A stretch of DNA of 64,000 nucleotides from contig NZ_JAGING010000001.1 in NCBI RefSeq assembly GCF_017875835.1, positions 1,860,001 through 1,924,000 of the forward strand, in the 5' to 3' direction. The stretch is from Psychrobacter sp. PL19 (GTDB lineage Bacteria > Pseudomonadota > Gammaproteobacteria > Pseudomonadales > Moraxellaceae). How positions within the stretch are numbered: position 1 is the first letter of the stretch; each line of letters opens with the position of its first letter. The notes below the pieces were generated by a model. The model was not told the origin of the DNA. It searched no databases and saw nothing but the letters and a program-made list of their open reading frames with translations. This document shows, piece by piece, positions 1 through 64,000 of the stretch. Both the position numbers and the translations under genes were made by a program.

Positions 1-561
1 TACGACTCATCAGCAGGTTGGCGAAATGTACACCCAGATACTAGAAAAATGGTTGTTCAGTGGTTTGTAAGAGCAGATTTAGAGGCTTTCTTTAAATTAT
101 TCAGCCATACAGCTGATGTCGATCGTTTTAATTATTGGATAAAGTTTATCGACAAAATCTCTTTTTCTCAGATATTTCTAGGTTCAGCCGCCGTACAATC
201 TAGACATGCTGAACATAGAAAGTTTATAGAGCTCAACCGTGGTAGGCTGAAAAATCTTGTAGGATCTACTGCTAGTAATAATGCCTTTCTACTTAAAATC
301 GATAACATCCATATTGTTGATTTTTCAGATACAGGAAATGCTTGTTATGGATATAGTAATTTACCCTTTAATATTGATAAGAAAAACATAACTGTTTTTG
401 AATTAAAGAACAAACCGCATTCAGTCTTTAAAAGTGATTCTGGTCGAGGAATGAGTTTAAGTCATTCAGGAAACTGGGAAGCTAGATTTGATGAAAAACT
501 TGCTGAGTTGGGAGTCTTTTCTAATCAATCTAATAGTCCAAAATACAAAAGACGTTATTAG
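1..561 (+). CDS. zorC: ZorC C-terminal part, type I Zorya anti-phage system (partial at the window edge)
   Basis: The frame is open from base 1, so the gene enters from the left and only its last 186 codons are seen. The visible part has the look of the EH-signature domain of ZorC: an early WFVRADLEAFF segment, a DRFNYWIKF block and a late FELKNKPHSVF block. It is followed after 9 bp by an SNF2 helicase of ZorD size, which is the type I Zorya gene order (zorA, zorB, zorC, zorD). ZorC is thought to act in the cytoplasm with ZorD downstream of the membrane ZorAB motor that senses phage infection. Family assignment rests on gene order plus these motifs. zorA and zorB would lie outside the window. 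Confidence 0.72.
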   Translation, partial: YDSSAGWRNVHPDTRKMVVQWFVRADLEAFFKLFSHTADVDRFNYWIKFIDKISFSQIFLGSAAVQSRHAEHRKFIELNRGRLKNLVGSTASNNAFLLKIDNIHIVDFSDTGNACYGYSNLPFNIDKKNITVFELKNKPHSVFKSDSGRGMSLSHSGNWEARFDEKLAELGVFSNQSNSPKYKRRY

Positions 562-570
562 AGAGTAGTT

Positions 571-3500
571 ATGAAGTTAGCATTCTGGAAAAGAAATAAA
601 GCTGTTGACGATACTAATAGAGAAGAGTTGGTAGAAAAAATCGTGTCTTTACCGCTACAATATGATGACATGGGTTTAAAGCACTGCTATACAGCTGTGG
701 CTAAAACTGATGCGGATTTCTACTGGGAGAGTTTAGCCGATGAAGAGGTTGCTTATCAGCTAGATGATAGCTATATATTGCCATGGGAAGAGTTGTTTCA
801 GATTAAACAAGACCCTGATCATAGCGATGTCATTAATTTGCTCAACTTGCCACTATCAAATGATTTATACCCGATAATTCGTAGTGAAAATGGGCTAAGT
901 GATTCTAATTTTCAAATCATTCTGGATGGTTGGTGTGATAAAAATAAGGTTAAGTTTAAAGGCTCAATCAAACGAACAGGCGCAATTATTAGTCTTACTG
1001 GTAAAGAATATTTATTGAATGAAAGCGCTTGGAAGTTATTAGAGAAAATTAAAGAGTTCTCTCGTATTACGGATAAAGATAAATCAACAAATCAAAAATA
1101 TTGGGCGCAAATACGTGGTTTAGCAAATAAAAGTGAAGCGAACTTAGATGAGTTCCTACGTAAAACAATCGTACTGGCCCCAGATGAGCTCCAACTTAAC
1201 CTTCGTAAAAACTTAGTTAGTTCAGAGTCAGTGGTAGAGGTGCAGCCTGATTTTAAAGACTCGCCCTCAAATTGGCTACAAACTTTTGATAAGTATAATG
1301 AAGTGCAAGATGAATATACAATCAGCTTACCAGAAGGTGGTTTGGCACACGTTATCATCGAGCCGCAAGTTAAAAGTGTACTAAATGAAATTAAGAAGAT
1401 GCCAAATCGTCGGATAACTGGTGAGCGTGCACAGACTTTTTTACATAATCCTTTTGCTCAGTTAGGGGAGGATGCGATAGAGGTTATATCTCCAGAGGGC
1501 TTCGAGCAATCAAAAGAAGAGGCAGAAATCTATAGCTACCGTTTGCTAGTAGATAAAGCCTATGATGAAGCATCGCATTTTAGTTCCGCTCAGTTAACGT
1601 TGCATGAAAACTCAAGTAGAGCACAAGACCCTGTTCTTTTAGAGCTTTCAAATCTAGCGCAAGCCCAACACTTTATTGCTACTTATGAGCGATCATCACC
1701 TGTGTTCCTATGGGCAGGTTACAGTATAGATAGAACCAACTACTTAGAAAATCAAGTAGAAGAGCTGAAAAGTGATCTAGAAAAAATTCAACAGTATGAT
1801 GATGAGTTGCAAGCTAAAACAGTGCTAGATTTAAGCAACTACAGCGATAGAGTGATAGGGATTGGTGAAGCTGAAAAACTGAGCTCTGAAGCAATTCAAA
1901 AAGATAGTGGTGAATCCGAATGGTTACCACAGAATCTTATAGATGAGTCAGCCGACTTATCTCAATTTACTTCTGATAATAATGATGCCACTACTGAACT
2001 ACTTGAGCAACGTATCCAGCATGCAGAGGCAGAAGGGGAGAGCTTTGTTCTACATCCGGACAGCAACGCCTCTATTCCATTAGATGATGCAAAAAAATTA
2101 CTTGATGAACTGCGTGATTCAAAGAGTGGAGACTCAGCTGAAAACGACGTAGAGCAAGAGCAGCCAGAAGCTGATGAAACAAAGAAAAAATCTACCTTAT
2201 TGATTGCTAATAATATCGATGAGGCAGACTTTACTAAAAAGCGATCTGAGACTCTGACTTTCGATGAAAGTAATCGCCCTCAGGCCAGGTTGCCATCAAG
2301 TTTTAGAAGCCAAGAATTTAGTCTAAAAAAGCATCAAGAGTACGGTATCGCTTGGCTACAAAACCTATATCAGTATGCGCCAATTCAGATAAGCGGCTGC
2401 TTGTTAGCGGATGATATGGGATTAGGGAAAACTTTGCAGTTACTTTGTTTTATTGGTGAATACTTAGAAACTACAGAAGATAAAAAGCCTGCATTAGTCG
2501 TAGCGCCAGTTTCTTTATTGGAGAACTGGGAGGCTGAAATCAATAGGTTTTTTAGCGCAAAATTTGGCAAGGTTCTAAGCTTGTATGGAGATAACTTAAA
2601 ACAGCGAAAAATACCGAAGCACTTAATATCTTCTCAATTAAGAAATGATTATGGAATAACGAATCTACTTGAAGAAAATTGGTTAGGTGGTGCAGATATC
2701 GTATTGACTACTTATGAAACAATGCGAGACCTTGAGTTTTCTTTAGGAAGGGTAGATTGGAGTGTGATGATATGCGATGAAGCACAAAAAATAAAGGTGC
2801 CCACTGCAATGGTTACTAAAGCTGCTAAAGCTCAAAAAGCAGACTTTAAAATCGCTTGTACAGGCACGCCTGTAGAAAACTCACTTGTTGATCTATGGTG
2901 CTTATTTGATTTCATTCAAGAAAATCTAATGGGTTCGCTTAGTGAATTTAATAAAGAGTATCGACGTCCTATTGAAAAGAAAGACGATGAAGACAATGCG
3001 ATAATAGATTACCTTCGTCAATTGATTGAGCCACAAGTATTAAGACGTATGAAGCATGATGTCGCTGAGTTGCCAGCAAAACACGAAATTAATGATTGTA
3101 AAAATATTAAAATATCAACGTTGCAACGCACACTATATAAACAAGTATCAAATGATTATAGAAGTTTATCTGAGCAAGGCCACAAAGGCGTTATGTTAAA
3201 AGCACTACATGATATGCGAATGATTTGTGCTCATCCCCTGAATTTGCAAGAACAAGCGACTATTAAAGATTCACCTAAAGCCGAATGGTTAATAAAGACT
3301 TTAGAGAGTATAAAACAAAAAGATGAGAAGGTTATCATTTTTACTGAGTTCAGGGCTATTCAAGTGTTCTTAAAACGCCTTCTCCTTGAGCGATTTGGAT
3401 TAAACGTTACTACAGTAAACGGGGATTCCAACACTAACAGTAGAGTAGGCTTAACTCGACAAGGTATTATTGATAAGTTCCAAGAAATGGATGGTTTCAA

Positions 3501-3798
3501 CGTGATTATATTATCTACGGTGGCAGTGGGCTTTGGGGTGAATATCCAAAAAGCGAATCATGTGATTCATTATACACGTAGTTGGAACCCAGCTAAGGAA
3601 GACCAAGCAACTGATAGAGCCTATCGAATTGGGCAAGATAAAGAGGTTTTTGTTTATTACCCATCTATTGCAGCAGATGATTTTGATACTTTTGAGATTA
3701 AATTGGACAAGCTATTATCAAGCAAACGTAGTTTAGCTGATGATATGTTAAAACCAGAAGTGGATCTTAAACAAGAGTTGATTCAGTCGATTTATTAA
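571..3798 (+). CDS. zorD: ZorD, SNF2-family helicase of type I Zorya
   Basis: A 1075-residue protein, close to the size of known type I ZorD. The N-terminal half (about 1-570) is a non-helicase region with an acidic stretch near 440-530. The C-terminal half is a SNF2 motor: Walker A in DMGLGKT near residue 615, a DEAQ box near 735, and the arginine-finger motif in DRAYRIGQ near 1015. In Zorya, ZorD is the DNA-translocating effector acting on invading phage DNA. The start ATG lies 9 bp after zorC, consistent with one operon. A generic SNF2 helicase such as RapA is less likely given the zorC-like neighbour and the long N-terminal region. Confidence 0.83.
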   Translation: MKLAFWKRNKAVDDTNREELVEKIVSLPLQYDDMGLKHCYTAVAKTDADFYWESLADEEVAYQLDDSYILPWEELFQIKQDPDHSDVINLLNLPLSNDLYPIIRSENGLSDSNFQIILDGWCDKNKVKFKGSIKRTGAIISLTGKEYLLNESAWKLLEKIKEFSRITDKDKSTNQKYWAQIRGLANKSEANLDEFLRKTIVLAPDELQLNLRKNLVSSESVVEVQPDFKDSPSNWLQTFDKYNEVQDEYTISLPEGGLAHVIIEPQVKSVLNEIKKMPNRRITGERAQTFLHNPFAQLGEDAIEVISPEGFEQSKEEAEIYSYRLLVDKAYDEASHFSSAQLTLHENSSRAQDPVLLELSNLAQAQHFIATYERSSPVFLWAGYSIDRTNYLENQVEELKSDLEKIQQYDDELQAKTVLDLSNYSDRVIGIGEAEKLSSEAIQKDSGESEWLPQNLIDESADLSQFTSDNNDATTELLEQRIQHAEAEGESFVLHPDSNASIPLDDAKKLLDELRDSKSGDSAENDVEQEQPEADETKKKSTLLIANNIDEADFTKKRSETLTFDESNRPQARLPSSFRSQEFSLKKHQEYGIAWLQNLYQYAPIQISGCLLADDMGLGKTLQLLCFIGEYLETTEDKKPALVVAPVSLLENWEAEINRFFSAKFGKVLSLYGDNLKQRKIPKHLISSQLRNDYGITNLLEENWLGGADIVLTTYETMRDLEFSLGRVDWSVMICDEAQKIKVPTAMVTKAAKAQKADFKIACTGTPVENSLVDLWCLFDFIQENLMGSLSEFNKEYRRPIEKKDDEDNAIIDYLRQLIEPQVLRRMKHDVAELPAKHEINDCKNIKISTLQRTLYKQVSNDYRSLSEQGHKGVMLKALHDMRMICAHPLNLQEQATIKDSPKAEWLIKTLESIKQKDEKVIIFTEFRAIQVFLKRLLLERFGLNVTTVNGDSNTNSRVGLTRQGIIDKFQEMDGFNVIILSTVAVGFGVNIQKANHVIHYTRSWNPAKEDQATDRAYRIGQDKEVFVYYPSIAADDFDTFEIKLDKLLSSKRSLADDMLKPEVDLKQELIQSIY

Positions 3799-4125
3799 GT
3801 AGGTTTTTCAAAAATAAAGCCTCTAAAATCTGTGTATCGATATGTTTATAAGTCAACAGCTCCGCATTGGAAAGACCAAGGTTTAGAAAAAATCGTTCTG
3901 TGCTGCATCCAATGTTTATTTCTCTCTTTTAGAGTAGTTTATAACAGAACTATTAGAGCTACGTTAGAGGCTCAGTATTAACTACATAGTTAGGTTTATA
4001 CTGTTGTGGCATCATTAAATTGGACTGTGTTTAAGAGAAGATATTTGATAAATAGAAAAGCCAGACAACTTAAGCTATCTGACTTTTTTGACGGTTAATA
4101 CTAATTTGTTTTCTTTATCTGTCCG
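3799..4125. other. Gap downstream of zorD
   Basis: AT-rich, with no credible reading frame on either strand. It contains the possible terminator at 4057-4089 and otherwise nothing I recognise. Confidence 0.5.
4057..4089 (+). terminator. Possible intrinsic terminator
   Basis: An imperfect hairpin (AGCCAGA pairing with TCTGACT, one mismatch) is followed by TTTTTT. It would end the Zorya operon. It lies 260 bp after zorD, so other termination points are possible. Confidence 0.4.
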
Positions 4126-4241
4126 TCACAAAGTGTACTCACATATTGCGCATAACCAACCATCTTTTGCGCACATATAAGAGATAGCTGCCAATACTTT
4201 AAGCGGATAAGCATAACCGCAGTATTCACATACAGCATTAT
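4126..4241 (-). pseudogene. Fragment of a CxxC...CxxC zinc-ribbon-like protein
   Basis: The minus strand reads CEYCGYAYPL ... WLCAICEYTL then stop, with two CxxC pairs about 30 residues apart. There is no start codon in frame, and the frame begins right at the end of the LRR gene in a different phase. A single-base frameshift may therefore have cut this tail off the LRR protein. A related, more decayed copy lies at about 6155-6372. Function unknown. Confidence 0.45.
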
Positions 4242-5105
4242 CTAAGTCGCCTTACCACCAACACTATCCAAAAATTGATTGACAGTTTCTGATGCACCCG
4301 ATGGAAGATTCTCATTAACATCGAGTTGTTCCAATGCTTTCAGGTTGGTAATGTTATTGGGCAAACTTTGCAGACCATTTTGATAGAGTACAAGGCTTTT
4401 TAATCTATTTAGATTGCCTATAGAACGTGGCAGGGTTTCGAGGTGAGAAGCACGTACTTCTAATTTTGTAAGGTTTGTTAAATTTCCGATACTATCAGGC
4501 AAAGCCTTCAAATCTTCATTAGCATACAGCTCAATGCTTCTGAGCTTGCTTAGACTACCAATAGAGTATGGTAAGTGTTGAACCTGCGTTCCCCTCATAT
4601 CAAAACTGGTAAGAGATGATAGATTGCCGAGCTCATTAGGAAACCTCTCTAAGCTTTTTGAAAAGATACTTAGGGATTTAAGGTTTTTTAGTTTACAGAG
4701 TACCTTTGGGAATTCAATGAAAGAGCACTTCATATATACTAGCGTCTCTAAGTTATCTAATTGAGCAATTTCTTCCGGTAGCTCTTCAAAACCGATCAGT
4801 CTAAGGTATTTCAGGTTCTTTAAATTGCCGATAGCGCCTGGCAATGGCTTAGTGGACTCACTTTCGCTTTGTAATACTGATTTATTATCAATATAGCTAT
4901 AACTCGTCAATTTTCCATATCCTAAATCAAGCCTTTCTAACTGACGTAATGCTTCAGGATCACGAGGAACAATGCTGTCAAGGCTACCATGCATATTATG
5001 GTTATCCATCCAGTCCCATATTTCCATCATCCAGTCTTCAACGTGTGTATCTTGATTACGAGTAGTGTTGTCATCTTGGTTGGTTTTATCGCTATATGCT
5101 GTCAT
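4242..5105 (-). CDS. Leucine-rich-repeat protein
   Basis: 287 residues. From about residue 60 to 270 it is built of 23-residue repeats of the type LP.SIGNL..L..L, at least eight units. The N-terminal 55 residues are polar with a WMMEIWDWMDNH segment. No signal peptide or catalytic domain is visible. LRR proteins of this type mediate protein binding; some in Gram-negative bacteria are effectors or defence-associated, but nothing here decides that. The reading frame may be truncated at its 3' end, because a CxxC-containing frame continues directly downstream in another phase. Confidence 0.75.
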   Translation of the reverse strand: MTAYSDKTNQDDNTTRNQDTHVEDWMMEIWDWMDNHNMHGSLDSIVPRDPEALRQLERLDLGYGKLTSYSYIDNKSVLQSESESTKPLPGAIGNLKNLKYLRLIGFEELPEEIAQLDNLETLVYMKCSFIEFPKVLCKLKNLKSLSIFSKSLERFPNELGNLSSLTSFDMRGTQVQHLPYSIGSLSKLRSIELYANEDLKALPDSIGNLTNLTKLEVRASHLETLPRSIGNLNRLKSLVLYQNGLQSLPNNITNLKALEQLDVNENLPSGASETVNQFLDSVGGKAT

Positions 5106-5182
5106 AAGGTTACCTTTTAATAATCGTTAAATGAGGTGAATACATTCAAATTCTTAGCTGGTGTTATTGCTATACGTCAAAC

Positions 5183-5416
5183 TTAAGAGTCGTTGGGCAC
5201 AGTAATAAAACCAAGGTAAGCCATATTCTTAGTGTAGCTTGGACTATCAGTGACTGAGACTGATAAAGATTTATTAAGCTTACTGGAGGAGTTTTTGAAA
5301 GAGGGCTTATTGAAAAAAGCGGAATAACGAAAAAGTCTCATAAGACTTAGTAGCCGAGTATGAGTAGAATAATTGAGAAGTATAAAGTTTGGAATCAATC
5401 GACTAGAAGTAGTCAT
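5183..5416 (-). CDS. Small hypothetical protein
   Basis: A 77-codon frame whose ATG at 5414-5416 is preceded by GGAG at a 7-nt distance, the main reason to list it. An upstream extension to 5467 is open but has no ribosome site. The product is basic and serine-rich with no recognisable domain. It lies 80 bp upstream of the LRR gene on the same strand. It may be spurious. Confidence 0.3.
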   Translation of the reverse strand: MTTSSRLIPNFILLNYSTHTRLLSLMRLFRYSAFFNKPSFKNSSSKLNKSLSVSVTDSPSYTKNMAYLGFITVPNDS

Positions 5417-5592
5417 AAAGAAATCTCCTATTGCTCTGTCTGTGCCAAATTGAAACGACACAGTCACCTTACAGAGCGAAAAGGAGTTGTGCGTTTTACC
5501 AGTCTTTGTTTTTCATCGCGCTGGAAGTAGCCTTAAACCCACGATGTTTTTTTATCATAACAAGCTGTTTATCATTTGTCAAAGAAGGTTGT

Positions 5593-5629
5593 CGTACTCT
5601 CTTAGGATGTTAAGTTTCCGACAATACCG
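5593..5629 (-). mobile_element. Terminal fragment of an IS3-type element
   Basis: These bases closely resemble 55735-55773, the outer end of the IS3 remnant in the right part of the window (shared core TTCCGACAATACC here, CTCCGACAATACC there). No transposase sequence remains. It looks like a scar left by deletion of an IS copy. Confidence 0.5.
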
Positions 5630-5842
5630 AGGCGGCTCTCTGTGAAGTAATGAATTACTTCAGCCTTATTAAGCCTATTATGTAGGGGCAGCGACCCTCG
5701 ACAGGTGCCAATCCTCATCCAAAGAATATCGCCTGTGTAGATAATGACTTTTGATGAAGTAGAGCATACAAATTAGGTTAGCAGCAAAAGTAAGTAGTGA
5801 TATAATGCCGCGATAATCGATATTTTATGAAGGGTTTACATT

Positions 5843-6121
5843 ATGGCTCGTACAGCTAGCGCATTACACATTTTAGTAAAACACAAAGAAGTGGCTGAGG
5901 ACATTATTGCCAAGCTTAAAAAAGGTGCCCAGTTTGATGTGTTGGCTAAGAAACACTCAACCTGCCCATCAGGTAAAAAAGGCGGCAATTTAGGTGAGTT
6001 TAAACAAGGCCAAATGGTACCAGCATTTGATAAAGTCTGCTTCAGCGGCGAACTCTTCACCCCGCATTTAGTGAAAACCAAATTTGGCTGGCATGTGGTT
6101 AAAGTGCTTTATAGGACGTAA
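5843..6121 (+). CDS. ppiC: PpiC, parvulin-type peptidyl-prolyl cis-trans isomerase
   Basis: 92 residues, the full length of the single-domain parvulin family. The fold signature is present: ALHILVKH at the start, the [13 protein letters not shown] loop at about 45-57, then [10 protein letters not shown] and a terminal GWHVVKV. There is no signal peptide, so it acts in the cytoplasm, catalysing proline isomerisation in proteins. It is monocistronic; the start ATG is the only one at the beginning of the domain. Assignment is secure at family level. Confidence 0.92.
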
Positions 6122-6154
6122 GAGTTAGAGTCGAAGCTTTTATTTTCTTTATAT

Positions 6155-6372
6155 ATCCGCCACAAAGCATTTTCACATACTGCACAAAACTAACTGTGTT
6201 TTGAACTTATATAAGAAATATCTGCAGGTAACTCAATCGGACCAATATAGACGCAGCACTTACATAGTAAATCGTTCAAGTAGGCATAACACTGAGGGCT
6301 CGTTTTAATTAGTAATTGAGCATTAATCTCATACTGTTTGCAAAGCGCCTGTACGTGTTTAATAAAGCTACC
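6155..6372 (-). pseudogene. Decayed relative of the CxxC fragment at 4126-4241
   Basis: The minus strand reads an open stretch ending in CKCCVYIGPIELP ... then an in-frame stop and FCAVCEN. Base by base it parallels 4110-4240, so the two are paralogous remnants on either side of ppiC. There is no start codon in frame and an internal stop. Function unknown. Confidence 0.4.
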
Positions 6373-6543
6373 TTGACTATCGTATGCTCAGTAATCCTTA
6401 CATATTCTTATACCGCGCGCGTTATGCGTCATATTGAGTTGCAGCTTTACACACACAACATGCTTCCGTTAATAGTAACAACCAGGTTGCGGTAATCGTT
6501 TATGAAGCTCACTTTGGAGCTTGTTGCTCGTATCTTTCACAAG

Positions 6544-6765
6544 TTAGCGGTTTTGAGTATTCAGTTGCTTTTGTATGCATACCTGCAGTGTCATATAATT
6601 ATAAAAGCAAGTCTTAATGCCTAAAAAGCGTGCTAGATCTGAGCCAGGCTGAATGTAGAGCTTACAAATTAGCGTATTGGCAATAGCACTAGCATCTCTA
6701 CTAATAGTGCTATTAGGCTTAAATTCAGCAAATAGTCTTTTATAATTATAATTAGTGATCTTCAC
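6544..6765 (-). CDS. Hypothetical small protein, possibly a gene remnant
   Basis: A 73-codon frame starting with GTG behind an AAGGAA-like site. The N-terminal third (MKITNYNYKRLFAEF) looks protein-like; the C-terminal third does not. It lies just upstream, on the same strand, of the decayed CxxC gene at 6155-6372, so it may be the front part of that broken gene. No domain recognised. Confidence 0.25.
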   Translation of the reverse strand: MKITNYNYKRLFAEFKPNSTISRDASAIANTLICKLYIQPGSDLARFLGIKTCFYNYMTLQVCIQKQLNTQNR

Positions 6766-6962
6766 AACGGTATTCCTTATCTATTCGTTTATGCTTGATA
6801 AGTTCGTCGCGTTTTGATCACGCTATGAATAATTTCAAAAGTGTTAAATGAGAAGAAAAAGTAGCGAGAATGGAATTTTTTTGCATCACTATTCTTAATA
6901 GGTGAAATTTTAGATTGGGTTCGTTTGTATAAAACCGCTATAACCCCCAAAATTAAGACAAA

Positions 6963-7001
6963 AAAAAGCCTCACTTCTTATAGTAAGAAGTGAGGCTTTT
7001 T
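6963..7001 (-). terminator. Strong terminator behind tRNA-Gly
   Basis: A perfect 18-bp inverted repeat with a 3-nt loop, flanked by A-tracts and T-tracts, so it can work on both strands. It begins 20 bp past the tRNA 3' end and is the obvious end of that transcript. Confidence 0.9.
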
Positions 7002-7020
7002 GCTCTTAACGAGCCATATT

Positions 7021-7095
7021 TGGAGCGGGAAAAGAGATTCGAACTCTCGACCCCAACCTTGGCAAGGTTATGCTCTACCACTGAGCTATTCCCGC
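7021..7095 (-). tRNA. tRNA-Gly (anticodon GCC)
   Basis: The minus strand begins GCGGGAATAGCTCAG and ends with TTCCCGC, a U discriminator and an encoded CCA. The 7-bp acceptor stem pairs fully. The anticodon loop reads CTTGCCAAG, so the anticodon is GCC, decoding GGC/GGU. The T-loop TTCGAAT is intact. A consensus promoter lies upstream and a strong terminator downstream. Confidence 0.97.
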
Positions 7096-7151
7096 TGAAT
7101 TATCAAATAGTTATAATTAGCAAGTAACTATCGTCTAGATGATGATGGCGT

Positions 7152-7179
7152 ATTATACGCAGTTTTTATGACCTGTCAA
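7152..7179 (-). promoter_or_regulatory. Sigma-70 promoter of tRNA-Gly
   Basis: On the minus strand TTGACA is separated by 16 nt from TATAAT, both perfect consensus, about 57 bp upstream of the mature tRNA 5' end. Confidence 0.85.
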
Positions 7180-7377
7180 CAGCCACTATGCAAAAAACTA
7201 AAATTTAGCAAAATAGGCATGTCATCCTGCTATGAATGTATGATATAACAGATTGTTATAATAGGTATTCCAAAAGCTTTGAATCTAATAAGTAAGCTGA
7301 AATACTCTTTTATAATGATTCCCCATCACAGTTATAACGATGACTATTTATAACAATAAGCCTTAAGGATAAGCAAT

Positions 7378-9048
7378 ATGAGCCAAGAATACACTATCGC
7401 TGATTATTTATTTGAGCGTATCGCTGAGGCGGGCGCGACTGAAGTATTTGGTGTGCCTGGTGATTTTAACTTAACATTTTTAGATAACATCATTGCTTCT
7501 GATAAGCTACGCTGGGTAGGCAATACCAACGAGCTGAACGCAGGCTACGCTGCAGACGGTTATGCGCGTGAGCGCGGTTTTGCTGCGATGGTGACGACTT
7601 TTGGCGTAGGGGAGCTGTCTGCAATTAACGCTACTGCTGGCTCTTATGCTGAATATGCCCCGGTATTGCATGTGGTTGGGGCACCTGCTATGGCGCAACA
7701 GGCGAGCAAGCGCCGGATCCATCACTCGCTTGGTGATGGCGTGTTCAATCACTTTATCAAGATGGTAGAGCCAGTGACTGTGGCGCGTGCGCAAATCACT
7801 TCTGAAAATGCGGCCTCTGAGATAGATCGAGTGATTCGTATGGTGCTTAAAAAACACCGTCCAGGCTATCTGATGCTATCACCCGATGTAGCGCGTCTGC
7901 CCATTTATCCGCCGACAACTAAGCTCATTGATAGTACAGAAGATATTACCAGTCAAGCGGCCTTAGTCGACTTTAAGCAAGCACTGATAGAGTTTTTACC
8001 GAATAAGACCACGACCTTGATGGCCGATTTAATGGTGCATCGTCTGGGACTACAAAACCAGCTTAAGGCTTTAATAGCCGACACTGAGATCCCCTATACG
8101 ACGTTATCGTGGGGCAAGACCTTGCTGGATGAACACAGTGAACGTTGGGCAGGTACTTATGCTGGCGTGGCGTCACGTCCAGTGGTCAAAGATGCGGTTG
8201 AGAACTGTGAATGTTTGATTAAGATTGGGGTACAATATACCGATACCACTACTGCTGGCTTTAGCCAAGACATTAATGAAGAGGTCGTGGTTGATTTGCA
8301 TTACGAGCGCGCGACTATCAGTGGTCGGAACTTTGCGCCAATCGCGCTGAAAGATGCTTTGCAAGCGCTGCATGAAGTAATGACTTCTGGGATTAATATC
8401 GTGCCAAAGCCGTTATGTAAAAAGATAGAGCCGCATCAGCAAAAGGGTAAGGATGACGAGCCTATCCGTCAAGATGACTTATGGCATATCATTGCTGATC
8501 GCTTAGACCATAATAATCTGGTATTTGCGGAACAAGGCACCGCTTATTTCGGTATTAGCGATGTCCGTTTACCAGAAGGCGTGACTTGCTACGGACAACC
8601 CATGTGGGGCTCAATCGGTTATACCTTGCCTGCGAGTCTAGGCGGCGCTATTGCCTCTCCGGATAAGCGTAGTGTGCTACTGATTGGCGACGGTTCAGCC
8701 TTACTGACTATTCAAGAGATAGCCGTCATGATCCAAGAACGTATTAATCCAGTTATTGTGCTGATTAACAATGATGGCTATACCGTCGAGCGCGCCATTC
8801 ATGGTGAAAACCAACGTTATAACGACATTCCTAAGTGTAATTGGCAACTGATGCCGCAAGCATTTGGTGGTAATGAGGACAATACTCTACTGCTTAAGGT
8901 TGAAACAGCGGGCGAGTTAAAAGCCGCTCTGCTAAAGGCAGCAGCCACTACAGATAAAATGGTCATGCTAGAGGTGATCACGGACAAACACGATATTCCG
9001 CCTTTATTGGCTGATATCAGCGCTGCCTTGAAGCCCTCCAAGGCCTAA
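7378..9048 (+). CDS. Thiamine-diphosphate 2-oxo-acid decarboxylase (pyruvate/indolepyruvate decarboxylase family)
   Basis: 556 residues, the family's normal length. The ThDP-activating glutamate is Glu52 in TNELNAGYAADGYAR; the HH pair typical of pyruvate and indolepyruvate decarboxylases is His115-His116 in RRIHHSLGDG; the ThDP/Mg motif runs from GDGS near 438 to INNDGYT near 465. The reaction is non-oxidative decarboxylation of a 2-oxo acid to an aldehyde in the cytoplasm. Whether pyruvate, indolepyruvate or phenylpyruvate is preferred cannot be read from motifs. Single gene with its own terminator. The ATG follows AAGGATAAGCAAT. Confidence 0.88.
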   Translation: MSQEYTIADYLFERIAEAGATEVFGVPGDFNLTFLDNIIASDKLRWVGNTNELNAGYAADGYARERGFAAMVTTFGVGELSAINATAGSYAEYAPVLHVVGAPAMAQQASKRRIHHSLGDGVFNHFIKMVEPVTVARAQITSENAASEIDRVIRMVLKKHRPGYLMLSPDVARLPIYPPTTKLIDSTEDITSQAALVDFKQALIEFLPNKTTTLMADLMVHRLGLQNQLKALIADTEIPYTTLSWGKTLLDEHSERWAGTYAGVASRPVVKDAVENCECLIKIGVQYTDTTTAGFSQDINEEVVVDLHYERATISGRNFAPIALKDALQALHEVMTSGINIVPKPLCKKIEPHQQKGKDDEPIRQDDLWHIIADRLDHNNLVFAEQGTAYFGISDVRLPEGVTCYGQPMWGSIGYTLPASLGGAIASPDKRSVLLIGDGSALLTIQEIAVMIQERINPVIVLINNDGYTVERAIHGENQRYNDIPKCNWQLMPQAFGGNEDNTLLLKVETAGELKAALLKAAATTDKMVMLEVITDKHDIPPLLADISAALKPSKA

Positions 9049-9106
9049 AAGTTCTCGCATATTCTTACTGATAGGATTGTAAGCTTCGTATAAAATGTTA
9101 GATAGC

Positions 9107-9148
9107 AAAAAGCCCCGCTCAAACATCAAAGTTAGAGCGGGGCTTTTT
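9107..9148. terminator. Bidirectional terminator
   Basis: A 14-bp inverted repeat (AAAAAGCCCCGCTC and its complement) with a 14-nt loop lies between convergent genes and has T-runs on both strands. Confidence 0.9.
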
Positions 9149-9189
9149 ATGTAAAAATAACTAAGCGCTGCAGACGGTTGGGATTTTAC

Positions 9190-10029
9190 TTAAAAGTGGA
9201 ATTTAACCAAGGCACTAGGCGCACTTTGTGTCTCGTCAGAACCGAATTTGTTTTTCCAGTAACTGTATTCCATGCCCACTTCTAAGCGATTGTCGATACC
9301 CAATACTTTTTGTAGGTTATATTTTATTTGTGGATTGATATGAATGTTGTCTTTAATTTCATCGTTTTCACTGTTAAAAGAGTAATCAATATAACCGTCG
9401 ATGACAAAGTTATTCTTCTCCCAACCATAGGTTAAGGTGATTTGTTGGTCATCTGAATTATTTTGGCTGTTAAATGCCTGGTATATAGAGGCAGACGCGT
9501 ATTTCATATTCGGAATCGGTAAGTTCAGATCTGCACCGACGCCCACTAAATAGTTGTCTTGACTAAAGCCTTTGCCGTTTGAGCCAAACTCATACTGACC
9601 TGCCAAGTTAACTTGTTTGATAAGGCCAGTATCAAAGGTTGCAAGCTTAAGCTTAGGGGCAAGCTCACCATACGTTTCTTTAAACTCTTTAGTACCAATA
9701 ACGTCCCCGTCCTTATTTTTCAAGTCGTAATCATCACCTTGGATACGATCAACGAAGAAGAATACGCCGCCCCAAGTATGAGTGGAAGCATGCTCTAGGG
9801 TCATGACCTTAAGAGTATTATCATCTAGATTAGGGGTTAATTTAAAGTTATCACCATATAGTCCAGTGATGCTGGTACCACCAAACAGCATTTTAGCGTG
9901 AGCACCAGTAGTCATGGTGCCTAAAGCAATGATAGCAACGGCGGCAGTGGTTAATGGCTTCATATAAGCCAGCTTAGCTTTAAATGATTTGGTAGAAGGT
10001 GGCAGGCTAGTAAGTAGATTTAAATGCAC
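9190..10029 (-). CDS. Tsx/OmpK-like outer-membrane channel protein
   Basis: 279 residues. A hydrophobic signal peptide (TTAAVAIIALGTMTTGAHA) precedes a mature part rich in alternating polar and aromatic strands, ending in KFHF with the C-terminal Phe typical of outer-membrane beta-barrels. Patterns such as THTWGGVFFFVDRI and the terminal barrel strands fit the nucleoside-specific channel (Tsx, OmpK) family. The start chosen is GTG at 10027-10029, because GGGAG lies 7 nt upstream; an internal ATG at 9961-9963 would give a more usual signal peptide but has no ribosome site. Likely nucleoside or small-solute uptake. Confidence 0.7.
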   Translation of the reverse strand: MHLNLLTSLPPSTKSFKAKLAYMKPLTTAAVAIIALGTMTTGAHAKMLFGGTSITGLYGDNFKLTPNLDDNTLKVMTLEHASTHTWGGVFFFVDRIQGDDYDLKNKDGDVIGTKEFKETYGELAPKLKLATFDTGLIKQVNLAGQYEFGSNGKGFSQDNYLVGVGADLNLPIPNMKYASASIYQAFNSQNNSDDQQITLTYGWEKNNFVIDGYIDYSFNSENDEIKDNIHINPQIKYNLQKVLGIDNRLEVGMEYSYWKNKFGSDETQSAPSALVKFHF

Positions 10030-10464
10030 AGTAAAACTCCCTTTTGTACAGTCATTATATTCCCTAAAGTCGTAGCTATAGTGTCAGGTAAAAACTGGTT
10101 TTAACATCCTGTAAAAACGCGTCAGTACCATTAGGGAAAAACAGGTTTGGTTAAAAATAGGCGCTGCTGAAAGATAGTAGCTATCGTCTGCTAGAGGAGA
10201 CAGTCACTTAAAGTGGTGACGTGCTCCCACGACGATAACGTCAGTCGAACTGATAATTACACTAGTAACAAGATATTTATTAACGATTTGAAACAGTTAA
10301 TCATAATTTAATGGGTCTAACAACTGTAATTTTTTCATAAATAAAGCCACAATATGTAGCGTTATCTTGCTAGTGTCATCTAAGATTATGATTTTATTCA
10401 GATAACTGACCATTTAGTCAGGTTTATTTATTTTGTACAGAAGGTGAAATAAAATTAAAATATA
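10030..10464. other. Intergenic region between the tsx-like gene and the CRISPR flank
   Basis: No plausible gene on either strand. It should hold the promoter of the minus-strand Tsx-like gene. Nothing else recognised. Confidence 0.5.
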
Positions 10465-10480
10465 TTAGGGTCTGTTGAAC
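10465..10480 (+). mobile_element. Solitary IS5-type terminal repeat
   Basis: TTAGGGTCTGTTGAAC resembles the end of the IS5 remnant at 29824 (TAGGGCCTGTTGAACAT) and the termini of the MITE at 45773-46119. I see no matching opposite end, so this is a truncated insertion just outside the distal end of the CRISPR array. Confidence 0.5.
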
Positions 10481-10573
10481 ATTGGGGATAAAATGATGGC
10501 AAAAAAATAGCAAACAAGTAATCTTTAAGTTTTTACACAAAAAATATTTTGTTTGTTACGCCTCGCACAATGC

Positions 10574-10669
10574 TCAAAAATGAATGGTAATCATTCCAGT
10601 TATCAGCAAATCCTATTCAAAGAATTTACTCCTGCGCACCTAAAATTGACATGAAACTTCTTAACGCTG
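10574..10669 (-). repeat. Decayed distal copy of the 99-bp array element (array trailer)
   Basis: Aligns along its length with the four internal 99-bp elements (shared stretches ATTCCAG, AAAATTGACATG, TTAACGCTGCTCATAAG) but carries many substitutions and small deletions. Both hairpins of the intact copies are broken. It directly abuts the last repeat of the array, so the internal elements are copies of the array's own distal flank, or the reverse. Confidence 0.75.
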
Positions 10670-10757
10670 CTCATAAGTCACCTGAGCGGTGATGAAGAGC
10701 AACAACAACATCGGTGTTCGGGCGGACTCTTTCTAAGTCACCTGAGCGGTGATATGC

Positions 10758-10856
10758 TTCTATCCAAATTTATATCAATATTCCAGCTACTAGCAAATCT
10801 TATTCAAAAGATTTACTCTTGCGCATCTAAAATTGACATGCAATTTTTTAACGCTG
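10758..10856 (-). repeat. 99-bp array-punctuating element, copy 1
   Basis: Occupies a spacer position but is 99 bp long. In crRNA sense the repeat before it ends TTATGAG instead of TTAGAAA, and the repeat after it begins GCAT instead of CTTC; both keep the hairpin. The element contains two inverted repeats (AAATCTT/AAGATTT and AAATTG/CAATTT). Confidence 0.9.
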
Positions 10857-11004
10857 CTCATAAGTCACCTGAGCGGTGATGAAGGAAGTAAAGTGCCACC
10901 TACGATGACGGTAGATTTTCTAAGTCACCTGAGCGGTGATGAAGTTGCAGCAGTTGGCGATGTATTGATAATCAATTTTCTAAGTCACCTGAGCGGTGAT
11001 ATGC

Positions 11005-11103
11005 TTCTATCCAAATTTATGTCAATATTCCAGCTATTAGCAAATCTTATTCAAAAGATTTACTCTTGCGCATCTAAAATTGACATGCAATTTTTTAACG
11101 CTG
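11005..11103 (-). repeat. 99-bp array-punctuating element, copy 2
   Basis: Same length and same altered flanking repeats as copy 1, differing at two positions that I can see (ATGTCAATATT and CTATTAGC). Confidence 0.9.
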
Positions 11104-11491
11104 CTCATAAGTCACCTGAGCGGTGATGAAGTTTCTACATCCGACCCCGACGTCGACTCAAGCTTTCTAAGTCACCTGAGCGGTGATGAAGGATCAGAAG
11201 TATCAGGAGGATTAGAAGTATCATTTCTAAGTCACCTGAGCGGTGATGAAGCTTCTGAGTCTGACATAACCTTAGATGCCGACTTTCTAAGTCACCTGAG
11301 CGGTGATGAAGCATCCCAATTTTCATAACTTGCTGTTTTTAGCTTTCTAAGTCACCTGAGCGGTGATGAAGTATAATCTAGTGATAACTATTGTGTATCC
11401 TAGTTTCTAAGTCACCTGAGCGGTGATGAAGCATGAGCCAATGAATTTCGGTCAAACGATGATTTTCTAAGTCACCTGAGCGGTGATATGC

Positions 11492-11590
11492 TTCTATCCA
11501 AATTTATATCAATATTCCAGCTACTAGCAAATCTTATTCAAAAGATTTACTCTTGCGCATCTAAAATTGACATGCAATTTTTTAACGCTG
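11492..11590 (-). repeat. 99-bp array-punctuating element, copy 3
   Basis: By eye identical to copy 1, with the same altered bases in both flanking repeats. It separates the block of seven repeats from the block of 69. Confidence 0.9.
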
Positions 11591-12999
11591 CTCATAAGTC
11601 ACCTGAGCGGTGATGAAGAATGGGTATTGTCACTGAGGCACAGATTGCAATTTCTAAGTCACCTGAGCGGTGATGAAGCAGGGCGGAGCGTATGCGGACT
11701 ATGAGCAATGTTTCTAAGTCACCTGAGCGGTGATGAAGCCACCGTTAAGTGGGTATAGTTATTTGTTTTTTTTCTAAGTCACCTGAGCGGTGATGAAGAT
11801 TGACCACTGCAAGCCGTTTATATTAGTTGATTTCTAAGTCACCTGAGCGGTGATGAAGTCATGGGTAACACGCGAGGCACACAGCCTTACTTTCTAAGTC
11901 ACCTGAGCGGTGATGAAGGGACGGCTCATCATCTACGCTGATTTCAAAAATTTCTAAGTCACCTGAGCGGTGATGAAGACTTTCCTAGTTCAGCACGCCC
12001 CACCCATCTTTTTCTAAGTCACCTGAGCGGTGATGAAGAAAATCATTTAAGGGCAAACGTCAACTCTCATTTTCTAAGTCACCTGAGCGGTGATGAAGAT
12101 TAACCCTAATTGCGTGGCCTGCGGCGGTGAATTTCTAAGTCACCTGAGCGGTGATGAAGACAAAGCGAGTGACTACATAGCGGCGGCTGAGTTTCTAAGT
12201 CACCTGAGCGGTGATGAAGCTATCCGGCCCTGCTCTTCTCAGTGCTTTTTGTTTCTAAGTCACCTGAGCGGTGATGAAGATGACGCAACAGGGGTTAATA
12301 ATTTCCCGAAATTTCTAAGTCACCTGAGCGGTGATGAAGCATTGATTGTACATAACTCCGTTGATTCCTCTTTTCTAAGTCACCTGAGCGGTGATGAAGT
12401 GCCTGCAATCGCCTTGTCGCTGATAGTGAGCTTTCTAAGTCACCTGAGCGGTGATGAAGAGATGCCTACTGACGAACGTGTGTTCTTACTATTTCTAAGT
12501 CACCTGAGCGGTGATGAAGGCAGCAGTCACTAGGCATTGACAGTTACGAGTTTTCTAAGTCACCTGAGCGGTGATGAAGTTGTGATAAAAGACGTAAGGC
12601 TGAATTAATTATTTCTAAGTCACCTGAGCGGTGATGAAGATGCAGACTTTATACACTAAAGTTATGACTATTTTCTAAGTCACCTGAGCGGTGATGAAGT
12701 GCGTCATACCGATACACATCTCTCCGTCTTTTTTCTAAGTCACCTGAGCGGTGATGAAGAGTAATAGACCGCGACCCTGCTTTAAACAGTTTTTCTAAGT
12801 CACCTGAGCGGTGATGAAGACCACGGTGTTTATTGCGTTGAGTATCACAATTTTCTAAGTCACCTGAGCGGTGATGAAGCAGCAGTCGCAAGCCAGGACA
12901 AGGTTGTATTATTTCTAAGTCACCTGAGCGGTGATGAAGAGCATGGCACACGCTCAAGCCGCAACTAGCGCTTTCTAAGTCACCTGAGCGGTGATGAAG

Positions 13000-13031
13000 A
13001 CTGGATAGCTTGACCAGGGTGTCCATCACTT
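13000..13031 (-). repeat. Spacer duplicated at 14620-14651
   Basis: Both positions carry the same 32-bp spacer beginning, on the plus strand, with ACTGGATAGCTTGACCAGGG. Confidence 0.9.
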
Positions 13032-14499
13032 TTTCTAAGTCACCTGAGCGGTGATGAAGTTGAGTTGGGTGAACCTTACCGCTAGAGTTATTTTCTAAGT
13101 CACCTGAGCGGTGATGAAGACTCAAGGCCGTGTTTGGGTTAAACCTAATGATTTCTAAGTCACCTGAGCGGTGATGAAGATGTTAAGACGCAAGGTGAGC
13201 AGATACTAGCGTTTCTAAGTCACCTGAGCGGTGATGAAGGTCCCAGTCAGCAGTAGCAGTAACCACTTCTGTTTCTAAGTCACCTGAGCGGTGATGAAGT
13301 TGATTAAAATTTGTTGTTGCTACCGCAGGTGTTTCTAAGTCACCTGAGCGGTGATGAAGCTGTCGCTATTCGTCCTGCCATTATCGCAATGTTTCTAAGT
13401 CACCTGAGCGGTGATGAAGAAGGAAAAATGATCTTTATTATTTACGAGTAATTTCTAAGTCACCTGAGCGGTGATGAAGCAGACTTGTCAGGGGCAGCAG
13501 ACTGGTCAATATTTCTAAGTCACCTGAGCGGTGATGAAGCCATGTCTTACGCTGCGTCTCCTGCGGGTTGGTTTCTAAGTCACCTGAGCGGTGATGAAGA
13601 ATAATATCAGGCTCATTAGAGCATCTAAATTTTTCTAAGTCACCTGAGCGGTGATGAAGGTGCGTGCGGGCGAACTACGTTATGCGCTATGTTTCTAAGT
13701 CACCTGAGCGGTGATGAAGTTATAAGCGCTGAGGCTGACGACTATAAATCATTTCTAAGTCACCTGAGCGGTGATGAAGCCGTCCGGCTGTTCTTTTAAC
13801 TTAAAACCGTTTTTCTAAGTCACCTGAGCGGTGATGAAGAAAGGAAATAAGGAACTAAAAAGTATTAGTGATTTCTAAGTCACCTGAGCGGTGATGAAGT
13901 TAAAGGCACAAGAACAATGAAGTGGCGGGATTTTCTAAGTCACCTGAGCGGTGATGAAGGGGCCGTAACAGCTCTAACAGTACGGTTTAATTTTCTAAGT
14001 CACCTGAGCGGTGATGAAGAATAGATTATTTATAGTAGAGCTGCTAACATATTTCTAAGTCACCTGAGCGGTGATGAAGTAACGTTATGAGTGCGCTGTT
14101 ACTTTCAGGTATTTCTAAGTCACCTGAGCGGTGATGAAGGTAAAGCTAGTTTAAACTGTCTACGAGTGAGTTTTCTAAGTCACCTGAGCGGTGATGAAGG
14201 CGCTTTGTTCTTTGAGTCCACTCTATCTAATTTTCTAAGTCACCTGAGCGGTGATGAAGGTAGTCAAATTCTGACTGCTCTATAACTGTTATTTCTAAGT
14301 CACCTGAGCGGTGATGAAGAGTGTTAGCACACTGTGCAGGTGTATCCCTATTTTCTAAGTCACCTGAGCGGTGATGAAGTGACTAACAACACACCCCGTA
14401 ATTTAACATATTTTCTAAGTCACCTGAGCGGTGATGAAGTAATTATTAAACTATGGCGCGAAGTTGGAATATTTCTAAGTCACCTGAGCGGTGATGAAG

Positions 14500-14591
14500 G
14501 ATAATATAAAAATCAGCCTTCATCGGGTCGTTTTCTAAGTCACCTGAGCGGTGATGAAGGTGTTAAGCTCTGGCAATGACTCTATGGTAAC
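14500..14591 (-). repeat. Two-spacer block duplicated at 19190-19281
   Basis: The spacers at 14500-14531 and 14560-14591 recur in the same order at 19190-19221 and 19250-19281. The two copies lie in different element-delimited blocks of the array. Confidence 0.9.
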
Positions 14592-15699
14592 TTTCTAAGT
14601 CACCTGAGCGGTGATGAAGACTGGATAGCTTGACCAGGGTGTCCATCACTTTTTCTAAGTCACCTGAGCGGTGATGAAGGCTATTACTATTTTTCCGTGT
14701 TGTTCCCTACTTTTCTAAGTCACCTGAGCGGTGATGAAGTGGCGCTACCGCCCTGGCCGTGGACCTCGATATTTCTAAGTCACCTGAGCGGTGATGAAGG
14801 AGTCATCAGGCTACAGCAATGCCGGTAAGACTTTCTAAGTCACCTGAGCGGTGATGAAGGCGCGTTATACATACCATTGACGATAGCTGGTTTTCTAAGT
14901 CACCTGAGCGGTGATGAAGAGGCGCTAAGCACTACGCTAAGCACTGTTCATTTTCTAAGTCACCTGAGCGGTGATGAAGCTAAAATTAATGACTGGTCTA
15001 TCAAAGGCGATTTTCTAAGTCACCTGAGCGGTGATGAAGGTGTTGGCATAAGCTGACTTCCTGTTCAGCATTTTCTAAGTCACCTGAGCGGTGATGAAGG
15101 TAGAGATTGCGCCCTGCTGCTATGCCTAAACTTTCTAAGTCACCTGAGCGGTGATGAAGAGCAAGTATGCTCGTAAGAATCTTATTAGCATTTTCTAAGT
15201 CACCTGAGCGGTGATGAAGGCTGACATATCAGTAAAAATGCCATTGATGATTTTCTAAGTCACCTGAGCGGTGATGAAGGATGACTTGGGTGTTCCTGAA
15301 GATGACCGTATTTTCTAAGTCACCTGAGCGGTGATGAAGACTTCAAACGCGAGTACTTCATTAAACTATAATTTCTAAGTCACCTGAGCGGTGATGAAGG
15401 CTTACGGTAGTTTCAGCCGTTATGGATGGGTTTTCTAAGTCACCTGAGCGGTGATGAAGGATTGAAGGTAGTGATATCGCTATCGTTCAGTTTTCTAAGT
15501 CACCTGAGCGGTGATGAAGTTTGGAAACTAATATATCAGCCATTCCGTCAATTTCTAAGTCACCTGAGCGGTGATGAAGCACCGCTTAAACTGCCAACAC
15601 GCAGGGCATTATTTCTAAGTCACCTGAGCGGTGATGAAGGCTCAATCAAAACGATTGATGACATTTCTTCATTTCTAAGTCACCTGAGCGGTGATATGC

Positions 15700-15798
15700 T
15701 TCTATCCAAATTTATGTCAATATTCCAGCTACTAGCAAATCTTATTCAAAAGATTTACTCTTGCGCATCTAAAATTGACATGCAATTTTTTAACGCTG
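15700..15798 (-). repeat. 99-bp array-punctuating element, copy 4
   Basis: Nearly identical to the other internal copies, with the ATGTC variant shared with copy 2. It separates the 69-repeat block from the leader-proximal 82-repeat block. Confidence 0.9.
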
Positions 15799-16607
15799 CT
15801 CATAAGTCACCTGAGCGGTGATGAAGGCTTATTACCAAGCGATTAAAGATGCGGAGGTTTTCTAAGTCACCTGAGCGGTGATGAAGTACAACCCGTTATT
15901 TTAGGCGAACCCGTAACATTTCTAAGTCACCTGAGCGGTGATGAAGTCTGACAATCAAATTGATACACCCCAGATTAATTTCTAAGTCACCTGAGCGGTG
16001 ATGAAGGGTTTTGTTACTGATGCGATCCGTATATTCGCTTTCTAAGTCACCTGAGCGGTGATGAAGGATGGAAATCTATGGCATACAGGTACGATGTTTT
16101 TCTAAGTCACCTGAGCGGTGATGAAGCATTAACGTCCATATTGTCAGTGATTAGGTTATTTCTAAGTCACCTGAGCGGTGATGAAGCATGAGTTCGGACA
16201 CATTGCAGCAGCAGATAGTTTCTAAGTCACCTGAGCGGTGATGAAGTGAAGTTAACGAGCATAGCGATTATAAAAACGTTTCTAAGTCACCTGAGCGGTG
16301 ATGAAGCTGTATTGGTCGATTCAGTGTTAGTTATAGATTTTTCTAAGTCACCTGAGCGGTGATGAAGGATGATAAACAATCTATTTCGAATAGTAGTGAT
16401 TTCTAAGTCACCTGAGCGGTGATGAAGAGATAAAAGCAAGCCCCGCAAAATTGTTGCAATTTCTAAGTCACCTGAGCGGTGATGAAGTATATTATTATTG
16501 ATGAAGTAGGCGGTGAGCATTTCTAAGTCACCTGAGCGGTGATGAAGAATTACAGGGCGGTAGTCCTGCTCAGCAGCAATTTCTAAGTCACCTGAGCGGT
16601 GATGAAG

Positions 16608-16759
16608 TGTAATATGTTGTCATAATGTTGATTCCTATTTTTCTAAGTCACCTGAGCGGTGATGAAGGATACAAACGCTGTGATTTGCATTAGACCGATT
16701 TTCTAAGTCACCTGAGCGGTGATGAAGCGAAAGTCCTATTATAGCTCCAAAATATAGCA
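16608..16759 (-). repeat. Three-spacer block duplicated at 17808-17959
   Basis: Spacers at 16608, 16668 and 16728 recur in order exactly 1200 bp (20 units) further on, which points to a segmental copy within the array. Confidence 0.9.
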
Positions 16760-19700
16760 TTTCTAAGTCACCTGAGCGGTGATGAAGTAAGCGCATTGTG
16801 TTGCCTAGGTACGCATATATTTCTAAGTCACCTGAGCGGTGATGAAGTATTACGTACACCTGCTAGCTTGTCCTCATGTTTTCTAAGTCACCTGAGCGGT
16901 GATGAAGACCACTTCATAACACTATTAACTTTTTTCGGTTTTCTAAGTCACCTGAGCGGTGATGAAGTTGGCTGTCGCAATCCAAATCAACATCGGTAAT
17001 TTCTAAGTCACCTGAGCGGTGATGAAGACAAGGCTTTAATATCGGTAATAACTGTTTTCTTTCTAAGTCACCTGAGCGGTGATGAAGGCTCTGGGAATAG
17101 TTTTTTAATGGTTTGTAGTTTTCTAAGTCACCTGAGCGGTGATGAAGGATAATTACGTAATGCTAATTGTTGAAGTGATTTTCTAAGTCACCTGAGCGGT
17201 GATGAAGTTTGTAGACCAATTTGAAAAATACAATAGAATTTTCTAAGTCACCTGAGCGGTGATGAAGTCATGTTGTAAGCCTTTTATATAGTGTTTATTT
17301 TTCTAAGTCACCTGAGCGGTGATGAAGCTTTAGCAAATAACCATTTCACAAGCTATAGCTTTCTAAGTCACCTGAGCGGTGATGAAGATATTGTGATGAT
17401 GATAGCGTTATCATGGGTTTTTCTAAGTCACCTGAGCGGTGATGAAGCGCAACATAATGCTATAACGTCCAATGCTATCTTTCTAAGTCACCTGAGCGGT
17501 GATGAAGATATATTAAACACTCAATAAAACACACTTAAATTTCTAAGTCACCTGAGCGGTGATGAAGATTTGTATGATTTAAAACCAAACAAGCATGGTT
17601 TTCTAAGTCACCTGAGCGGTGATGAAGACTCTTATAGTCTTATAGCGTTCTTATACATATTTCTAAGTCACCTGAGCGGTGATGAAGAAGTAAAGTTTAT
17701 TTATAACCATTTTCTATGTTTTCTAAGTCACCTGAGCGGTGATGAAGGGCATGGTTACAGCTCAGATAGTTTTTTCAGCTTTCTAAGTCACCTGAGCGGT
17801 GATGAAGTGTAATATGTTGTCATAATGTTGATTCCTATTTTTCTAAGTCACCTGAGCGGTGATGAAGGATACAAACGCTGTGATTTGCATTAGACCGATT
17901 TTCTAAGTCACCTGAGCGGTGATGAAGCGAAAGTCCTATTATAGCTCCAAAATATAGCATTTCTAAGTCACCTGAGCGGTGATGAAGTAAAAAACCTTTA
18001 AACCATCCACGTTGGCTTATTTCTAAGTCACCTGAGCGGTGATGAAGTTTCCTTTTGGCAATAAAAAGCCACCAATTAATTTCTAAGTCACCTGAGCGGT
18101 GATGAAGATGGTACGGGTTTAAAAACTTACCATCTCTTATTTCTAAGTCACCTGAGCGGTGATGAAGTTACAGCAAAAAGACTAGTGCTAGCTCGATGCC
18201 TTTCTAAGTCACCTGAGCGGTGATGAAGACCTCAGCGTTTTGCATGTTCTGAGGCGCTACATTTCTAAGTCACCTGAGCGGTGATGAAGCACCTACCTAA
18301 CATTCCTTGCCATGCTCTATATTTCTAAGTCACCTGAGCGGTGATGAAGCTGACAACACAGGCAAAACCGCATCTTTTAACTTTCTAAGTCACCTGAGCG
18401 GTGATGAAGAGAGGTTATATGTGGCTCTACGGCAAAGATAATTTCTAAGTCACCTGAGCGGTGATGAAGTATCGTCATCTATCGCACCGCCACCATTTGT
18501 ATTTCTAAGTCACCTGAGCGGTGATGAAGTTTGAGTAGTTATATCTTTAGTAGTGGGTTTATTTCTAAGTCACCTGAGCGGTGATGAAGGTGAATGAAGC
18601 TGAGATAGATGCTTACTACCATTTCTAAGTCACCTGAGCGGTGATGAAGGATTATTTATTAATTCCGGTATTTCAGAAAATTTTCTAAGTCACCTGAGCG
18701 GTGATGAAGCGGTCTAACAGCAACAACAACGTTGGCTGCCGTTTCTAAGTCACCTGAGCGGTGATGAAGGCTTAACAGGCTCACCAGGCAATAACTATGC
18801 ATTTCTAAGTCACCTGAGCGGTGATGAAGTCAATCATAGCACAGGCATATCATGCGCTGGATTTCTAAGTCACCTGAGCGGTGATGAAGAGCTTAGGTGT
18901 TAGCAATGCAGAAGATAGCCATTTCTAAGTCACCTGAGCGGTGATGAAGGCAAGGCGGCTGTAACTAAAGGCTCGTTTGCATTTCTAAGTCACCTGAGCG
19001 GTGATGAAGTATTGAGAAGATGCTAACAGCTTACGGTCAATTTTCTAAGTCACCTGAGCGGTGATGAAGAAATACCACAATCACCAATAGTCACAGCAGA
19101 CTTTCTAAGTCACCTGAGCGGTGATGAAGTAAAGCATTATTCACAGCCCAACAACTTAGAATTTCTAAGTCACCTGAGCGGTGATGAAGGATAATATAAA
19201 AATCAGCCTTCATCGGGTCGTTTTCTAAGTCACCTGAGCGGTGATGAAGGTGTTAAGCTCTGGCAATGACTCTATGGTAACTTTCTAAGTCACCTGAGCG
19301 GTGATGAAGGTGCGTGGAACGTATCACAGATTAACGAAATGTTTCTAAGTCACCTGAGCGGTGATGAAGTTTCACGCTCTACGATATAAGAGCCTTCTAT
19401 TTTTCTAAGTCACCTGAGCGGTGATGAAGAAGACAAGGAAAGCGCCCTAGCATATACAAACTTTCTAAGTCACCTGAGCGGTGATGAAGGTTTAGGCGTT
19501 ACCAATGCGCTAGATAGTTATTTTCTAAGTCACCTGAGCGGTGATGAAGGCTTAGCTTTGGCGACTTCCGTGTTCGTTAATTTTCTAAGTCACCTGAGCG
19601 GTGATGAAGAGCACTCAACCATAAAGTCGGTGGCCGTGGTTTTTCTAAGTCACCTGAGCGGTGATGAAGTAAAAAAGCCCTGACGATCCGGACAGATAGC

Positions 19701-20689
19701 ATTTCTAAGTCACCTGAGCGGTGATGAAGTTATGAGGGTTGATACAATAGAACACTTTCAATTTCTAAGTCACCTGAGCGGTGATGAAGCAGGAAAGGCA
19801 ACTATCTCTAGTTGGGTTAGTTTTCTAAGTCACCTGAGCGGTGATGAAGCAATTGCTAACGCAGCGATTTGACATGATGCATTTCTAAGTCACCTGAGCG
19901 GTGATGAAGGCTCTATTAAGTAGCGGCTTTACATGGTAATTTTTCTAAGTCACCTGAGCGGTGATGAAGACTGAGACGATTAACGAGATTATGAACTACA
20001 TTTTCTAAGTCACCTGAGCGGTGATGAAGTTGACTTCTTAAACGCCTCATCTTCTGTTGACTTTCTAAGTCACCTGAGCGGTGATGAAGATCAGCCGCCT
20101 CACTATGACCGCCCGTCTTATTTTCTAAGTCACCTGAGCGGTGATGAAGAACAAATGGTGCGCTAAAGAAAATGGCGACATTTTCTAAGTCACCTGAGCG
20201 GTGATGAAGTAATATAAACATGAGCGACTTGGGAGCTGACTTTTCTAAGTCACCTGAGCGGTGATGAAGTCGACCCCTCCCTGTTCGCCAATATCGTTAA
20301 ATTTCTAAGTCACCTGAGCGGTGATGAAGGCTATTAGCCAGCCGATAGGCCCCGTTAACAATTTCTAAGTCACCTGAGCGGTGATGAAGCACGTTTGACA
20401 GTATGGTGGAGTCCGTAACCTTTTCTAAGTCACCTGAGCGGTGATGAAGGTCCTGGGCGTCCTGGCGCTTATCGCTGTTGTTTTCTAAGTCACCTGAGCG
20501 GTGATGAAGGTGTATGTGGTCTCCTCTATCATTTCGCGTAATTTCTAAGTCACCTGAGCGGTGATGAAGTTTAAGGCGGTGGCGGACGCCGCCATAGGAA
20601 TTTTCTAAGTCACCTGAGCGGTGATGAAGCCTACCACTTGCCAGCGCTGTACTCCCCTATTTTTCTAAGTCACCTGAGCGGTGATGAAG

Positions 20690-20867
20690 AGGAATTATAC
20701 CTCTAAAAAACCAGTTATGACAAGGCTTGGAGGACAAAATACCCTATTTTACCCTCTGTTTTTTGCCTTATCATAACTGTATGATAAATAAGCGAATTTT
20801 TAAATAATCTAAAAAAAGGGTTTTTACTCCTAGTTTTTGGGTAATTCGTCATTACCATGAAAGCAAG
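20690..20867 (-). promoter_or_regulatory. CRISPR leader
   Basis: 178 bp of AT-rich sequence between the cas6f stop and the first repeat, on the side where type I-F leaders lie. It should contain the array promoter and the IHF-dependent integration signals. It holds a nested inverted repeat at 20712-20779. No reading frame of note. Confidence 0.8.
20712..20779. repeat. Nested inverted repeat in the leader
   Basis: Outer arms at 20712-20726 and 20765-20779 match as inverted repeats at 14 of 15 bases (CAGTTATGACAAGGC against GCCTTATCATAACTG). Between them is a second dyad, CAAAATACCCTATTTT with GGAGG and CCCTC around it. Confidence 0.75.
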
Positions 20868-21473
20868 TTACCAATGCGGCACGGTAACCTGACCTATTTT
20901 ATTATTCATACCATAAACATTGAACGTGCCTTTACAAGCGCTGGCAGTTACTTCTTGAAAAATTGCCAGTTTATAAGGTTGTTGATTGGTCTCACTTTTT
21001 AAGTTGATATGAGGATAGGGCTTATTATCCTGTTTATGCGCAGCACAGTGTACAAGCGCATTTTCAAGGCTGATGTCTTTGTGTTTAGCAAATTCTTCAG
21101 CTTGCTTGAGCGGATTTTTTGGACGATAACGGCTGACCACCAGATGACTTTTTGCTTTATCACCGACCTCACTAATACTTTTAATATGCACATAATCAGT
21201 TAGTCTTGATAGCCAACTGTTGAGACTTAATGTTTCTAAATCCTTTTGGCTGAGTGCAAATACTCGTAGCTTAAGCCCAAGCTTGGATGATTTACCCTTG
21301 TCATCATAATGATAGTCAGGAAAGCTGACACCGATTGACTCGATGCCATGCTTGTTTTTGACCTCAGCTAAGCTGATATGCAACTGCGTAAACAGCTTAC
21401 TCCAGATAAAGTAGGGTGCAATATCAGGATCGGGAATAATGGTGATTTCTTGGTAATGCGTCAATTGACTCAT
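20868..21473 (-). CDS. cas6f: Cas6f (Csy4), crRNA-processing endoribonuclease
   Basis: 201 residues, normal for Cas6f. His32 in QLHISLAE sits where the catalytic His29 of Pseudomonas Csy4 lies. The enzyme binds the repeat hairpin, cuts at its 3' base to leave the 8-nt handle, and stays bound as the head of the Csy complex. The gene starts 3 bp after cas7f stops, is the last cas gene, and is followed by the leader. Near-certain from position and length. Confidence 0.95.
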   Translation of the reverse strand: MSQLTHYQEITIIPDPDIAPYFIWSKLFTQLHISLAEVKNKHGIESIGVSFPDYHYDDKGKSSKLGLKLRVFALSQKDLETLSLNSWLSRLTDYVHIKSISEVGDKAKSHLVVSRYRPKNPLKQAEEFAKHKDISLENALVHCAAHKQDNKPYPHINLKSETNQQPYKLAIFQEVTASACKGTFNVYGMNNKIGQVTVPHW

Positions 21474-21476
21474 GAA

Positions 21477-22487
21477 TTACTCCTTACCGCTGGCACCGAA
21501 CACACCGCCACGAATAAGCACGCCCATCACATAGTGTTGCTGGCTGGCGTCTGGGGCTTCACCTTTGAGTACCCAGTTATCAAATAGGCTATAAAAGTCC
21601 ATTTTGTCTTTAGGCTGGCGGAATGCTGTACCCATAGTCGTCACTGCGCCATACGGTTCGATGGCAATAGGGAACTCGGCATTAGGATACCAATCATCAA
21701 TAGTGCGAATGGCGTTGCTGACTTTTTGCGAGTGCATGCCAGCCTTACCGTTGACTTCATACAGAATTTTACTTTTGGTCTTACCAGTATCGAGCACCAG
21801 CTCTTGTGAAGGATAGACTTCTTGACCGTAGCCCATAATGGCAAAGGATTTTACGTATAAAATAACAAAAGCGTTACCTGTCAGTCCACGTTCAATGATG
21901 CTGGCAAGTTTATTAACATCATTGCTTGGTTCATTAAAGTTATGCAATGAGATCGATTTAGCGTCAAAGCTCAACTGCTGTTGCTTACCATCGGTATCGC
22001 AGCTGACCTCAACTTTAATGCTTTGAGCGCCGACGCGATTGCGCCATAACCAACGCGCATTAGCAATGTTAGTTGCATAACGACGCGCTAATTCGCTAAC
22101 ACCTTCGCCATCAAGATAACTTTTCACTGTTGCTACCAATGCTTGCTGATAATCTTGGTCATTACAGACATTAGGCTTACCGGTAAATGGCAATACCTTA
22201 CCGCTCCACGTCACGACCAATGTATCATTACTCTCGTCTAACGAAGCTGAATCCACGGTTTGTAGATTGGCCTTTTGAATTTCAGCGTCAAGCTTTGTAG
22301 GGTCGTTGGCGATAGCATTTTTTTGACGGTTGCTAATCGTACCGCGCACAGACTTTTCTTTGATGATAACAGGCGTTACTTTTGTATTGACATCTTGGCT
22401 GTTCGTTTGTGCAAAAAAGCCATCTGAAATATCAAGATTACGCTCAAAAGCGAGGACGGATGCGGTTTTTAGGGCTAATTTTGACAT
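21477..22487 (-). CDS. cas7f: Cas7f (Csy3), backbone subunit of the type I-F interference complex
   Basis: 336 residues, as expected for Csy3, starting MSKLALKTASVLAFERNL, which is characteristic of the family. Six copies coat the spacer part of the crRNA and flip out every sixth nucleotide. The gene is separated from cas5f by 64 bp and nearly touches cas6f. This larger upstream gap may help produce the excess of Cas7f needed for complex stoichiometry; that is an inference. Confidence 0.96.
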   Translation of the reverse strand: MSKLALKTASVLAFERNLDISDGFFAQTNSQDVNTKVTPVIIKEKSVRGTISNRQKNAIANDPTKLDAEIQKANLQTVDSASLDESNDTLVVTWSGKVLPFTGKPNVCNDQDYQQALVATVKSYLDGEGVSELARRYATNIANARWLWRNRVGAQSIKVEVSCDTDGKQQQLSFDAKSISLHNFNEPSNDVNKLASIIERGLTGNAFVILYVKSFAIMGYGQEVYPSQELVLDTGKTKSKILYEVNGKAGMHSQKVSNAIRTIDDWYPNAEFPIAIEPYGAVTTMGTAFRQPKDKMDFYSLFDNWVLKGEAPDASQQHYVMGVLIRGGVFGASGKE

Positions 22488-22551
22488 GTGATTCTCCGTG
22501 ATTATTAAAATAGTTGTAAAAATGCTTTACTGTGCTTCATAATAAATGAAA

Positions 22552-23523
22552 TTAAAAATCTTGGTTCTGAGTAACCAAATACAATGATTGTTCAGCGTCG
22601 TAGTGATAGCGCCAAAATGCATTAGCAATATCATTATCACCACCGACACTATTCAAGCGCTGTGGATAGACCCATTTGCCAAGGGTATAGACTGCCTCGA
22701 CATATTGACTGGGATATTCAGGATTGCGCACGTTTTGCATTACGCCAGCGTCATAACATTCTGAGATACCTTGATAACCGACTGGCATGGGGACCAGCCA
22801 ACCGTGACCTGTTTTACGTGACATAGTCAGCCATTTGCTATCGCCGTTTTTTTGCGTCTCAGGAATATGATGCAAGGCACAGACATCGATAAGCGCGTCT
22901 AATGGCGTGGCATCAGGATTGTCCTGTTGTACCTTACCGATAATTTCGTCAAAGTCATCTTGCGCGTCCATCAAGATAAAGGCGGGTAGTAACTGCGGTA
23001 TCACATCGCCAATATCATTTTTACCAAAAAATTGTACTGGCTCAAACCGCGCCATACTTTGCACGCTACCGCCTGCCATACGCTGCTGCTGTAGCCATTG
23101 TTTGGTTTTTTGCATAGCGTGCGCTTGCTGCTTATTAGTTAATGATTCTTCGCTTAATACCTCAACAATAAAGGTCATGACCAATCGGCATTTGCCTTCT
23201 TCAATGATAGAAGCAGTTTTGCCATCTTTTTTAATAGGGTTACGCGTTTGGTTAAACGTATAATTATTATAAGTATTGGCGCGATACATTTGTGGTTGGC
23301 AGTCGTGGCAAGCAAGTAACACGCCGCCTAATGACACCCCTGACAATTGCTCATCGTCCGCCATCTTACGTGACATTGCATGAAAACTGCCCAAAAACCC
23401 AGTAATAGCAGGGAAGCCATAAGTTAAAGGGCTGGAGATGGTATTTGCGCCCTCAATCACGACTTTTTTAAACATTAAATAGCCAACTACTCCAATGGCT
23501 ACGTCATCATCAATGCGGCTCAT
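22552..23523 (-). CDS. cas5f: Cas5f (Csy2), subunit of the type I-F interference complex
   Basis: 323 residues, typical for Csy2. It overlaps the end of cas8f by 4 bp (ATGA-type coupling). Cas5f pairs with Cas8f at the 5' handle of the crRNA and forms the tail of the Csy complex. Recognised from size, order and internal patterns such as AITGFLGSFHAMSRK near residue 40 that recur in Csy2 proteins. Confidence 0.94.
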   Translation of the reverse strand: MSRIDDDVAIGVVGYLMFKKVVIEGANTISSPLTYGFPAITGFLGSFHAMSRKMADDEQLSGVSLGGVLLACHDCQPQMYRANTYNNYTFNQTRNPIKKDGKTASIIEEGKCRLVMTFIVEVLSEESLTNKQQAHAMQKTKQWLQQQRMAGGSVQSMARFEPVQFFGKNDIGDVIPQLLPAFILMDAQDDFDEIIGKVQQDNPDATPLDALIDVCALHHIPETQKNGDSKWLTMSRKTGHGWLVPMPVGYQGISECYDAGVMQNVRNPEYPSQYVEAVYTLGKWVYPQRLNSVGGDNDIANAFWRYHYDAEQSLYLVTQNQDF

Positions 23524-24899
23524 AAAAATACCCCTTTGCCTGCGCGCTCGTAACGTTTTTTCATATCCTCAATCTCACGCTCCCATTCAAGGTGCTCTGC
23601 GTCACCAAAGTCGCGTGCTAGCGCTTTGAATTCAGCTTGCAGAAGTGTGTTTAACCAGCGAGCAAAACGGTGCATGATTTGACCATGCCATGAATCATTG
23701 CTTTCACGTTCGGCTTTGAAGTCTTCTTCGCCTGTCATATCAGCACGTTTTGGATCCAACCAAAGCTTTTCACAACGGTCAAGGTCATAGTCTTTTGACC
23801 AACCAGCGGGCAATGTGGTGCGGATGTTTTCTGCGTTGGCAAATACTTGGTATAGCACCTCATCAATGGCACGTTTGCGTGCATCTCTGATATCAACGAT
23901 GTTGCGGCTGTTTTTAACGGATTTAAAGATACTGTCCAGTGCCTCACGCACGTTATATTCCATACCTGTGCTAAAAATGCTGGTGGCGAATTTTGACAAG
24001 TGGTAAGCATAATCACGTTTGATGATGGGTGGCATTGAGGGGAGAAGGTAGTTGCGTCCGCCTTGCTTACTCATCAGTAAGCTGACGTTTTGCGGTTTAG
24101 TGCCGCCAAGCTGAATAGTTGCTAATTGATTTAGACTCACATAAGGGCGCTGTTCTGCAGTCTTTTTAAAGCGATTGTCGCGCGCCGCTTTATTTTCATC
24201 AGAAAATTTAAGATGATTGATTCGCTGATAAACCTCATGAGTGAGAACAGAAGGGTAGAGTGGAATGACATTAATATAATCAAGTTGTTCTCTATCTACG
24301 CCTTGATAAGCATTAGTTACCCATAATGTTTGTTTATTACGTTCATGAGTGACAGGCTCAGTAATGATATTCTGTAAGGCCGTTTTAAATGTTTGATGAT
24401 AAGTATCTGACGTTTCTTTATGACTGGTTAATGAGGCAATAAAGTCGGCATTGTCAGTCAGAATAAGGTCACGAATTTTGATGGTCTCGTTCACTTCGAA
24501 ATCAAAAAAAGCAGCAAGAGGTAGGGCAGCAGCATTACCGTTAGCATCAATATATCTGCTAACTATGGAGTGAGTACCAACAAGGGTATTTGGCAAATAA
24601 TTTTCAGCATCAAAACTAACGTTATCGCCTTTAGCATCAGGATGTATGCCTTTTGAGATATGTGTCCCAAAATTCAATTGTTTTGCCATACGTGTGGCAG
24701 CATCAGGGATAAAGCTTGTGATGCTGTATTTTTCTTGAGCAACGGCCAGTTTTTCATTTAAGCTATCAATCAATACTGAATCATTACTCTCTATCGCTTT
24801 GACCAGCTGCTTTTGCTCAGTTTCTGTTTTTTTATCATATTGGCTGGCAAGAAATGCTTTAATTGCACCGCTTGCTAACTCTGGGGGTATATCCATCAC
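23520..24899 (-). CDS. cas8f: Cas8f (Csy1), PAM-recognising large subunit
   Basis: 459 residues, in the usual range for Csy1. It reads the CC PAM and recruits Cas2-3. It is the first gene of a separate cas8f-cas5f-cas7f-cas6f operon: a bidirectional terminator (25111-25141) lies between it and cas2-3. GTG (24897-24899) and the ATG directly after it are both possible starts behind GGAG at 24912-24915; spacing is 6 or 9 nt. Its upstream region holds the protospacer matched by the CreR-like RNA encoded at 25032-25140, implying repression when the complex and that RNA are abundant. Confidence 0.95.
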   Translation of the reverse strand: MMDIPPELASGAIKAFLASQYDKKTETEQKQLVKAIESNDSVLIDSLNEKLAVAQEKYSITSFIPDAATRMAKQLNFGTHISKGIHPDAKGDNVSFDAENYLPNTLVGTHSIVSRYIDANGNAAALPLAAFFDFEVNETIKIRDLILTDNADFIASLTSHKETSDTYHQTFKTALQNIITEPVTHERNKQTLWVTNAYQGVDREQLDYINVIPLYPSVLTHEVYQRINHLKFSDENKAARDNRFKKTAEQRPYVSLNQLATIQLGGTKPQNVSLLMSKQGGRNYLLPSMPPIIKRDYAYHLSKFATSIFSTGMEYNVREALDSIFKSVKNSRNIVDIRDARKRAIDEVLYQVFANAENIRTTLPAGWSKDYDLDRCEKLWLDPKRADMTGEEDFKAERESNDSWHGQIMHRFARWLNTLLQAEFKALARDFGDAEHLEWEREIEDMKKRYERAGKGVFL

Positions 24900-24973
24900 G
24901 ACTTACTCCTTTTTTAGAACGCACAAAAGTAAATAACTAGAAGCATTAAAACACGAAATTATAAATAAGTAAA

Positions 24974-24995
24974 CCATGATATAATCATTACTAAA
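24974..24995 (+). promoter_or_regulatory. CC PAM plus partial protospacer for the CreR-like RNA, upstream of cas8f
   Basis: CC at 24974-24975 is followed by ATGATATAATCATTACTAAA at 24976-24995. This matches the 20-nt pseudo-spacer at 25060-25079 at 17 positions. The mismatches are at positions 6, 12 and 16; 6 and 12 are nucleotides that Cas7f flips out. 5'-CC is the type I-F PAM. The site lies 75-100 bp upstream of cas8f, in or next to its promoter. Confidence 0.85.
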
Positions 24996-24999
24996 AATA

Positions 25000-25028
25000 T
25001 TAACTATTGATGAAAAATTTGTTATAAT
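25000..25028 (+). promoter_or_regulatory. Promoter of the CreR-like RNA
   Basis: TTAACT (25000-25005), a 17-nt spacer, then perfect TATAAT (25023-25028). The predicted start, about 25035, falls just before the hairpin of the first degenerate repeat, so almost nothing but the mini-CRISPR would be transcribed. Confidence 0.75.
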
Positions 25029-25031
25029 CCA

Positions 25032-25140
25032 TTTAATCATCGCAAAGGTGACTTAGAAAATGATTTAATCGTTATTAAATTTCTCCACCGCACAGGTGGT
25101 TTGGCTACAATAAAAAGACACGGTTCACACCGTGCTTTTT
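25032..25140 (+). ncRNA. CreR-like mini-CRISPR guide RNA inside the cas locus
   Basis: Two degenerate type I-F repeats flank a short pseudo-spacer. Repeat 1 (25032-25059) matches the array repeat at 23 of 28 positions, with GGTGACTTAGAAA intact, so the hairpin 3' arm and 8-nt handle are unchanged. The pseudo-spacer (25060-25079) is 20 nt. Repeat 2 (25080-25107) matches at 19 of 28 and keeps a five-pair hairpin, CCACC/GGTGG. An intrinsic terminator follows at once. It is antisense to the cas operons and encodes no protein. Known CreR RNAs have this design and repress cas promoters through a short guide that allows binding but not cleavage. No room for a CreT toxin is seen, so CreR fits better than CreTA. 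Confidence 0.85.
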
Positions 25141-25141
25141 T
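25111..25141. terminator. Bidirectional terminator between cas2-3 and cas8f
   Basis: CACGGT-TCAC-ACCGTG with AAAAAG before and CTTTTTT after. On the plus strand it ends the CreR-like RNA; on the minus strand it would end the cas1-cas2-3 transcript. Confidence 0.85.
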
Positions 25142-25163
25142 ATGCCTGCTATTTACTGAGGGA

Positions 25164-28100
25164 TTACTCACGTACAAAGCCAAAAAACTCATTGAACTTC
25201 CAGCCCCTACTGTTATTAGTTTTAATGCTATCAAGGGACACTGACGAATAAGTGATAGCAAGCGAGCGTAAGCTTTTATCAGGCTCTGCGACTTCTAATT
25301 TATTTAATTCAGCGTTTAGCGAGGTGCTAAGCCAAGGCTTTATTCGCGCGCTAGTGAACTCAAAAACCAACGGTTGAAGAACCTTGTTCTGCGCGCTTGA
25401 TTTGGCGAGTCCTTTTTCGAATATATCTTCAGCATAATAAGCGTCAAAGCCTTGGGTAGGTATATCCATATCTTCATCATCGCTGACTATGCGGGGAATG
25501 ATTAGCCAGTCATCTTGTGGTATGCCTGCACGGAATGGGCTGATTTGCTGTAGATGGGTATGGGTGCGGTTGGCAGTGGCTTTACTATCCCAATAAGCAT
25601 TGACGTAGTTGAGCTTAGGATTGTTTAATAAATGCCGCATTACTTGGTGCTCAAGATCGCTGAGAGTATTAATTTTTTTGCTAGGTGTCTTCTTAGACGC
25701 TTTGTTAAATGGGTCACTATGAGAAGTAACTATGCGCGGTCTAGCGTCCACATTTGCCAATTGTTCTGTCGTCATCAACTCATTCAAATCGTAACTAGCT
25801 GGCTTAAACAAAGTGGTCTCAAACCCAGGGTGAGTAAAGACAGGTTGACTGCCATTGTTTTTAAAATAGCGAATATTATGTTGTAGCAGTAGCATATTGG
25901 GCGTGGTTGCAACTTTGTCCGGACGATGCCGCCAAATACGTCCAGCCAGCTGAATGATTGAGCGCATAGAGGATGGTTCAACGATTGCCCAATCGTAATC
26001 ATGGTCGCGTCCAACTTCAGCAACTGGAGTAGCCAGCACCATAAAAATATGATTTTTAGCAGGATTGTTTGCTAGCGCTTGCTTTATTTCAGGATGATCA
26101 AAAATAGCCACTTTACTGTCACTACGGTCTAAAATCCGATCAAGTTTGTTTTCTAACGCATTTCGCAGTAACAAAAGCTGCTTGGCGTGATAACAGACCA
26201 CATGCAATATCGTGTCGTTAGGTACAGTGATGTTGTCGGCTTTGAATAATTGCATAGCGATGGCGTTGATATTATTGATATTGGCAACCCGAATCAGTCC
26301 AATGCTGATTTTTATTGTTTTATAACCTTTCGTTTTGTCAACTGCTGCTGTATCAGTCTTTGGCTGAACGTTATGACTGTTATAATGGTCACTATGCAAG
26401 CGTAGAGCACCATCAACCAAGGTTTGCGCCAATGGTTTGTAAAAATCTGCTTCTTTGTCTTTGCTATAATGGGTCGAGAATGGCAATATTTCTGCTTTTC
26501 GTCTAACGGGCTGTTTTGATAAATAGCTGGCGCGTTTCTCACAAAAGTGTTGATGGGTTTTAGTAAAATTAGCAATAGTGCTGCACTGCTCAGACATGAT
26601 GGCTTTTGGTTGCTCATCGAACCAAGCACAGACGACGTTAGGCGTAGACTTGTTTTGACTGTGATTAAACAGTTTGCGCCCCTCCATATATGCCTCAAAC
26701 AATCCTGTTACTAAGTCAGGCGTCAAGGTCGCAGACGAGAGCAGCACGCGCGTACCAAACAGTCCGGCAAGGTGCATCAGACGGGTGAGGGCAGGCAAGT
26801 CCGCTTGGTCAAAGTCATCTGGTTCATCGAGTATTAAGTCACTACTAAGTAGCCGTAGCATCGGCGCAATATATTTACCCCCGCGTTTGCATTCGCTTGC
26901 TTGAATAATATGATCAACAGTACAAGTCACAATCGGTGCAAATACTAAATCGCGAGCTTTGGGACTAGCAATGACCGTGCCTAGATTTAAATCATCATAG
27001 TCCTGATAATCGATATCACTATCAATCATCTCGTCTAGTAATTCCTCGCTGGACTCACTGCCAAAGGTATCATTATCGTTTTCCGGTTCATCATCTTTCC
27101 TGTATTCACTGAGAATGTCAGCACTTTCTTGATTGTCATTAGTAGCCATTTCGAACAGCTTTCTATTGGCAGTACCCCCGACTAATATCGCTAATTGATC
27201 GCCTTCCAGCTTCAAATTCTTACGAAAGCTCAGTCCTGTTTGCAAGGTTAAGATACGCAAGCCTAAGGCAATGGTGAAGCGTGCGCCTTTTTTGGGATCA
27301 GCTAGAGCATACATAATCCGCGCATTGCCAATAGTCTTACCTGCGCCCGTCGATGCCATATTGACACCAAAGAAACCATGCTCACGCGTTGTTTCTTGCA
27401 AACCATAGGTCATTTTAAAGGCCGTATTTTGCCACTTAAAACGTTCAATACCAGTAGGCTTGACGAGTGGATCATGATTGCGCAGTGCAGGCATCTCGCT
27501 AGCTATAATAGGCAGTGCACGGCAGAACTGGGCAGTGAATGCACCAACTCCTAATAAATGCTCCTCTAATGATTGTTTGACTGTCGGTTTGCTCGCTGTT
27601 CTATCGGTATTTGCAGCTAACTTTTTAAACTGACTATTCACCTTGATACAACGTGAGTCTTCTTCTTTAAGACTAGAGTAATTATGGTCACCAACCATCA
27701 AGCAAAGCCGTGATAAATGCAGTAAAAAAGGGTCGCTTATGGCATGATTGGTCGCCACAGCATTCTGGCTTAGCTCCATCAATGCCGGATCATTCAATAC
27801 CTTTGTAGCCCAGCGCTTAATATTTTTCTGCCAAATAGAACTATTAATCACTAATTCGTCAAATTGCCAAAAGTCTTTTAATTGAGATTTGGTCATTTCA
27901 TCTATTGATTTAGGATTTCTCACCCAATAATCAATCGGCGTAAGTTCTGAGTAAAATTGATTCAAGTCTTTTTTTATATCTGCTGTGTTATTAGGTAGTT
28001 GTGAGCGCTGAATGGTTTTAGATGGATAAAAAACTTTGTTAACAGGTGGTAGGCGATGATGAGTGACAATCAGCCAAGCAACCCATTGGGCAAGGGGCGG

Positions 28101-28706
28101 CATCTTATGCAGATGAATTGCATCGAGTTTAGAGGTGGATAATAACTTTTCTATATCATTATTTTTTAGCCAGGTGTCAATCGTTATAAAACGCTCTAGA
28201 AACTCATCATCCTTGGTGCAGTCTGTAATGATGAGTTCAAATAATTTAAGTGATATCCATTCATGACGATAGGGATCGCCAAGTTTACTACCTACAAGGA
28301 GTTTTTTCTGAAAGCCAATGCTGGATTTACCAATGTCATGAAGTAGGGCGGCGATAGTAGCGATAATTTGAATACTACTGGCGTAACTCCATTCATTCTC
28401 CCATTCACTATGCAAAATATTTCTTTTCGTACGGTTCACCGGCACCACACCGATCTCATTAAATTTACGCTTATTGCCCACTATCCATACCAACTCAGTC
28501 AATTGGCGTGACTTATTGCGATGACAGCTAACGGCAGTAGATTTGGTCGCCGACTTTCGTAGTAGTTGCTTTACAGTCTTTAGACCTTCCTCAGTGATGG
28601 CCGTTTGCCAGACATTATTGCCAATACGATTGGCAAAGCTGTCTAAAATACGACGTGTGCGATTGATCGACTTTTTTTCGCATTGCGAGACCAAGGTGAC
28701 AATCAT
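25164..28706 (-). CDS. cas2-3: Cas2-3 fusion, type I-F nuclease-helicase
   Basis: 1180 residues, somewhat longer than the usual 1050-1100. Residues 1-95 are the Cas2-like domain (MIVTLVSQCEKKS...). The HD nuclease follows, with His123-Asp124 in LLHDIGKSS. The helicase has Walker A ASTGAGKT near 450 and a DEPD box near 623. It degrades targets marked by the Csy complex and works with Cas1 in spacer capture. The start codon directly abuts the cas1 stop, so the two are cotranscribed. A bidirectional terminator follows the stop, separating it from the cas8f operon. Confidence 0.96.
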   Translation of the reverse strand: MIVTLVSQCEKKSINRTRRILDSFANRIGNNVWQTAITEEGLKTVKQLLRKSATKSTAVSCHRNKSRQLTELVWIVGNKRKFNEIGVVPVNRTKRNILHSEWENEWSYASSIQIIATIAALLHDIGKSSIGFQKKLLVGSKLGDPYRHEWISLKLFELIITDCTKDDEFLERFITIDTWLKNNDIEKLLSTSKLDAIHLHKMPPLAQWVAWLIVTHHRLPPVNKVFYPSKTIQRSQLPNNTADIKKDLNQFYSELTPIDYWVRNPKSIDEMTKSQLKDFWQFDELVINSSIWQKNIKRWATKVLNDPALMELSQNAVATNHAISDPFLLHLSRLCLMVGDHNYSSLKEEDSRCIKVNSQFKKLAANTDRTASKPTVKQSLEEHLLGVGAFTAQFCRALPIIASEMPALRNHDPLVKPTGIERFKWQNTAFKMTYGLQETTREHGFFGVNMASTGAGKTIGNARIMYALADPKKGARFTIALGLRILTLQTGLSFRKNLKLEGDQLAILVGGTANRKLFEMATNDNQESADILSEYRKDDEPENDNDTFGSESSEELLDEMIDSDIDYQDYDDLNLGTVIASPKARDLVFAPIVTCTVDHIIQASECKRGGKYIAPMLRLLSSDLILDEPDDFDQADLPALTRLMHLAGLFGTRVLLSSATLTPDLVTGLFEAYMEGRKLFNHSQNKSTPNVVCAWFDEQPKAIMSEQCSTIANFTKTHQHFCEKRASYLSKQPVRRKAEILPFSTHYSKDKEADFYKPLAQTLVDGALRLHSDHYNSHNVQPKTDTAAVDKTKGYKTIKISIGLIRVANINNINAIAMQLFKADNITVPNDTILHVVCYHAKQLLLLRNALENKLDRILDRSDSKVAIFDHPEIKQALANNPAKNHIFMVLATPVAEVGRDHDYDWAIVEPSSMRSIIQLAGRIWRHRPDKVATTPNMLLLQHNIRYFKNNGSQPVFTHPGFETTLFKPASYDLNELMTTEQLANVDARPRIVTSHSDPFNKASKKTPSKKINTLSDLEHQVMRHLLNNPKLNYVNAYWDSKATANRTHTHLQQISPFRAGIPQDDWLIIPRIVSDDEDMDIPTQGFDAYYAEDIFEKGLAKSSAQNKVLQPLVFEFTSARIKPWLSTSLNAELNKLEVAEPDKSLRSLAITYSSVSLDSIKTNNSRGWKFNEFFGFVRE

Positions 28707-29702
28707 TTATACCTCCCAATCTTTGATCATAGCAAGTGTTTTTATCACTTCAAACTGATAGTCTAATGCCTTGTGTTTAGTGAACATATTCAGGCACTCT
28801 TGCCGGAACTGTTGCTCACTGACATTTTCAGCCGCGCAAATAAAGGCTAGTGGTAGTACTAGTGCATCCTTGATGATATCAGCAATATCGAATACCAAAG
28901 CGCCGCGACGGGTCTTACCATGCATCACCGCAAAACCATGCGGAATACCCAATGTCCAAGCTGTCGTTGCGCCAAGTCCATAAGCCAGGTAGTTGCCATG
29001 ATTGAGGAAGCCATTGGCCTTATCAATGCCCTCATGCTCGCGGGTAAAGCCATCGTAGCCGGTATTCTTTGCAGCCAGTTTATACAGCTGTTTAGTTAAC
29101 CGCGCCTCCAACTGCATTAGATGCATGACTTCTTGCTGCTGATTGATCTGACGAATATTATCAGTCAGCAGCGCTTGTACTGTGTCTATACTGCTATCAA
29201 AGCCCCAGCGTTTTAGATCACTGTCTTTACCCCAAACTGTTTGTAGATAGGCTAGGCGAGCGTGTTGTAAGTGTTTAGCCGCTGTTAAGCGTTTGTCATC
29301 ATCCCACCACCAGCTCATCCAGCCTTGAATATATTCAGTGGGGCGATACTCGCTTTGTGGGGTCATCCATTCAATAAAGATCTCACGCTCCGCACCCATA
29401 AATAGTGGTGTGCCACCACCACCGCAAAATCCGACCAATACTCCCGCTTGTGATAATAGCCGCATCGCTGCTTGGGTAATGGAAGTACCTGTACCCAACA
29501 ATATCGATGTGGTATTGGCGATAGGAATGTTATAGAACAGATTGGCTTTGTCGTCTTCGGTAAGATATAACACGCGACCGTCTTTTTGCATGACGCGACA
29601 ATGGGAAAGATAGTAGATGTTGGCACGTTTAGAATGCAGGATTGTTTTAAGGTCTGTGCTGTCGAATGCATTCGTAGTGTAAGGGTTAGTCGATTTAGCC
29701 AT
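28707..29702 (-). CDS. cas1: Cas1, type I-F spacer integrase
   Basis: 331 residues, normal for I-F Cas1. Family features include a beta-domain start DLKTILHSKRANIYYLSH and the central RLTKQLYKLAAKNTGY region of the alpha-domain active site. Cas1 with the Cas2 part of Cas2-3 cuts and inserts new spacers at the leader. It is first in the cas1-cas2-3 operon. Upstream (29703-29823) lies only a short AT-rich promoter region and then an IS5 remnant. Confidence 0.96.
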   Translation of the reverse strand: MAKSTNPYTTNAFDSTDLKTILHSKRANIYYLSHCRVMQKDGRVLYLTEDDKANLFYNIPIANTTSILLGTGTSITQAAMRLLSQAGVLVGFCGGGGTPLFMGAEREIFIEWMTPQSEYRPTEYIQGWMSWWWDDDKRLTAAKHLQHARLAYLQTVWGKDSDLKRWGFDSSIDTVQALLTDNIRQINQQQEVMHLMQLEARLTKQLYKLAAKNTGYDGFTREHEGIDKANGFLNHGNYLAYGLGATTAWTLGIPHGFAVMHGKTRRGALVFDIADIIKDALVLPLAFICAAENVSEQQFRQECLNMFTKHKALDYQFEVIKTLAMIKDWEV

Positions 29703-29789
29703 GATTAATCCTTAAGACAAACTACAAAGTATGCACTTAATAACTTACTACAAGGGGTTTAATTTATATTATTTTTATTCAATCATGAT

Positions 29790-30395
29790 TTATTCAAAAT
29801 AGAGTAAATGATTGTTTGTAGAATAGGGCCTGTTGAACATACATAATCTCAGCCAGATATAAGCGCCAGCTAGCGCCACCGTATTCTCATAACTTTGTTT
29901 AAGTTTATCGTATCTGGTGGCCACTGCTCTGAACCATTTTAAGTGTGCAAACGCATTTTCAACTAAATGGCGTATCTTATACAAGTCCCAGTCCATATGA
30001 TGGTTATCAGATTTTGTATTCTTCTTTCTAGGAATATTATCGAAGCTCCCTGCTTGTTTAATGTGCTCTCTTAGCGTGTCAGAGTCGTAGCCTTTATCGG
30101 CACATAAAATATCGGTATTGCTTAAATCTATCTTATCAACTAAATCTGGCGCGACTTTAACATCGTGAGTGGTGCCATCTGATAATATAAAGCTGATCGG
30201 GTTACCATGAGCATCGACTGCTAAGTGAATCTTGGAAGCACGACCTGCCACACTTTTACTGATGGCTTGATCCGCTTCATTAACGCCACTGAGGTGCAAA
30301 AGTCTGTGGTTTCCGTGAGAATCAGAAAATAGCAGCCAGCCTTGCATAAAGTCGGGAGAACGCTGGCAGATATAGAAACGTACTCCATAAATCAC
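29790..30395 (-). pseudogene. IS5-family transposase, N-terminally truncated
   Basis: The minus strand encodes 201 residues with the IS5/IS427-type DDE core: DQAISKSVAGRASKIHLAVDA, then LCADKGYDSDTLRE, then RHLVENAFAHLKWFRAVATRYDK at the C-terminus. The first Asp of the DDE triad and the N-terminal helix-turn-helix are not recognisable upstream; the sequence before residue 20 has a stop. Probably inactive. Confidence 0.8.
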
Positions 30396-30420
30396 TTCAC
30401 CAAATCTCAGCAGCTAGGAG
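29824..30420 (-). mobile_element. Truncated IS5-family element
   Basis: One end, TAGGGCCTGTTGAACAT at 29824-29840, is present and matches other IS5-type ends in the window. The opposite end should read ATGTTCAACAGG but is absent within the next kilobase. The element sits 120 bp upstream of cas1. Confidence 0.7.
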
Positions 30421-30884
30421 AAATAGAAAAGTATTTAGACCCTGTACGCCTCGGTCGACGGTTGCAATTCGAGGGTTGCAATTTTGTGTGCCTTTACACA
30501 AAGTGATGTCGACCGCCCTGCTGTACATAATGTTGCCTAGGATATGGCATTATTTTTAGAAGCGCTTTACATAGGCGGCGTAGATAGTGTTAGTATAAGG
30601 AAAACGGATTAGTATACTGCCCGTTTTTTTTAGTTTTTGATGCTTAAACAACTGAACGATAAGCTAAGTGACAATAACTTAAGTCACTGAGTTATTATCT
30701 AGCAGTAGGGCTAACTAGCCTAGTGTCGCGAGCTGTCGCTCAAAGTAGTTCACAGCAGTGAGCACCGAGCTGCTTAAAGAACAATGACGGCTTAGTTTGA
30801 GCATTCACTCAAGTTTAGATATCATTTTAAGCTGATATAAAACATACTACTATTCTAACTTTACTATTATAAGGTTGTTAAATT
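30421..30884. other. Upstream region of the isochorismatase-all operon
   Basis: No gene-like frame. It must contain the promoter of the plus-strand operon beginning at 30885. I could not identify a riboswitch or a clear operator. Confidence 0.4.
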
Positions 30885-31547
30885 ATGACTAAATCATTCC
30901 AAGCCGAACCATTTGCCTTGAGCTTTGATCCAGAAACTACCGCGCTTGTCGTCATTGATATGCAGCGAGATTTTGTTGAGCCAGGTGGCTTTGGCGAAGC
31001 GTTAGGTAACGATGTATCACTAGTACGCACTGCTATTGAACCTTGTGCCAAACTATTAAAAACCGCACGTGATATCGGGCTTATGGTTATCCATACTCGT
31101 GAAGGTCATCGTCCTGATCTAAGCGATTGCCCACCTGCCAAGCTTAATCGTGGCGGCAAAGCTTTTATTGGTGAAACAGGTCCAAAAGGCCGCATTCTTA
31201 TTCGTGGTGAAGCTGGCCACGATACCATTCCAGAATTGTACCCTGTTGCTGGCGAGCCTGTTATCGACAAACCAGGTAAAGGTGCTTTTTATCAAACAGA
31301 TTTGGAATTGATTCTACAAAATCGTAATATCAAGACCTTAATTGTTTGCGGTGTGACGACTGAAGTTTGCGTTAACACGACCGTTCGTGAAGCTAACGAC
31401 CGTGGTTACGAGTGTATTATTCCTGAAGATTGCGTGGCTTCTTATTTCCCAGAGTTTCAAAAATCTACGCTTGAGATGATTAAAGCTCAAGGCGGTATTT
31501 TTGGTTGGGTATCTGATTCTGACAAGATTCTAGCAGCGCTTAAATAA
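30885..31547 (+). CDS. Isochorismatase-fold cysteine amidohydrolase
   Basis: 220 residues with the family triad Asp25 (VVIDMQRDF), Lys132 (KPGKGAF) and Cys162 in [11 protein letters not shown], including the usual cis-peptide before the cysteine. Such enzymes hydrolyse small amides: biuret, N-carbamoylsarcosine, ureidoacrylate, nicotinamide. Here it is the first gene of an operon for oxamate/carbamoyl-phosphate metabolism, so a carbamoylated or ureide substrate in the cytoplasm is likely, biuret amidohydrolase being one candidate. The exact substrate cannot be read from sequence. The ATG follows AAGGTTGTTAAATT. Confidence 0.8.
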
Positions 31548-31559
31548 ACTATCAAAATC

Positions 31560-32408
31560 ATGCTGGCACTGACTAAGGGATACCTTTGCCCAACGATGTC
31601 GTTTAATGGCAAAGTACACAGCGTTTTTCGGCGTTCGATGAACGTCACAACAGATCTTGTTGAAACGCCTTGGGTATCCCTTCTCGATAGCACATTACCA
31701 GCGACACCTACGGCTTATCAGTGCTATTTTGAGTCGCTAGGAGATTTGATAACTAGAGTTAAGGTGGGTGATGAGGTCTTTATGCGTGGTGGTATTATCC
31801 GTATAAAGTCCTCTATCATGCTAGCCGTTAACACCCTTACTGCGAGAGAATGGCAACAAGCGCCACCAGTGTCAGTACTTGATTGGGAAAAAGTTAAAAA
31901 CAACCTTATTATCACTGAAAAAATATTAAGTGAACATCTATCAAAAAAAGAGCAGGTAGAGATAAGCTCTGTTGATAACTACATAGCCTATTTAGGTCTA
32001 ACACTACCGAATTGTATTGAGCATTCCTCAAAAGAATTAGTTAAAAACATAGGTTTTGGTAAAGGACTCACTCCATCAGGGGATGATTTTTTAATCGGAG
32101 CTATGGCTGTATTATCAAGCTTAATGGGCATCAACCCAAAAGCTAAAATCATTTATCAGAATATGCAATCAGCAATACGGTTAAATATGGATAAGACTAA
32201 TGACATTAGTGCTCATTATCTAGGCTTAGCATTATCTCGCCATTTTTCTTACCCCGTGCAATGGCTGGTATATTATTTATTGACCCAAGAAGAAGTCTCA
32301 GTTATCAACACAGCCGTTGTGACCAACCTTAGTATTGGTGCCAGTTCTGGCGCTGATACCATTGCTGGGATGCTGTATTTCCTAAATGAGCTGTATGGCC
32401 TAAATTAG
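31560..32408 (+). CDS. allH: AllH-like subunit of oxamate carbamoyltransferase (DUF2877)
   Basis: 282 residues of the DUF2877 family. The conserved glycine-rich segment GKGLTPSGDDFLIGAMAV sits near residue 170, and a second one, NLSIGASSGADTIAGMLYF, near 260. In E. coli the DUF2877 protein (formerly YlbF) together with FdrA and a DUF1116 protein forms oxamic transcarbamylase, which splits oxalurate and phosphate into oxamate and carbamoyl phosphate. The same three genes are consecutive here, with carbamate kinase next, which makes the assignment strong by context. Starts 13 bp after the hydrolase gene. Confidence 0.8.
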   Translation: MLALTKGYLCPTMSFNGKVHSVFRRSMNVTTDLVETPWVSLLDSTLPATPTAYQCYFESLGDLITRVKVGDEVFMRGGIIRIKSSIMLAVNTLTAREWQQAPPVSVLDWEKVKNNLIITEKILSEHLSKKEQVEISSVDNYIAYLGLTLPNCIEHSSKELVKNIGFGKGLTPSGDDFLIGAMAVLSSLMGINPKAKIIYQNMQSAIRLNMDKTNDISAHYLGLALSRHFSYPVQWLVYYLLTQEEVSVINTAVVTNLSIGASSGADTIAGMLYFLNELYGLN

Positions 32409-32491
32409 AAATATTACATTGAAGAATATTGAATTAAAAATTCCTAAATCAATAACTACTGAATTAAAAACATATATTAACAGGTACTTTC

Positions 32492-34030
32492 ATGATCATT
32501 AAATATAAAAAATTTGAAAATCTATATCAAGATTCTGTATCCCTAATGCAAGTCTCAGCACGCCTTAACAAAATCGATGGCGTCGATGAAGCTTCTGTTG
32601 CGATGGGTACTGAAGCTAATATTGCGCGTATGACTGACGCCGGTTTTGGCACCGATATCGTCGCCAAGCCTAATGATCTCGTGGTTGCTGTCAGAGGCGA
32701 AGAAGCGGCATGTAACGAAGCCATTGACGTTGCTTACGAGGCATTAACTGCAAAACCAGATGCGGGTGATGACGGTCAACAATTCTCACAACCCTTGACT
32801 AGCTTTGCCCTTGGGGTGGATCAACATCCTGACGCCAACTTAGCGCTAATATCTGTGCCGGGAGAATATGCAACGGCAGAAGCTATGAAAGCGTTGAATC
32901 TTGGGTTAAATGTGATGATGTTCAGCGACAATGTATCCGTTGCAGATGAACGTGCAATCAAAGATTTGGCGCAACAAAAAGAGCTTATGGTAATGGGTCC
33001 TGATTGTGGTACTGCTATTATCAATGGTATTCCTTTAGGGTTTGCTAACGTCGTTCGTCGCGGTGCAATCGGGGTGGTAGCGGCATCAGGCACTGGACTA
33101 CAAGAAGCCACTTGCCGTGTTCATCAATTAGGTGAGGGTATATCACAAGCCTTAGGCACAGGTGGTCATGATCTGCATCAAGACGTTGGCGGCATCTCTA
33201 TGCTGCAGGGTCTACGCGCGCTTGCTGATGATGCAGAGACGAAAGTCATTGTACTAATCTCAAAGCCACCAGCCAAAGCTATTGCAGAGCGAATTTTAGA
33301 AGCCGCTTCAAAGGTAAGCAAACCAGTTGTGGTGCATTTCCTTGGCGCTACAGACAGTAATACAGCACTCAATAATATACAGTTTGCTCATTCATTGGCT
33401 CATTCGGCCGAAGTGGCTGTTGCTGTGTTAAATGACCAAGCAATTCCTGCTGTGCAAACTGAACCAAAAGATAATTCTGTATTAGCGGGACTGGCCACTT
33501 CTTTAGCGCCAACTCAGCGCTATATTCGAGGCGTATTTGCTGGCGGAACTTTTTGTTTTGAAGCGCAAATTATTGCCGACCAATATGGCTTAAAAGCTTA
33601 CTCCAACACACCCATTGCAGGCAATAGCCTACTTGATGATGTGTGGAGCAGCCAGCAGCATACTATCGTAGATTTAGGCGATGACGATTTTACCCAAGGT
33701 AAACCGCATCCAATGATTGACCCCACTTTGCGTAACGAAAGAATTTTACAAGATGCTCAAGATCCTGATACCGCCGTTATTTTATTTGATGTGGTCTTAG
33801 GTTATGGTGCATCAGAGACGCCAGTAGCTGATCTGCTTGATATTATTGCGCAAGTTCGCCGTGATTCTGCAACTCAACCGGTATTTATCGCTCATGTATG
33901 TGGTACAGATTTAGACCCACAATCGTGCGACTTGATTCGTGCCTCGTTGACGACAGCAGAGGTGTTAATTGCCGATAGCAATGCCGATGCTGCACACCTT
34001 GCTGCTCAATTTGTTTCTCAACTTAGCTAA
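32492..34030 (+). CDS. allF: AllF (FdrA) subunit of oxamate carbamoyltransferase
   Basis: 512 residues, full length for FdrA. It contains a CoA-ligase-like Rossmann fold: VMGPDCGTAIINGIPLGF near 170 and GVVAASGTGLQEATCR near 194, followed by a GTGGHDL loop. FdrA is related to succinyl-CoA synthetase alpha chains but acts as part of the oxalurate-splitting complex with AllG and AllH. It is spaced 83 bp from allH, with AGGTACTTTC before the ATG. The order H-F-G-K as found here is self-consistent for the pathway. Confidence 0.85.
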   Translation: MIIKYKKFENLYQDSVSLMQVSARLNKIDGVDEASVAMGTEANIARMTDAGFGTDIVAKPNDLVVAVRGEEAACNEAIDVAYEALTAKPDAGDDGQQFSQPLTSFALGVDQHPDANLALISVPGEYATAEAMKALNLGLNVMMFSDNVSVADERAIKDLAQQKELMVMGPDCGTAIINGIPLGFANVVRRGAIGVVAASGTGLQEATCRVHQLGEGISQALGTGGHDLHQDVGGISMLQGLRALADDAETKVIVLISKPPAKAIAERILEAASKVSKPVVVHFLGATDSNTALNNIQFAHSLAHSAEVAVAVLNDQAIPAVQTEPKDNSVLAGLATSLAPTQRYIRGVFAGGTFCFEAQIIADQYGLKAYSNTPIAGNSLLDDVWSSQQHTIVDLGDDDFTQGKPHPMIDPTLRNERILQDAQDPDTAVILFDVVLGYGASETPVADLLDIIAQVRRDSATQPVFIAHVCGTDLDPQSCDLIRASLTTAEVLIADSNADAAHLAAQFVSQLS

Positions 34031-34044
34031 ATTAGGACATTCCA

Positions 34045-35457
34045 ATGAAAGAGCTCTTTAATCAGAAATTAATCGTCCTCAACGCAGGCCTAGCAAGTTT
34101 TGCGTCTAATATTGAACGTGCCGGCGGTGAAGCTATCGCTATGAATTGGCAACCACCAGCAGGCGGGGATCGCACAGGCGGCCTTGCCCTAGCTGGATTA
34201 CTCAATCAAGCAGATATTGAATTGGCAAACCAAACTGCCATGGAGCGCTACTTAACAGCACAGCCAATGTTAGTAGACGTCATGCTCGCAGGCGAAGCAA
34301 TTCCTACCCTTGCTACCAAAAAACTAATCCTACATGCAGGTCCTCCTATTGCCTGGGAAGATATGTGTGGTCCGGTTCAAGGCGCTATCTTAGGTGCTAT
34401 TTTATTTGAAAAATGGGCTGAAGATATTGAGCAAGCTGAAGCACTCGTACACACCGGCGACGTTTTATTCGAGCCTTGCCATCATTATGATGCTGTAGGC
34501 CCAATGGCCGGTATTATCAGTCGCTCAATGCCATTATGGGTCATCGAAAACCCTAACAGTGATAATGAGCGAGTTTACAGTAACTTCAATGAAGGGCTGG
34601 GTAAAGTATTGCGCTTTGGTGCCAATAACCCAGTGGTCATTGAACGTTTAGAGTGGATGGGCACTGAGCTTGCAGAAGCGATGAAAGCCATGCTAGTACA
34701 ATCAGGTCCGATAGAATTAAAGCCTATTATGGCTCAAGCTTTGCACATGGGCGATGAGGTACATAATCGTAACGCCGCTGCAACGGGTCTATTATTGAAG
34801 CAGCTTTTGCCAGCTTTACTTAAGACTTCATTGCCAAAAGAGCAAGTACAAAGAGTCCTGGAATTTATTACCGCTAATGATCATTTCTTCCTAAACTTAT
34901 CAATGGCGGCATGTAAAAGCATGCTCAAAGCGGCCGAAAACATCACCAATAGTACAATGGTGACCGTCATGGCTCGTAATGGCGTCAATTTCGGTATTCG
35001 TCTCTCAGGTACTGGTGACACTTGGTTTGAAGCGCCAGCCAATCCAGTTGATGGTCTGTTCTTCCCAGGTTATGGCATTGAAGATGCCGCAGCCGATTTG
35101 GGTGACAGCGCTATCACTGAAACTGCTGGCGTGGGCGGCTTTGCTATGGCCTCGTCACCAGCAATTGTAAAATTCGTTGGTGGAACGCCAATTGATGCCA
35201 CCAATAATAGCCGCTCCATGCAGGCCATCACTTTAGGTGGCAATCCAGCCTTTACTTTACCTGCGCTTAATTTTGCACCAACAGCCGCTGGTATTGACGC
35301 ACGCAAGGTTGTCGATCACTCAGTGCTACCGATTATCAACACAGGTATCGCTCATAAACAAGCGGGTGTGGGCCAAATCGGAGCTGGTATCACAACGGCA
35401 CCCATGCAATGCTTTGTTGATGCTTTAGAAGCCTTTGCCACTCAACGCAATCACTAA
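34045..35457 (+). CDS. allG: AllG subunit of oxamate carbamoyltransferase (DUF1116)
   Basis: 470 residues, the usual size of DUF1116 proteins (formerly YlbE). It begins MKELFNQKLIVLNAGLASFA and carries the conserved AGPPIAWEDMCGPVQGA region near residue 95, with a glycine-rich RLSGTGDTWF segment near 320. It starts 14 bp after allF, so the two are coupled. Cytoplasmic; works only as part of the AllFGH complex as far as is known. The stop codon overlaps the first unit of a 16-bp tandem repeat. Confidence 0.85.
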   Translation: MKELFNQKLIVLNAGLASFASNIERAGGEAIAMNWQPPAGGDRTGGLALAGLLNQADIELANQTAMERYLTAQPMLVDVMLAGEAIPTLATKKLILHAGPPIAWEDMCGPVQGAILGAILFEKWAEDIEQAEALVHTGDVLFEPCHHYDAVGPMAGIISRSMPLWVIENPNSDNERVYSNFNEGLGKVLRFGANNPVVIERLEWMGTELAEAMKAMLVQSGPIELKPIMAQALHMGDEVHNRNAAATGLLLKQLLPALLKTSLPKEQVQRVLEFITANDHFFLNLSMAACKSMLKAAENITNSTMVTVMARNGVNFGIRLSGTGDTWFEAPANPVDGLFFPGYGIEDAAADLGDSAITETAGVGGFAMASSPAIVKFVGGTPIDATNNSRSMQAITLGGNPAFTLPALNFAPTAAGIDARKVVDHSVLPIINTGIAHKQAGVGQIGAGITTAPMQCFVDALEAFATQRNH

Positions 35458-35513
35458 AAAATACAGTTACTAAAAAATACAGCTACTAAAAAATACAGTT
35501 ACTAAAAAATATA
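35454..35513 (+). repeat. 16-bp tandem repeat, 3.75 units
   Basis: CTAAAAAATACAGTTA is repeated three times (one C/T variant) plus a partial fourth copy between allG and allK. The first unit contains the allG stop codon. Confidence 0.85.
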
Positions 35514-35529
35514 ATCAATAGGAATCAAT

Positions 35530-36483
35530 ATGACTAAAAAACCTTTAGCGGTTGTCGCTTTTGGCGGCAATGCACTGATTGAAAATGACGACCACAACTC
35601 AATCAATGATCAGTATAAAACAGTCACTAATAACGTCAGTTACCTAATCGATCTAATTGAACGCGGTTTTGACTTGGTCTTGACTCATGGAAACGGCCCA
35701 CAAGTTGGTTTTATCTTGTACCGCTCAGAGCTGGCCGCTTATAAAGTCAATCCCGTCCCGATTGATTACGCCGTTGGTGATACCCAAGGTGCGATCGGCT
35801 ATATGTTTCAAAAGGCCTTAAATAATGAGATGCGCCGCCGCGGTATGACCCGTCCAGTGGTGACCTTAGTGACACAAACCCTAGTTGATATCAACGATCC
35901 TGCCTTTGAAAATCCAAGTAAGCCTATTGGATCTTTTATGGATAAAGAGACGGCGGAAAAATGTGCCAGCGAGCTTGGCTGGCACATTATGGAGGACTCA
36001 GGTCGCGGCTGGCGTCGTTGCATAGCCAGTCCAAGTCCAAAAGAGATTATTGAATCTGGCAGCATTAAAACCTTACTTGATAGTGGCACGCTAGTGATTG
36101 CAGCTGGTGGTGGTGGTATTCCAGTTGAGCGCAATGCTAGCGGTGACTTGGTAGGGGTTGAAGCGGTCATCGATAAAGATGTGGCCACAGCCATGCTAGC
36201 AAAAGAATTACAAGCTGACTTGTTGATCATTCCGACTGGTGTTGAAAAGGTCGCTATTAACTTTGGTACCGCAGAGCAGGAGTGGTTAGACGAGCTCAGC
36301 CCAGCCAAGGCCAAAAAATTAAGCGAAGAAGGTCAATTCGGTGAAGGTTCAATGAAACCTAAAGTCGATGCTTTGTTGATGTTCTTAGAAGGCAATCCTA
36401 AAGGGGCAGGCCTGATCACCAAACCTGGCACTGTTATCAAGGCTATTGATGGTGAAACCGGTACTTGGATCCGCAATAACTAA
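35530..36483 (+). CDS. allK: Carbamate kinase
   Basis: 317 residues, family length. The amino-acid-kinase signature is present: FGGNALI at the N-terminus, THGNGPQVGF near residue 55, AAGGGGIPV near 193 and VIDKDVATAMLA near 213. It converts carbamoyl phosphate and ADP to ATP, CO2 and ammonia. Being right after allHFG, it would turn the carbamoyl phosphate released from oxalurate into ATP, as AllK (YbcF) does in E. coli. An arcC-type name would be equally valid by sequence; the context favours allK. Confidence 0.9.
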   Translation: MTKKPLAVVAFGGNALIENDDHNSINDQYKTVTNNVSYLIDLIERGFDLVLTHGNGPQVGFILYRSELAAYKVNPVPIDYAVGDTQGAIGYMFQKALNNEMRRRGMTRPVVTLVTQTLVDINDPAFENPSKPIGSFMDKETAEKCASELGWHIMEDSGRGWRRCIASPSPKEIIESGSIKTLLDSGTLVIAAGGGGIPVERNASGDLVGVEAVIDKDVATAMLAKELQADLLIIPTGVEKVAINFGTAEQEWLDELSPAKAKKLSEEGQFGEGSMKPKVDALLMFLEGNPKGAGLITKPGTVIKAIDGETGTWIRNN

Positions 36484-36551
36484 TTATTTAAGTTCAGTAT
36501 TTATTTAAATCCGGTATGACCGGAGCAACGTTTATTTATGGAGTAAATTTT

Positions 36552-36932
36552 ATGTCCAACACAGCCCTTTTAGCAGTAAACGGCACCTTGATGCGCGATC
36601 TTGAGCTCAACCCAAATTTATTGAATGTGGGTGCCACATTCATTCGCGAAGACAAAACAGATAAGCATTATCGTCTATGGACCATCAATGATGCTCATCC
36701 TGCTATGATTCGCACACTTGAAGAGAACAACAGTGTTGATCTTGAAATATGGGAATTACCAATGGCAGCCTTTGCCTCAGTATTGAGCAATGAGCCTGCA
36801 GGGCTTACTATTGGTAAAGTTAAACTGGCCGATGGCACAGAATTGCTTGGTGTCTTAGGTGAGTCATGGCTCGTTGAAGGGCAACGTGAAATCACTGAAA
36901 CTGGCGGCTGGCGCAACTATACCAAGTTATAA
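36552..36932 (+). CDS. Stand-alone allophanate-hydrolase C-terminal-domain-like protein
   Basis: 126 residues from the ATG at 36552, chosen because GGAG lies 8 nt upstream; an upstream frame from 36516 has no ribosome site. The pattern LLAVNGTLMRDLELNPNL ... YRLWTIND ... WELPMAAFASVL ... GWRNY resembles the C-terminal domain of allophanate hydrolase (AtzF), a gamma-glutamylcyclotransferase-like fold that decarboxylates N-carboxycarbamate. Encoded alone, without the amidase domain. Placed between carbamate kinase and an NCS1 permease, it may handle an unstable carbamoyl or carboxyl intermediate; that role is inferred. Confidence 0.65.
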   Translation: MSNTALLAVNGTLMRDLELNPNLLNVGATFIREDKTDKHYRLWTINDAHPAMIRTLEENNSVDLEIWELPMAAFASVLSNEPAGLTIGKVKLADGTELLGVLGESWLVEGQREITETGGWRNYTKL

Positions 36933-36960
36933 ATCATTAACGCATAAATCGAGATGTAAA

Positions 36961-36996
36961 AGAATGTCCGTATAAAATTTTTTATACGGACATTCT
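36961..36996. terminator. Perfect inverted repeat between the AtzF-like and permease genes
   Basis: 17-bp arms (AGAATGTCCGTATAAAA and complement) around TT. There is no T-run after it, so it may act as an RNA-stabilising or attenuating hairpin rather than as a full terminator. Confidence 0.55.
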
Positions 36997-37043
36997 TGGA
37001 AACTCTTTAACCGCATTCAGTTTCGAATTTAAGGCGTGATAAT

Positions 37044-38300
37044 ATGAGTAGCAGAAACAATACGGAACAATCTGATACCGCCTCCGGTGTTCAAATAGCA
37101 ATAATCCTTTTGGGTATTTTGGTTACCCCACTTTTGCTAGCATCATCGAACCTTGGTAGCCAGCTGACATTAGGGTCAGCAGCGCTGGTCATTGCTGTCG
37201 GTAGTTTAATTCTAACCGTTCTTGCTGTAATCAACATTATTATTGGTGAAAAAGCGCGCTTACCTACTTATGGTATTGTAAAATACTCATTCGGTAGTAA
37301 AGGAGCTAATGCCATCAATGTCATTATGGCCATTAGTCTATTTGGTTGGATAGCTGTGACCGCCAATATGTTTGGCAATAGTCTACAAAATCTTTTAATA
37401 ACTCAGTTCCAGCTTGATTTGCCTTTTCCACTCATCGTAGCCTTCGGCTGTGTTATTTTTGTGGCCTCTACTGCTTTTGGTTTTGAAGCTTTGGGCAAGG
37501 TGTCGAAATTTGCAGTGCCCATTATCGTGCTACTGATGCTAGTGATTTTATATATGTCACTAACATCTTCTGTGGCTGTGGTAGAAAAGGTCAGTACTTT
37601 AAGCTTTGGTGCCGCGGTCTCTTCAGTGGTAGGTACTATCATAGTATTGGTTGCCACCTCTCCTGACTTTGGTAGCTTCGTGCGTAACCGTAAACATGCC
37701 ATAATGGCTGCCGTTTTGACTTTTGGTGTGGCTTATCCTGTGCTATTTTTAATAGGGGCAATACCGGGTTCAATTACTTCTGAGGACTCGTTATTATCAG
37801 CCATGGCGATTATCGGCACGACGTTACCGGCTGCTATTTTGCTAGTATTTGCTTGTATTACCGGCAATGCGGGTAATATGTTCCAAGGTACATTAGTGCT
37901 ATCAACCTTATTCACTAAGTTTCCCAAATGGCAAATTACCGTTACTCTAGGTATCTTAGCAGTCATAGTGGGTAGTATGGATATCTTGACGTGGTTCATC
38001 CCGTTCTTACTATTTCTTGGGATTGCAACGCCGCCCATAGCCGGTATTTACATTGCTGACTTCTTTATCAACCGCCAAGATGGTTATGATGAGGCGAGCC
38101 TGGAAAAAGATCCTGCAATCAAACCGTTAACTTTCGTGGCTTGGGTTGTGGGCTCATTTATTGGCTTTTGTACTGTAAATGGCTGGTTTACTTTATCTGG
38201 TATCCCATCACTAGATTCTCTTCTGATTGCCTCTATAGGCTATTTTATCTTCACTAAGATGGGTAGTAAAACTTCTCAGAAGACAAATAGTAATGCCTAA
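37044..38300 (+). CDS. NCS1-family permease (cytosine/purine/allantoin type)
   Basis: 418 residues with about twelve hydrophobic segments. Features fit CodB-like NCS1 transporters: TM1 GVQIAIILLGILVTPLLL, a GFEALGKVSKFAVP region near 150, and ATSPDFGSFVRNRKHA near 205, the hallmark of cytosine permease-like proteins. It would import a nucleobase or ureide by Na+ or H+ symport across the inner membrane. As the last gene of the hydrolase-allHFGK operon, its substrate is probably the compound that pathway consumes. Specificity cannot be read from sequence. Confidence 0.82.
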   Translation: MSSRNNTEQSDTASGVQIAIILLGILVTPLLLASSNLGSQLTLGSAALVIAVGSLILTVLAVINIIIGEKARLPTYGIVKYSFGSKGANAINVIMAISLFGWIAVTANMFGNSLQNLLITQFQLDLPFPLIVAFGCVIFVASTAFGFEALGKVSKFAVPIIVLLMLVILYMSLTSSVAVVEKVSTLSFGAAVSSVVGTIIVLVATSPDFGSFVRNRKHAIMAAVLTFGVAYPVLFLIGAIPGSITSEDSLLSAMAIIGTTLPAAILLVFACITGNAGNMFQGTLVLSTLFTKFPKWQITVTLGILAVIVGSMDILTWFIPFLLFLGIATPPIAGIYIADFFINRQDGYDEASLEKDPAIKPLTFVAWVVGSFIGFCTVNGWFTLSGIPSLDSLLIASIGYFIFTKMGSKTSQKTNSNA

Positions 38301-38364
38301 GTTTTCAAGTTCGATCTTACAAGTTCATTTGTAATTAAGTCTAAACTTATTAAAAGTTAAAAAA

Positions 38365-38397
38365 ATGCCCCATCTTATTAGATGGGGCATTTTTTTA
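38365..38397 (+). terminator. Operon terminator after the NCS1 permease
   Basis: An 11-bp stem (ATGCCCCATCT/AGATGGGGCAT), a 4-nt loop and a T7 tail, with an A-run upstream so it may be bidirectional. Confidence 0.93.
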
Positions 38398-38502
38398 ACA
38401 CCTCGGCGCAGAATTCCCCTACTTCTAAAGTAGTGGGATGAATGCGTATTTTTGGGTTACTATTTGGTGTGTTTGTTATAATAATTAATAATTATACCGC
38501 CA

Positions 38503-39675
38503 ATGACAAACAACTTCTATATGAGCAAACAAATCCTTAAAGCCCATAAAATCAGACTGTACCCGACAGAGGATCAACAAATATTCTTTGCTAAGTCATT
38601 CGGCTGCGCTCGTTTTATATGGAATAGAATGCTTGCTGATAAAATAAAACATTATGACTGTCATAAAGAAAGCTTAAAAAACACACCCGCTCAGTATAAA
38701 AAAGAGTTTGAATGGTTGAAAGAAGTGGATAGCTTGGCATTGGCCAATGTGCAAATCAACCTACAAAGAGCCTTCCAAAGCTTCTTCAAATCACCTACTT
38801 TCGGCTTCCCAAACTTCAAACACAAAGGTAAAAAAGACAGTTATACCACCAACAATCAAAAAGGCACGATTGCGGTTGGCTTGAACCGTATTAAGTTGCC
38901 AAAAATCGGTCATATCAAAGCGACCATTGAGAGAAAAATTACAGGGCTGGTTAAAAGTGCCACCATTACCAAGACCGCGACTGGTAAATACTTTGTCAGT
39001 ATTTTGGTTGAAACGGTAGCCGTCGATCTACCTAAAACCCAGTCAAACACCGGTATTGATTTAGGATTAATAGACTTCATCGTCCTATCAGACGGGTCAA
39101 AAGTTGCTAATCCTAAATTTCTATCAAAATTGCAAAATAAACTGGCGCGAGAACAAAAAATATTGGCCAAACGCAGATTGGTTGCTAAAACTCAGCAGCG
39201 CAAGCTGTCTGAGAGCAGCAACTATCAAAAGCAGAAAACAAAAGTCGCTAAAGTTTATGAAAAAATAACCAATACACGCAAAGACTTCCTACACAAACTC
39301 TCGTTCAATCTCATTAAAAACCACGATGTTATTGCAATTGAGGATTTAAACGTCAAGGGCATGGTTAAAAACCACAAACTTGCCAAAGCCATATTGGACA
39401 GCTCATGGTCTACTTTTACCACCATGCTTGCGTATAAAGCAGACTGGTATGGCAAAGAGCTTGTCAAAATAGATAGGTGGTATCCGTCCTCTAAAACCTG
39501 CTCAGGGTGCGGTCACTTACTGACTAAAGCTGAGCTGCCACTATCGGTAAGATCATGGGATTGTCCGAGCTGCTTGCAAAAAAATAATCGAGATATCAAT
39601 GCCAGCCTTAATATCTTAAACGAGGGATTAAGACTGGTAACACTCAAAACTGTCGGTGCGACAGGGTTAGCTTAG
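38503..39675 (+). CDS. tnpB: TnpB, RNA-guided nuclease of IS200/IS605 elements
   Basis: 390 residues. The RuvC triad appears complete: Asp186 in GIDLGL, Glu280 in IAIEDLN and Asp364 in RDINASLN. A zinc finger lies between the last two (Cys333, Cys336, Cys354, Cys357). TnpB uses an omega RNA from the element's right end to cut DNA and favour retention of the element. A better start may be ATG at 38521 (MSKQILKAHKIRLYP), where TnpB proteins usually begin. Reading frame intact, so probably recently active. Confidence 0.92.
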   Translation: MTNNFYMSKQILKAHKIRLYPTEDQQIFFAKSFGCARFIWNRMLADKIKHYDCHKESLKNTPAQYKKEFEWLKEVDSLALANVQINLQRAFQSFFKSPTFGFPNFKHKGKKDSYTTNNQKGTIAVGLNRIKLPKIGHIKATIERKITGLVKSATITKTATGKYFVSILVETVAVDLPKTQSNTGIDLGLIDFIVLSDGSKVANPKFLSKLQNKLAREQKILAKRRLVAKTQQRKLSESSNYQKQKTKVAKVYEKITNTRKDFLHKLSFNLIKNHDVIAIEDLNVKGMVKNHKLAKAILDSSWSTFTTMLAYKADWYGKELVKIDRWYPSSKTCSGCGHLLTKAELPLSVRSWDCPSCLQKNNRDINASLNILNEGLRLVTLKTVGATGLA

Positions 39676-39765
39676 TGAATTTGCCTAACCTCTGATACAG
39701 AATATCGTATCAAGTATGGGTATTACCTAAGAAACCGCCACCTCTATAGGTGGTCGGTAGTTCAT
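39600..39765 (+). ncRNA. Probable omega RNA of the tnpB element
   Basis: In this family the guide RNA comes from the 3' end of tnpB plus the right end. The structured stretch here overlaps the last codons of tnpB and the hairpin at 39734-39758. The guide would read into the flank after about 39765. Boundaries are estimated. Confidence 0.5.
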
Positions 39766-39881
39766 GTTAGTTGTTTGTTTCCATACGCTTAAACTGCCAA
39801 ATATCAATGAGGTTGTTACCACTATAGTCAATGAAAAGTAATATCGATGCAGCACAGATCATCCTATACTCATCACAAAAA

Positions 39882-39912
39882 AACAGCCAAATAAATGAGT
39901 TATTTGGCTGTT
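39882..39912 (-). terminator. Terminator of the bhc operon
   Basis: AACAGCCAAATAA pairs with its complement across a 5-nt loop, with A/T runs on both sides. It lies 27 bp past the bhcD stop. Confidence 0.9.
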
Positions 39913-39938
39913 TTAAAATAAAATGATTGGTCTAATAA

Positions 39939-40940
39939 TTATAACGAGATTTGCTGGGCTTTACCTTTTTCTAGAGCGAGCTTGGCAGCAACGGAGGCAA
40001 TCGCTAGATCTTGTAAGCCAACACCTGTACCATCAAAAAGTGTAATCTCATCAGCCGATGTACGGCCTGCATGCTTACCATTGATCACATCACCAATCGT
40101 TATAATCGCATCTTCTTTGATGGTGCCAGCAGCAATTGCGTGCTGTGTTTCACCCAGACTAATCGATTGTGCGACTTCGTCAGTGAATACAGTGGCAACT
40201 GCCATTAGATCAGCATCAACTTCTTGCTTACCTTTAGTATCTGTGCCCATACAGGCAATATGCGTACCGGGTTTGATCCACTCTTTCATAAGCAGCGGCT
40301 CAAACGCCGAAGTAATGGTAATGATCACATCAGCTTCTGCACATAATTGTTCACGTTCAACGGCCTCAAACGGTACGCCTAATTCTTCAGCAACTGCTTG
40401 TAGGTTTTTGAGACGATCTTTATTCTTATTCCAAGCGACTACTTTTTTAAAGTCGCGTTGCTCAAGAGCGGCGCGTAGCTGAAAAGTAGACTGATGACCG
40501 GCGCCGATCATACCCAGTACTTTGCTGTCTTTGCGGGCTAGATGGGCAATTGATACCGCAGATGCTGCTGCAGTACGTACGGCCGTTAAGTAATTGCCAC
40601 CCACTAATGCACGCAATTTACCGTTATCGGGATCAAACAAAAAGATCGTTGATTGATGGTTGGTCAAGCCTTTAGCCGCATTGCCCGGCCAATAACCTCC
40701 TGATTTAAGACCCAGTGCTTTACCCGCACGGTCAAAGCCAGATTTAAAGCCATATAGTGCATCAGCATAGCCAATGGCTTCGCGGATAACCGGAAAGTTA
40801 TAAGCATCACCTTGCGACATCGCCGCAAAAACATCTTCAACTGCGCTAAACGCAGAAGCACGATCAATCACTGACTTACAAGCGTCTTCTGATACGATTA
40901 GTAGACCGCCTTCATTATTAATATTGTTTTCCTCACTCAT
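39939..40940 (-). CDS. bhcD: Iminosuccinate reductase (ornithine cyclodeaminase/mu-crystallin family)
   Basis: 333 residues from the ATG at 40938-40940, preferred over an upstream ATG at 40964 because AAGGA lies 7-8 nt before it. The NAD(P)-binding motif is GMIGAGHQSTFQLRA near 145, and the family's KSGGYWPGN active-site loop is near 80. BhcD reduces iminosuccinate to L-aspartate, closing the beta-hydroxyaspartate cycle. It is last in the bhcA-B-C-D order. Alone it could be taken for an ornithine cyclodeaminase; the three neighbours decide the call. Confidence 0.82.
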   Translation of the reverse strand: MSEENNINNEGGLLIVSEDACKSVIDRASAFSAVEDVFAAMSQGDAYNFPVIREAIGYADALYGFKSGFDRAGKALGLKSGGYWPGNAAKGLTNHQSTIFLFDPDNGKLRALVGGNYLTAVRTAAASAVSIAHLARKDSKVLGMIGAGHQSTFQLRAALEQRDFKKVVAWNKNKDRLKNLQAVAEELGVPFEAVEREQLCAEADVIITITSAFEPLLMKEWIKPGTHIACMGTDTKGKQEVDADLMAVATVFTDEVAQSISLGETQHAIAAGTIKEDAIITIGDVINGKHAGRTSADEITLFDGTGVGLQDLAIASVAAKLALEKGKAQQISL

Positions 40941-41114
40941 TGTAAATTCCTTTTTAGTGCGCAACTTTCAATACAATATGGGCTGGCTTCTTTAGCATAT
41001 AGACTGGCAATCTTAGCCCAGCCAATCGTAATAATTCACGAAAGATGCTAGGGCTATATTTATAGCCCTGGCCACAACCCATTGCAAAAATTATAATATC
41101 GAGTGTAGAGTTTT

Positions 41115-42269
41115 TTAGTACATTTTACCACGTGCAGATACTGGCCATACGGTTTCGACTTTACCGTTACGTACGCCCACATACCAATCGTGAACATTAC
41201 AGGTTGGGTCACAGTGACCAGGTACCAGCTTGAGCTTTTCATTTACTTTAAGCACGCCATGAGGATCGCTTACCACACCATGTTCGTCCGAGCATTTAAC
41301 ATATTCAACATCGTCGCGGCCATAGATAAATGGCAGACCACTATCGACTGATTGAGCTTTTAGACCGGCATCGACAATGGCTTTATCTGTTTTGGCATGG
41401 CTCATCACAGACGTTAGAAGAAATAACGCGTTTTCCCACTCATTTTTATCAATACGGTTGCCGTCTTCATCTAAAATACGGCCATAATCCGCATCCATAA
41501 ACGCGTAAGAACCACATTGTAATTCATTATAAACGCCCGAATTACTTTCGAAATAGTAACTGCCGGTACCGCCACCTGAGACAAACTCTGGCTTTAAACC
41601 GATTTCTGTCAGCGCATCAACGGCATCTTTGACTTGAGCAACTGAAATTTTGGTCTTGGCTTGACGGTCACTATAGCTGTCCATATGCTGCATTGCGCCT
41701 TGATAGGCTTGGATACCCTTGAAATGGATATTGTCCGCAGCATCGATGGCTTTGGCGATATCGACCACAGCTTGGGTAGTAGTAACGCCACAACGTCCAG
41801 CGCCACAATCGATTTCGATAAAGCAATTAAGTTCAGTGCCGTTTCTAGTCGCCGCTTCTGATAACTCAGCAACGTTGTCTAGGTCATCGACACAGACCGT
41901 GATGGTTGAGCCCATCTTAGGCAGTTTTGCTAGGCGATCAAGTTTGGCAGGCTCGCGCACTTGGTTTGATATCAATACGTCCTTGATACCACCGCGCACA
42001 AATACTTCGGCTTCAGATACTTTCTGACAGCAAACACCGGCAGCGCCGCCAAGTCTTTCTTGCAGTTTTTGTACATCAACCGATTTGTGCATTTTACCGT
42101 GACTGCGGTGACGCATATTATGCGCTTTAGCATAATCACCCATTTTTTTGATATTGCGCTCAAGGGCGTCTAAATCCAATATCAAGCAAGGGGTTTGAAT
42201 GTCGGCTTCATCCATACCAACAGATGCGGGTACGTTATAACCTACTTCTAATTCAGCAGCAATTGTCAT
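41115..42269 (-). CDS. bhcC: Beta-hydroxyaspartate aldolase (DSD1/D-threonine aldolase-like PLP enzyme)
   Basis: 384 residues. The N-terminal half is an alanine-racemase-type PLP barrel: QTPCLILDLDALERNI near 25 and RHRSHGKMHKSVDVQK with the PLP lysine near 60. The C-terminal half is the D-serine dehydratase-like domain with His and Cys metal ligands in VPGHCDPTCNVHDWY near 355. BhcC splits erythro-beta-hydroxyaspartate... in reverse, it condenses glycine with glyoxylate to form it. It sits between bhcB and bhcD. GGAAGACTTAAA precedes the ATG. Confidence 0.82.
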   Translation of the reverse strand: MTIAAELEVGYNVPASVGMDEADIQTPCLILDLDALERNIKKMGDYAKAHNMRHRSHGKMHKSVDVQKLQERLGGAAGVCCQKVSEAEVFVRGGIKDVLISNQVREPAKLDRLAKLPKMGSTITVCVDDLDNVAELSEAATRNGTELNCFIEIDCGAGRCGVTTTQAVVDIAKAIDAADNIHFKGIQAYQGAMQHMDSYSDRQAKTKISVAQVKDAVDALTEIGLKPEFVSGGGTGSYYFESNSGVYNELQCGSYAFMDADYGRILDEDGNRIDKNEWENALFLLTSVMSHAKTDKAIVDAGLKAQSVDSGLPFIYGRDDVEYVKCSDEHGVVSDPHGVLKVNEKLKLVPGHCDPTCNVHDWYVGVRNGKVETVWPVSARGKMY

Positions 42270-42408
42270 TTTAAGTCTTCCATGTTGTTAGTTAGTTTTA
42301 TTTCATTAATGGTATAAAAGCAGTTTAAATTTGCGCATAACGTGCGCTTAATTAACGCCTGATTTTCGTATGGTTGATATTTAGTTTCTGATGTTTAATG
42401 ACTGATAT

Positions 42409-43389
42409 TTAGTTCCATGGCAGTTTGTCAAGATCGACGTTACCACCAGTGATAATGACGCCAACCGTTTTTCCTGCAAATAGGTCTTTGTTCTTTAAAA
42501 TAACGGCAAGTGGCACAGCACAGCTTGGCTCAATGACGATTTTCATATGTCGCCATGTTAATTTCATGGCTTCAATAATTTCTTCTTCGGTCGCGGTCAA
42601 AATATCAGTTACGTAGTTGCTGACAAAGTGCCAGGTCAAATCTTTAAGCGGTACTTTTAAGCCATCAGCGATGGTGTCGGGGGCGTCATCAGCGATGATA
42701 TGACCAGCTTTTAGTGAGCGTGCAGCATCGTCAGCGTTTACGGGCTCTGCTGCATATATTTTAACGTCAGGGGCTAGGTTTGATAAGGTCAAGCATGTCC
42801 CTGATATCATGCCACCACCGCCGATTGGAGCAACAACCATATCGGGGTTTTTATCGAGCTCTTGCATTTGCTCTAAAAACTCACGTGAACAGGTGGCCTG
42901 TCCTGCGATTACTCTTGGGTCATTATATGGATGGACAAAGTCGCCACCAGTTTCTGCTTGAACCTTAGCAAACACTTCTTCGCGTGAGGTAGTTGATGGC
43001 TCACATTCGGTAATAATACCGCCATAACCACGTACCGCCGCTTTTTTAGCTTCTGGCGCGTTATGTGGCATCACTACATGACAGGGCACGCCGCGTCGGC
43101 CAGCGGCATAAGATAAAGACAATGCATGGTTGCCTGAACTGTGCGTACATACACCGTTTTTTGCCGCTTCTTCAGAGAGACCAAACACCGCATTTGAGGC
43201 ACCGCGCACTTTAAAGGCACCGGCTTTTTGGAAGTTCTCACATTTAAAAAACATCTCACAGCCCGCCATCTCGTTTAAAAACTGCGAGGTCAAAACAGGG
43301 GTGCGATGAATGTATGGCTTGATGCGCTCATGAGCTTCTAGCATATCGTCAAGGGTTGGGATCGTTAATCCATCGTTATTTGTTATCAT
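42409..43389 (-). CDS. bhcB: Beta-hydroxyaspartate dehydratase (threonine-dehydratase-like fold II PLP enzyme)
   Basis: 326 residues. PLP lysine in the FKVRGASNAVF motif near 60, a SSGNHALSLSYAA loop near 85 and the PLP-phosphate glycine loop VAPIGGGGMISG near 185. It matches serine racemase/threo-hydroxyaspartate dehydratase relatives. BhcB removes water from beta-hydroxyaspartate to give iminosuccinate. The neighbouring aldolase and imine reductase fix its place in the cycle; otherwise a catabolic threonine or serine dehydratase would be an option. Confidence 0.82.
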   Translation of the reverse strand: MITNNDGLTIPTLDDMLEAHERIKPYIHRTPVLTSQFLNEMAGCEMFFKCENFQKAGAFKVRGASNAVFGLSEEAAKNGVCTHSSGNHALSLSYAAGRRGVPCHVVMPHNAPEAKKAAVRGYGGIITECEPSTTSREEVFAKVQAETGGDFVHPYNDPRVIAGQATCSREFLEQMQELDKNPDMVVAPIGGGGMISGTCLTLSNLAPDVKIYAAEPVNADDAARSLKAGHIIADDAPDTIADGLKVPLKDLTWHFVSNYVTDILTATEEEIIEAMKLTWRHMKIVIEPSCAVPLAVILKNKDLFAGKTVGVIITGGNVDLDKLPWN

Positions 43390-43485
43390 AAAAAATACCC
43401 CTTAATTTTTATTGTTGAGTTGCTTATTTATCTGCTTGTTTATCTATTTGGTTACTTATATCAGTTACTTTTAGTTGTTTTTTAC

Positions 43486-44649
43486 TTAATGATTGCGGTA
43501 ATACTCTTGCGCCGCAGCGACACCTTGACCCAGTTTGATAGGATAGTCCAAATCAACCATCGCCATCTCAATGGCTGCCAGCCCTGATAACATGATTACC
43601 TCAGTGAGTGAGCCTAGATGTCCAATTCTAAACGCTCTGCCATTCATCTCACCCAAGCCGACCCCAAAAGATACACCATATTTATTAAAGGCATGATCGG
43701 TTAGCGCGTTACTATCAAATCCTTCAGGGACATAGATAGCGCTTACTGTATTAGAGTAAAGATCGGGTGATGCTGCACATAATGTAAGCCCCCATGCGCT
43801 AACGGCTTGGCGTACGCCTTCTGCTATGCGGTGATGGCGCGCATAAACATTTTCGAGCCCTTCTTCAAACAACATATCGAGACTGGCTCTTAGACCATGA
43901 ATCAGCTGAGACGGTGGCGTATAAGGAAAGCCACCATTAGCATTCGCTTTTAGCATGTCGCGAAAGTCAAAATAGGTACGGGGTAATCTGGCCTGATCCA
44001 TCATGCTCAGTGCTTTTTGGCTAACCCCTAATATGGCCATACCCGTTGCGAGCATAAAACCCTTTTGCGAGCCCGCTACCGCCACATCAACACCCCAGGC
44101 ATCCATCTCAAAAGGAACACAAGCAATTGAGCTCACCCCATCAACGAATAAAAGTGCAGGATGATCAGCACTGTCCATAGCGTTACGAGCAGCGCCAATG
44201 TCACTTAATACCCCAGTCGCCGTTTCATTATGTGTCACCAGCAGTGCTTTTATCTCATGCTCGGTGTCTGCACTTAAAATGGCCTGAAATTGATCAGCAG
44301 GCGCACCAGTGCCCCAAGGACATTCAATGACTTGCACATCGAGTCCATGACGCTGACACATATCAATCCAGCGATGAGAAAACATACCGTAGCGTGCAAC
44401 TAGAACTTTATCACCAGGGGATAGGGTATTAGTGATAGCTGCTTCCCAGCCTGCTGTTCCGCTAGCGGTGAACATAATGATTTCACCGTCTTGCGTTTTA
44501 AATACTTTTTTAGCATCAGCCAGTACGGGTAACAAAGTATTTGAGAAACTAGGGGAACGGTGATCTTGAGTGGGCACGTTCATCGCGTGGCGTAGTCTGT
44601 CTGGTATATTGGTAGGACCAGGAATGAAAACTGGGTTTTGTAGCGACAT
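43486..44649 (-). CDS. bhcA: Aspartate-glyoxylate aminotransferase (class V)
   Basis: 387 residues of the serine-glyoxylate aminotransferase type. It starts with FIPGPTNIPDRLR, has VDGVSSIACVPFEMDAWGVD near 165 with the PLP aspartate, and the PLP lysine in VAVAGSQKGFMLATG near 195. BhcA transfers the amino group of aspartate to glyoxylate, giving glycine and oxaloacetate. First gene of the minus-strand bhcABCD cluster; the promoter must lie between 44650 and 44990. No bhcR regulator is visible next to it in this window. Confidence 0.84.
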   Translation of the reverse strand: MSLQNPVFIPGPTNIPDRLRHAMNVPTQDHRSPSFSNTLLPVLADAKKVFKTQDGEIIMFTASGTAGWEAAITNTLSPGDKVLVARYGMFSHRWIDMCQRHGLDVQVIECPWGTGAPADQFQAILSADTEHEIKALLVTHNETATGVLSDIGAARNAMDSADHPALLFVDGVSSIACVPFEMDAWGVDVAVAGSQKGFMLATGMAILGVSQKALSMMDQARLPRTYFDFRDMLKANANGGFPYTPPSQLIHGLRASLDMLFEEGLENVYARHHRIAEGVRQAVSAWGLTLCAASPDLYSNTVSAIYVPEGFDSNALTDHAFNKYGVSFGVGLGEMNGRAFRIGHLGSLTEVIMLSGLAAIEMAMVDLDYPIKLGQGVAAAQEYYRNH

Positions 44650-44987
44650 GAGTTACATCCTTGTAAGTGTGCATAAAGGTGGCACAAAGAATTATATATG
44701 TAGTTTGTCAGGCAGATTTAGTGCAAGAGTCTTCCTGACTCATACAGTTGTATTTTTTGTGTTTTGTAGTTTTTAAACATTAACCATGTCAAGAGAAAGG
44801 GGTTGCAGGTGATTTATCACTCTACTGCTTACGGCTTTCTTTTTATGGCATTTCTTGCGGTAACTATTTTACGAAGGATAGATCAAGAGGTTTTGGTTGA
44901 AAAGTGTAGATACTCACCAACTGATTAAAATATAGCATTAACCGCAAGTTGTAACAAGTTATTTTTTAATATGTCAGTAAACTTGCT
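44650..44987. other. Upstream region of bhcA
   Basis: No gene on either strand. It should contain the bhc promoter and any operator. I found no convincing palindrome. Confidence 0.4.
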
Positions 44988-45759
44988 CTAGGGCGTGTCC
45001 TCAATTCAGTTGACAATGAATAAATATACAAGTGATATATAGCATAGACTTAAAATTATGAGCTAGCTTTTCATAATGTGTTGCTATACCTCTAAAATGC
45101 TTTAATCTTGCGAAAGTGTTCTCAACTAAATGAAGCAACTGATATAAGTAACTATAGTCATTTCACAATAAAAGAGGGTCGTGTGTAGCTATGTGCCACT
45201 GGTATAAATTTTTCTTACGTGCTGTTCACAGGCGTGTCTCGAGCCTGCAAAAAATTCATTCCAGTAGTACTGTATTTTTTAAACTGAATCGACTATAAGT
45301 AATTATCAAAGCTTGTATTTGCTGGTTTGGTATTTTTTATTTTTGGAATGACCGGATTGATACTCTCTTGTTTAAGCCTGTCTCTAATATGATTAGTATC
45401 ATAGGTTTTATCAGCAACAAAATGCTCAGCACCATGTGGTATATCTATTAATTCGTTTGCAACTTGGCTGTCGTGGACTTGACCCCAGCGACTTCAAAAC
45501 TAATCGGGTTTCCATACGAATTGACAGCGAAATATCTCGTCATAGTACACTTGTGCGTAGCCTTCAAAGTATGGCTTCCATGACTTATCTATCATTTTTC
45601 CATGAATGAGAACCGTAGGATTTTATGGTGGTTTTTAGTCGTTCTCAGATATGATCTGTCAGTACCGTTCTTGCCACTTTTCGTATAATATAAAAGTTAA
45701 TAGAATAATCTATTATGACCTTATATTTAATGACTCTCTAGATTAGGGACACGCCCTAG
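44988..45759 (-). mobile_element. Decayed IS5-family element with both terminal repeats
   Basis: Ends are CTAGGGCGTGTCC (44988-45000) and its exact complement (45747-45759). The minus strand between them encodes broken IS5 transposase: EHFVADKTYDTNHIRDRL near 45400 and the C-terminal LVENTFARLKHFRGIATHYEK near 45090, in different frames with stops. A 144-bp MITE is inserted in it at 45154-45297. Confidence 0.85.
45154..45297. mobile_element. MITE copy 1 (TATAGTCGATTCA family)
   Basis: Inverted ends TATAGTC...GACTATA. The central part is, in inverted orientation, clearly related to 49098-49251 (shared GATGAATTTTTTGCAG variant and AAATTTATACCAGT). It interrupts the IS5 transposase remnant, with similar AGTAA bases on both flanks. 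Confidence 0.75.
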
Positions 45760-45772
45760 TATGATTTTTATA

Positions 45773-46119
45773 TTAGGGCGTGTTGAATATTCACAAATAA
45801 GCACTGCAAATAGCTGCTAGTTAATCAGAGCTGTATTTCAGACAAGAAAGACGTCAATCGACGATAATGCAAATGCTTGAGCTAGATTTGCTACATAGTA
45901 TGGGGCAGTTTTAGCATCAGCTCTGAGGACGGAGTAAGCAAAGCACTACTTCGCCCGCCCGCAAGACAAGCGCTATGCTCGCAGTTGGACAGGTCTCTTT
46001 TTTGCCGCTACTTTGTCAAAACTATCCGCTTAGAATGACTAAACTGGATATCTTTGACCTTGAATCGACTAAAAAATAGTCACTGCCAGTGCTATGATTG
46101 AATATTCAACAGATCCTAA
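45773..46119. mobile_element. MITE of about 347 bp with IS5-like ends
   Basis: The 20-bp ends TTAGGGCGTGTTGAATATTC (45773-45792) and the complement of TTAGGATCTGTTGAATATTC (46100-46119) match at 17 of 20. There is no coding capacity. The ends resemble those of the IS5 remnant at 29824, which may have mobilised it. It stops 67 bp before the DUF1445 gene and may carry that operon's promoter. Confidence 0.75.
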
Positions 46120-46186
46120 GGTGTTTTATTATAAAAAATAACCATATACTATTTTTTATTATAAAATATAAAAGGAAATAAGAACG

Positions 46187-46978
46187 ATGCTAGATTTAGC
46201 CACTATGAGTCCAAAAGAAGTCAGAGAGTTAATTAGAGAAGGTAAGGTTGATAAGCCTACTTCTGGTATGTGTAAAGGTCATATACAGGCAAATTTAGTA
46301 ATAGTGCCTAAGGATTTAGCTTACGACTTCTTATTGTTTGCGCAAAGGAATCCCAAGCCCTGTCCTATTTTGGATGTAACCGATGTAGGTAGCGCAGAGC
46401 CCAAGTTAATGGCCAAAGGTGCAGATTTAAGGTTTGATATACCGAAATATAGAATATATAAATTCGGCGAATTGGTAGATGAAGTATCAGATATAGAAGG
46501 TTACTGGAGAGATGATCTGGTAGGCTTTCTATTAGGATGTAGCTTTTCTTTTGAAACTGCCATGTTAAATGCATCTATTCCCATAAGACATATTGAAGAC
46601 AACCATAACGTACCTATGTATATCACAAATATAGAAACGGAACCTGCTGGAGGTTTTTATGGAAAAATGGTAGTGAGTATGAGGCCAATACCGTATCAGC
46701 TAATAACAAGGGCCGTACAAGCAACATCTAGGTTTCCTCAAGTGCATGGTGCACCTATCCACATAGGAGACCCGGGTCTAATCGGTATAAAAGATATAAA
46801 TTCACCTGACTTTGGTGACTCTTCCCTAATAAAAGAAGACGAAGTTCCTGTTTTTTGGGCTTGTGGAGTAACGCCTCAAAGCATAGCAATGACCAGTAAA
46901 CCAGAACTCATGATCACTCATTCACCAGGATATATGTTTATCTGCGATCCTAGAGATGAAGACTTGGCAGTACTATAA
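46187..46978 (+). CDS. DUF1445 protein (putative hydro-lyase, YcsI family)
   Basis: 263 residues, normal for DUF1445. Conserved segments include the N-terminal KPTSGMCKGHIQANLVI, FLLGCSFSFETAML near 114 and GDPGLIGIKDINSPDFGD near 205; the final HSPGYMFICD is also typical. Family members include D-glutamate cyclase, which interconverts D-glutamate and 5-oxo-D-proline. In Bacillus the homologue ycsI sits with ycsF (pxpA), kipI and kipA as here. First gene of the pxp operon, AAGGAAATAAGAACG before the ATG. A role in feeding 5-oxoproline metabolism is likely but inferred. Confidence 0.85.
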   Translation: MLDLATMSPKEVRELIREGKVDKPTSGMCKGHIQANLVIVPKDLAYDFLLFAQRNPKPCPILDVTDVGSAEPKLMAKGADLRFDIPKYRIYKFGELVDEVSDIEGYWRDDLVGFLLGCSFSFETAMLNASIPIRHIEDNHNVPMYITNIETEPAGGFYGKMVVSMRPIPYQLITRAVQATSRFPQVHGAPIHIGDPGLIGIKDINSPDFGDSSLIKEDEVPVFWACGVTPQSIAMTSKPELMITHSPGYMFICDPRDEDLAVL

Positions 46979-47091
46979 CTTTAATTAAAATCCTAAGAAA
47001 TATCTGAGTTACGATTGTACGTAGTGAGACTTCTTAGTATATTCACATAAAATAATTATTCACTTCTTACTCTAATGGAATAGCTAATAAT

Positions 47092-47670
47092 ATGGATATT
47101 AACTTTACGGATCTAGAAAAGCTGATAAAGCTAGCGGAACGCTCCGATATAAATTCTTTAGAAGTGACCGATGGCGATACGCGTATTTCTATAGTCTGTC
47201 AGCCTAATAGCAATGAAAATAGCAGTGATAGCATCAATAATCATAGCAAAAGAAATTCTGCTGCCAGCGCTTTTAGCTCAGAACAACGAACATCAGTAAA
47301 CGCTGATGGTAATAAAGTTCATACCAATAATAGTAACTTCAGTAATAATAGTGCTAATACTAGCAATGACAGTAGTAAGACTATTGATGAAAAAACATCT
47401 GCTAAAGACTCAGAAAACCAAGTAGTAGCGCCTATGATATCGGCACCCATGTTAGGTAGCTTCTTTCGACGCTCAGAGCCTACAGCGGATGCATTTGTTG
47501 AAGTTGGCGAACAGGTAGAGGAGGGGCAGACGCTATGTATTATTGAGGCGATGAAGATGATGCACGAGGTCAAAGCAGAGGCTGCCTGCACTATCAAAGA
47601 GGTATTAGTCGATGAAGGCGATATTGTAGAGTATGGACAGATCTTATTTATCATAGAGCCAAATAGTTAA
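47092..47670 (+). CDS. Biotin carboxyl carrier protein (AccB-like)
   Basis: 192 residues: an N-terminal segment (1-45) like AccB, a long Asn/Ser-rich linker (45-110), and a biotinyl domain with the biotin lysine Lys155 in EAMKM. It carries carboxybiotin for the biotin carboxylase encoded next. It is probably an operon-specific paralogue rather than the housekeeping AccB, because the partners downstream are the PxpBCA proteins and not fatty-acid genes. The linker composition is unusual compared with the Ala/Pro linkers of standard AccB. Confidence 0.85.
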
Positions 47671-47738
47671 GACTAACCAACATTGCAAAGTATTGCACAG
47701 TTGCTGTATTTGATATTGTATTTCTTAGGAAAACTGAC

Positions 47739-49097
47739 ATGTTCTCAAAAATATTAATTGCTAATCGTGGTGAGATTGCCTTACGTATTATCCGAGCCTG
47801 TAAACAGTTAGGCATTCAAACTGTAATCGCTCATTCAGAAGCGGATAAAGACTCGCTACCGGTACGCTTAGCTGATGAAAAGATATGTATCGGTCCTGCT
47901 AACGCGACACACAGCTACCTCAATCAAAGAGCGATTGTCTCCGCCGCAAAAATCACCAATGCCCAAGCCATTCACCCAGGCTACGGATTCTTATCCGAAA
48001 ATGCAGACTTTGCTGCCCTAATTGAACAGTCTGGTCTTGTATTTATTGGGCCAACGGCAGACAATATCAGCAAGATGGGAGACAAGGTCGCTGCCAAAAA
48101 ACAAATGACTGCCGCTGGCGTGCCTTGTGTTCCTGGTTCTGAAGGTGCTTTGCCTGCTGATAAAGACATGGTAATTAGCATTGCAAAAAAGGTTGGCTAT
48201 CCGGTTATTATTAAAGCCGCGAGCGGCGGCGGTGGTCGCGGTATGCGAGTGGTCGAAAAAGAGGCTGATCTATTATCCGCTATTTCTATGACCCAAACGG
48301 AAGCCCAAGCCAATTTTGGTAGCGCTGTCGTTTATCTGGAAAAATATCTCCAAACGCCCCGGCATATTGAAGTACAAGTACTATCCGACACTCATGGTAA
48401 TGCTATCTACTTAGGTGAGCGCGATTGCTCTATGCAGCGTCGCCATCAAAAAGTAATTGAGGAAGCGCCAGCTCCCGGTATTACCGATGAGCAGCGGCAG
48501 CAGATAGGTCAAGCTTGTGTCAACGCCTGCCAGAAAATGCAGTATCGAGGTGCTGGCACGTTTGAGTTTTTATTTGAGAATGGCGAGTTCTTTTTTATCG
48601 AGATGAACACTCGAGTCCAGGTTGAGCACACTATTACCGAGATGGTCACTGGGGTTGATATCGTTCAAGAACAAATACGAGTGGCCGCAGGGTTAGCGCT
48701 CGCGCACAAACAAAGCGATATCTCTATCACTGGACATGCTTTTGAGTGCCGTATTAATGCTGAAAGCCCTGATACCTTTTTGCCCAACGCTGGGCGTATA
48801 GACTACTGTCATATGCCAGCGGGGTTTGGTATTCGAGTGGACAGTCATATCGAATCAAACTATACCGTACCACCCTCTTATGACAGTTTAATCGCTAAAA
48901 TATGCGTGCATGACCAGTCAAGAGACCAGGCTATAAAAAAGATGCAAGCGGCATTATCAGAAGCGCAAATTACAGGAATTGATACCAATATTAGCCTCCA
49001 TCAACGACTGTTTAAAGATACTGGGTTTTGTCAGGGACAAATGAGTATTCATTATCTATCCGAATGGATAAAAGAAAATATACAAATTGAGAGTTAG
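47739..49097 (+). CDS. Biotin carboxylase (AccC-like)
   Basis: 452 residues, full length. N-terminal [20 protein letters not shown]-grasp glycine loop [12 protein letters not shown] near 165, EAPAPGI near 245 and the catalytic [11 protein letters not shown] near 290. It carboxylates biotin on the neighbouring carrier using ATP and bicarbonate. No carboxyltransferase gene is present; the pxpB/pxpC products, related to parts of urea carboxylase, are the only candidates to receive the carboxyl group. That link is inferred. Its stop is immediately followed by a MITE. Confidence 0.93.
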
Positions 49098-49251
49098 TAT
49101 AGTTAATCCAATTTAGAAACGGCACAATGCTAATGGGCTACTGGGATGAATTTTTTGCAGCCTCTGTCACGTGTGCGAACAGCAAGCAAAAAAAATTTAT
49201 ACCAGTAGCACGTTGCTACAAGAGTATTCCTTTTATTTTGAATCGACTATA
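49098..49251. mobile_element. MITE copy 2 inside the pxp operon
   Basis: Starts TATAGTTAATCC directly after the accC-like stop codon and ends GAATCGACTATA. Homologous to the MITE at 45154-45297 in opposite orientation. It fills the whole accC-pxpB gap and creates a false upstream extension of the pxpB frame. Confidence 0.75.
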
Positions 49252-49275
49252 GCAAAAAACAAAGCTGAAGCCGAA

Positions 49276-49959
49276 ATGAAAACAAAGATAGTGGAGCGTG
49301 CGCTTATGGAACTACAATGGCAAATATGCAGTGAGACCAATCTGGCTTTGTTTTTTCCTAAACCTATGACTTTAGACAAACAGCAAAAATGCTGGGCTTT
49401 GGCCGATAGTATCCAACAGCTGCCAGAAGTCATAGAAGTGGTCATTGGTATGAATACGTTAAGTGTATTCACAATATCGTTACCATGGAGCGAGCTTAAA
49501 GACTTTAAAGATAGGCTATCCACTCTGCTTGATAATATTCCTTCAAAAACAATAGACGGTAAGCACGTTGAAATTCCTGTGCATTATGGTGGCCAATATG
49601 GTCCTGATCTAAAAGCTATGGCGAGTGAATTAGGTCTCTCTGTTGCAGCGGTTGTCGATTTACATACCGAGGCTACTTATACGGTTTATTTTATTGGTTT
49701 TCAGCCTGGCTTTCCTTATCTTGGCGGCTTATCTGAATCCTTGTATTTTTCAAGACATGCGATACCAAGAACTCAAGTGCCTGCAGGCTCAGTCGGTATT
49801 GGCGGTGAACAAACAGGTATTTATCCCTTTGAATCTCCAGGGGGTTGGCAGCTATTAGGCAAAACCGACACTTCTTTATTTGATTTGAATAAATCATCTC
49901 CTACTTTGCTTAACGCAGGCGATACCTTGAAGTTTACCGCTATTGATATTTATGAATAA
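49276..49959 (+). CDS. pxpB: PxpB, 5-oxoprolinase subunit (KipI-like)
   Basis: 227 residues from ATG 49276; PxpB of E. coli is of similar length. The frame is open further upstream, but that part is MITE sequence. A start at ATG 49306 is also possible. Family hallmarks: IPVHYGGQYGPDL near 130, GFQPGFPYLGGL near 170 and VPAGSVGIGGEQTGIYPFESPGGWQLLG near 190. With PxpA and PxpC it opens 5-oxoproline to glutamate at the cost of ATP. It resembles the carboxyltransferase part of urea carboxylase. Confidence 0.9.
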   Translation: MKTKIVERALMELQWQICSETNLALFFPKPMTLDKQQKCWALADSIQQLPEVIEVVIGMNTLSVFTISLPWSELKDFKDRLSTLLDNIPSKTIDGKHVEIPVHYGGQYGPDLKAMASELGLSVAAVVDLHTEATYTVYFIGFQPGFPYLGGLSESLYFSRHAIPRTQVPAGSVGIGGEQTGIYPFESPGGWQLLGKTDTSLFDLNKSSPTLLNAGDTLKFTAIDIYE

Positions 49960-50056
49960 GATATCCGCACATAAGGATCATAACAATGAGAAGTGCCAAT
50001 AAAAAATACGAATAAATAGAAACATAAATAAATAGAAATATAAACAGGTGACATCA

Positions 50057-50980
50057 ATGAAAGTTTTAAGCGCTAATGCCCTTGCTAGCATCCAAGACTC
50101 AGGACGATTTGGCTACCGAAGCATGGGCGTGGGTAAAAATGGGGCGATGGATAGCTGGGCTCTACAAGCAGGTAATGCATTGATAAAAAATGATCTCAAC
50201 GAGCCTGCTATTGAAATTGCTTTAGGTGATTTGACCATACAGTTCGAGGAAGACGTCAGTTTTTGCTTAACAGGTGCGCTATACGAGGCGTATTTAGACG
50301 ATAAGCGCATTCCCTGCTATTGGCGTATCAATGCGCAAGCGGGGCAAACTCTGAAACTTTTACGTCCACTACAAGGCATGTATAGCTATTTATGTGTGCA
50401 TGGCGGCTTCAATATTGAACCTGTATTGCAATCGGCTAGCACCAATCTAAAAGCTGGTTTTGGTGGCTTTGAGGGTAGATATCTTAAAGTAGATGACCTC
50501 TTAAAAGTGAGAATCGCTGCAAGCTTACCCGTTATTGGAGTGGCTCGCCTTGCGCCAACCAATACCATTAGAGTGATAAAAAGTAGCGAGTATGAGCGCT
50601 TTACACCTTCCTCTAAGGACGCTTTTGAATCACAGCAGTGGAAGCTACAAAGTAGTAGCAACCGTATGGGCTATCGCTTAGCAGGCACATCGCCACTCGA
50701 GTTGATTGAGCCTACGCAGATGAGCTCGCACGGTGTCGATATTGGCATGATTCAAGTGCCGCCGCAAGGGCAGCCTATTGTGCTGATGGCTGACGCGCAA
50801 ACGACAGGTGGCTATCCTAAAATCGCGACGGTGATTAACGCAGATATAGGATTGATGGCCCAAATCAGGTTTGGTAAAACCTGTCAATTTGTCGTCGTAG
50901 ACTTAGAGCAGGCATTGTATGAGCAACAAAAAAGACAACATTATATCGATCAAATCAAGGAGTACGCCCATGAAAATTGA
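50057..50980 (+). CDS. pxpC: PxpC, 5-oxoprolinase subunit (KipA-like)
   Basis: 307 residues from ATG 50057, where the family begins (MKVLSANALASIQDSGRFGYR); a GTG 9 bp upstream is less likely. Conserved blocks: GMYSYLCVHGGF near 115, RMGYRLAG near 210 and VPPQGQPIVLMADAQTTGGYPKIA near 235. Works in a complex with PxpB and PxpA in the cytoplasm. It overlaps pxpA by 11 bp, which suggests translational coupling. Confidence 0.92.
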   Translation: MKVLSANALASIQDSGRFGYRSMGVGKNGAMDSWALQAGNALIKNDLNEPAIEIALGDLTIQFEEDVSFCLTGALYEAYLDDKRIPCYWRINAQAGQTLKLLRPLQGMYSYLCVHGGFNIEPVLQSASTNLKAGFGGFEGRYLKVDDLLKVRIAASLPVIGVARLAPTNTIRVIKSSEYERFTPSSKDAFESQQWKLQSSSNRMGYRLAGTSPLELIEPTQMSSHGVDIGMIQVPPQGQPIVLMADAQTTGGYPKIATVINADIGLMAQIRFGKTCQFVVVDLEQALYEQQKRQHYIDQIKEYAHEN

Positions 50981-51707
50981 TTTAAATGCCGATGTCGCTG
51001 AAGGCTGTGGCCAAGATGAGAGCCTATTATCCATAGTCAGCTCCGCTAACGTTTGCTGCGGCCTGCATGCCGGCTCTTATCAAGAAATGCTAACCACATT
51101 ACAATTAGCAAAAACAAACAACGTTAGGGTAGGCGCCCATCCCGGTCTAGACGATAGAGAGAACTTTGGTCGTACCAATCAAACCTTAGATGAAGCCGCT
51201 TACCAGGCCTTATTGGCTTATCAATTGGGCGCGACTAGAGCGCTCTGTGACTTAGTTGGTGTGCCTTTAGAGTATGTTAAACCGCATGGTGCTTTGTATA
51301 ATCAAGCGGCCGTTGATGAAGCCTTGTCAGATATTTTAGTTAGCGAAATCAAGCGTTTTGATCCAAATTTAAAAGTGATGGGTTTATCAGGTGGTTATCT
51401 AATTAAGTCAGCAAAAAACCATGGTTTAGTGACTATCTCTGAAGTATTCGCTGATAGAAATTATGAGAAAGATGGCTCATTGGTATCTCGTAGCAAGGAT
51501 AATGCCCTAATAACCGATACTGATGAAGCGATTAATCATGTATTACAGATGATTACTGAAGGCACTGTCACTAGCATATGCGGTGCAAAGGTGCCAGTAG
51601 ATGCTCAAAGTATCTGCTTACATGGCGACGGTGAACATGCCATTTTATTTGCTAAAGAAATAAAAAAACAACTAGAGCTTAAAGGTATTAAGGTATCTGC
51701 CCAATAA
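50970..51707 (+). CDS. pxpA: PxpA, 5-oxoprolinase subunit (LamB/YcsF family)
   Basis: 245 residues from ATG 50970, which has AAGGAG 7 nt upstream inside the end of pxpC. Hallmarks: MKIDLNADVAEG at the start, ANVCCGLHAGS near 35, VGAHPGLDDRENFGR near 60 and VKPHGALYNQA near 110, the metal-binding TIM-barrel-like deacetylase fold of the family. With PxpB and PxpC it hydrolyses 5-oxoproline using ATP. Very secure at family level. Confidence 0.95.
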   Translation: MKIDLNADVAEGCGQDESLLSIVSSANVCCGLHAGSYQEMLTTLQLAKTNNVRVGAHPGLDDRENFGRTNQTLDEAAYQALLAYQLGATRALCDLVGVPLEYVKPHGALYNQAAVDEALSDILVSEIKRFDPNLKVMGLSGGYLIKSAKNHGLVTISEVFADRNYEKDGSLVSRSKDNALITDTDEAINHVLQMITEGTVTSICGAKVPVDAQSICLHGDGEHAILFAKEIKKQLELKGIKVSAQ

Positions 51708-51740
51708 CAGTTTGAGCGACCTATTCCGTATAAAACAAGG

Positions 51741-52934
51741 ATGTTTATGAGTACCTTAAAAAAACACAATACCGCTATTTTGGGCGCGGCTTTTTTGATG
51801 GCAACCTCAGCAGTAGGGCCAGGGTTTTTGACCCAAACCGCTACCTTTACCGAAAGCCTAATGGCAAGCTTTGGTTTTGTTATTTTAATATCGATTATTA
51901 TGGACATTGGGGTGCAGCTTAACGTTTGGCGAATAGTCGCTGTATCCAAAATGCGTGCGCAGGAGATTGCTAACTTAGTATTTCCTGGGGTTGGCTACTT
52001 ACTAGCTTTCTTAATTATCGCAGGGGGTCTCGCTTTTAATATTGGTAATATTGGTGGCGCTGGTCTTGGTATGCAGTCAATGTTTAATATCTCACCTATT
52101 ACTGGTGCATTGATCAGTGGTGTTATTGCTGTAGCGATATTCTTAGGCCGAGAAACTGGGCCTATTATGGATAAATTTGCTCAGCTAATGGGCTTCATCC
52201 TACTTGTATTGATCATTTACGTGGTATTTAAATCTGATCCACCACTAGCAGAAGCCGTTACTAAAACCATTATGCCTGATAAGATTGATGCCGTTGCTAT
52301 TGTCACGCTAGTGGGTGGTACGGTTGGTGGTTATATCACCTTCTCCGGTGCGCATCGCTTGCTAGAAGCTGGCGTGAGTGGGGAAGAAAATATAGACGCT
52401 GTTACTAGAAGTTCAGTAACTGGTATTTTAGTTGCCTCTGTTATTCGTGTATTTTTATTCCTTGCTGTTTTAGGTGTGGTGTCTCAAGGTGTTTCATTAG
52501 ATCCAGCAAATCCAGCAATGTCACCTTTTGAATATATCTTAGGGAACGCTGGTAAAGTTGTTTTTGGTATCGTAATTTGGGCTGCCTCTGTGACTTCTGT
52601 CATTGGCGCGGCTTATACTTCTGTTTCTTTTATGACTAATTTCCATCCTTTCATTGAAAAATATAAGCGCTATTTTATTATTGGCTTCATCGTTATTTCA
52701 ACCCTCGTATTTTCCACTATTGGTAAGCCCGCCCAAGTGCTAGTGTTGGTTGGTACACTAAATGGTTTAGTCTTACCTATCGCTATGATAATTATACTTA
52801 TTGCCGCTTATAGAAAAAATATCGTTGGTAATTATCAGCATCCTATTTGGATAGCTGTATTTGGTTGGTTAATTGCTATTGCTATGAGCATCTTAAGTGT
52901 GATGACTATTATGCAATATCTTGGAATCAGTTGA
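51741..52934 (+). CDS. NRAMP-like transporter without the metal motif (YcsG type)
   Basis: 397 residues with about eleven membrane segments. It is related to NRAMP transporters, but the metal-binding DPGN of TM1 is replaced by VGPGFLTQT. Such members accompany pxp genes in many bacteria (YcsG in Bacillus) and probably carry the lactam or amino-acid substrate rather than Mn or Fe. It starts 33 bp after pxpA; AAGGATGTTT precedes the ATG at 51741 or 51747. Substrate is inferred from the operon. Confidence 0.82.
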   Translation: MFMSTLKKHNTAILGAAFLMATSAVGPGFLTQTATFTESLMASFGFVILISIIMDIGVQLNVWRIVAVSKMRAQEIANLVFPGVGYLLAFLIIAGGLAFNIGNIGGAGLGMQSMFNISPITGALISGVIAVAIFLGRETGPIMDKFAQLMGFILLVLIIYVVFKSDPPLAEAVTKTIMPDKIDAVAIVTLVGGTVGGYITFSGAHRLLEAGVSGEENIDAVTRSSVTGILVASVIRVFLFLAVLGVVSQGVSLDPANPAMSPFEYILGNAGKVVFGIVIWAASVTSVIGAAYTSVSFMTNFHPFIEKYKRYFIIGFIVISTLVFSTIGKPAQVLVLVGTLNGLVLPIAMIIILIAAYRKNIVGNYQHPIWIAVFGWLIAIAMSILSVMTIMQYLGIS

Positions 52935-52968
52935 GAACCAAGTTAAGAGATAAACTAAGGAGTCCATT

Positions 52969-53373
52969 ATGGATATAGAGCAAGTGGTACGTGTGGTCGA
53001 ACTCGTTGAGGGCAGTCAGTTGCATGAAGTAACAATTGCACATAGCGGTCAGTCTATTACGGTAGTCAACAACCTAAATAAACAGGGTACTAGCTCTGTA
53101 GAGACAGCGCCTGCTTACAAGCCTAAAAATAATGAGCATTCGCATTTATGTGCTACTCATGTTGGACAAGTCTACTTAAGTGAAGACGACACAACTGATA
53201 ACCTAGTTAATAAGGGTGATCATATTAAAAAAGGTCAAACAGTTTGTTTTATTGACGAGCTGACCCGATTGCTGCCCGTCATCAGTGAGAAAGAAGGTAT
53301 CGTCAGCGCTGTTTTAGTTAAAAATGGGCAGAATATCGAATACGGTCAGCCTATTTTTAATCTGGAAGCATAA
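52969..53373 (+). CDS. Biotinyl-domain protein lacking the biotin lysine
   Basis: 134 residues laid out like AccB: an N-terminal helix segment, a short linker (about 40-60) and a biotinyl/lipoyl domain. Aligned with the carrier at 47092, [12 protein letters not shown] becomes CFIDELTRLLPV, so the modified lysine is Thr99 and it cannot be biotinylated in the normal way. The rest of the domain (GDHIKKGQTVCFI, NGQNIEYGQPIF) is well kept, so it looks like a maintained gene rather than a dying one. AAGGAGTCCATT precedes the ATG. Possible scaffold or regulatory subunit of the carboxylase; function unknown. Confidence 0.8.
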   Translation: MDIEQVVRVVELVEGSQLHEVTIAHSGQSITVVNNLNKQGTSSVETAPAYKPKNNEHSHLCATHVGQVYLSEDDTTDNLVNKGDHIKKGQTVCFIDELTRLLPVISEKEGIVSAVLVKNGQNIEYGQPIFNLEA

Positions 53374-53639
53374 AGAACGTTTACTCTCTAACTGAGTACC
53401 AATCATTTATTCAATAAAACAAACACAATAAAACAAATATTTCATCATTAATACTGAGGGCTTATGAAAGACATTTAATTTCTTATAGGTATCAACCCTT
53501 AAGTGTGCTAGTTTGAATAATTTTAAGAAAGTTAGACAAAGACATAAATTTTCATGATTTCTGTCATTTAATGAATGATTAAAAATATTTAAACCATTAA
53601 CTTTGTACCACCATACGCCTTTAATAAGAAGATTTTATC

Positions 53640-55322
53640 ATGCCAAACCAACGTCCGTTATATATCCCCTTTGCAGGTCCTGCACTATTAGAAACCTCTT
53701 TGTTAAATAAGGGTAGCGCTTTTTCATCAGAAGAACGTGACAGCTTTAATTTAACAGGTTTGTTACCTCACAATATTGAGACGATTGAAGAGCAATCATT
53801 ACGCGCTTATCACCAACTTTGCTCATTTACTAGTGATATGGACAAGCATATTTACTTGCGCAATATACAAGATACCAATGAGACGTTATTTCATCATTTG
53901 ATTGATCAGCATATCGAGGAAGTTATGCCGTTGATATATACACCAACGGTTGGCCAGGCTTGTGAAAAATTCTCTAAAATTTATCGCCGTAAACGCGGTT
54001 TATTCATCTCTTATCCTGAGCGCCATAAAATTGATGATATGCTGCAAAATGCAACCAAACAAAAAGTAAAAGTGATTGTGGTCACTGACGGTGAACGTAT
54101 ATTGGGCTTAGGAGACCAAGGCATTGGAGGAATGGGAATCCCAATTGGTAAATTAGCGCTATACACGGCTTGTGGTGGTATCAGCCCTGCTTATTGTCTA
54201 CCAATCTTATTAGATGTAGGCACTAACAATCAACAGTTAATCGACGACCCCATGTACATGGGCTGGAGAAATCCACGAATTTCTGGTGATGAATATAATG
54301 AATTTGTAGACTTATTTATTCAAGCGGTTAAACGGCGTTGGCCAGAGGTATTATTACAATTTGAAGATTTTGCACAAACGAACGCCACACCATTATTGAA
54401 TAAATATCGCGATCAGCTGTGTTGCTTTAATGATGATATTCAAGGGACCGCGGCTGTTTCAGTCGGTACATTGATTGCCGCTTGTTTAAATAAAGGTCAA
54501 AAACTCAGTCAACAAAAAATAGCATTTCTAGGTGCAGGCTCAGCTGGTTGTGGTATCGCAGAGCATATTGTTCGCCAAATGCAGCGTGAAGGCCTAACAG
54601 AAGAGCAGGCGCGTAAACAAGTCTTTATGGTCGACCGTTATGGTTTGCTAACGGATAGCATGACAGAGCTACAAAAATTCCAAGTACCGTTAGTACAAAA
54701 AGAATCCGCTATTGAAAGTTGGGATAAGAGTCAGAAACTCGGTTTAGCACAAGTGGTTAAACAAGCAAAAATAACGGTATTGTTTGGTGTAAGCGGGCAA
54801 AAAGGTCTATTTACACAGGAGGTGATCGAAGCTTTATGTGTTAATACGGAAAATCCAATTGTATTACCGCTGTCAAACCCAACGTCTCGTGTTGAAGCAA
54901 CACCGCAAGAAGTGACTAACTGGAGCAAAGGCAAGGCCATTATTGCAACGGGTAGTCCTTTTCCTAATACAACTTTTGAAGGTCAGTCTTTTGAGGTTTC
55001 CCAGTGTAATAACAGTTATATATTTCCAGGTATTGGCCTAGGTGTTTTAGCATCACGTGCGACGGGGATCAGCGATAATATGTTAATGGCCGCGAGCCAA
55101 GCACTTGCAGACATATCAATGGAATATAAAAAAGAACCAGGTGCATTATTGCCTCCAATAAGAGTCATCAGAGAGATCAGTGAAAAAATTGCCTGTGCAG
55201 TTGCACTACAAGCGATTGAAGATAGATTGGCATTACCTGTCACGGTAGAAAATTTAGAACGTCGATTAAAAGCTAATTTTTGGTTACCTAAATACCGCAA
55301 CTATCGTCGTACTTCCTTCTAG
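53640..55322 (+). CDS. maeA: NAD-dependent malic enzyme
   Basis: 560 residues, full length for the long-type bacterial enzyme (SfcA/MaeA). Conserved: [16 protein letters not shown] near 95, the catalytic Tyr in this block, [21 protein letters not shown] near 150, the metal-binding FEDF near 240 and the NAD fold [16 protein letters not shown] near 297. Converts malate to pyruvate, CO2 and NADH. Monocistronic with its own terminator. It could link oxaloacetate or malate made by the bhc cycle to pyruvate, but such enzymes are general. Confidence 0.93.
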
Positions 55323-55344
55323 CGGTTAGAAAGTGCATATAAAA

Positions 55345-55380
55345 AAGCCGAATGCTATTGTTACAAGTAGCATTCGGCTT
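55345..55380 (+). terminator. Terminator of maeA
   Basis: A 13-bp stem (AAGCCGAATGCTA and complement), a 10-nt loop, an A-run before and T-rich sequence after. Confidence 0.9.
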
Positions 55381-55439
55381 TGTTTATTTTGCTTTTTATT
55401 TAACTGAACCGCCCCGATTACATCGGAGATTATCTATTT

Positions 55440-55775
55440 AAGTTAGGCCAACAGAGGCTTTAACAGATGAATAACATCTTTGGGTTTGCCTCTATCCGAT
55501 AGGGCCTGCTCCAAAGCATCCAGTACTCATGTGGTGTTCATACGATTAGACACCTTCCAGCCGACGATAATACCAGCAAACACATCAATGATGAAAGCTC
55601 TATAGAGCCAGCCACTACCTGTCTTGATATCAGTAAAGTCAGCGACCGTGAGAAGCACCGCTTCGCAAGGTTAGGATAACCAGCTGTAAAGTTATGCGTC
55701 ATTAAGTCATCCGCCCGCAGCTGATCGTCATCGTATTCTCTTAGAATGTTGAGTCTCCGACAATACCAGGGTGGT
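55440..55775 (-). mobile_element. Internally deleted IS3-family remnant
   Basis: The minus strand encodes pieces of IS3 OrfB: GSGWLYRAFIIDVFAGIIVGWKVS, then an in-frame stop, then VLDALEQALSDRGKPKD. The part toward 55775 jumps straight to the element's outer end (shared with 5593-5629), so orfA and the front of orfB are deleted. It also contains the GAAGCACCGCTTCGC palindrome discussed in the findings. Confidence 0.75.
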
Positions 55776-55795
55776 TCAGTTGCTAAGTAAAAATA

Positions 55796-56089
55796 CTACT
55801 GAGCAACTTCTGTCATCTCATTTAAGATGAACGATTCGAGCGTGCCATCTGTTGCGGCTACGAAGTCTTTTAAGTGTTGGTTTTCTTTATGTGTCAGCCA
55901 CAGCTCACGCGATGCCCAACTTTCATGAAACATGAAGTGAGCAGGGTTTTCGTTATCTTGGTATAGATTGTATTGGAGACAGCCTTCCTCTACACGCGTA
56001 ACTGGTAGGAGCTTTTCAAGTTCAGTCTTCACTAAGGCGATGTGGTCATCTTTTGCAGTGATATTGGCAATAACGGTTAATATAGTCAT
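55796..56089 (-). CDS. ABM-family monooxygenase (YgiN-like quinol monooxygenase)
   Basis: 97 residues, the usual size of single ABM-domain proteins. The fold's pattern is clear: MTILTVIANITAKDDHIALVKTEL at the start, then EEGCLQYNLYQDNENPAHFMFHESWAS and a final HLKDFVAA segment. Family members are small cofactor-free monooxygenases or quinone-handling proteins acting as dimers. Divergent from the glutathione transferase genes, which fits a role in electrophile or quinone stress; that is an inference. Its promoter region is 56090-56200. Confidence 0.82.
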   Translation of the reverse strand: MTILTVIANITAKDDHIALVKTELEKLLPVTRVEEGCLQYNLYQDNENPAHFMFHESWASRELWLTHKENQHLKDFVAATDGTLESFILNEMTEVAQ

Positions 56090-56430
56090 TTTTAGTCCTT
56101 TTTTAGTCCTTTTTTAGTGGGATTGTATTAAAAATATTTTAGTACAATTTTAATAATTTTTAAATCGTCCTGTCTTAAAATAAGTCGATACATTTTTATT
56201 TAGCATTGGTGTTTATCGGTTACGGCCCATCGTATATTTCCTTTACTGCCTTATCAAAATAATATTCAGTATTCTGGAGGTGATACTTGCCTCTCTAGCG
56301 GCGCTTACTCTCATCAACCATTGAATCTAAATTATTTGGTATAGGCGCAACATTAACGTCTTTAAATATCGCACAAGTAAAACACTTGTTGTGCCTAATC
56401 TTGATAATTAAATGAGTGGTTATCTAAAAC
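56090..56430. other. Divergent intergenic region between the ABM and GST genes
   Basis: AT-rich, with a small direct repeat TTTTTAGTCC near 56092-56110. No gene recognised. The GST promoter with operator follows at 56431. Confidence 0.5.
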
Positions 56431-56459
56431 TTGTACTTGAACGACCGTTCAATTATAGT
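56431..56459 (+). promoter_or_regulatory. Promoter with a TetR-type operator in its spacer
   Basis: TTGTAC (56431-56436) and TATAGT (56454-56459) are exactly 17 bp apart. The perfect palindrome TTGAACGACCGTTCAA (56437-56452) fills the spacer. A TetR repressor bound there would exclude RNA polymerase; the tetR gene at 58267 is the natural candidate. Confidence 0.75.
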
Positions 56460-56568
56460 TATAGTAACTGTAACAGCAAGTAATAAAAAAATGGTTCAAC
56501 TCACAATTCAGATTCTTGATTATTTCTATAGTTGCCAAACTAATATTTTTATATAATAGGATAGCGTT

Positions 56569-57249
56569 ATGCTCAAGTTTTATTTTCACCAAACCCCAAA
56601 CCCAATGAAAGTGGCTCTTTACCTTGAAGAGACCGGCTTGCCGTATGAATTGGTTGCTGTAGATACTTTAAAAGGCGAGCAACACACACCTGAATACCGC
56701 GCTATTAACCCGAATGGTAAAACACCGGCAATTGAAGACGATGGCACACGCGTGTTTGATTCGACTGCTATCTTAATGTACCTTTCTGAGAAAACGGGAA
56801 AATTAGCAGGACAGCCAGAAGATCGCGGTGAGATGCTGTCGTGGTTGCTGTTTGTAGCGACAGGCCTAGGGCCTTTTTCTGGTCAATCCGTTCATTTTAG
56901 ACACAAAGCACCAGAAAAAATACCTTATGCTATCAATCGCTATCTTCGTGAAGCTGAAAGTCATTATGAAGTGCTCGATACCCACATGGAAGGCCGCGAG
57001 TATATCGTTGGCGACGAGTATTCAATTGCCGATATTTCAGCATGGGGCTGGATTGATAAAGCTGCTGTCGTATTAGACGAAGAAGAATTAGAGAGCTATC
57101 CCAACCTAAAACGTTGGTTTGCAAATGTAAATGCACGTCCTGCGGTAGAAAAAGCCCGAACTCTTGCTAAAAATATCGAGTTTAAGACTGAGTTTGATGA
57201 TGTTGCCGCACGGGCGCTATATCCACAAAACTTTGATAAAAAAGCCTAA
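56569..57249 (+). CDS. Glutathione S-transferase family protein
   Basis: 226 residues. The thioredoxin-like N-terminal domain has FYFHQTPNPMKVALYLEETGLPYE, with NPNGKTPAIEDDGTRVFDSTAIL near 55 (cis-Pro and the glutathione-binding Asp-Ser pair). The helical C-terminal domain has EYIVGDEYSIADISAWGWI near 145. Resembles the YfcG/Ure2p-like and GstB-type bacterial enzymes. It likely conjugates glutathione or reduces disulfides in the cytoplasm. First of a gst-yghU-tetR group. Confidence 0.88.
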   Translation: MLKFYFHQTPNPMKVALYLEETGLPYELVAVDTLKGEQHTPEYRAINPNGKTPAIEDDGTRVFDSTAILMYLSEKTGKLAGQPEDRGEMLSWLLFVATGLGPFSGQSVHFRHKAPEKIPYAINRYLREAESHYEVLDTHMEGREYIVGDEYSIADISAWGWIDKAAVVLDEEELESYPNLKRWFANVNARPAVEKARTLAKNIEFKTEFDDVAARALYPQNFDKKA

Positions 57250-57294
57250 TCGAGACAAACAGAACTAATATTTTTCACCAACATAGAAGTGATA

Positions 57295-58155
57295 AAAATG
57301 GAAAATCAATACACACCACCAAAAATATGGACTCATGACGCAGAAAGTGGCGGTAAATGGGCAAGTATCAATCGTCCGGTTTCGGGGGCAACCCATGAAA
57401 AAGAGTTACCTATCGGCAAGCATGCTTTGCAACTGTACTCAATGGGCACGCCTAATGGCCAAAAAATTACCATCATGTTAGAGGAGTTATTAGCATTAGG
57501 TAAGGATGCGGAATATGATGCCCACATGATTAAAATTGGCGAAGGCGATCAATTCACATCGGGGTTTGTAGATATTAACCCAAACTCTAAGATTCCAGCA
57601 CTAGTTGATCACTCTAGTGACGATGCTGAGCCTATCTTTGAGTCGGCTTCGATTTTACTGTATCTTGCTGAAAAATTTGAAGCATTGCTGCCTACAGAAG
57701 GCAATAAGCGTACAAAGGTCTTTAACTGGCTATTCTGGTTACATGGCTCCGCGCCATACTTGGGTGGTGGGTTCGGTCATTTTTATGCTTATGCCCCCGA
57801 AAAATTTGAATACCCTATCAATCGTTTTACGATGGAAATCAAGCGCCAACTGGATGTATTAGACAAGCAATTAGCGACGAACGAATTTATTGCCGGTGAT
57901 GATTATAGTATTGCGGACATTGCCATTTGGCCTTGGTATGGCAATTTAGTTTTGGGGAATTTATACGACGCACAAGAATTTCTTCAGGTTGAAGAATACA
58001 CCCATATCCAGCGTTGGGCGACAGCCATGTTAACGCGACCAGCAGTACAACGTGGCTGCATCATCAACCGCAATTGGGGTGAAGAGTGGGAGCAGCTTGA
58101 AAACCGTCATAATGCTGATGACATTGATAAAGTCTTAGCATTAAAGCCAAAGTAG
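57295..58155 (+). CDS. yghU: YghU-like glutathione-dependent disulfide reductase
   Basis: 286 residues from the ATG at 57295 (MENQYTPPKIWTHDAES); another ATG 6 bp upstream is in frame. The 50-residue N-terminal extension PPKIWTHD...FASINRPVSGATHEKELPxG is diagnostic of YghU/YfcG-type proteins. GTPNGQKITIMLEEL near 70 is the glutathione-binding start of the thioredoxin fold, and NPNSKIPALVDHSSDD follows near 100. YghU of E. coli binds two glutathiones and reduces disulfides. It lies 45 bp after the first GST gene, so cotranscribed. Confidence 0.9.
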   Translation, partial: KMENQYTPPKIWTHDAESGGKWASINRPVSGATHEKELPIGKHALQLYSMGTPNGQKITIMLEELLALGKDAEYDAHMIKIGEGDQFTSGFVDINPNSKIPALVDHSSDDAEPIFESASILLYLAEKFEALLPTEGNKRTKVFNWLFWLHGSAPYLGGGFGHFYAYAPEKFEYPINRFTMEIKRQLDVLDKQLATNEFIAGDDYSIADIAIWPWYGNLVLGNLYDAQEFLQVEEYTHIQRWATAMLTRPAVQRGCIINRNWGEEWEQLENRHNADDIDKVLALKPK

Positions 58156-58190
58156 TTTATCTCGAATAAAGCCAAGCGATAAGGTAAGAG

Positions 58191-58227
58191 ACCAAGTAAT
58201 ACTATTATTACTTGGTTTCTGTTTTTT
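58191..58227 (+). terminator. Hairpin with T-run between yghU and tetR
   Basis: ACCAAGTAAT pairs with ATTACTTGGT across 6 nt, then TTCTGTTTTTT. A partial terminator would lower tetR expression relative to the GST genes. Confidence 0.6.
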
Positions 58228-58266
58228 AAGACAAGCTTTTAAGACAAAATTTCTAAGGTAAAAACT

Positions 58267-58851
58267 ATGAGTGCCCCAGTAAAATTTAATCGCGATGATG
58301 TGGTTGAAAAAGCAAAAAATCTCTATTGGCAAAAGGGCTACCACGCAACGTCAATGAGAAACCTACAAGACGTGGTGAATATGCATCCCGGTAGTATTTA
58401 CGCCGCTTTTGGCAGCAAAGACCAGTTGTTTGCAGAAGCACTAAATCGTTATGCTAAAGATGGTGCTCAGAGGCTTGCTGACTGTATGGCAGAAGATAAC
58501 ACCGTGCTGGGTGGTTTGAAGCGATTCATTCATAGCGTGACTGTATATAATACAGCCACTGCGCCAAGTGGTATGTGCATGATTGTCAAAACGGTCTCTG
58601 AACTCACCCAGAACGATAGCCCAGATTTATTGGCTCATGCAACGGGTATTTTAGAGAATATAGAAGCATCTTTTTCTGCTATTTTTAGGCAAGCCATCGA
58701 CGATGGTGAAATCAGCGTTAAGAAAAATCCGGTTGAGCTGGCGCGTTATTTCCAAATTCAAATAATAGGTTTGAGGACGTATGCTAAAGTCACCAATGAT
58801 AGTGATGCCGTAGAAAAATATATTGATGATATCTTTGAAAATATGGTGTAG
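58267..58851 (+). CDS. TetR-family transcriptional repressor
   Basis: 194 residues. The N-terminal helix-turn-helix is typical: VVEKAKNLYWQKGYHATSMRNLQDVVNMHPGSIYAAFGSKDQLFAEAL. The ligand-binding C-terminal half, with Cys near 84 in PSGMCMIVKT, resembles NemR/YxaF-like repressors that sense electrophiles. It follows gst and yghU, and the perfect palindrome in the gst promoter is a likely operator, giving autoregulation of the group. AAGGTAAAAACT precedes the ATG. Confidence 0.87.
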   Translation: MSAPVKFNRDDVVEKAKNLYWQKGYHATSMRNLQDVVNMHPGSIYAAFGSKDQLFAEALNRYAKDGAQRLADCMAEDNTVLGGLKRFIHSVTVYNTATAPSGMCMIVKTVSELTQNDSPDLLAHATGILENIEASFSAIFRQAIDDGEISVKKNPVELARYFQIQIIGLRTYAKVTNDSDAVEKYIDDIFENMV

Positions 58852-58931
58852 AAGGGTATTTTTCTCTAGCGTGTCATAAAGCAATCATATATTCACCAGC
58901 GACACGTGGAGTGACCTATGCTGTCAAATCC

Positions 58932-60196
58932 GTAGACATTAACTTGGGAGGTTTTAATTATGCAGCCTGACGGTAAAAGTCAAGCCACATTCGTCTTGGC
59001 GTTTTATAGCCCAAGCCCTTTTGAATCCTAGTCTGGTTGTACTCAAGCTCAATATATTTAATGATGTCATTGATGGCTTCGAATCTCGTTTTATAATCTT
59101 GGTGATACACCAGCTCGTTCTTCCTTGCGGAGCAGTGCTCCTCACCTGAGAAGCTCTCTATTGGTGCATTGTCGAAGCAATTACCTTTGCCGCTCATTGA
59201 GCCCTTAAACTTATGCTGTTTGATGATCTTGTGATAATCATGACTACATACTGACTGCCTCTGTCAGAGTGGACGGTCAAGTTCCTACTTGGTCCTTTGT
59301 TCTTAATAGCCATGTTCAATGCACGGCAAACTAAATCTGCTGTCATGCGCTTATTAATGGCATAGCCGACAAGCTTTTTAGTATATAGGTCTTTAACGCC
59401 CGCCAAGTACAACCAGCCCTCGCGCGTCCAGATATAGGTGACATCGCTGACCCTGAGAAGCACTGCTTCGCAAGGTTAGAGCGACTGGCATCAAATTTCT
59501 GATCAAGCAAATTCGGATAGACAAGCTTATTGTGATTTGAGTTGGTGGTGATTTTAAAGCGCTTGTGGCGACGACAAGCAATGCCGTGTTCTTCTTTAAG
59601 GCTTCTGACCATATATTTGATGATGGCATACCCTTGCTCTGTAAGATGAGCATGCAGACGCTCATAGCCAAAGCGCTGCTTGATCACATCATGAGCCACT
59701 CTGACCAGTAATTCACTGTGATTGCGATGTATTTGCTGCTCACTGATGTCACGGTTTACCCAGCCATAGTAGCTTGATGGCTTAACGTCCAATACACAAC
59801 ACATACGAGTAATGCTAAATATTTGCTGGTTGGCTTCAATAAAGGCGTACTTCACTAACTGTTTTTCGCGAAATACGCCGTCGCCTTTTTTAATATCTCT
59901 CGTTCCTCTTCAGCTATTTTTAATTGCCGTTTGAGTTGCTTGATTTCTACAAGAGCTGCCATAAGCTCAGGATCATATTGTTCTGTGCCGACAAGCTTGC
60001 CTTGATTGGTTTTGTTCTGCCAATTGGATAAGGTTTGCATCGCTATTCCTAATTACCGAGCAGTTACACCAAGATTGCCGTTATTATCAGCTATTTTTTT
60101 GACGGTTTCTGCTTTGAATTCTGTACTGTAGCTCTGTATTTTTTTGGTCATGGTAAACTCCCTATCGAGTCGTTAGTTTACCAAGTTTATCTCTAC
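58932..60196 (-). mobile_element. IS3-family element, inactivated
   Basis: About 1265 bp. Ends GTAGACATTAACTTGGGA (left) and, read inward from the right, GTAGAGATAAACTTGGTA agree at 14 of 18 or better. Inside, on the minus strand, are orfA and orfB of an IS3/IS150-type transposase, both broken. It sits between tetR and a CDF-transporter remnant, which it may have disrupted. Confidence 0.8.
58958..60150 (-). pseudogene. IS3 transposase OrfA/OrfB with one nonsense and two frameshift lesions
   Basis: OrfA starts at 60150 (MTKKIQSYSTEFKAETVKK), hits an in-frame TAA where QLGIA is expected, and continues to 59855 through a leucine-rich helix. OrfB starts at 59855 and shows FGYERLHAHL, then loses frame near 59470 at an extra palindromic insert. 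It resumes with [21 protein letters not shown] and VHSDRGSQY (the second Asp), shifts again near 59240, and ends with CFDNAPIESF and the Glu region. The DDE residues survive but in three frames. Confidence 0.85.
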
Positions 60197-60199
60197 GGT

Positions 60200-60525
60200 T
60201 TCTTCAGCATAGCCCAAAGATGGCTAACGCAATGGCACTAGCAAAGCCACCGAGGTAATTTACTTTGCCCGTACTAAAACTAAATGAGTTTTTTTTAGTA
60301 TTTTTTTAGCGTATGAATAAGCAAATATAGCAATAAGGCTGAATGCGTGCTCATATGCCACTCATCAGCCAGTAACGCGATAGAGTCAGACCATGTACCC
60401 GCAGCGATCTCCAAAACCATGATTATCGTCGTTAACCAGAATACAATCTTAACCTTAGATTTATTTTGGGCGTTATCGACACCGAAATCATGAGAGTGCT
60501 CCCACTGAATAGTTGATAACTTTTT
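60200..60525 (-). pseudogene. Remnant of a cation diffusion facilitator (CDF) transporter
   Basis: The minus strand reads SHDFGVDNAQNKSKVKIVFW, then EIAAGTWSDSIALLADEWHM with the CDF metal-site pattern. A frame change follows, then GKVNYLGGFASAIALAIFG. This matches the first membrane helices of DmeF/CzcD-type metal efflux proteins. Truncated at the IS3 end. Not functional. Confidence 0.75.
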
Positions 60526-60639
60526 AGAACACCACCAAACAGATTAACAGTATCGATACTGTGAGTACGCTTACTATCACTTGAGCGTTATTTTTGATTA
60601 TTAGATAATCTCACTATCAAACATAACGAGCGTTGGAAG

Positions 60640-60805
60640 CCTGACAACTGTTGAGATTAATCGGCAAGCCGGCGAAGACCTTAAGTTTATTCAGTTGTAT
60701 CACTTGAAGCTCACCATTATCATATTTTAGATAGTCAGTAACGCAAAGCTTATGAATAATTCGCGATAGGGTTTCAGGAGTAATATTCAACTATTTGGCT
60801 AGATA
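60640..60805 (-). pseudogene. C-terminal fragment of a Crp/Fnr-family regulator
   Basis: The minus strand reads, after a stop, LNITPETLSRIIHKLCVTDYLKYDNGELQVIQLNKL, the recognition-helix and wing region of a Crp/Fnr helix-turn-helix domain. No upstream cyclic-nucleotide-binding domain remains. Confidence 0.6.
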
Positions 60806-60832
60806 TTTTTAGGTAAAAATCCAAAGTATTTT

Positions 60833-62119
60833 TTATAGAAAAATCATTTTTGGGGGTTGATGCATTAAGAAGTTTTGATGGGAGATATTCCAAGCGTAAG
60901 CACCCGCTAAAGTGAAAACAAGGCAGTCTCCAATACGCAGTTCTTCAATCCATTGATTTTGTGCCAGCACGTCTTTAGGTGTGCACAGCTGGCCGACAAT
61001 GGTCGCATTAGTATTAGTGATGGCAGCTTTATTTGTCAGGCTTTCTTGATGTTCGGTTTCTATTGTTTTTATAGTGCTGCGAGGTACAATGAAGAAGGGA
61101 TGGTTGTGTTGTTGCGCGGCGGGTGTTCTAAAATGGTGTGTACCGCCATGGCCAATCACGAATGTCTCACCAAGATTTTGTTTGATGTCTAACACCTCCA
61201 TTACATAATAACCACAGGGCGCTGTGATAAAACGTCCAATCTCAAACCTCAAATTAAATTCAGGATTAGCCTTTAAAATAATTGAAAGCTGTTGGCAAAA
61301 TTTTTGCCAATCAAAATGTTGAGGATTATGATCATAGTGAATACCTATACCACCACCGACATTGATGGTCAGTGACGAAGGCAGTGATGAGTAGTCATGC
61401 TGCCACTTCTTGACCATGTCAATATATCGCTGTATTAAAAGCAGATGGCGTTCTACAGATAGTTGGTGAGACATTAAATGAAAATGAAACCCACATAGTT
61501 GAATAAGTGGGCTTGAGTCAATAATGTCTAGCGCTTGTTTAAGGCTGGTTTCATCCAATCCGAACGGTGTAGGTTTGCCGCCCATGACCAGTTTACTGCT
61601 ACCTATATCACCGATATGGATGTTCATCCTCAAAAATATACGTACGGGAAGCTGTAATGATTGACTGAGGGTTTGAATTCTAGACAGCTCTACCAGACTT
61701 TCTACATGAATCGTATCGATTTGTTGGTGAATGGCTTGATGAAGGTCTTCTATAAGCTTTCCTGGTCCACCAAAAATAATAGGGTTGTTAGGTTGATGGG
61801 TTTGTAACCAATTGAGCTCGCCACCAGAAGCAGCTTCAAAGCCATCTACATGGTCTGCTAACGTTGATAATATCTCAGGCTCAGCGTTGGCCTTGATGGC
61901 ATAAAATAAATGTGTGCGATCTGGTAAACAACGCGTTATAGTCTTTATTCGTTCTTCTAGAGCTTTCAAGTCATAAATATAAGCACAAATTGGTGACTGT
62001 TGAGCACCAAATTCATGAATGCAATCAATGATTTTTGTATGAAGGTTATTATTATTTGATGCTTTATTTCGCACTTTATTTGAGGGTTTTGTCGACGCGT
62101 CTGTTATCATTTTAGGCAT
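60833..62119 (-). CDS. PLP-dependent type III decarboxylase of siderophore biosynthesis
   Basis: 428 residues of the diaminopimelate/ornithine decarboxylase fold. PLP lysine in HLFYAIKANAEPEIL near 90, glycine loop TINVGGGIGIHYDH near 250, and a C-terminal CTPKDVLAQNQ / GDCLVF segment with the catalytic Cys. It overlaps the NIS synthetase gene by 8 bp, so the pair is coupled. This pairing occurs in vibrioferrin (PvsD-PvsE) and staphyloferrin-type (SbnH) pathways, where the enzyme makes the amine building block. Housekeeping lysA is less likely in this context. Confidence 0.82.
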   Translation of the reverse strand: MPKMITDASTKPSNKVRNKASNNNNLHTKIIDCIHEFGAQQSPICAYIYDLKALEERIKTITRCLPDRTHLFYAIKANAEPEILSTLADHVDGFEAASGGELNWLQTHQPNNPIIFGGPGKLIEDLHQAIHQQIDTIHVESLVELSRIQTLSQSLQLPVRIFLRMNIHIGDIGSSKLVMGGKPTPFGLDETSLKQALDIIDSSPLIQLCGFHFHLMSHQLSVERHLLLIQRYIDMVKKWQHDYSSLPSSLTINVGGGIGIHYDHNPQHFDWQKFCQQLSIILKANPEFNLRFEIGRFITAPCGYYVMEVLDIKQNLGETFVIGHGGTHHFRTPAAQQHNHPFFIVPRSTIKTIETEHQESLTNKAAITNTNATIVGQLCTPKDVLAQNQWIEELRIGDCLVFTLAGAYAWNISHQNFLMHQPPKMIFL

Positions 62120-63998
62120 TCCTTTGAGTCTGATTCAGATGAGTTGTTAAGTTATGATTACTGCCTTTATTAGGGTTGAGCGTAGAGGGTTGCCATGGGC
62201 ACGGAATCATGATGTAGGCGGAATATTTATCAGCAAGCTTTAGTAATCGGGTTTTATAATTGGTTTTACTGGGCATACTGCCACCCTCTATTAGCGCTTG
62301 AATCTCAGGCTGAGCGCCATATGTCAGCTGCCAGTTAATCAATATATTTTTGACAGTCTGCCAGAGTAAAATCTCTAAAGCCTCCGCTGAGCTTGCGCCT
62401 CGACATAAATAAAAGATAGCTTCACTTAGATTATTAACGAAAACGCAATAGGCAATGCGTGACCATCCCTCTTCTTTGGAGTAGAGGATCGACTGTTTGC
62501 TACGTGCAGATAAGCCAGTAACGTTGTCAAGTGACCACAGGGTATCAACAAGTTTAGTCCCTTCAAGATCTCGAACCCAAACACACGAAGGCAGTCCCTG
62601 ATTGAAACCAATAACTGTGTTTTGTAAATGCGGTTCGAACACAATGCCGTGATTAAAAAAATAATCAAAGGTACCGTCAATTAAAATGTTGGCATAACGA
62701 TCTAACCATAAACAGGCTAAGGTATCGTAATGTGGTATTTGACCGGTGTGGGAGCGACGCTGCTGCTGTAATTGCCGCTCAATCACACTGTCTCCAAACC
62801 TGTCCTCAGTAAACAAGGCTGCAGCAACTTGGGGCGCAAGATACTTGATTTCATCAGCAGTAAAAGATTCTCGAAACAAAATTCCAAATGCTTCTGTAAT
62901 AAATTGAGTGGATTCAGCATCTTCATCGGGGAACTTGGACGCCATATCAACAGTAGCGGCAGCTGGTTCTAACATCAGTTTAAAAGTGGGGTCAGTCAGG
63001 CGTGTGCTGTGATAAATTTTTGCTAAAATACCGTTTAGATAAACGGCGCTGTGTAGCTCATACCACGCATTTTTGCGAATGCAGTTGGTCAAACGAACGT
63101 GGATAGAGCATTTAATAAAATGTGACAGCTGGTCATGATATAAAGTACGTACCGATGATGTTGGGGAGACGGTCTTGCCAGCAATACCAAGTGGCACAAC
63201 ATAGCCTGATGCTATCGCTCGCTTGATGGTTAGGTTCGCCAAGATGCCTTCTGCTTCCCATGGATGACACGGATAGTAAACCCAATCGTCTTGACTTATA
63301 GGGTCTAACGAGTCAGCAGACTCACTTAGTAAAATATGAGCAATATCGCTAAGCACTGTTTTGGCGTGTTCGCCAATATACGTGACTAGAGAGGGATCAA
63401 TTTTAAACCAAAATAAGGAAAATTGACTTTGGGTTTCGGGGGAGTGAGCCAATAAAGAGGTCGTATTGACACCTTGTCGGCTCTTAGGAGAAGGGTGGTA
63501 AGCATGGCCCCAAAGTAATGCTTGCTCGCTGTAGATATAATCATTAGGGATATGGCTGTGGCTAGATTTGTCACTCTGAATACTGTGACAGTTGTGAGTA
63601 GAAGATTGTAGAAAGGCGGTTGTCATGCTAATGCTATTGACAATCTGATCTTTTAGCTCTTGATTGATACTCAATTGATAACGAGTCGCAATATAGTCAT
63701 GGATATAATCGATTAATTGACGAATGTTTAGGCACATCCAAGGTTGATTGTTTGCTTTTAACCAAGGAGACCCACTCAGTTGACACTTCCCTAAGCGACT
63801 AAAGTAAGCCACTGGCAATACGATTCTGGTAGAGTGAGAGGGGTCGTTAGCCACAGGAAATCTAATAGTCAGTAGCCGTTCACTAGGGCAGGCTCGGTCA
63901 TAAAGTAAACAAAACGGCAAGTCGTCATGAGCCTCATCGATACTCATGTCTTGATTGGGGATTGCAAATTCACGAAGATAGCAATTGATGATGTTCAT
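62112..63998 (-). CDS. NRPS-independent siderophore synthetase (IucA/IucC family), possibly partial at the window edge
   Basis: At least 628 residues. IucA/IucC hallmarks: NCYLREF near the start, the ATP-binding HPWEAEGILAN region near 245 with SPTSSVRTLY near 280, and HFHN-like EPHLQNTVIGF near 450. These enzymes join citrate or another carboxylate to an amine or alcohol using ATP. The ATG at 63996-63998 lies 2 bp from the edge, and family members usually have about 20 more residues before NCYLRE, so the true start may lie outside. Partner of the decarboxylase gene downstream. Confidence 0.88.
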   Translation of the reverse strand: MNIINCYLREFAIPNQDMSIDEAHDDLPFCLLYDRACPSERLLTIRFPVANDPSHSTRIVLPVAYFSRLGKCQLSGSPWLKANNQPWMCLNIRQLIDYIHDYIATRYQLSINQELKDQIVNSISMTTAFLQSSTHNCHSIQSDKSSHSHIPNDYIYSEQALLWGHAYHPSPKSRQGVNTTSLLAHSPETQSQFSLFWFKIDPSLVTYIGEHAKTVLSDIAHILLSESADSLDPISQDDWVYYPCHPWEAEGILANLTIKRAIASGYVVPLGIAGKTVSPTSSVRTLYHDQLSHFIKCSIHVRLTNCIRKNAWYELHSAVYLNGILAKIYHSTRLTDPTFKLMLEPAAATVDMASKFPDEDAESTQFITEAFGILFRESFTADEIKYLAPQVAAALFTEDRFGDSVIERQLQQQRRSHTGQIPHYDTLACLWLDRYANILIDGTFDYFFNHGIVFEPHLQNTVIGFNQGLPSCVWVRDLEGTKLVDTLWSLDNVTGLSARSKQSILYSKEEGWSRIAYCVFVNNLSEAIFYLCRGASSAEALEILLWQTVKNILINWQLTYGAQPEIQALIEGGSMPSKTNYKTRLLKLADKYSAYIMIPCPWQPSTLNPNKGSNHNLTTHLNQTQRNA

Positions 63999-64000
63999 GA

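Follow-up and report, generated by a model that had tools for sequence, protein, structure and literature searches.

CRISPR-derived mini-arrays with partial complementarity to cas8 promoters were reportedly described by Shmakov in 2023 (NAR 51:8150), and one type I-F1 mini-array is said to have been shown there to act as a regulatory guide. Cas-regulating mini-arrays of this kind are already described, and the element analyzed here, which lies in a 64-kb stretch of DNA (henceforth the window, meaning that whole stretch), joins a known kind. One named form is CreR, a cas-regulating mini-CRISPR RNA (Liu 2023, as described in PMC12737573 and PMC13131331). In the available sections of these two papers, autorepression by CreR is given for subtypes I-B, I-E and V-A (PMC13131331) or for type I and V-A (PMC12737573). 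A second form is the CreA RNA of CreTA modules; in Acinetobacter WCHA45, a type I-F CreTA module guards a 33-bp RNA toxin (PMC10097628).

The window element resembles CreR, as far as the available text on CreR goes, in being a mini-CRISPR that is partly complementary to a cas promoter and is free of a toxin, and in the repression of cas genes; for the window, both the promoter and the repression are predicted. Its subtype, I-F, is outside the list given for CreR in that part of PMC13131331 (I-B, I-E and V-A), but is that of the mini-array reportedly tested by Shmakov. Its target touches a predicted -35 box from the upstream side. With the WCHA45 module, as presented in the sections of PMC10097628 available, it shares the location in the cas3-csy1 gap, divergent orientation relative to the downstream gene, the CC PAM and a pseudo-spacer of 20 nt; unpaired positions in WCHA45 CreA are 6, 11 and 18. 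According to the same sections, the WCHA45 target lies downstream of the creT start. In the window, by contrast, the target is on the upstream side of the predicted -35 box of cas8f, and no 33-bp toxin frame with a ribosome site was found.

A mini-CRISPR within a type I-F cas locus

The minus strand of the window bears a type I-F CRISPR-Cas locus in the order cas1, cas2-3, a 264-bp gap, csy1 (cas8f)-csy2-csy3-csy4 and a CRISPR array, and all six proteins (Cas1f, Cas3f and Csy1-4) score above their NCBIfam cut-offs. The cas8f gene (23520-24899, minus strand; TIGR02564) leads a predicted regulated operon that also comprises csy2, csy3 and csy4 (cas5f, cas7f and cas6f; 20868-23523, minus strand). 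The cas2-3 and cas1 genes (25164-29702, minus strand) lie upstream of a terminator and are likely a transcription unit apart from the cas8f operon. With up to four mismatches allowed, the array (10670-20689, minus strand) counts 163 repeats, and its leader end adjoins csy4.

Within the gap, the plus strand holds repeat-like units around a spacer-like sequence. A first-pass annotation of this DNA had claimed here a CreR-like mini-CRISPR rather than a stray repeat, composed of a promoter, two degenerate repeats, a 20-nt pseudo-spacer and an intrinsic terminator, and each of these parts is present. The predicted promoter (25000-25028, plus strand; consensus scan) joins the -35 box TTAACT (25000-25005) to the -10 box TATAAT (25023-25028) across 17 nt and agrees with the consensus at 10 of 12 positions; two promoter-like sites were found against a mean of 1.5 in shuffled sequence, so this promoter alone is not above chance. 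In 18 of the 21 elements of the first survey set described below, the end of the best-scoring -10 box is 6-8 nt away from the first hairpin, in a search that extended up to 12 nt ahead of that hairpin. Psi-repeat 1 (25032-25059, plus strand) agrees with the array repeat CTTCATCACCGCTCAGGTGACTTAGAAA at 23 of 28 positions, forms a stem of 25037-25041 with 25047-25051, and carries the 8-nt handle CTTAGAAA (25052-25059), which is indeed intact, as had been stated. It is followed by the pseudo-spacer, or guide, ATGATTTAATCGTTATTAAA (25060-25079, plus strand, 20 nt) and by psi-repeat 2 (25080-25107, plus strand), which agrees with the array repeat at 19 of 28 positions and combines a strong stem (25085-25089 with 25095-25099) with a degenerate handle. 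Besides these two units, nothing on the plus strand of the window has fewer than 11 mismatches to the array repeat. A bidirectional intrinsic terminator (25118-25141; terminator scan), consisting of a stem at 25119-25134 and a following run of T, forms the boundary between the mini-CRISPR and cas2-3 (two found, 0.2 expected).

An RNA spanning 25035-25141 is predicted to fold into both repeat hairpins and the terminator with a stability matched by none of 200 shuffles (z -3.15), much of which is accounted for by the terminator. Judging from the hairpin positions, the mature RNA after Cas6f processing would span 25052-25099 (plus strand; 8 + 20 + 20 nt), the layout of the sequenced WCHA45 CreA in the available part of PMC10097628. 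The element is not a canonical array, as its repeats agree at 23 and 19 of 28 positions and its 20-nt spacer matches its own locus. It shares the repeat hairpin and the handle with the type I-F array next to it, but has two unequal degenerate repeats, a 20-nt rather than a 32-nt spacer, a terminator of its own and a chromosomal target. A comparison of the element with Rfam gave no match at E 1.

The array has features of its own. Its leader contains a promoter-like TTGTCA-18-TATAAT (20694-20723; 11 of 12 positions) with a -10 box that ends 4 nt ahead of repeat 1, similar to the mini-CRISPR. Four near-identical 99-nt inserts, each bounded by variant repeats, lie between 10730 and 15826, and because their ends resemble the sequence just past the far end of the array (10640 onward), the array may be composed of several arrays linked in a row. 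An exact duplication within the array covers 211 nt of spacers and repeats (16580-16790 and 17780-17990). Beside cas1, a transposase-like frame (DDE_Tnp_1) occupies 29790-30395.

The guide target beside the predicted cas8f promoter

The target of the guide was not among the parts named in the first-pass annotation. It is the protospacer ATGATATAATCATTACTAAA (24976-24995, plus strand), which agrees with the guide at 17 of 20 positions (mismatches at 6, 12 and 16), or at 16 of 17 when positions 6, 12 and 18 are excluded, and is directly preceded by CC (24974-24975, plus strand), the type I-F PAM given in PMC10097628. Neither 100,000 shuffled guides nor the 63,679 other plus-strand 20-mers of the window included one that fits the CC sites of the gap as well as the guide does, and the next best among the window's 5,075 CC sites matches the guide at 12 of 17 positions. 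Searched genome-wide, a 17-base PAM-plus-seed pattern with two N had one exact hit, its own target, and two others with one mismatch.

Touching the PAM is the -35 box (TTTACT, 24968-24973) of a predicted cas8f promoter (24945-24973, minus strand), with 17 nt to an extended -10 box, TGT-TTTAAT. This promoter is a weak match to the consensus and is absent from the list of the consensus scanner, whose alternative, TTAATA-16-TATCAT, sits within the target and slightly past it; by sequence, either candidate would be covered or abutted at the target. The guide is thereby partly complementary, with a PAM, to what is predicted to be the promoter of a cas gene. Among the 19 first-set elements with a same-strand target, 12, including the window, have GG (the PAM read from the cas8f side) touching the -35 box, followed by 17 nt and a TGN-extended -10 box. 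The other seven (L011, L013, L015, L016, L019 and the Acinetobacter-like L031 and L034) are without this layout; in L011, the target lies within the leader and the PAM 19 nt ahead of cas8f.

The position of the target bears on whether the RNA might instead work by antisense pairing with the cas8f leader, independent of the Csy complex. Such a reading calls for a guide complementary to the sense strand of cas8f, which this one is, but the predicted -35 box lies between the target and cas8f, which places the target outside the predicted cas8f mRNA, and the CC PAM, together with the six-base spacing of mismatches described below, marks DNA recognition by a type I complex. We therefore regard antisense action as extremely improbable.

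The first-pass annotation had left open whether the element is of the CreR or the CreA type. Were it the antitoxin creA of a CreTA module, its RNA would brake a toxin instead of, or besides, cas8f. The likeness to the WCHA45 module speaks for this, as does our detection of creT-like 33-bp mini-ORFs in the Acinetobacter-like loci L030, L031, L033 and L035, which served as a positive control; L030, L031 and L033, which are among our 36 elements, look like CreTA. The window, too, combines a mini-CRISPR with a nearby CC-flanked target and contains an ATG frame of 33 bp (10 codons, 24946-24914) downstream of the target, equal in length to the Acinetobacter creT frame. This frame, however, reads unlike creT and is without a Shine-Dalgarno sequence, and it falls outside the predicted mRNA because its ATG overlaps the predicted cas8f -10 box. 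The 5' leader from that promoter would be about 40 nt long and would run out at cas8f. Of the loci that share this promoter layout (12 with the window), L024 is the only other one with an ATG frame there, of nine codons and without a Shine-Dalgarno sequence. A scan of both strands of the gap for mini-ORFs and 33-bp creT detected no creT-like mini-ORF with a Shine-Dalgarno sequence, downstream of the target or elsewhere, and to the extent of that scan the element is free of toxin coupling. We consider a CreTA module improbable for the window; the absence of such a mini-ORF and the target at the predicted cas8f promoter favor CreR, which is the better name given where the target lies.

Racrs are promoter-driven solitary repeats that bind type I-F Cas6f and Cas7f (as described in part of PMC10651486), which raises the question of whether the element could be a decoy RNA that titrates these proteins. 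It is, however, not a solitary repeat on a mobile element, but has two repeats, a guide and a cognate target within a cas locus. Phage-borne copies were sought by handle plus seed in viral contigs, which gave three hits, none with a repeat hairpin by eye; searches with the target and its flank and with an array-like repeat pattern gave no hits. We give the decoy reading next to no weight.

Guide-target co-variation and a six-base mismatch pattern

We found cas8f in 20 of the 105 genomes searched for the genus and in 62 of the 299 searched for the family. A first set of 31 upstream regions (35 loci minus L017, L018, L020 and L021, which are partial or distant cas8f hits) contained a two-repeat element in 21 cases. 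A scan of named genomes covered 78 loci, of which 74 were examined (L082, L096, L114 and L149 had little upstream sequence) and 29 pairs were reported; after removal of ordinary arrays (L097, L098, L099, L107 and L127) and nine first-set duplicates, 15 further elements were kept. These come from a Pseudomonadales MAG, Orbaceae, Pelistega, Comamonas, Pseudothauera, Vreelandella, Porticoccaceae, Pontibacterium, a betaproteobacterial MAG and Marinobacterium. The total is 36 elements upstream of cas8f in Gamma- and Betaproteobacteria, several of them close kin. Detection demanded at least four of five stem pairs, repeat likeness and the handle of psi-repeat 1 (not of psi-repeat 2). With a reporting threshold of 44, none of 1,480 shuffled regions yielded a pair at the control threshold of score 46.

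Guides vary by lineage and follow the nearby targets. In the 21-element set, guides match their own targets at a mean of 16.0 of 20 positions, compared with 10.6 for 420 swapped guides, and swaps with at least 14 matches are confined to the Psychrobacter-, Moraxella- or Acinetobacter-like groups. When the best target was sought without a PAM requirement, CC preceded it in 35 of the 36 elements; the exception, L111, has CT there and no good CC target (62 of 200 shuffles were as good). At 20 positions, not all of 200 sets of shuffled guides were beaten for L022 (17 were not), L026 (15), L025 (2) and L034 (1). This co-variation, together with the target beside the predicted cas8f promoter, supports the earlier claim of a CreR-like mini-CRISPR as opposed to a stray repeat.

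Mismatches between guides and targets are periodic. Across positions 1-18 of the 36 elements, they occur by phase of six in 2, 16, 9, 14, 11 and 69 of 108 cells, such that positions 6, 12 and 18 hold 69 of the 121 mismatches (Fisher 2e-19 in the 21-element set, in which elements are not independent). In class 1 complexes, the thumb of Cas7 deflects each sixth target nucleotide and blocks its pairing (as stated in part of PMC11519345), so the pattern is the expected trace of selection for DNA recognition by Csy. It is predicted neither by decay nor by duplication nor by RNA-RNA pairing. We did not meet such a signature in the open-access literature searched for this pattern, including the available sections of the CreTA papers PMC9458426 and PMC8501985. 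Beyond about 24 nt, complementarity is at background, even where the pseudo-spacer is longer.

These data also weigh on the notion that the element is a functionless, decaying small array whose guide matches by chance or through local duplication. Degeneration of both repeats and loss of the element in some kin would fit decay, but no shuffled guide among 100,000 equaled the match in the window, distinct guides follow distinct targets, targets follow CC almost throughout, and mismatches cluster at the positions that are not read. The probability that we assign to decay is very small.

We propose, on the strength of sequence comparisons, that the mini-CRISPR probably makes a CreR-type guide RNA that would bring Csy to a site at the predicted cas8f promoter and repress the cas8f-csy2-csy3-csy4 operon. 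Transcription would start near 25035 and end at the terminator, and Cas6f would cut after both hairpins to give a 48-nt RNA with an 8-nt handle, the 20-nt guide and a 20-nt 3' hairpin. A short Csy complex would then bind the target through guide positions 1-5, 7-11, 13-15 and 17-20, with the PAM-side Cas8f overlapping the -35 box and shutting out RNA polymerase. Since pairing ends near 20 nt, Csy at this site is not expected to license cleavage of the chromosome by Cas2-3. In type I-B, guide complementarity of up to 26 nt gives repression without cutting (reported in part of PMC10551041), and by analogy the same presumably holds for the I-F complex of the window. The repression would be relieved if array crRNA became more abundant or if Csy were sequestered by an anti-CRISPR.

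If correct, this mechanism would account for how the level of the effector complex is set in a type I-F system with nearly 160 spacers, and the loop would be split: the interference operon would regulate itself, and cas1 and cas2-3, behind the terminator, would not be included. The 36 natural guide-target pairs further suggest which base pairs the Csy complex needs in the cell. They yield a rule for finding such regulators (CC, five matches, skip, about five matches, skip, about five more, stop), and the same pairing rule could be applied to repress chromosomal genes without cutting.

Repeat asymmetry, gain and loss of the element

The two repeats of these elements are unequal. Comparisons with array repeats cover 30 elements, the 36 without the five that lack a detected array and without L022, which had been compared with a fallback repeat. 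The 8-nt handle equals that of the element's own array in 25 of 30 cases for psi-repeat 1 and in one of 30 for psi-repeat 2. All five stem pairs of psi-repeat 1 covary across the 36 elements; this covariation and the handle count are partly built in, as a stem and repeat likeness were required for detection. Psi-repeat 1 is closer to the repeat of its own array than to the mean of other arrays in 28 of 30 elements. In 23 of these 30, its stem falls short of the array stem in strength, and the psi-repeat 2 stem is the stronger of the two in 31 of 36 elements, with three ties (Wilcoxon 7e-7).

The first-pass annotation had named conservation in related cas loci as a check on its claim. Of the same-genus loci whose cas8f match is nearly full-length (L001-L016, 16 with the window), nine carry the element; in the other seven, some of which keep relics, the element is absent and therefore dispensable. 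Several loci without it retain the T-tract of the terminator immediately after cas2-3, and a single repeat-like remnant is left in L012, which point to loss by deletion. The nearest counterpart of the window element is found in P. urativorans (89% identical DNA across 113 nt, from psi-repeat 1 to the terminator), whereas the cas8f protein of P. urativorans is 71% identical to that of the window and those of five other relatives 78-80%, which hints that the gap is exchanged as a unit.

The P. urativorans element (L007, L041 and L080, with L007 and L080 on the same contig) has three repeats, the only third repeat-like unit among the 36 elements. Its repeats 1 and 2 are identical to each other, agree with the array repeat at 26 of 28 positions with the two differing bases shared, and enclose a spacer of 32 nt that lies toward the promoter from the guide. 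The simplest reading is that this extra spacer was gained in place; searches of viral contigs (with its first 20 nt, exact) and of phages returned nothing. In the available text of PMC8501985, two-repeat creA genes are said to be without the leader required for growth, and in that of PMC9458426, degeneration of creA repeats is proposed as a guard against corruption. A tentative reading, possible but in our judgment rather unlikely, is that mini-CRISPRs are living arrays turned inward, in which a weak psi-repeat 1 and a strong psi-repeat 2 make the RNA a deliberately poor competitor for Csy and thus a gauge of free effector. If arrays were so turned inward, a degenerate psi-repeat 1 would also shield the guide against new spacers, and P. 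urativorans would be the reverse case, with a regulator that seems to have recorded an immune memory. We met neither the hairpin asymmetry nor the spacer-bearing copy in open-access literature, where our searches were aimed at neither.

A DNA search for orphan copies in the 105 genus genomes returned matches below E 1e-10 only at cas8f loci (its own and those of G103, G067, G052, G104 and G082), and the weaker matches among those listed are mostly array repeats. The Psychrobacter plasmid pA11BP5, outside the 36, bears an element with the guide of L006. A looser, repeat-free scan of 91 regions gave 84 guide-target pairs, of which 35 include a handle-like 8-mer. It suggests additional and more divergent elements, also outside the 36, with a handle-like sequence and CC targets at L032, L035, L089, L091, L092, L129, L141, L142 and L146. 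At L002 and L003 (equal to L078, Psychrobacter sp. FME6, and L079, P. vallis), a gene for a 77-aa DUF2188 protein separates the guide-targeted promoter from cas8f and would thus also come under the control of the RNA. In the Orbaceae loci L105, L111, L112, L115 and L122 (Gilliamella and Frischella), similar frames of 107-120 aa lie between target and cas8f and are possibly another cargo gene under the guide's control.
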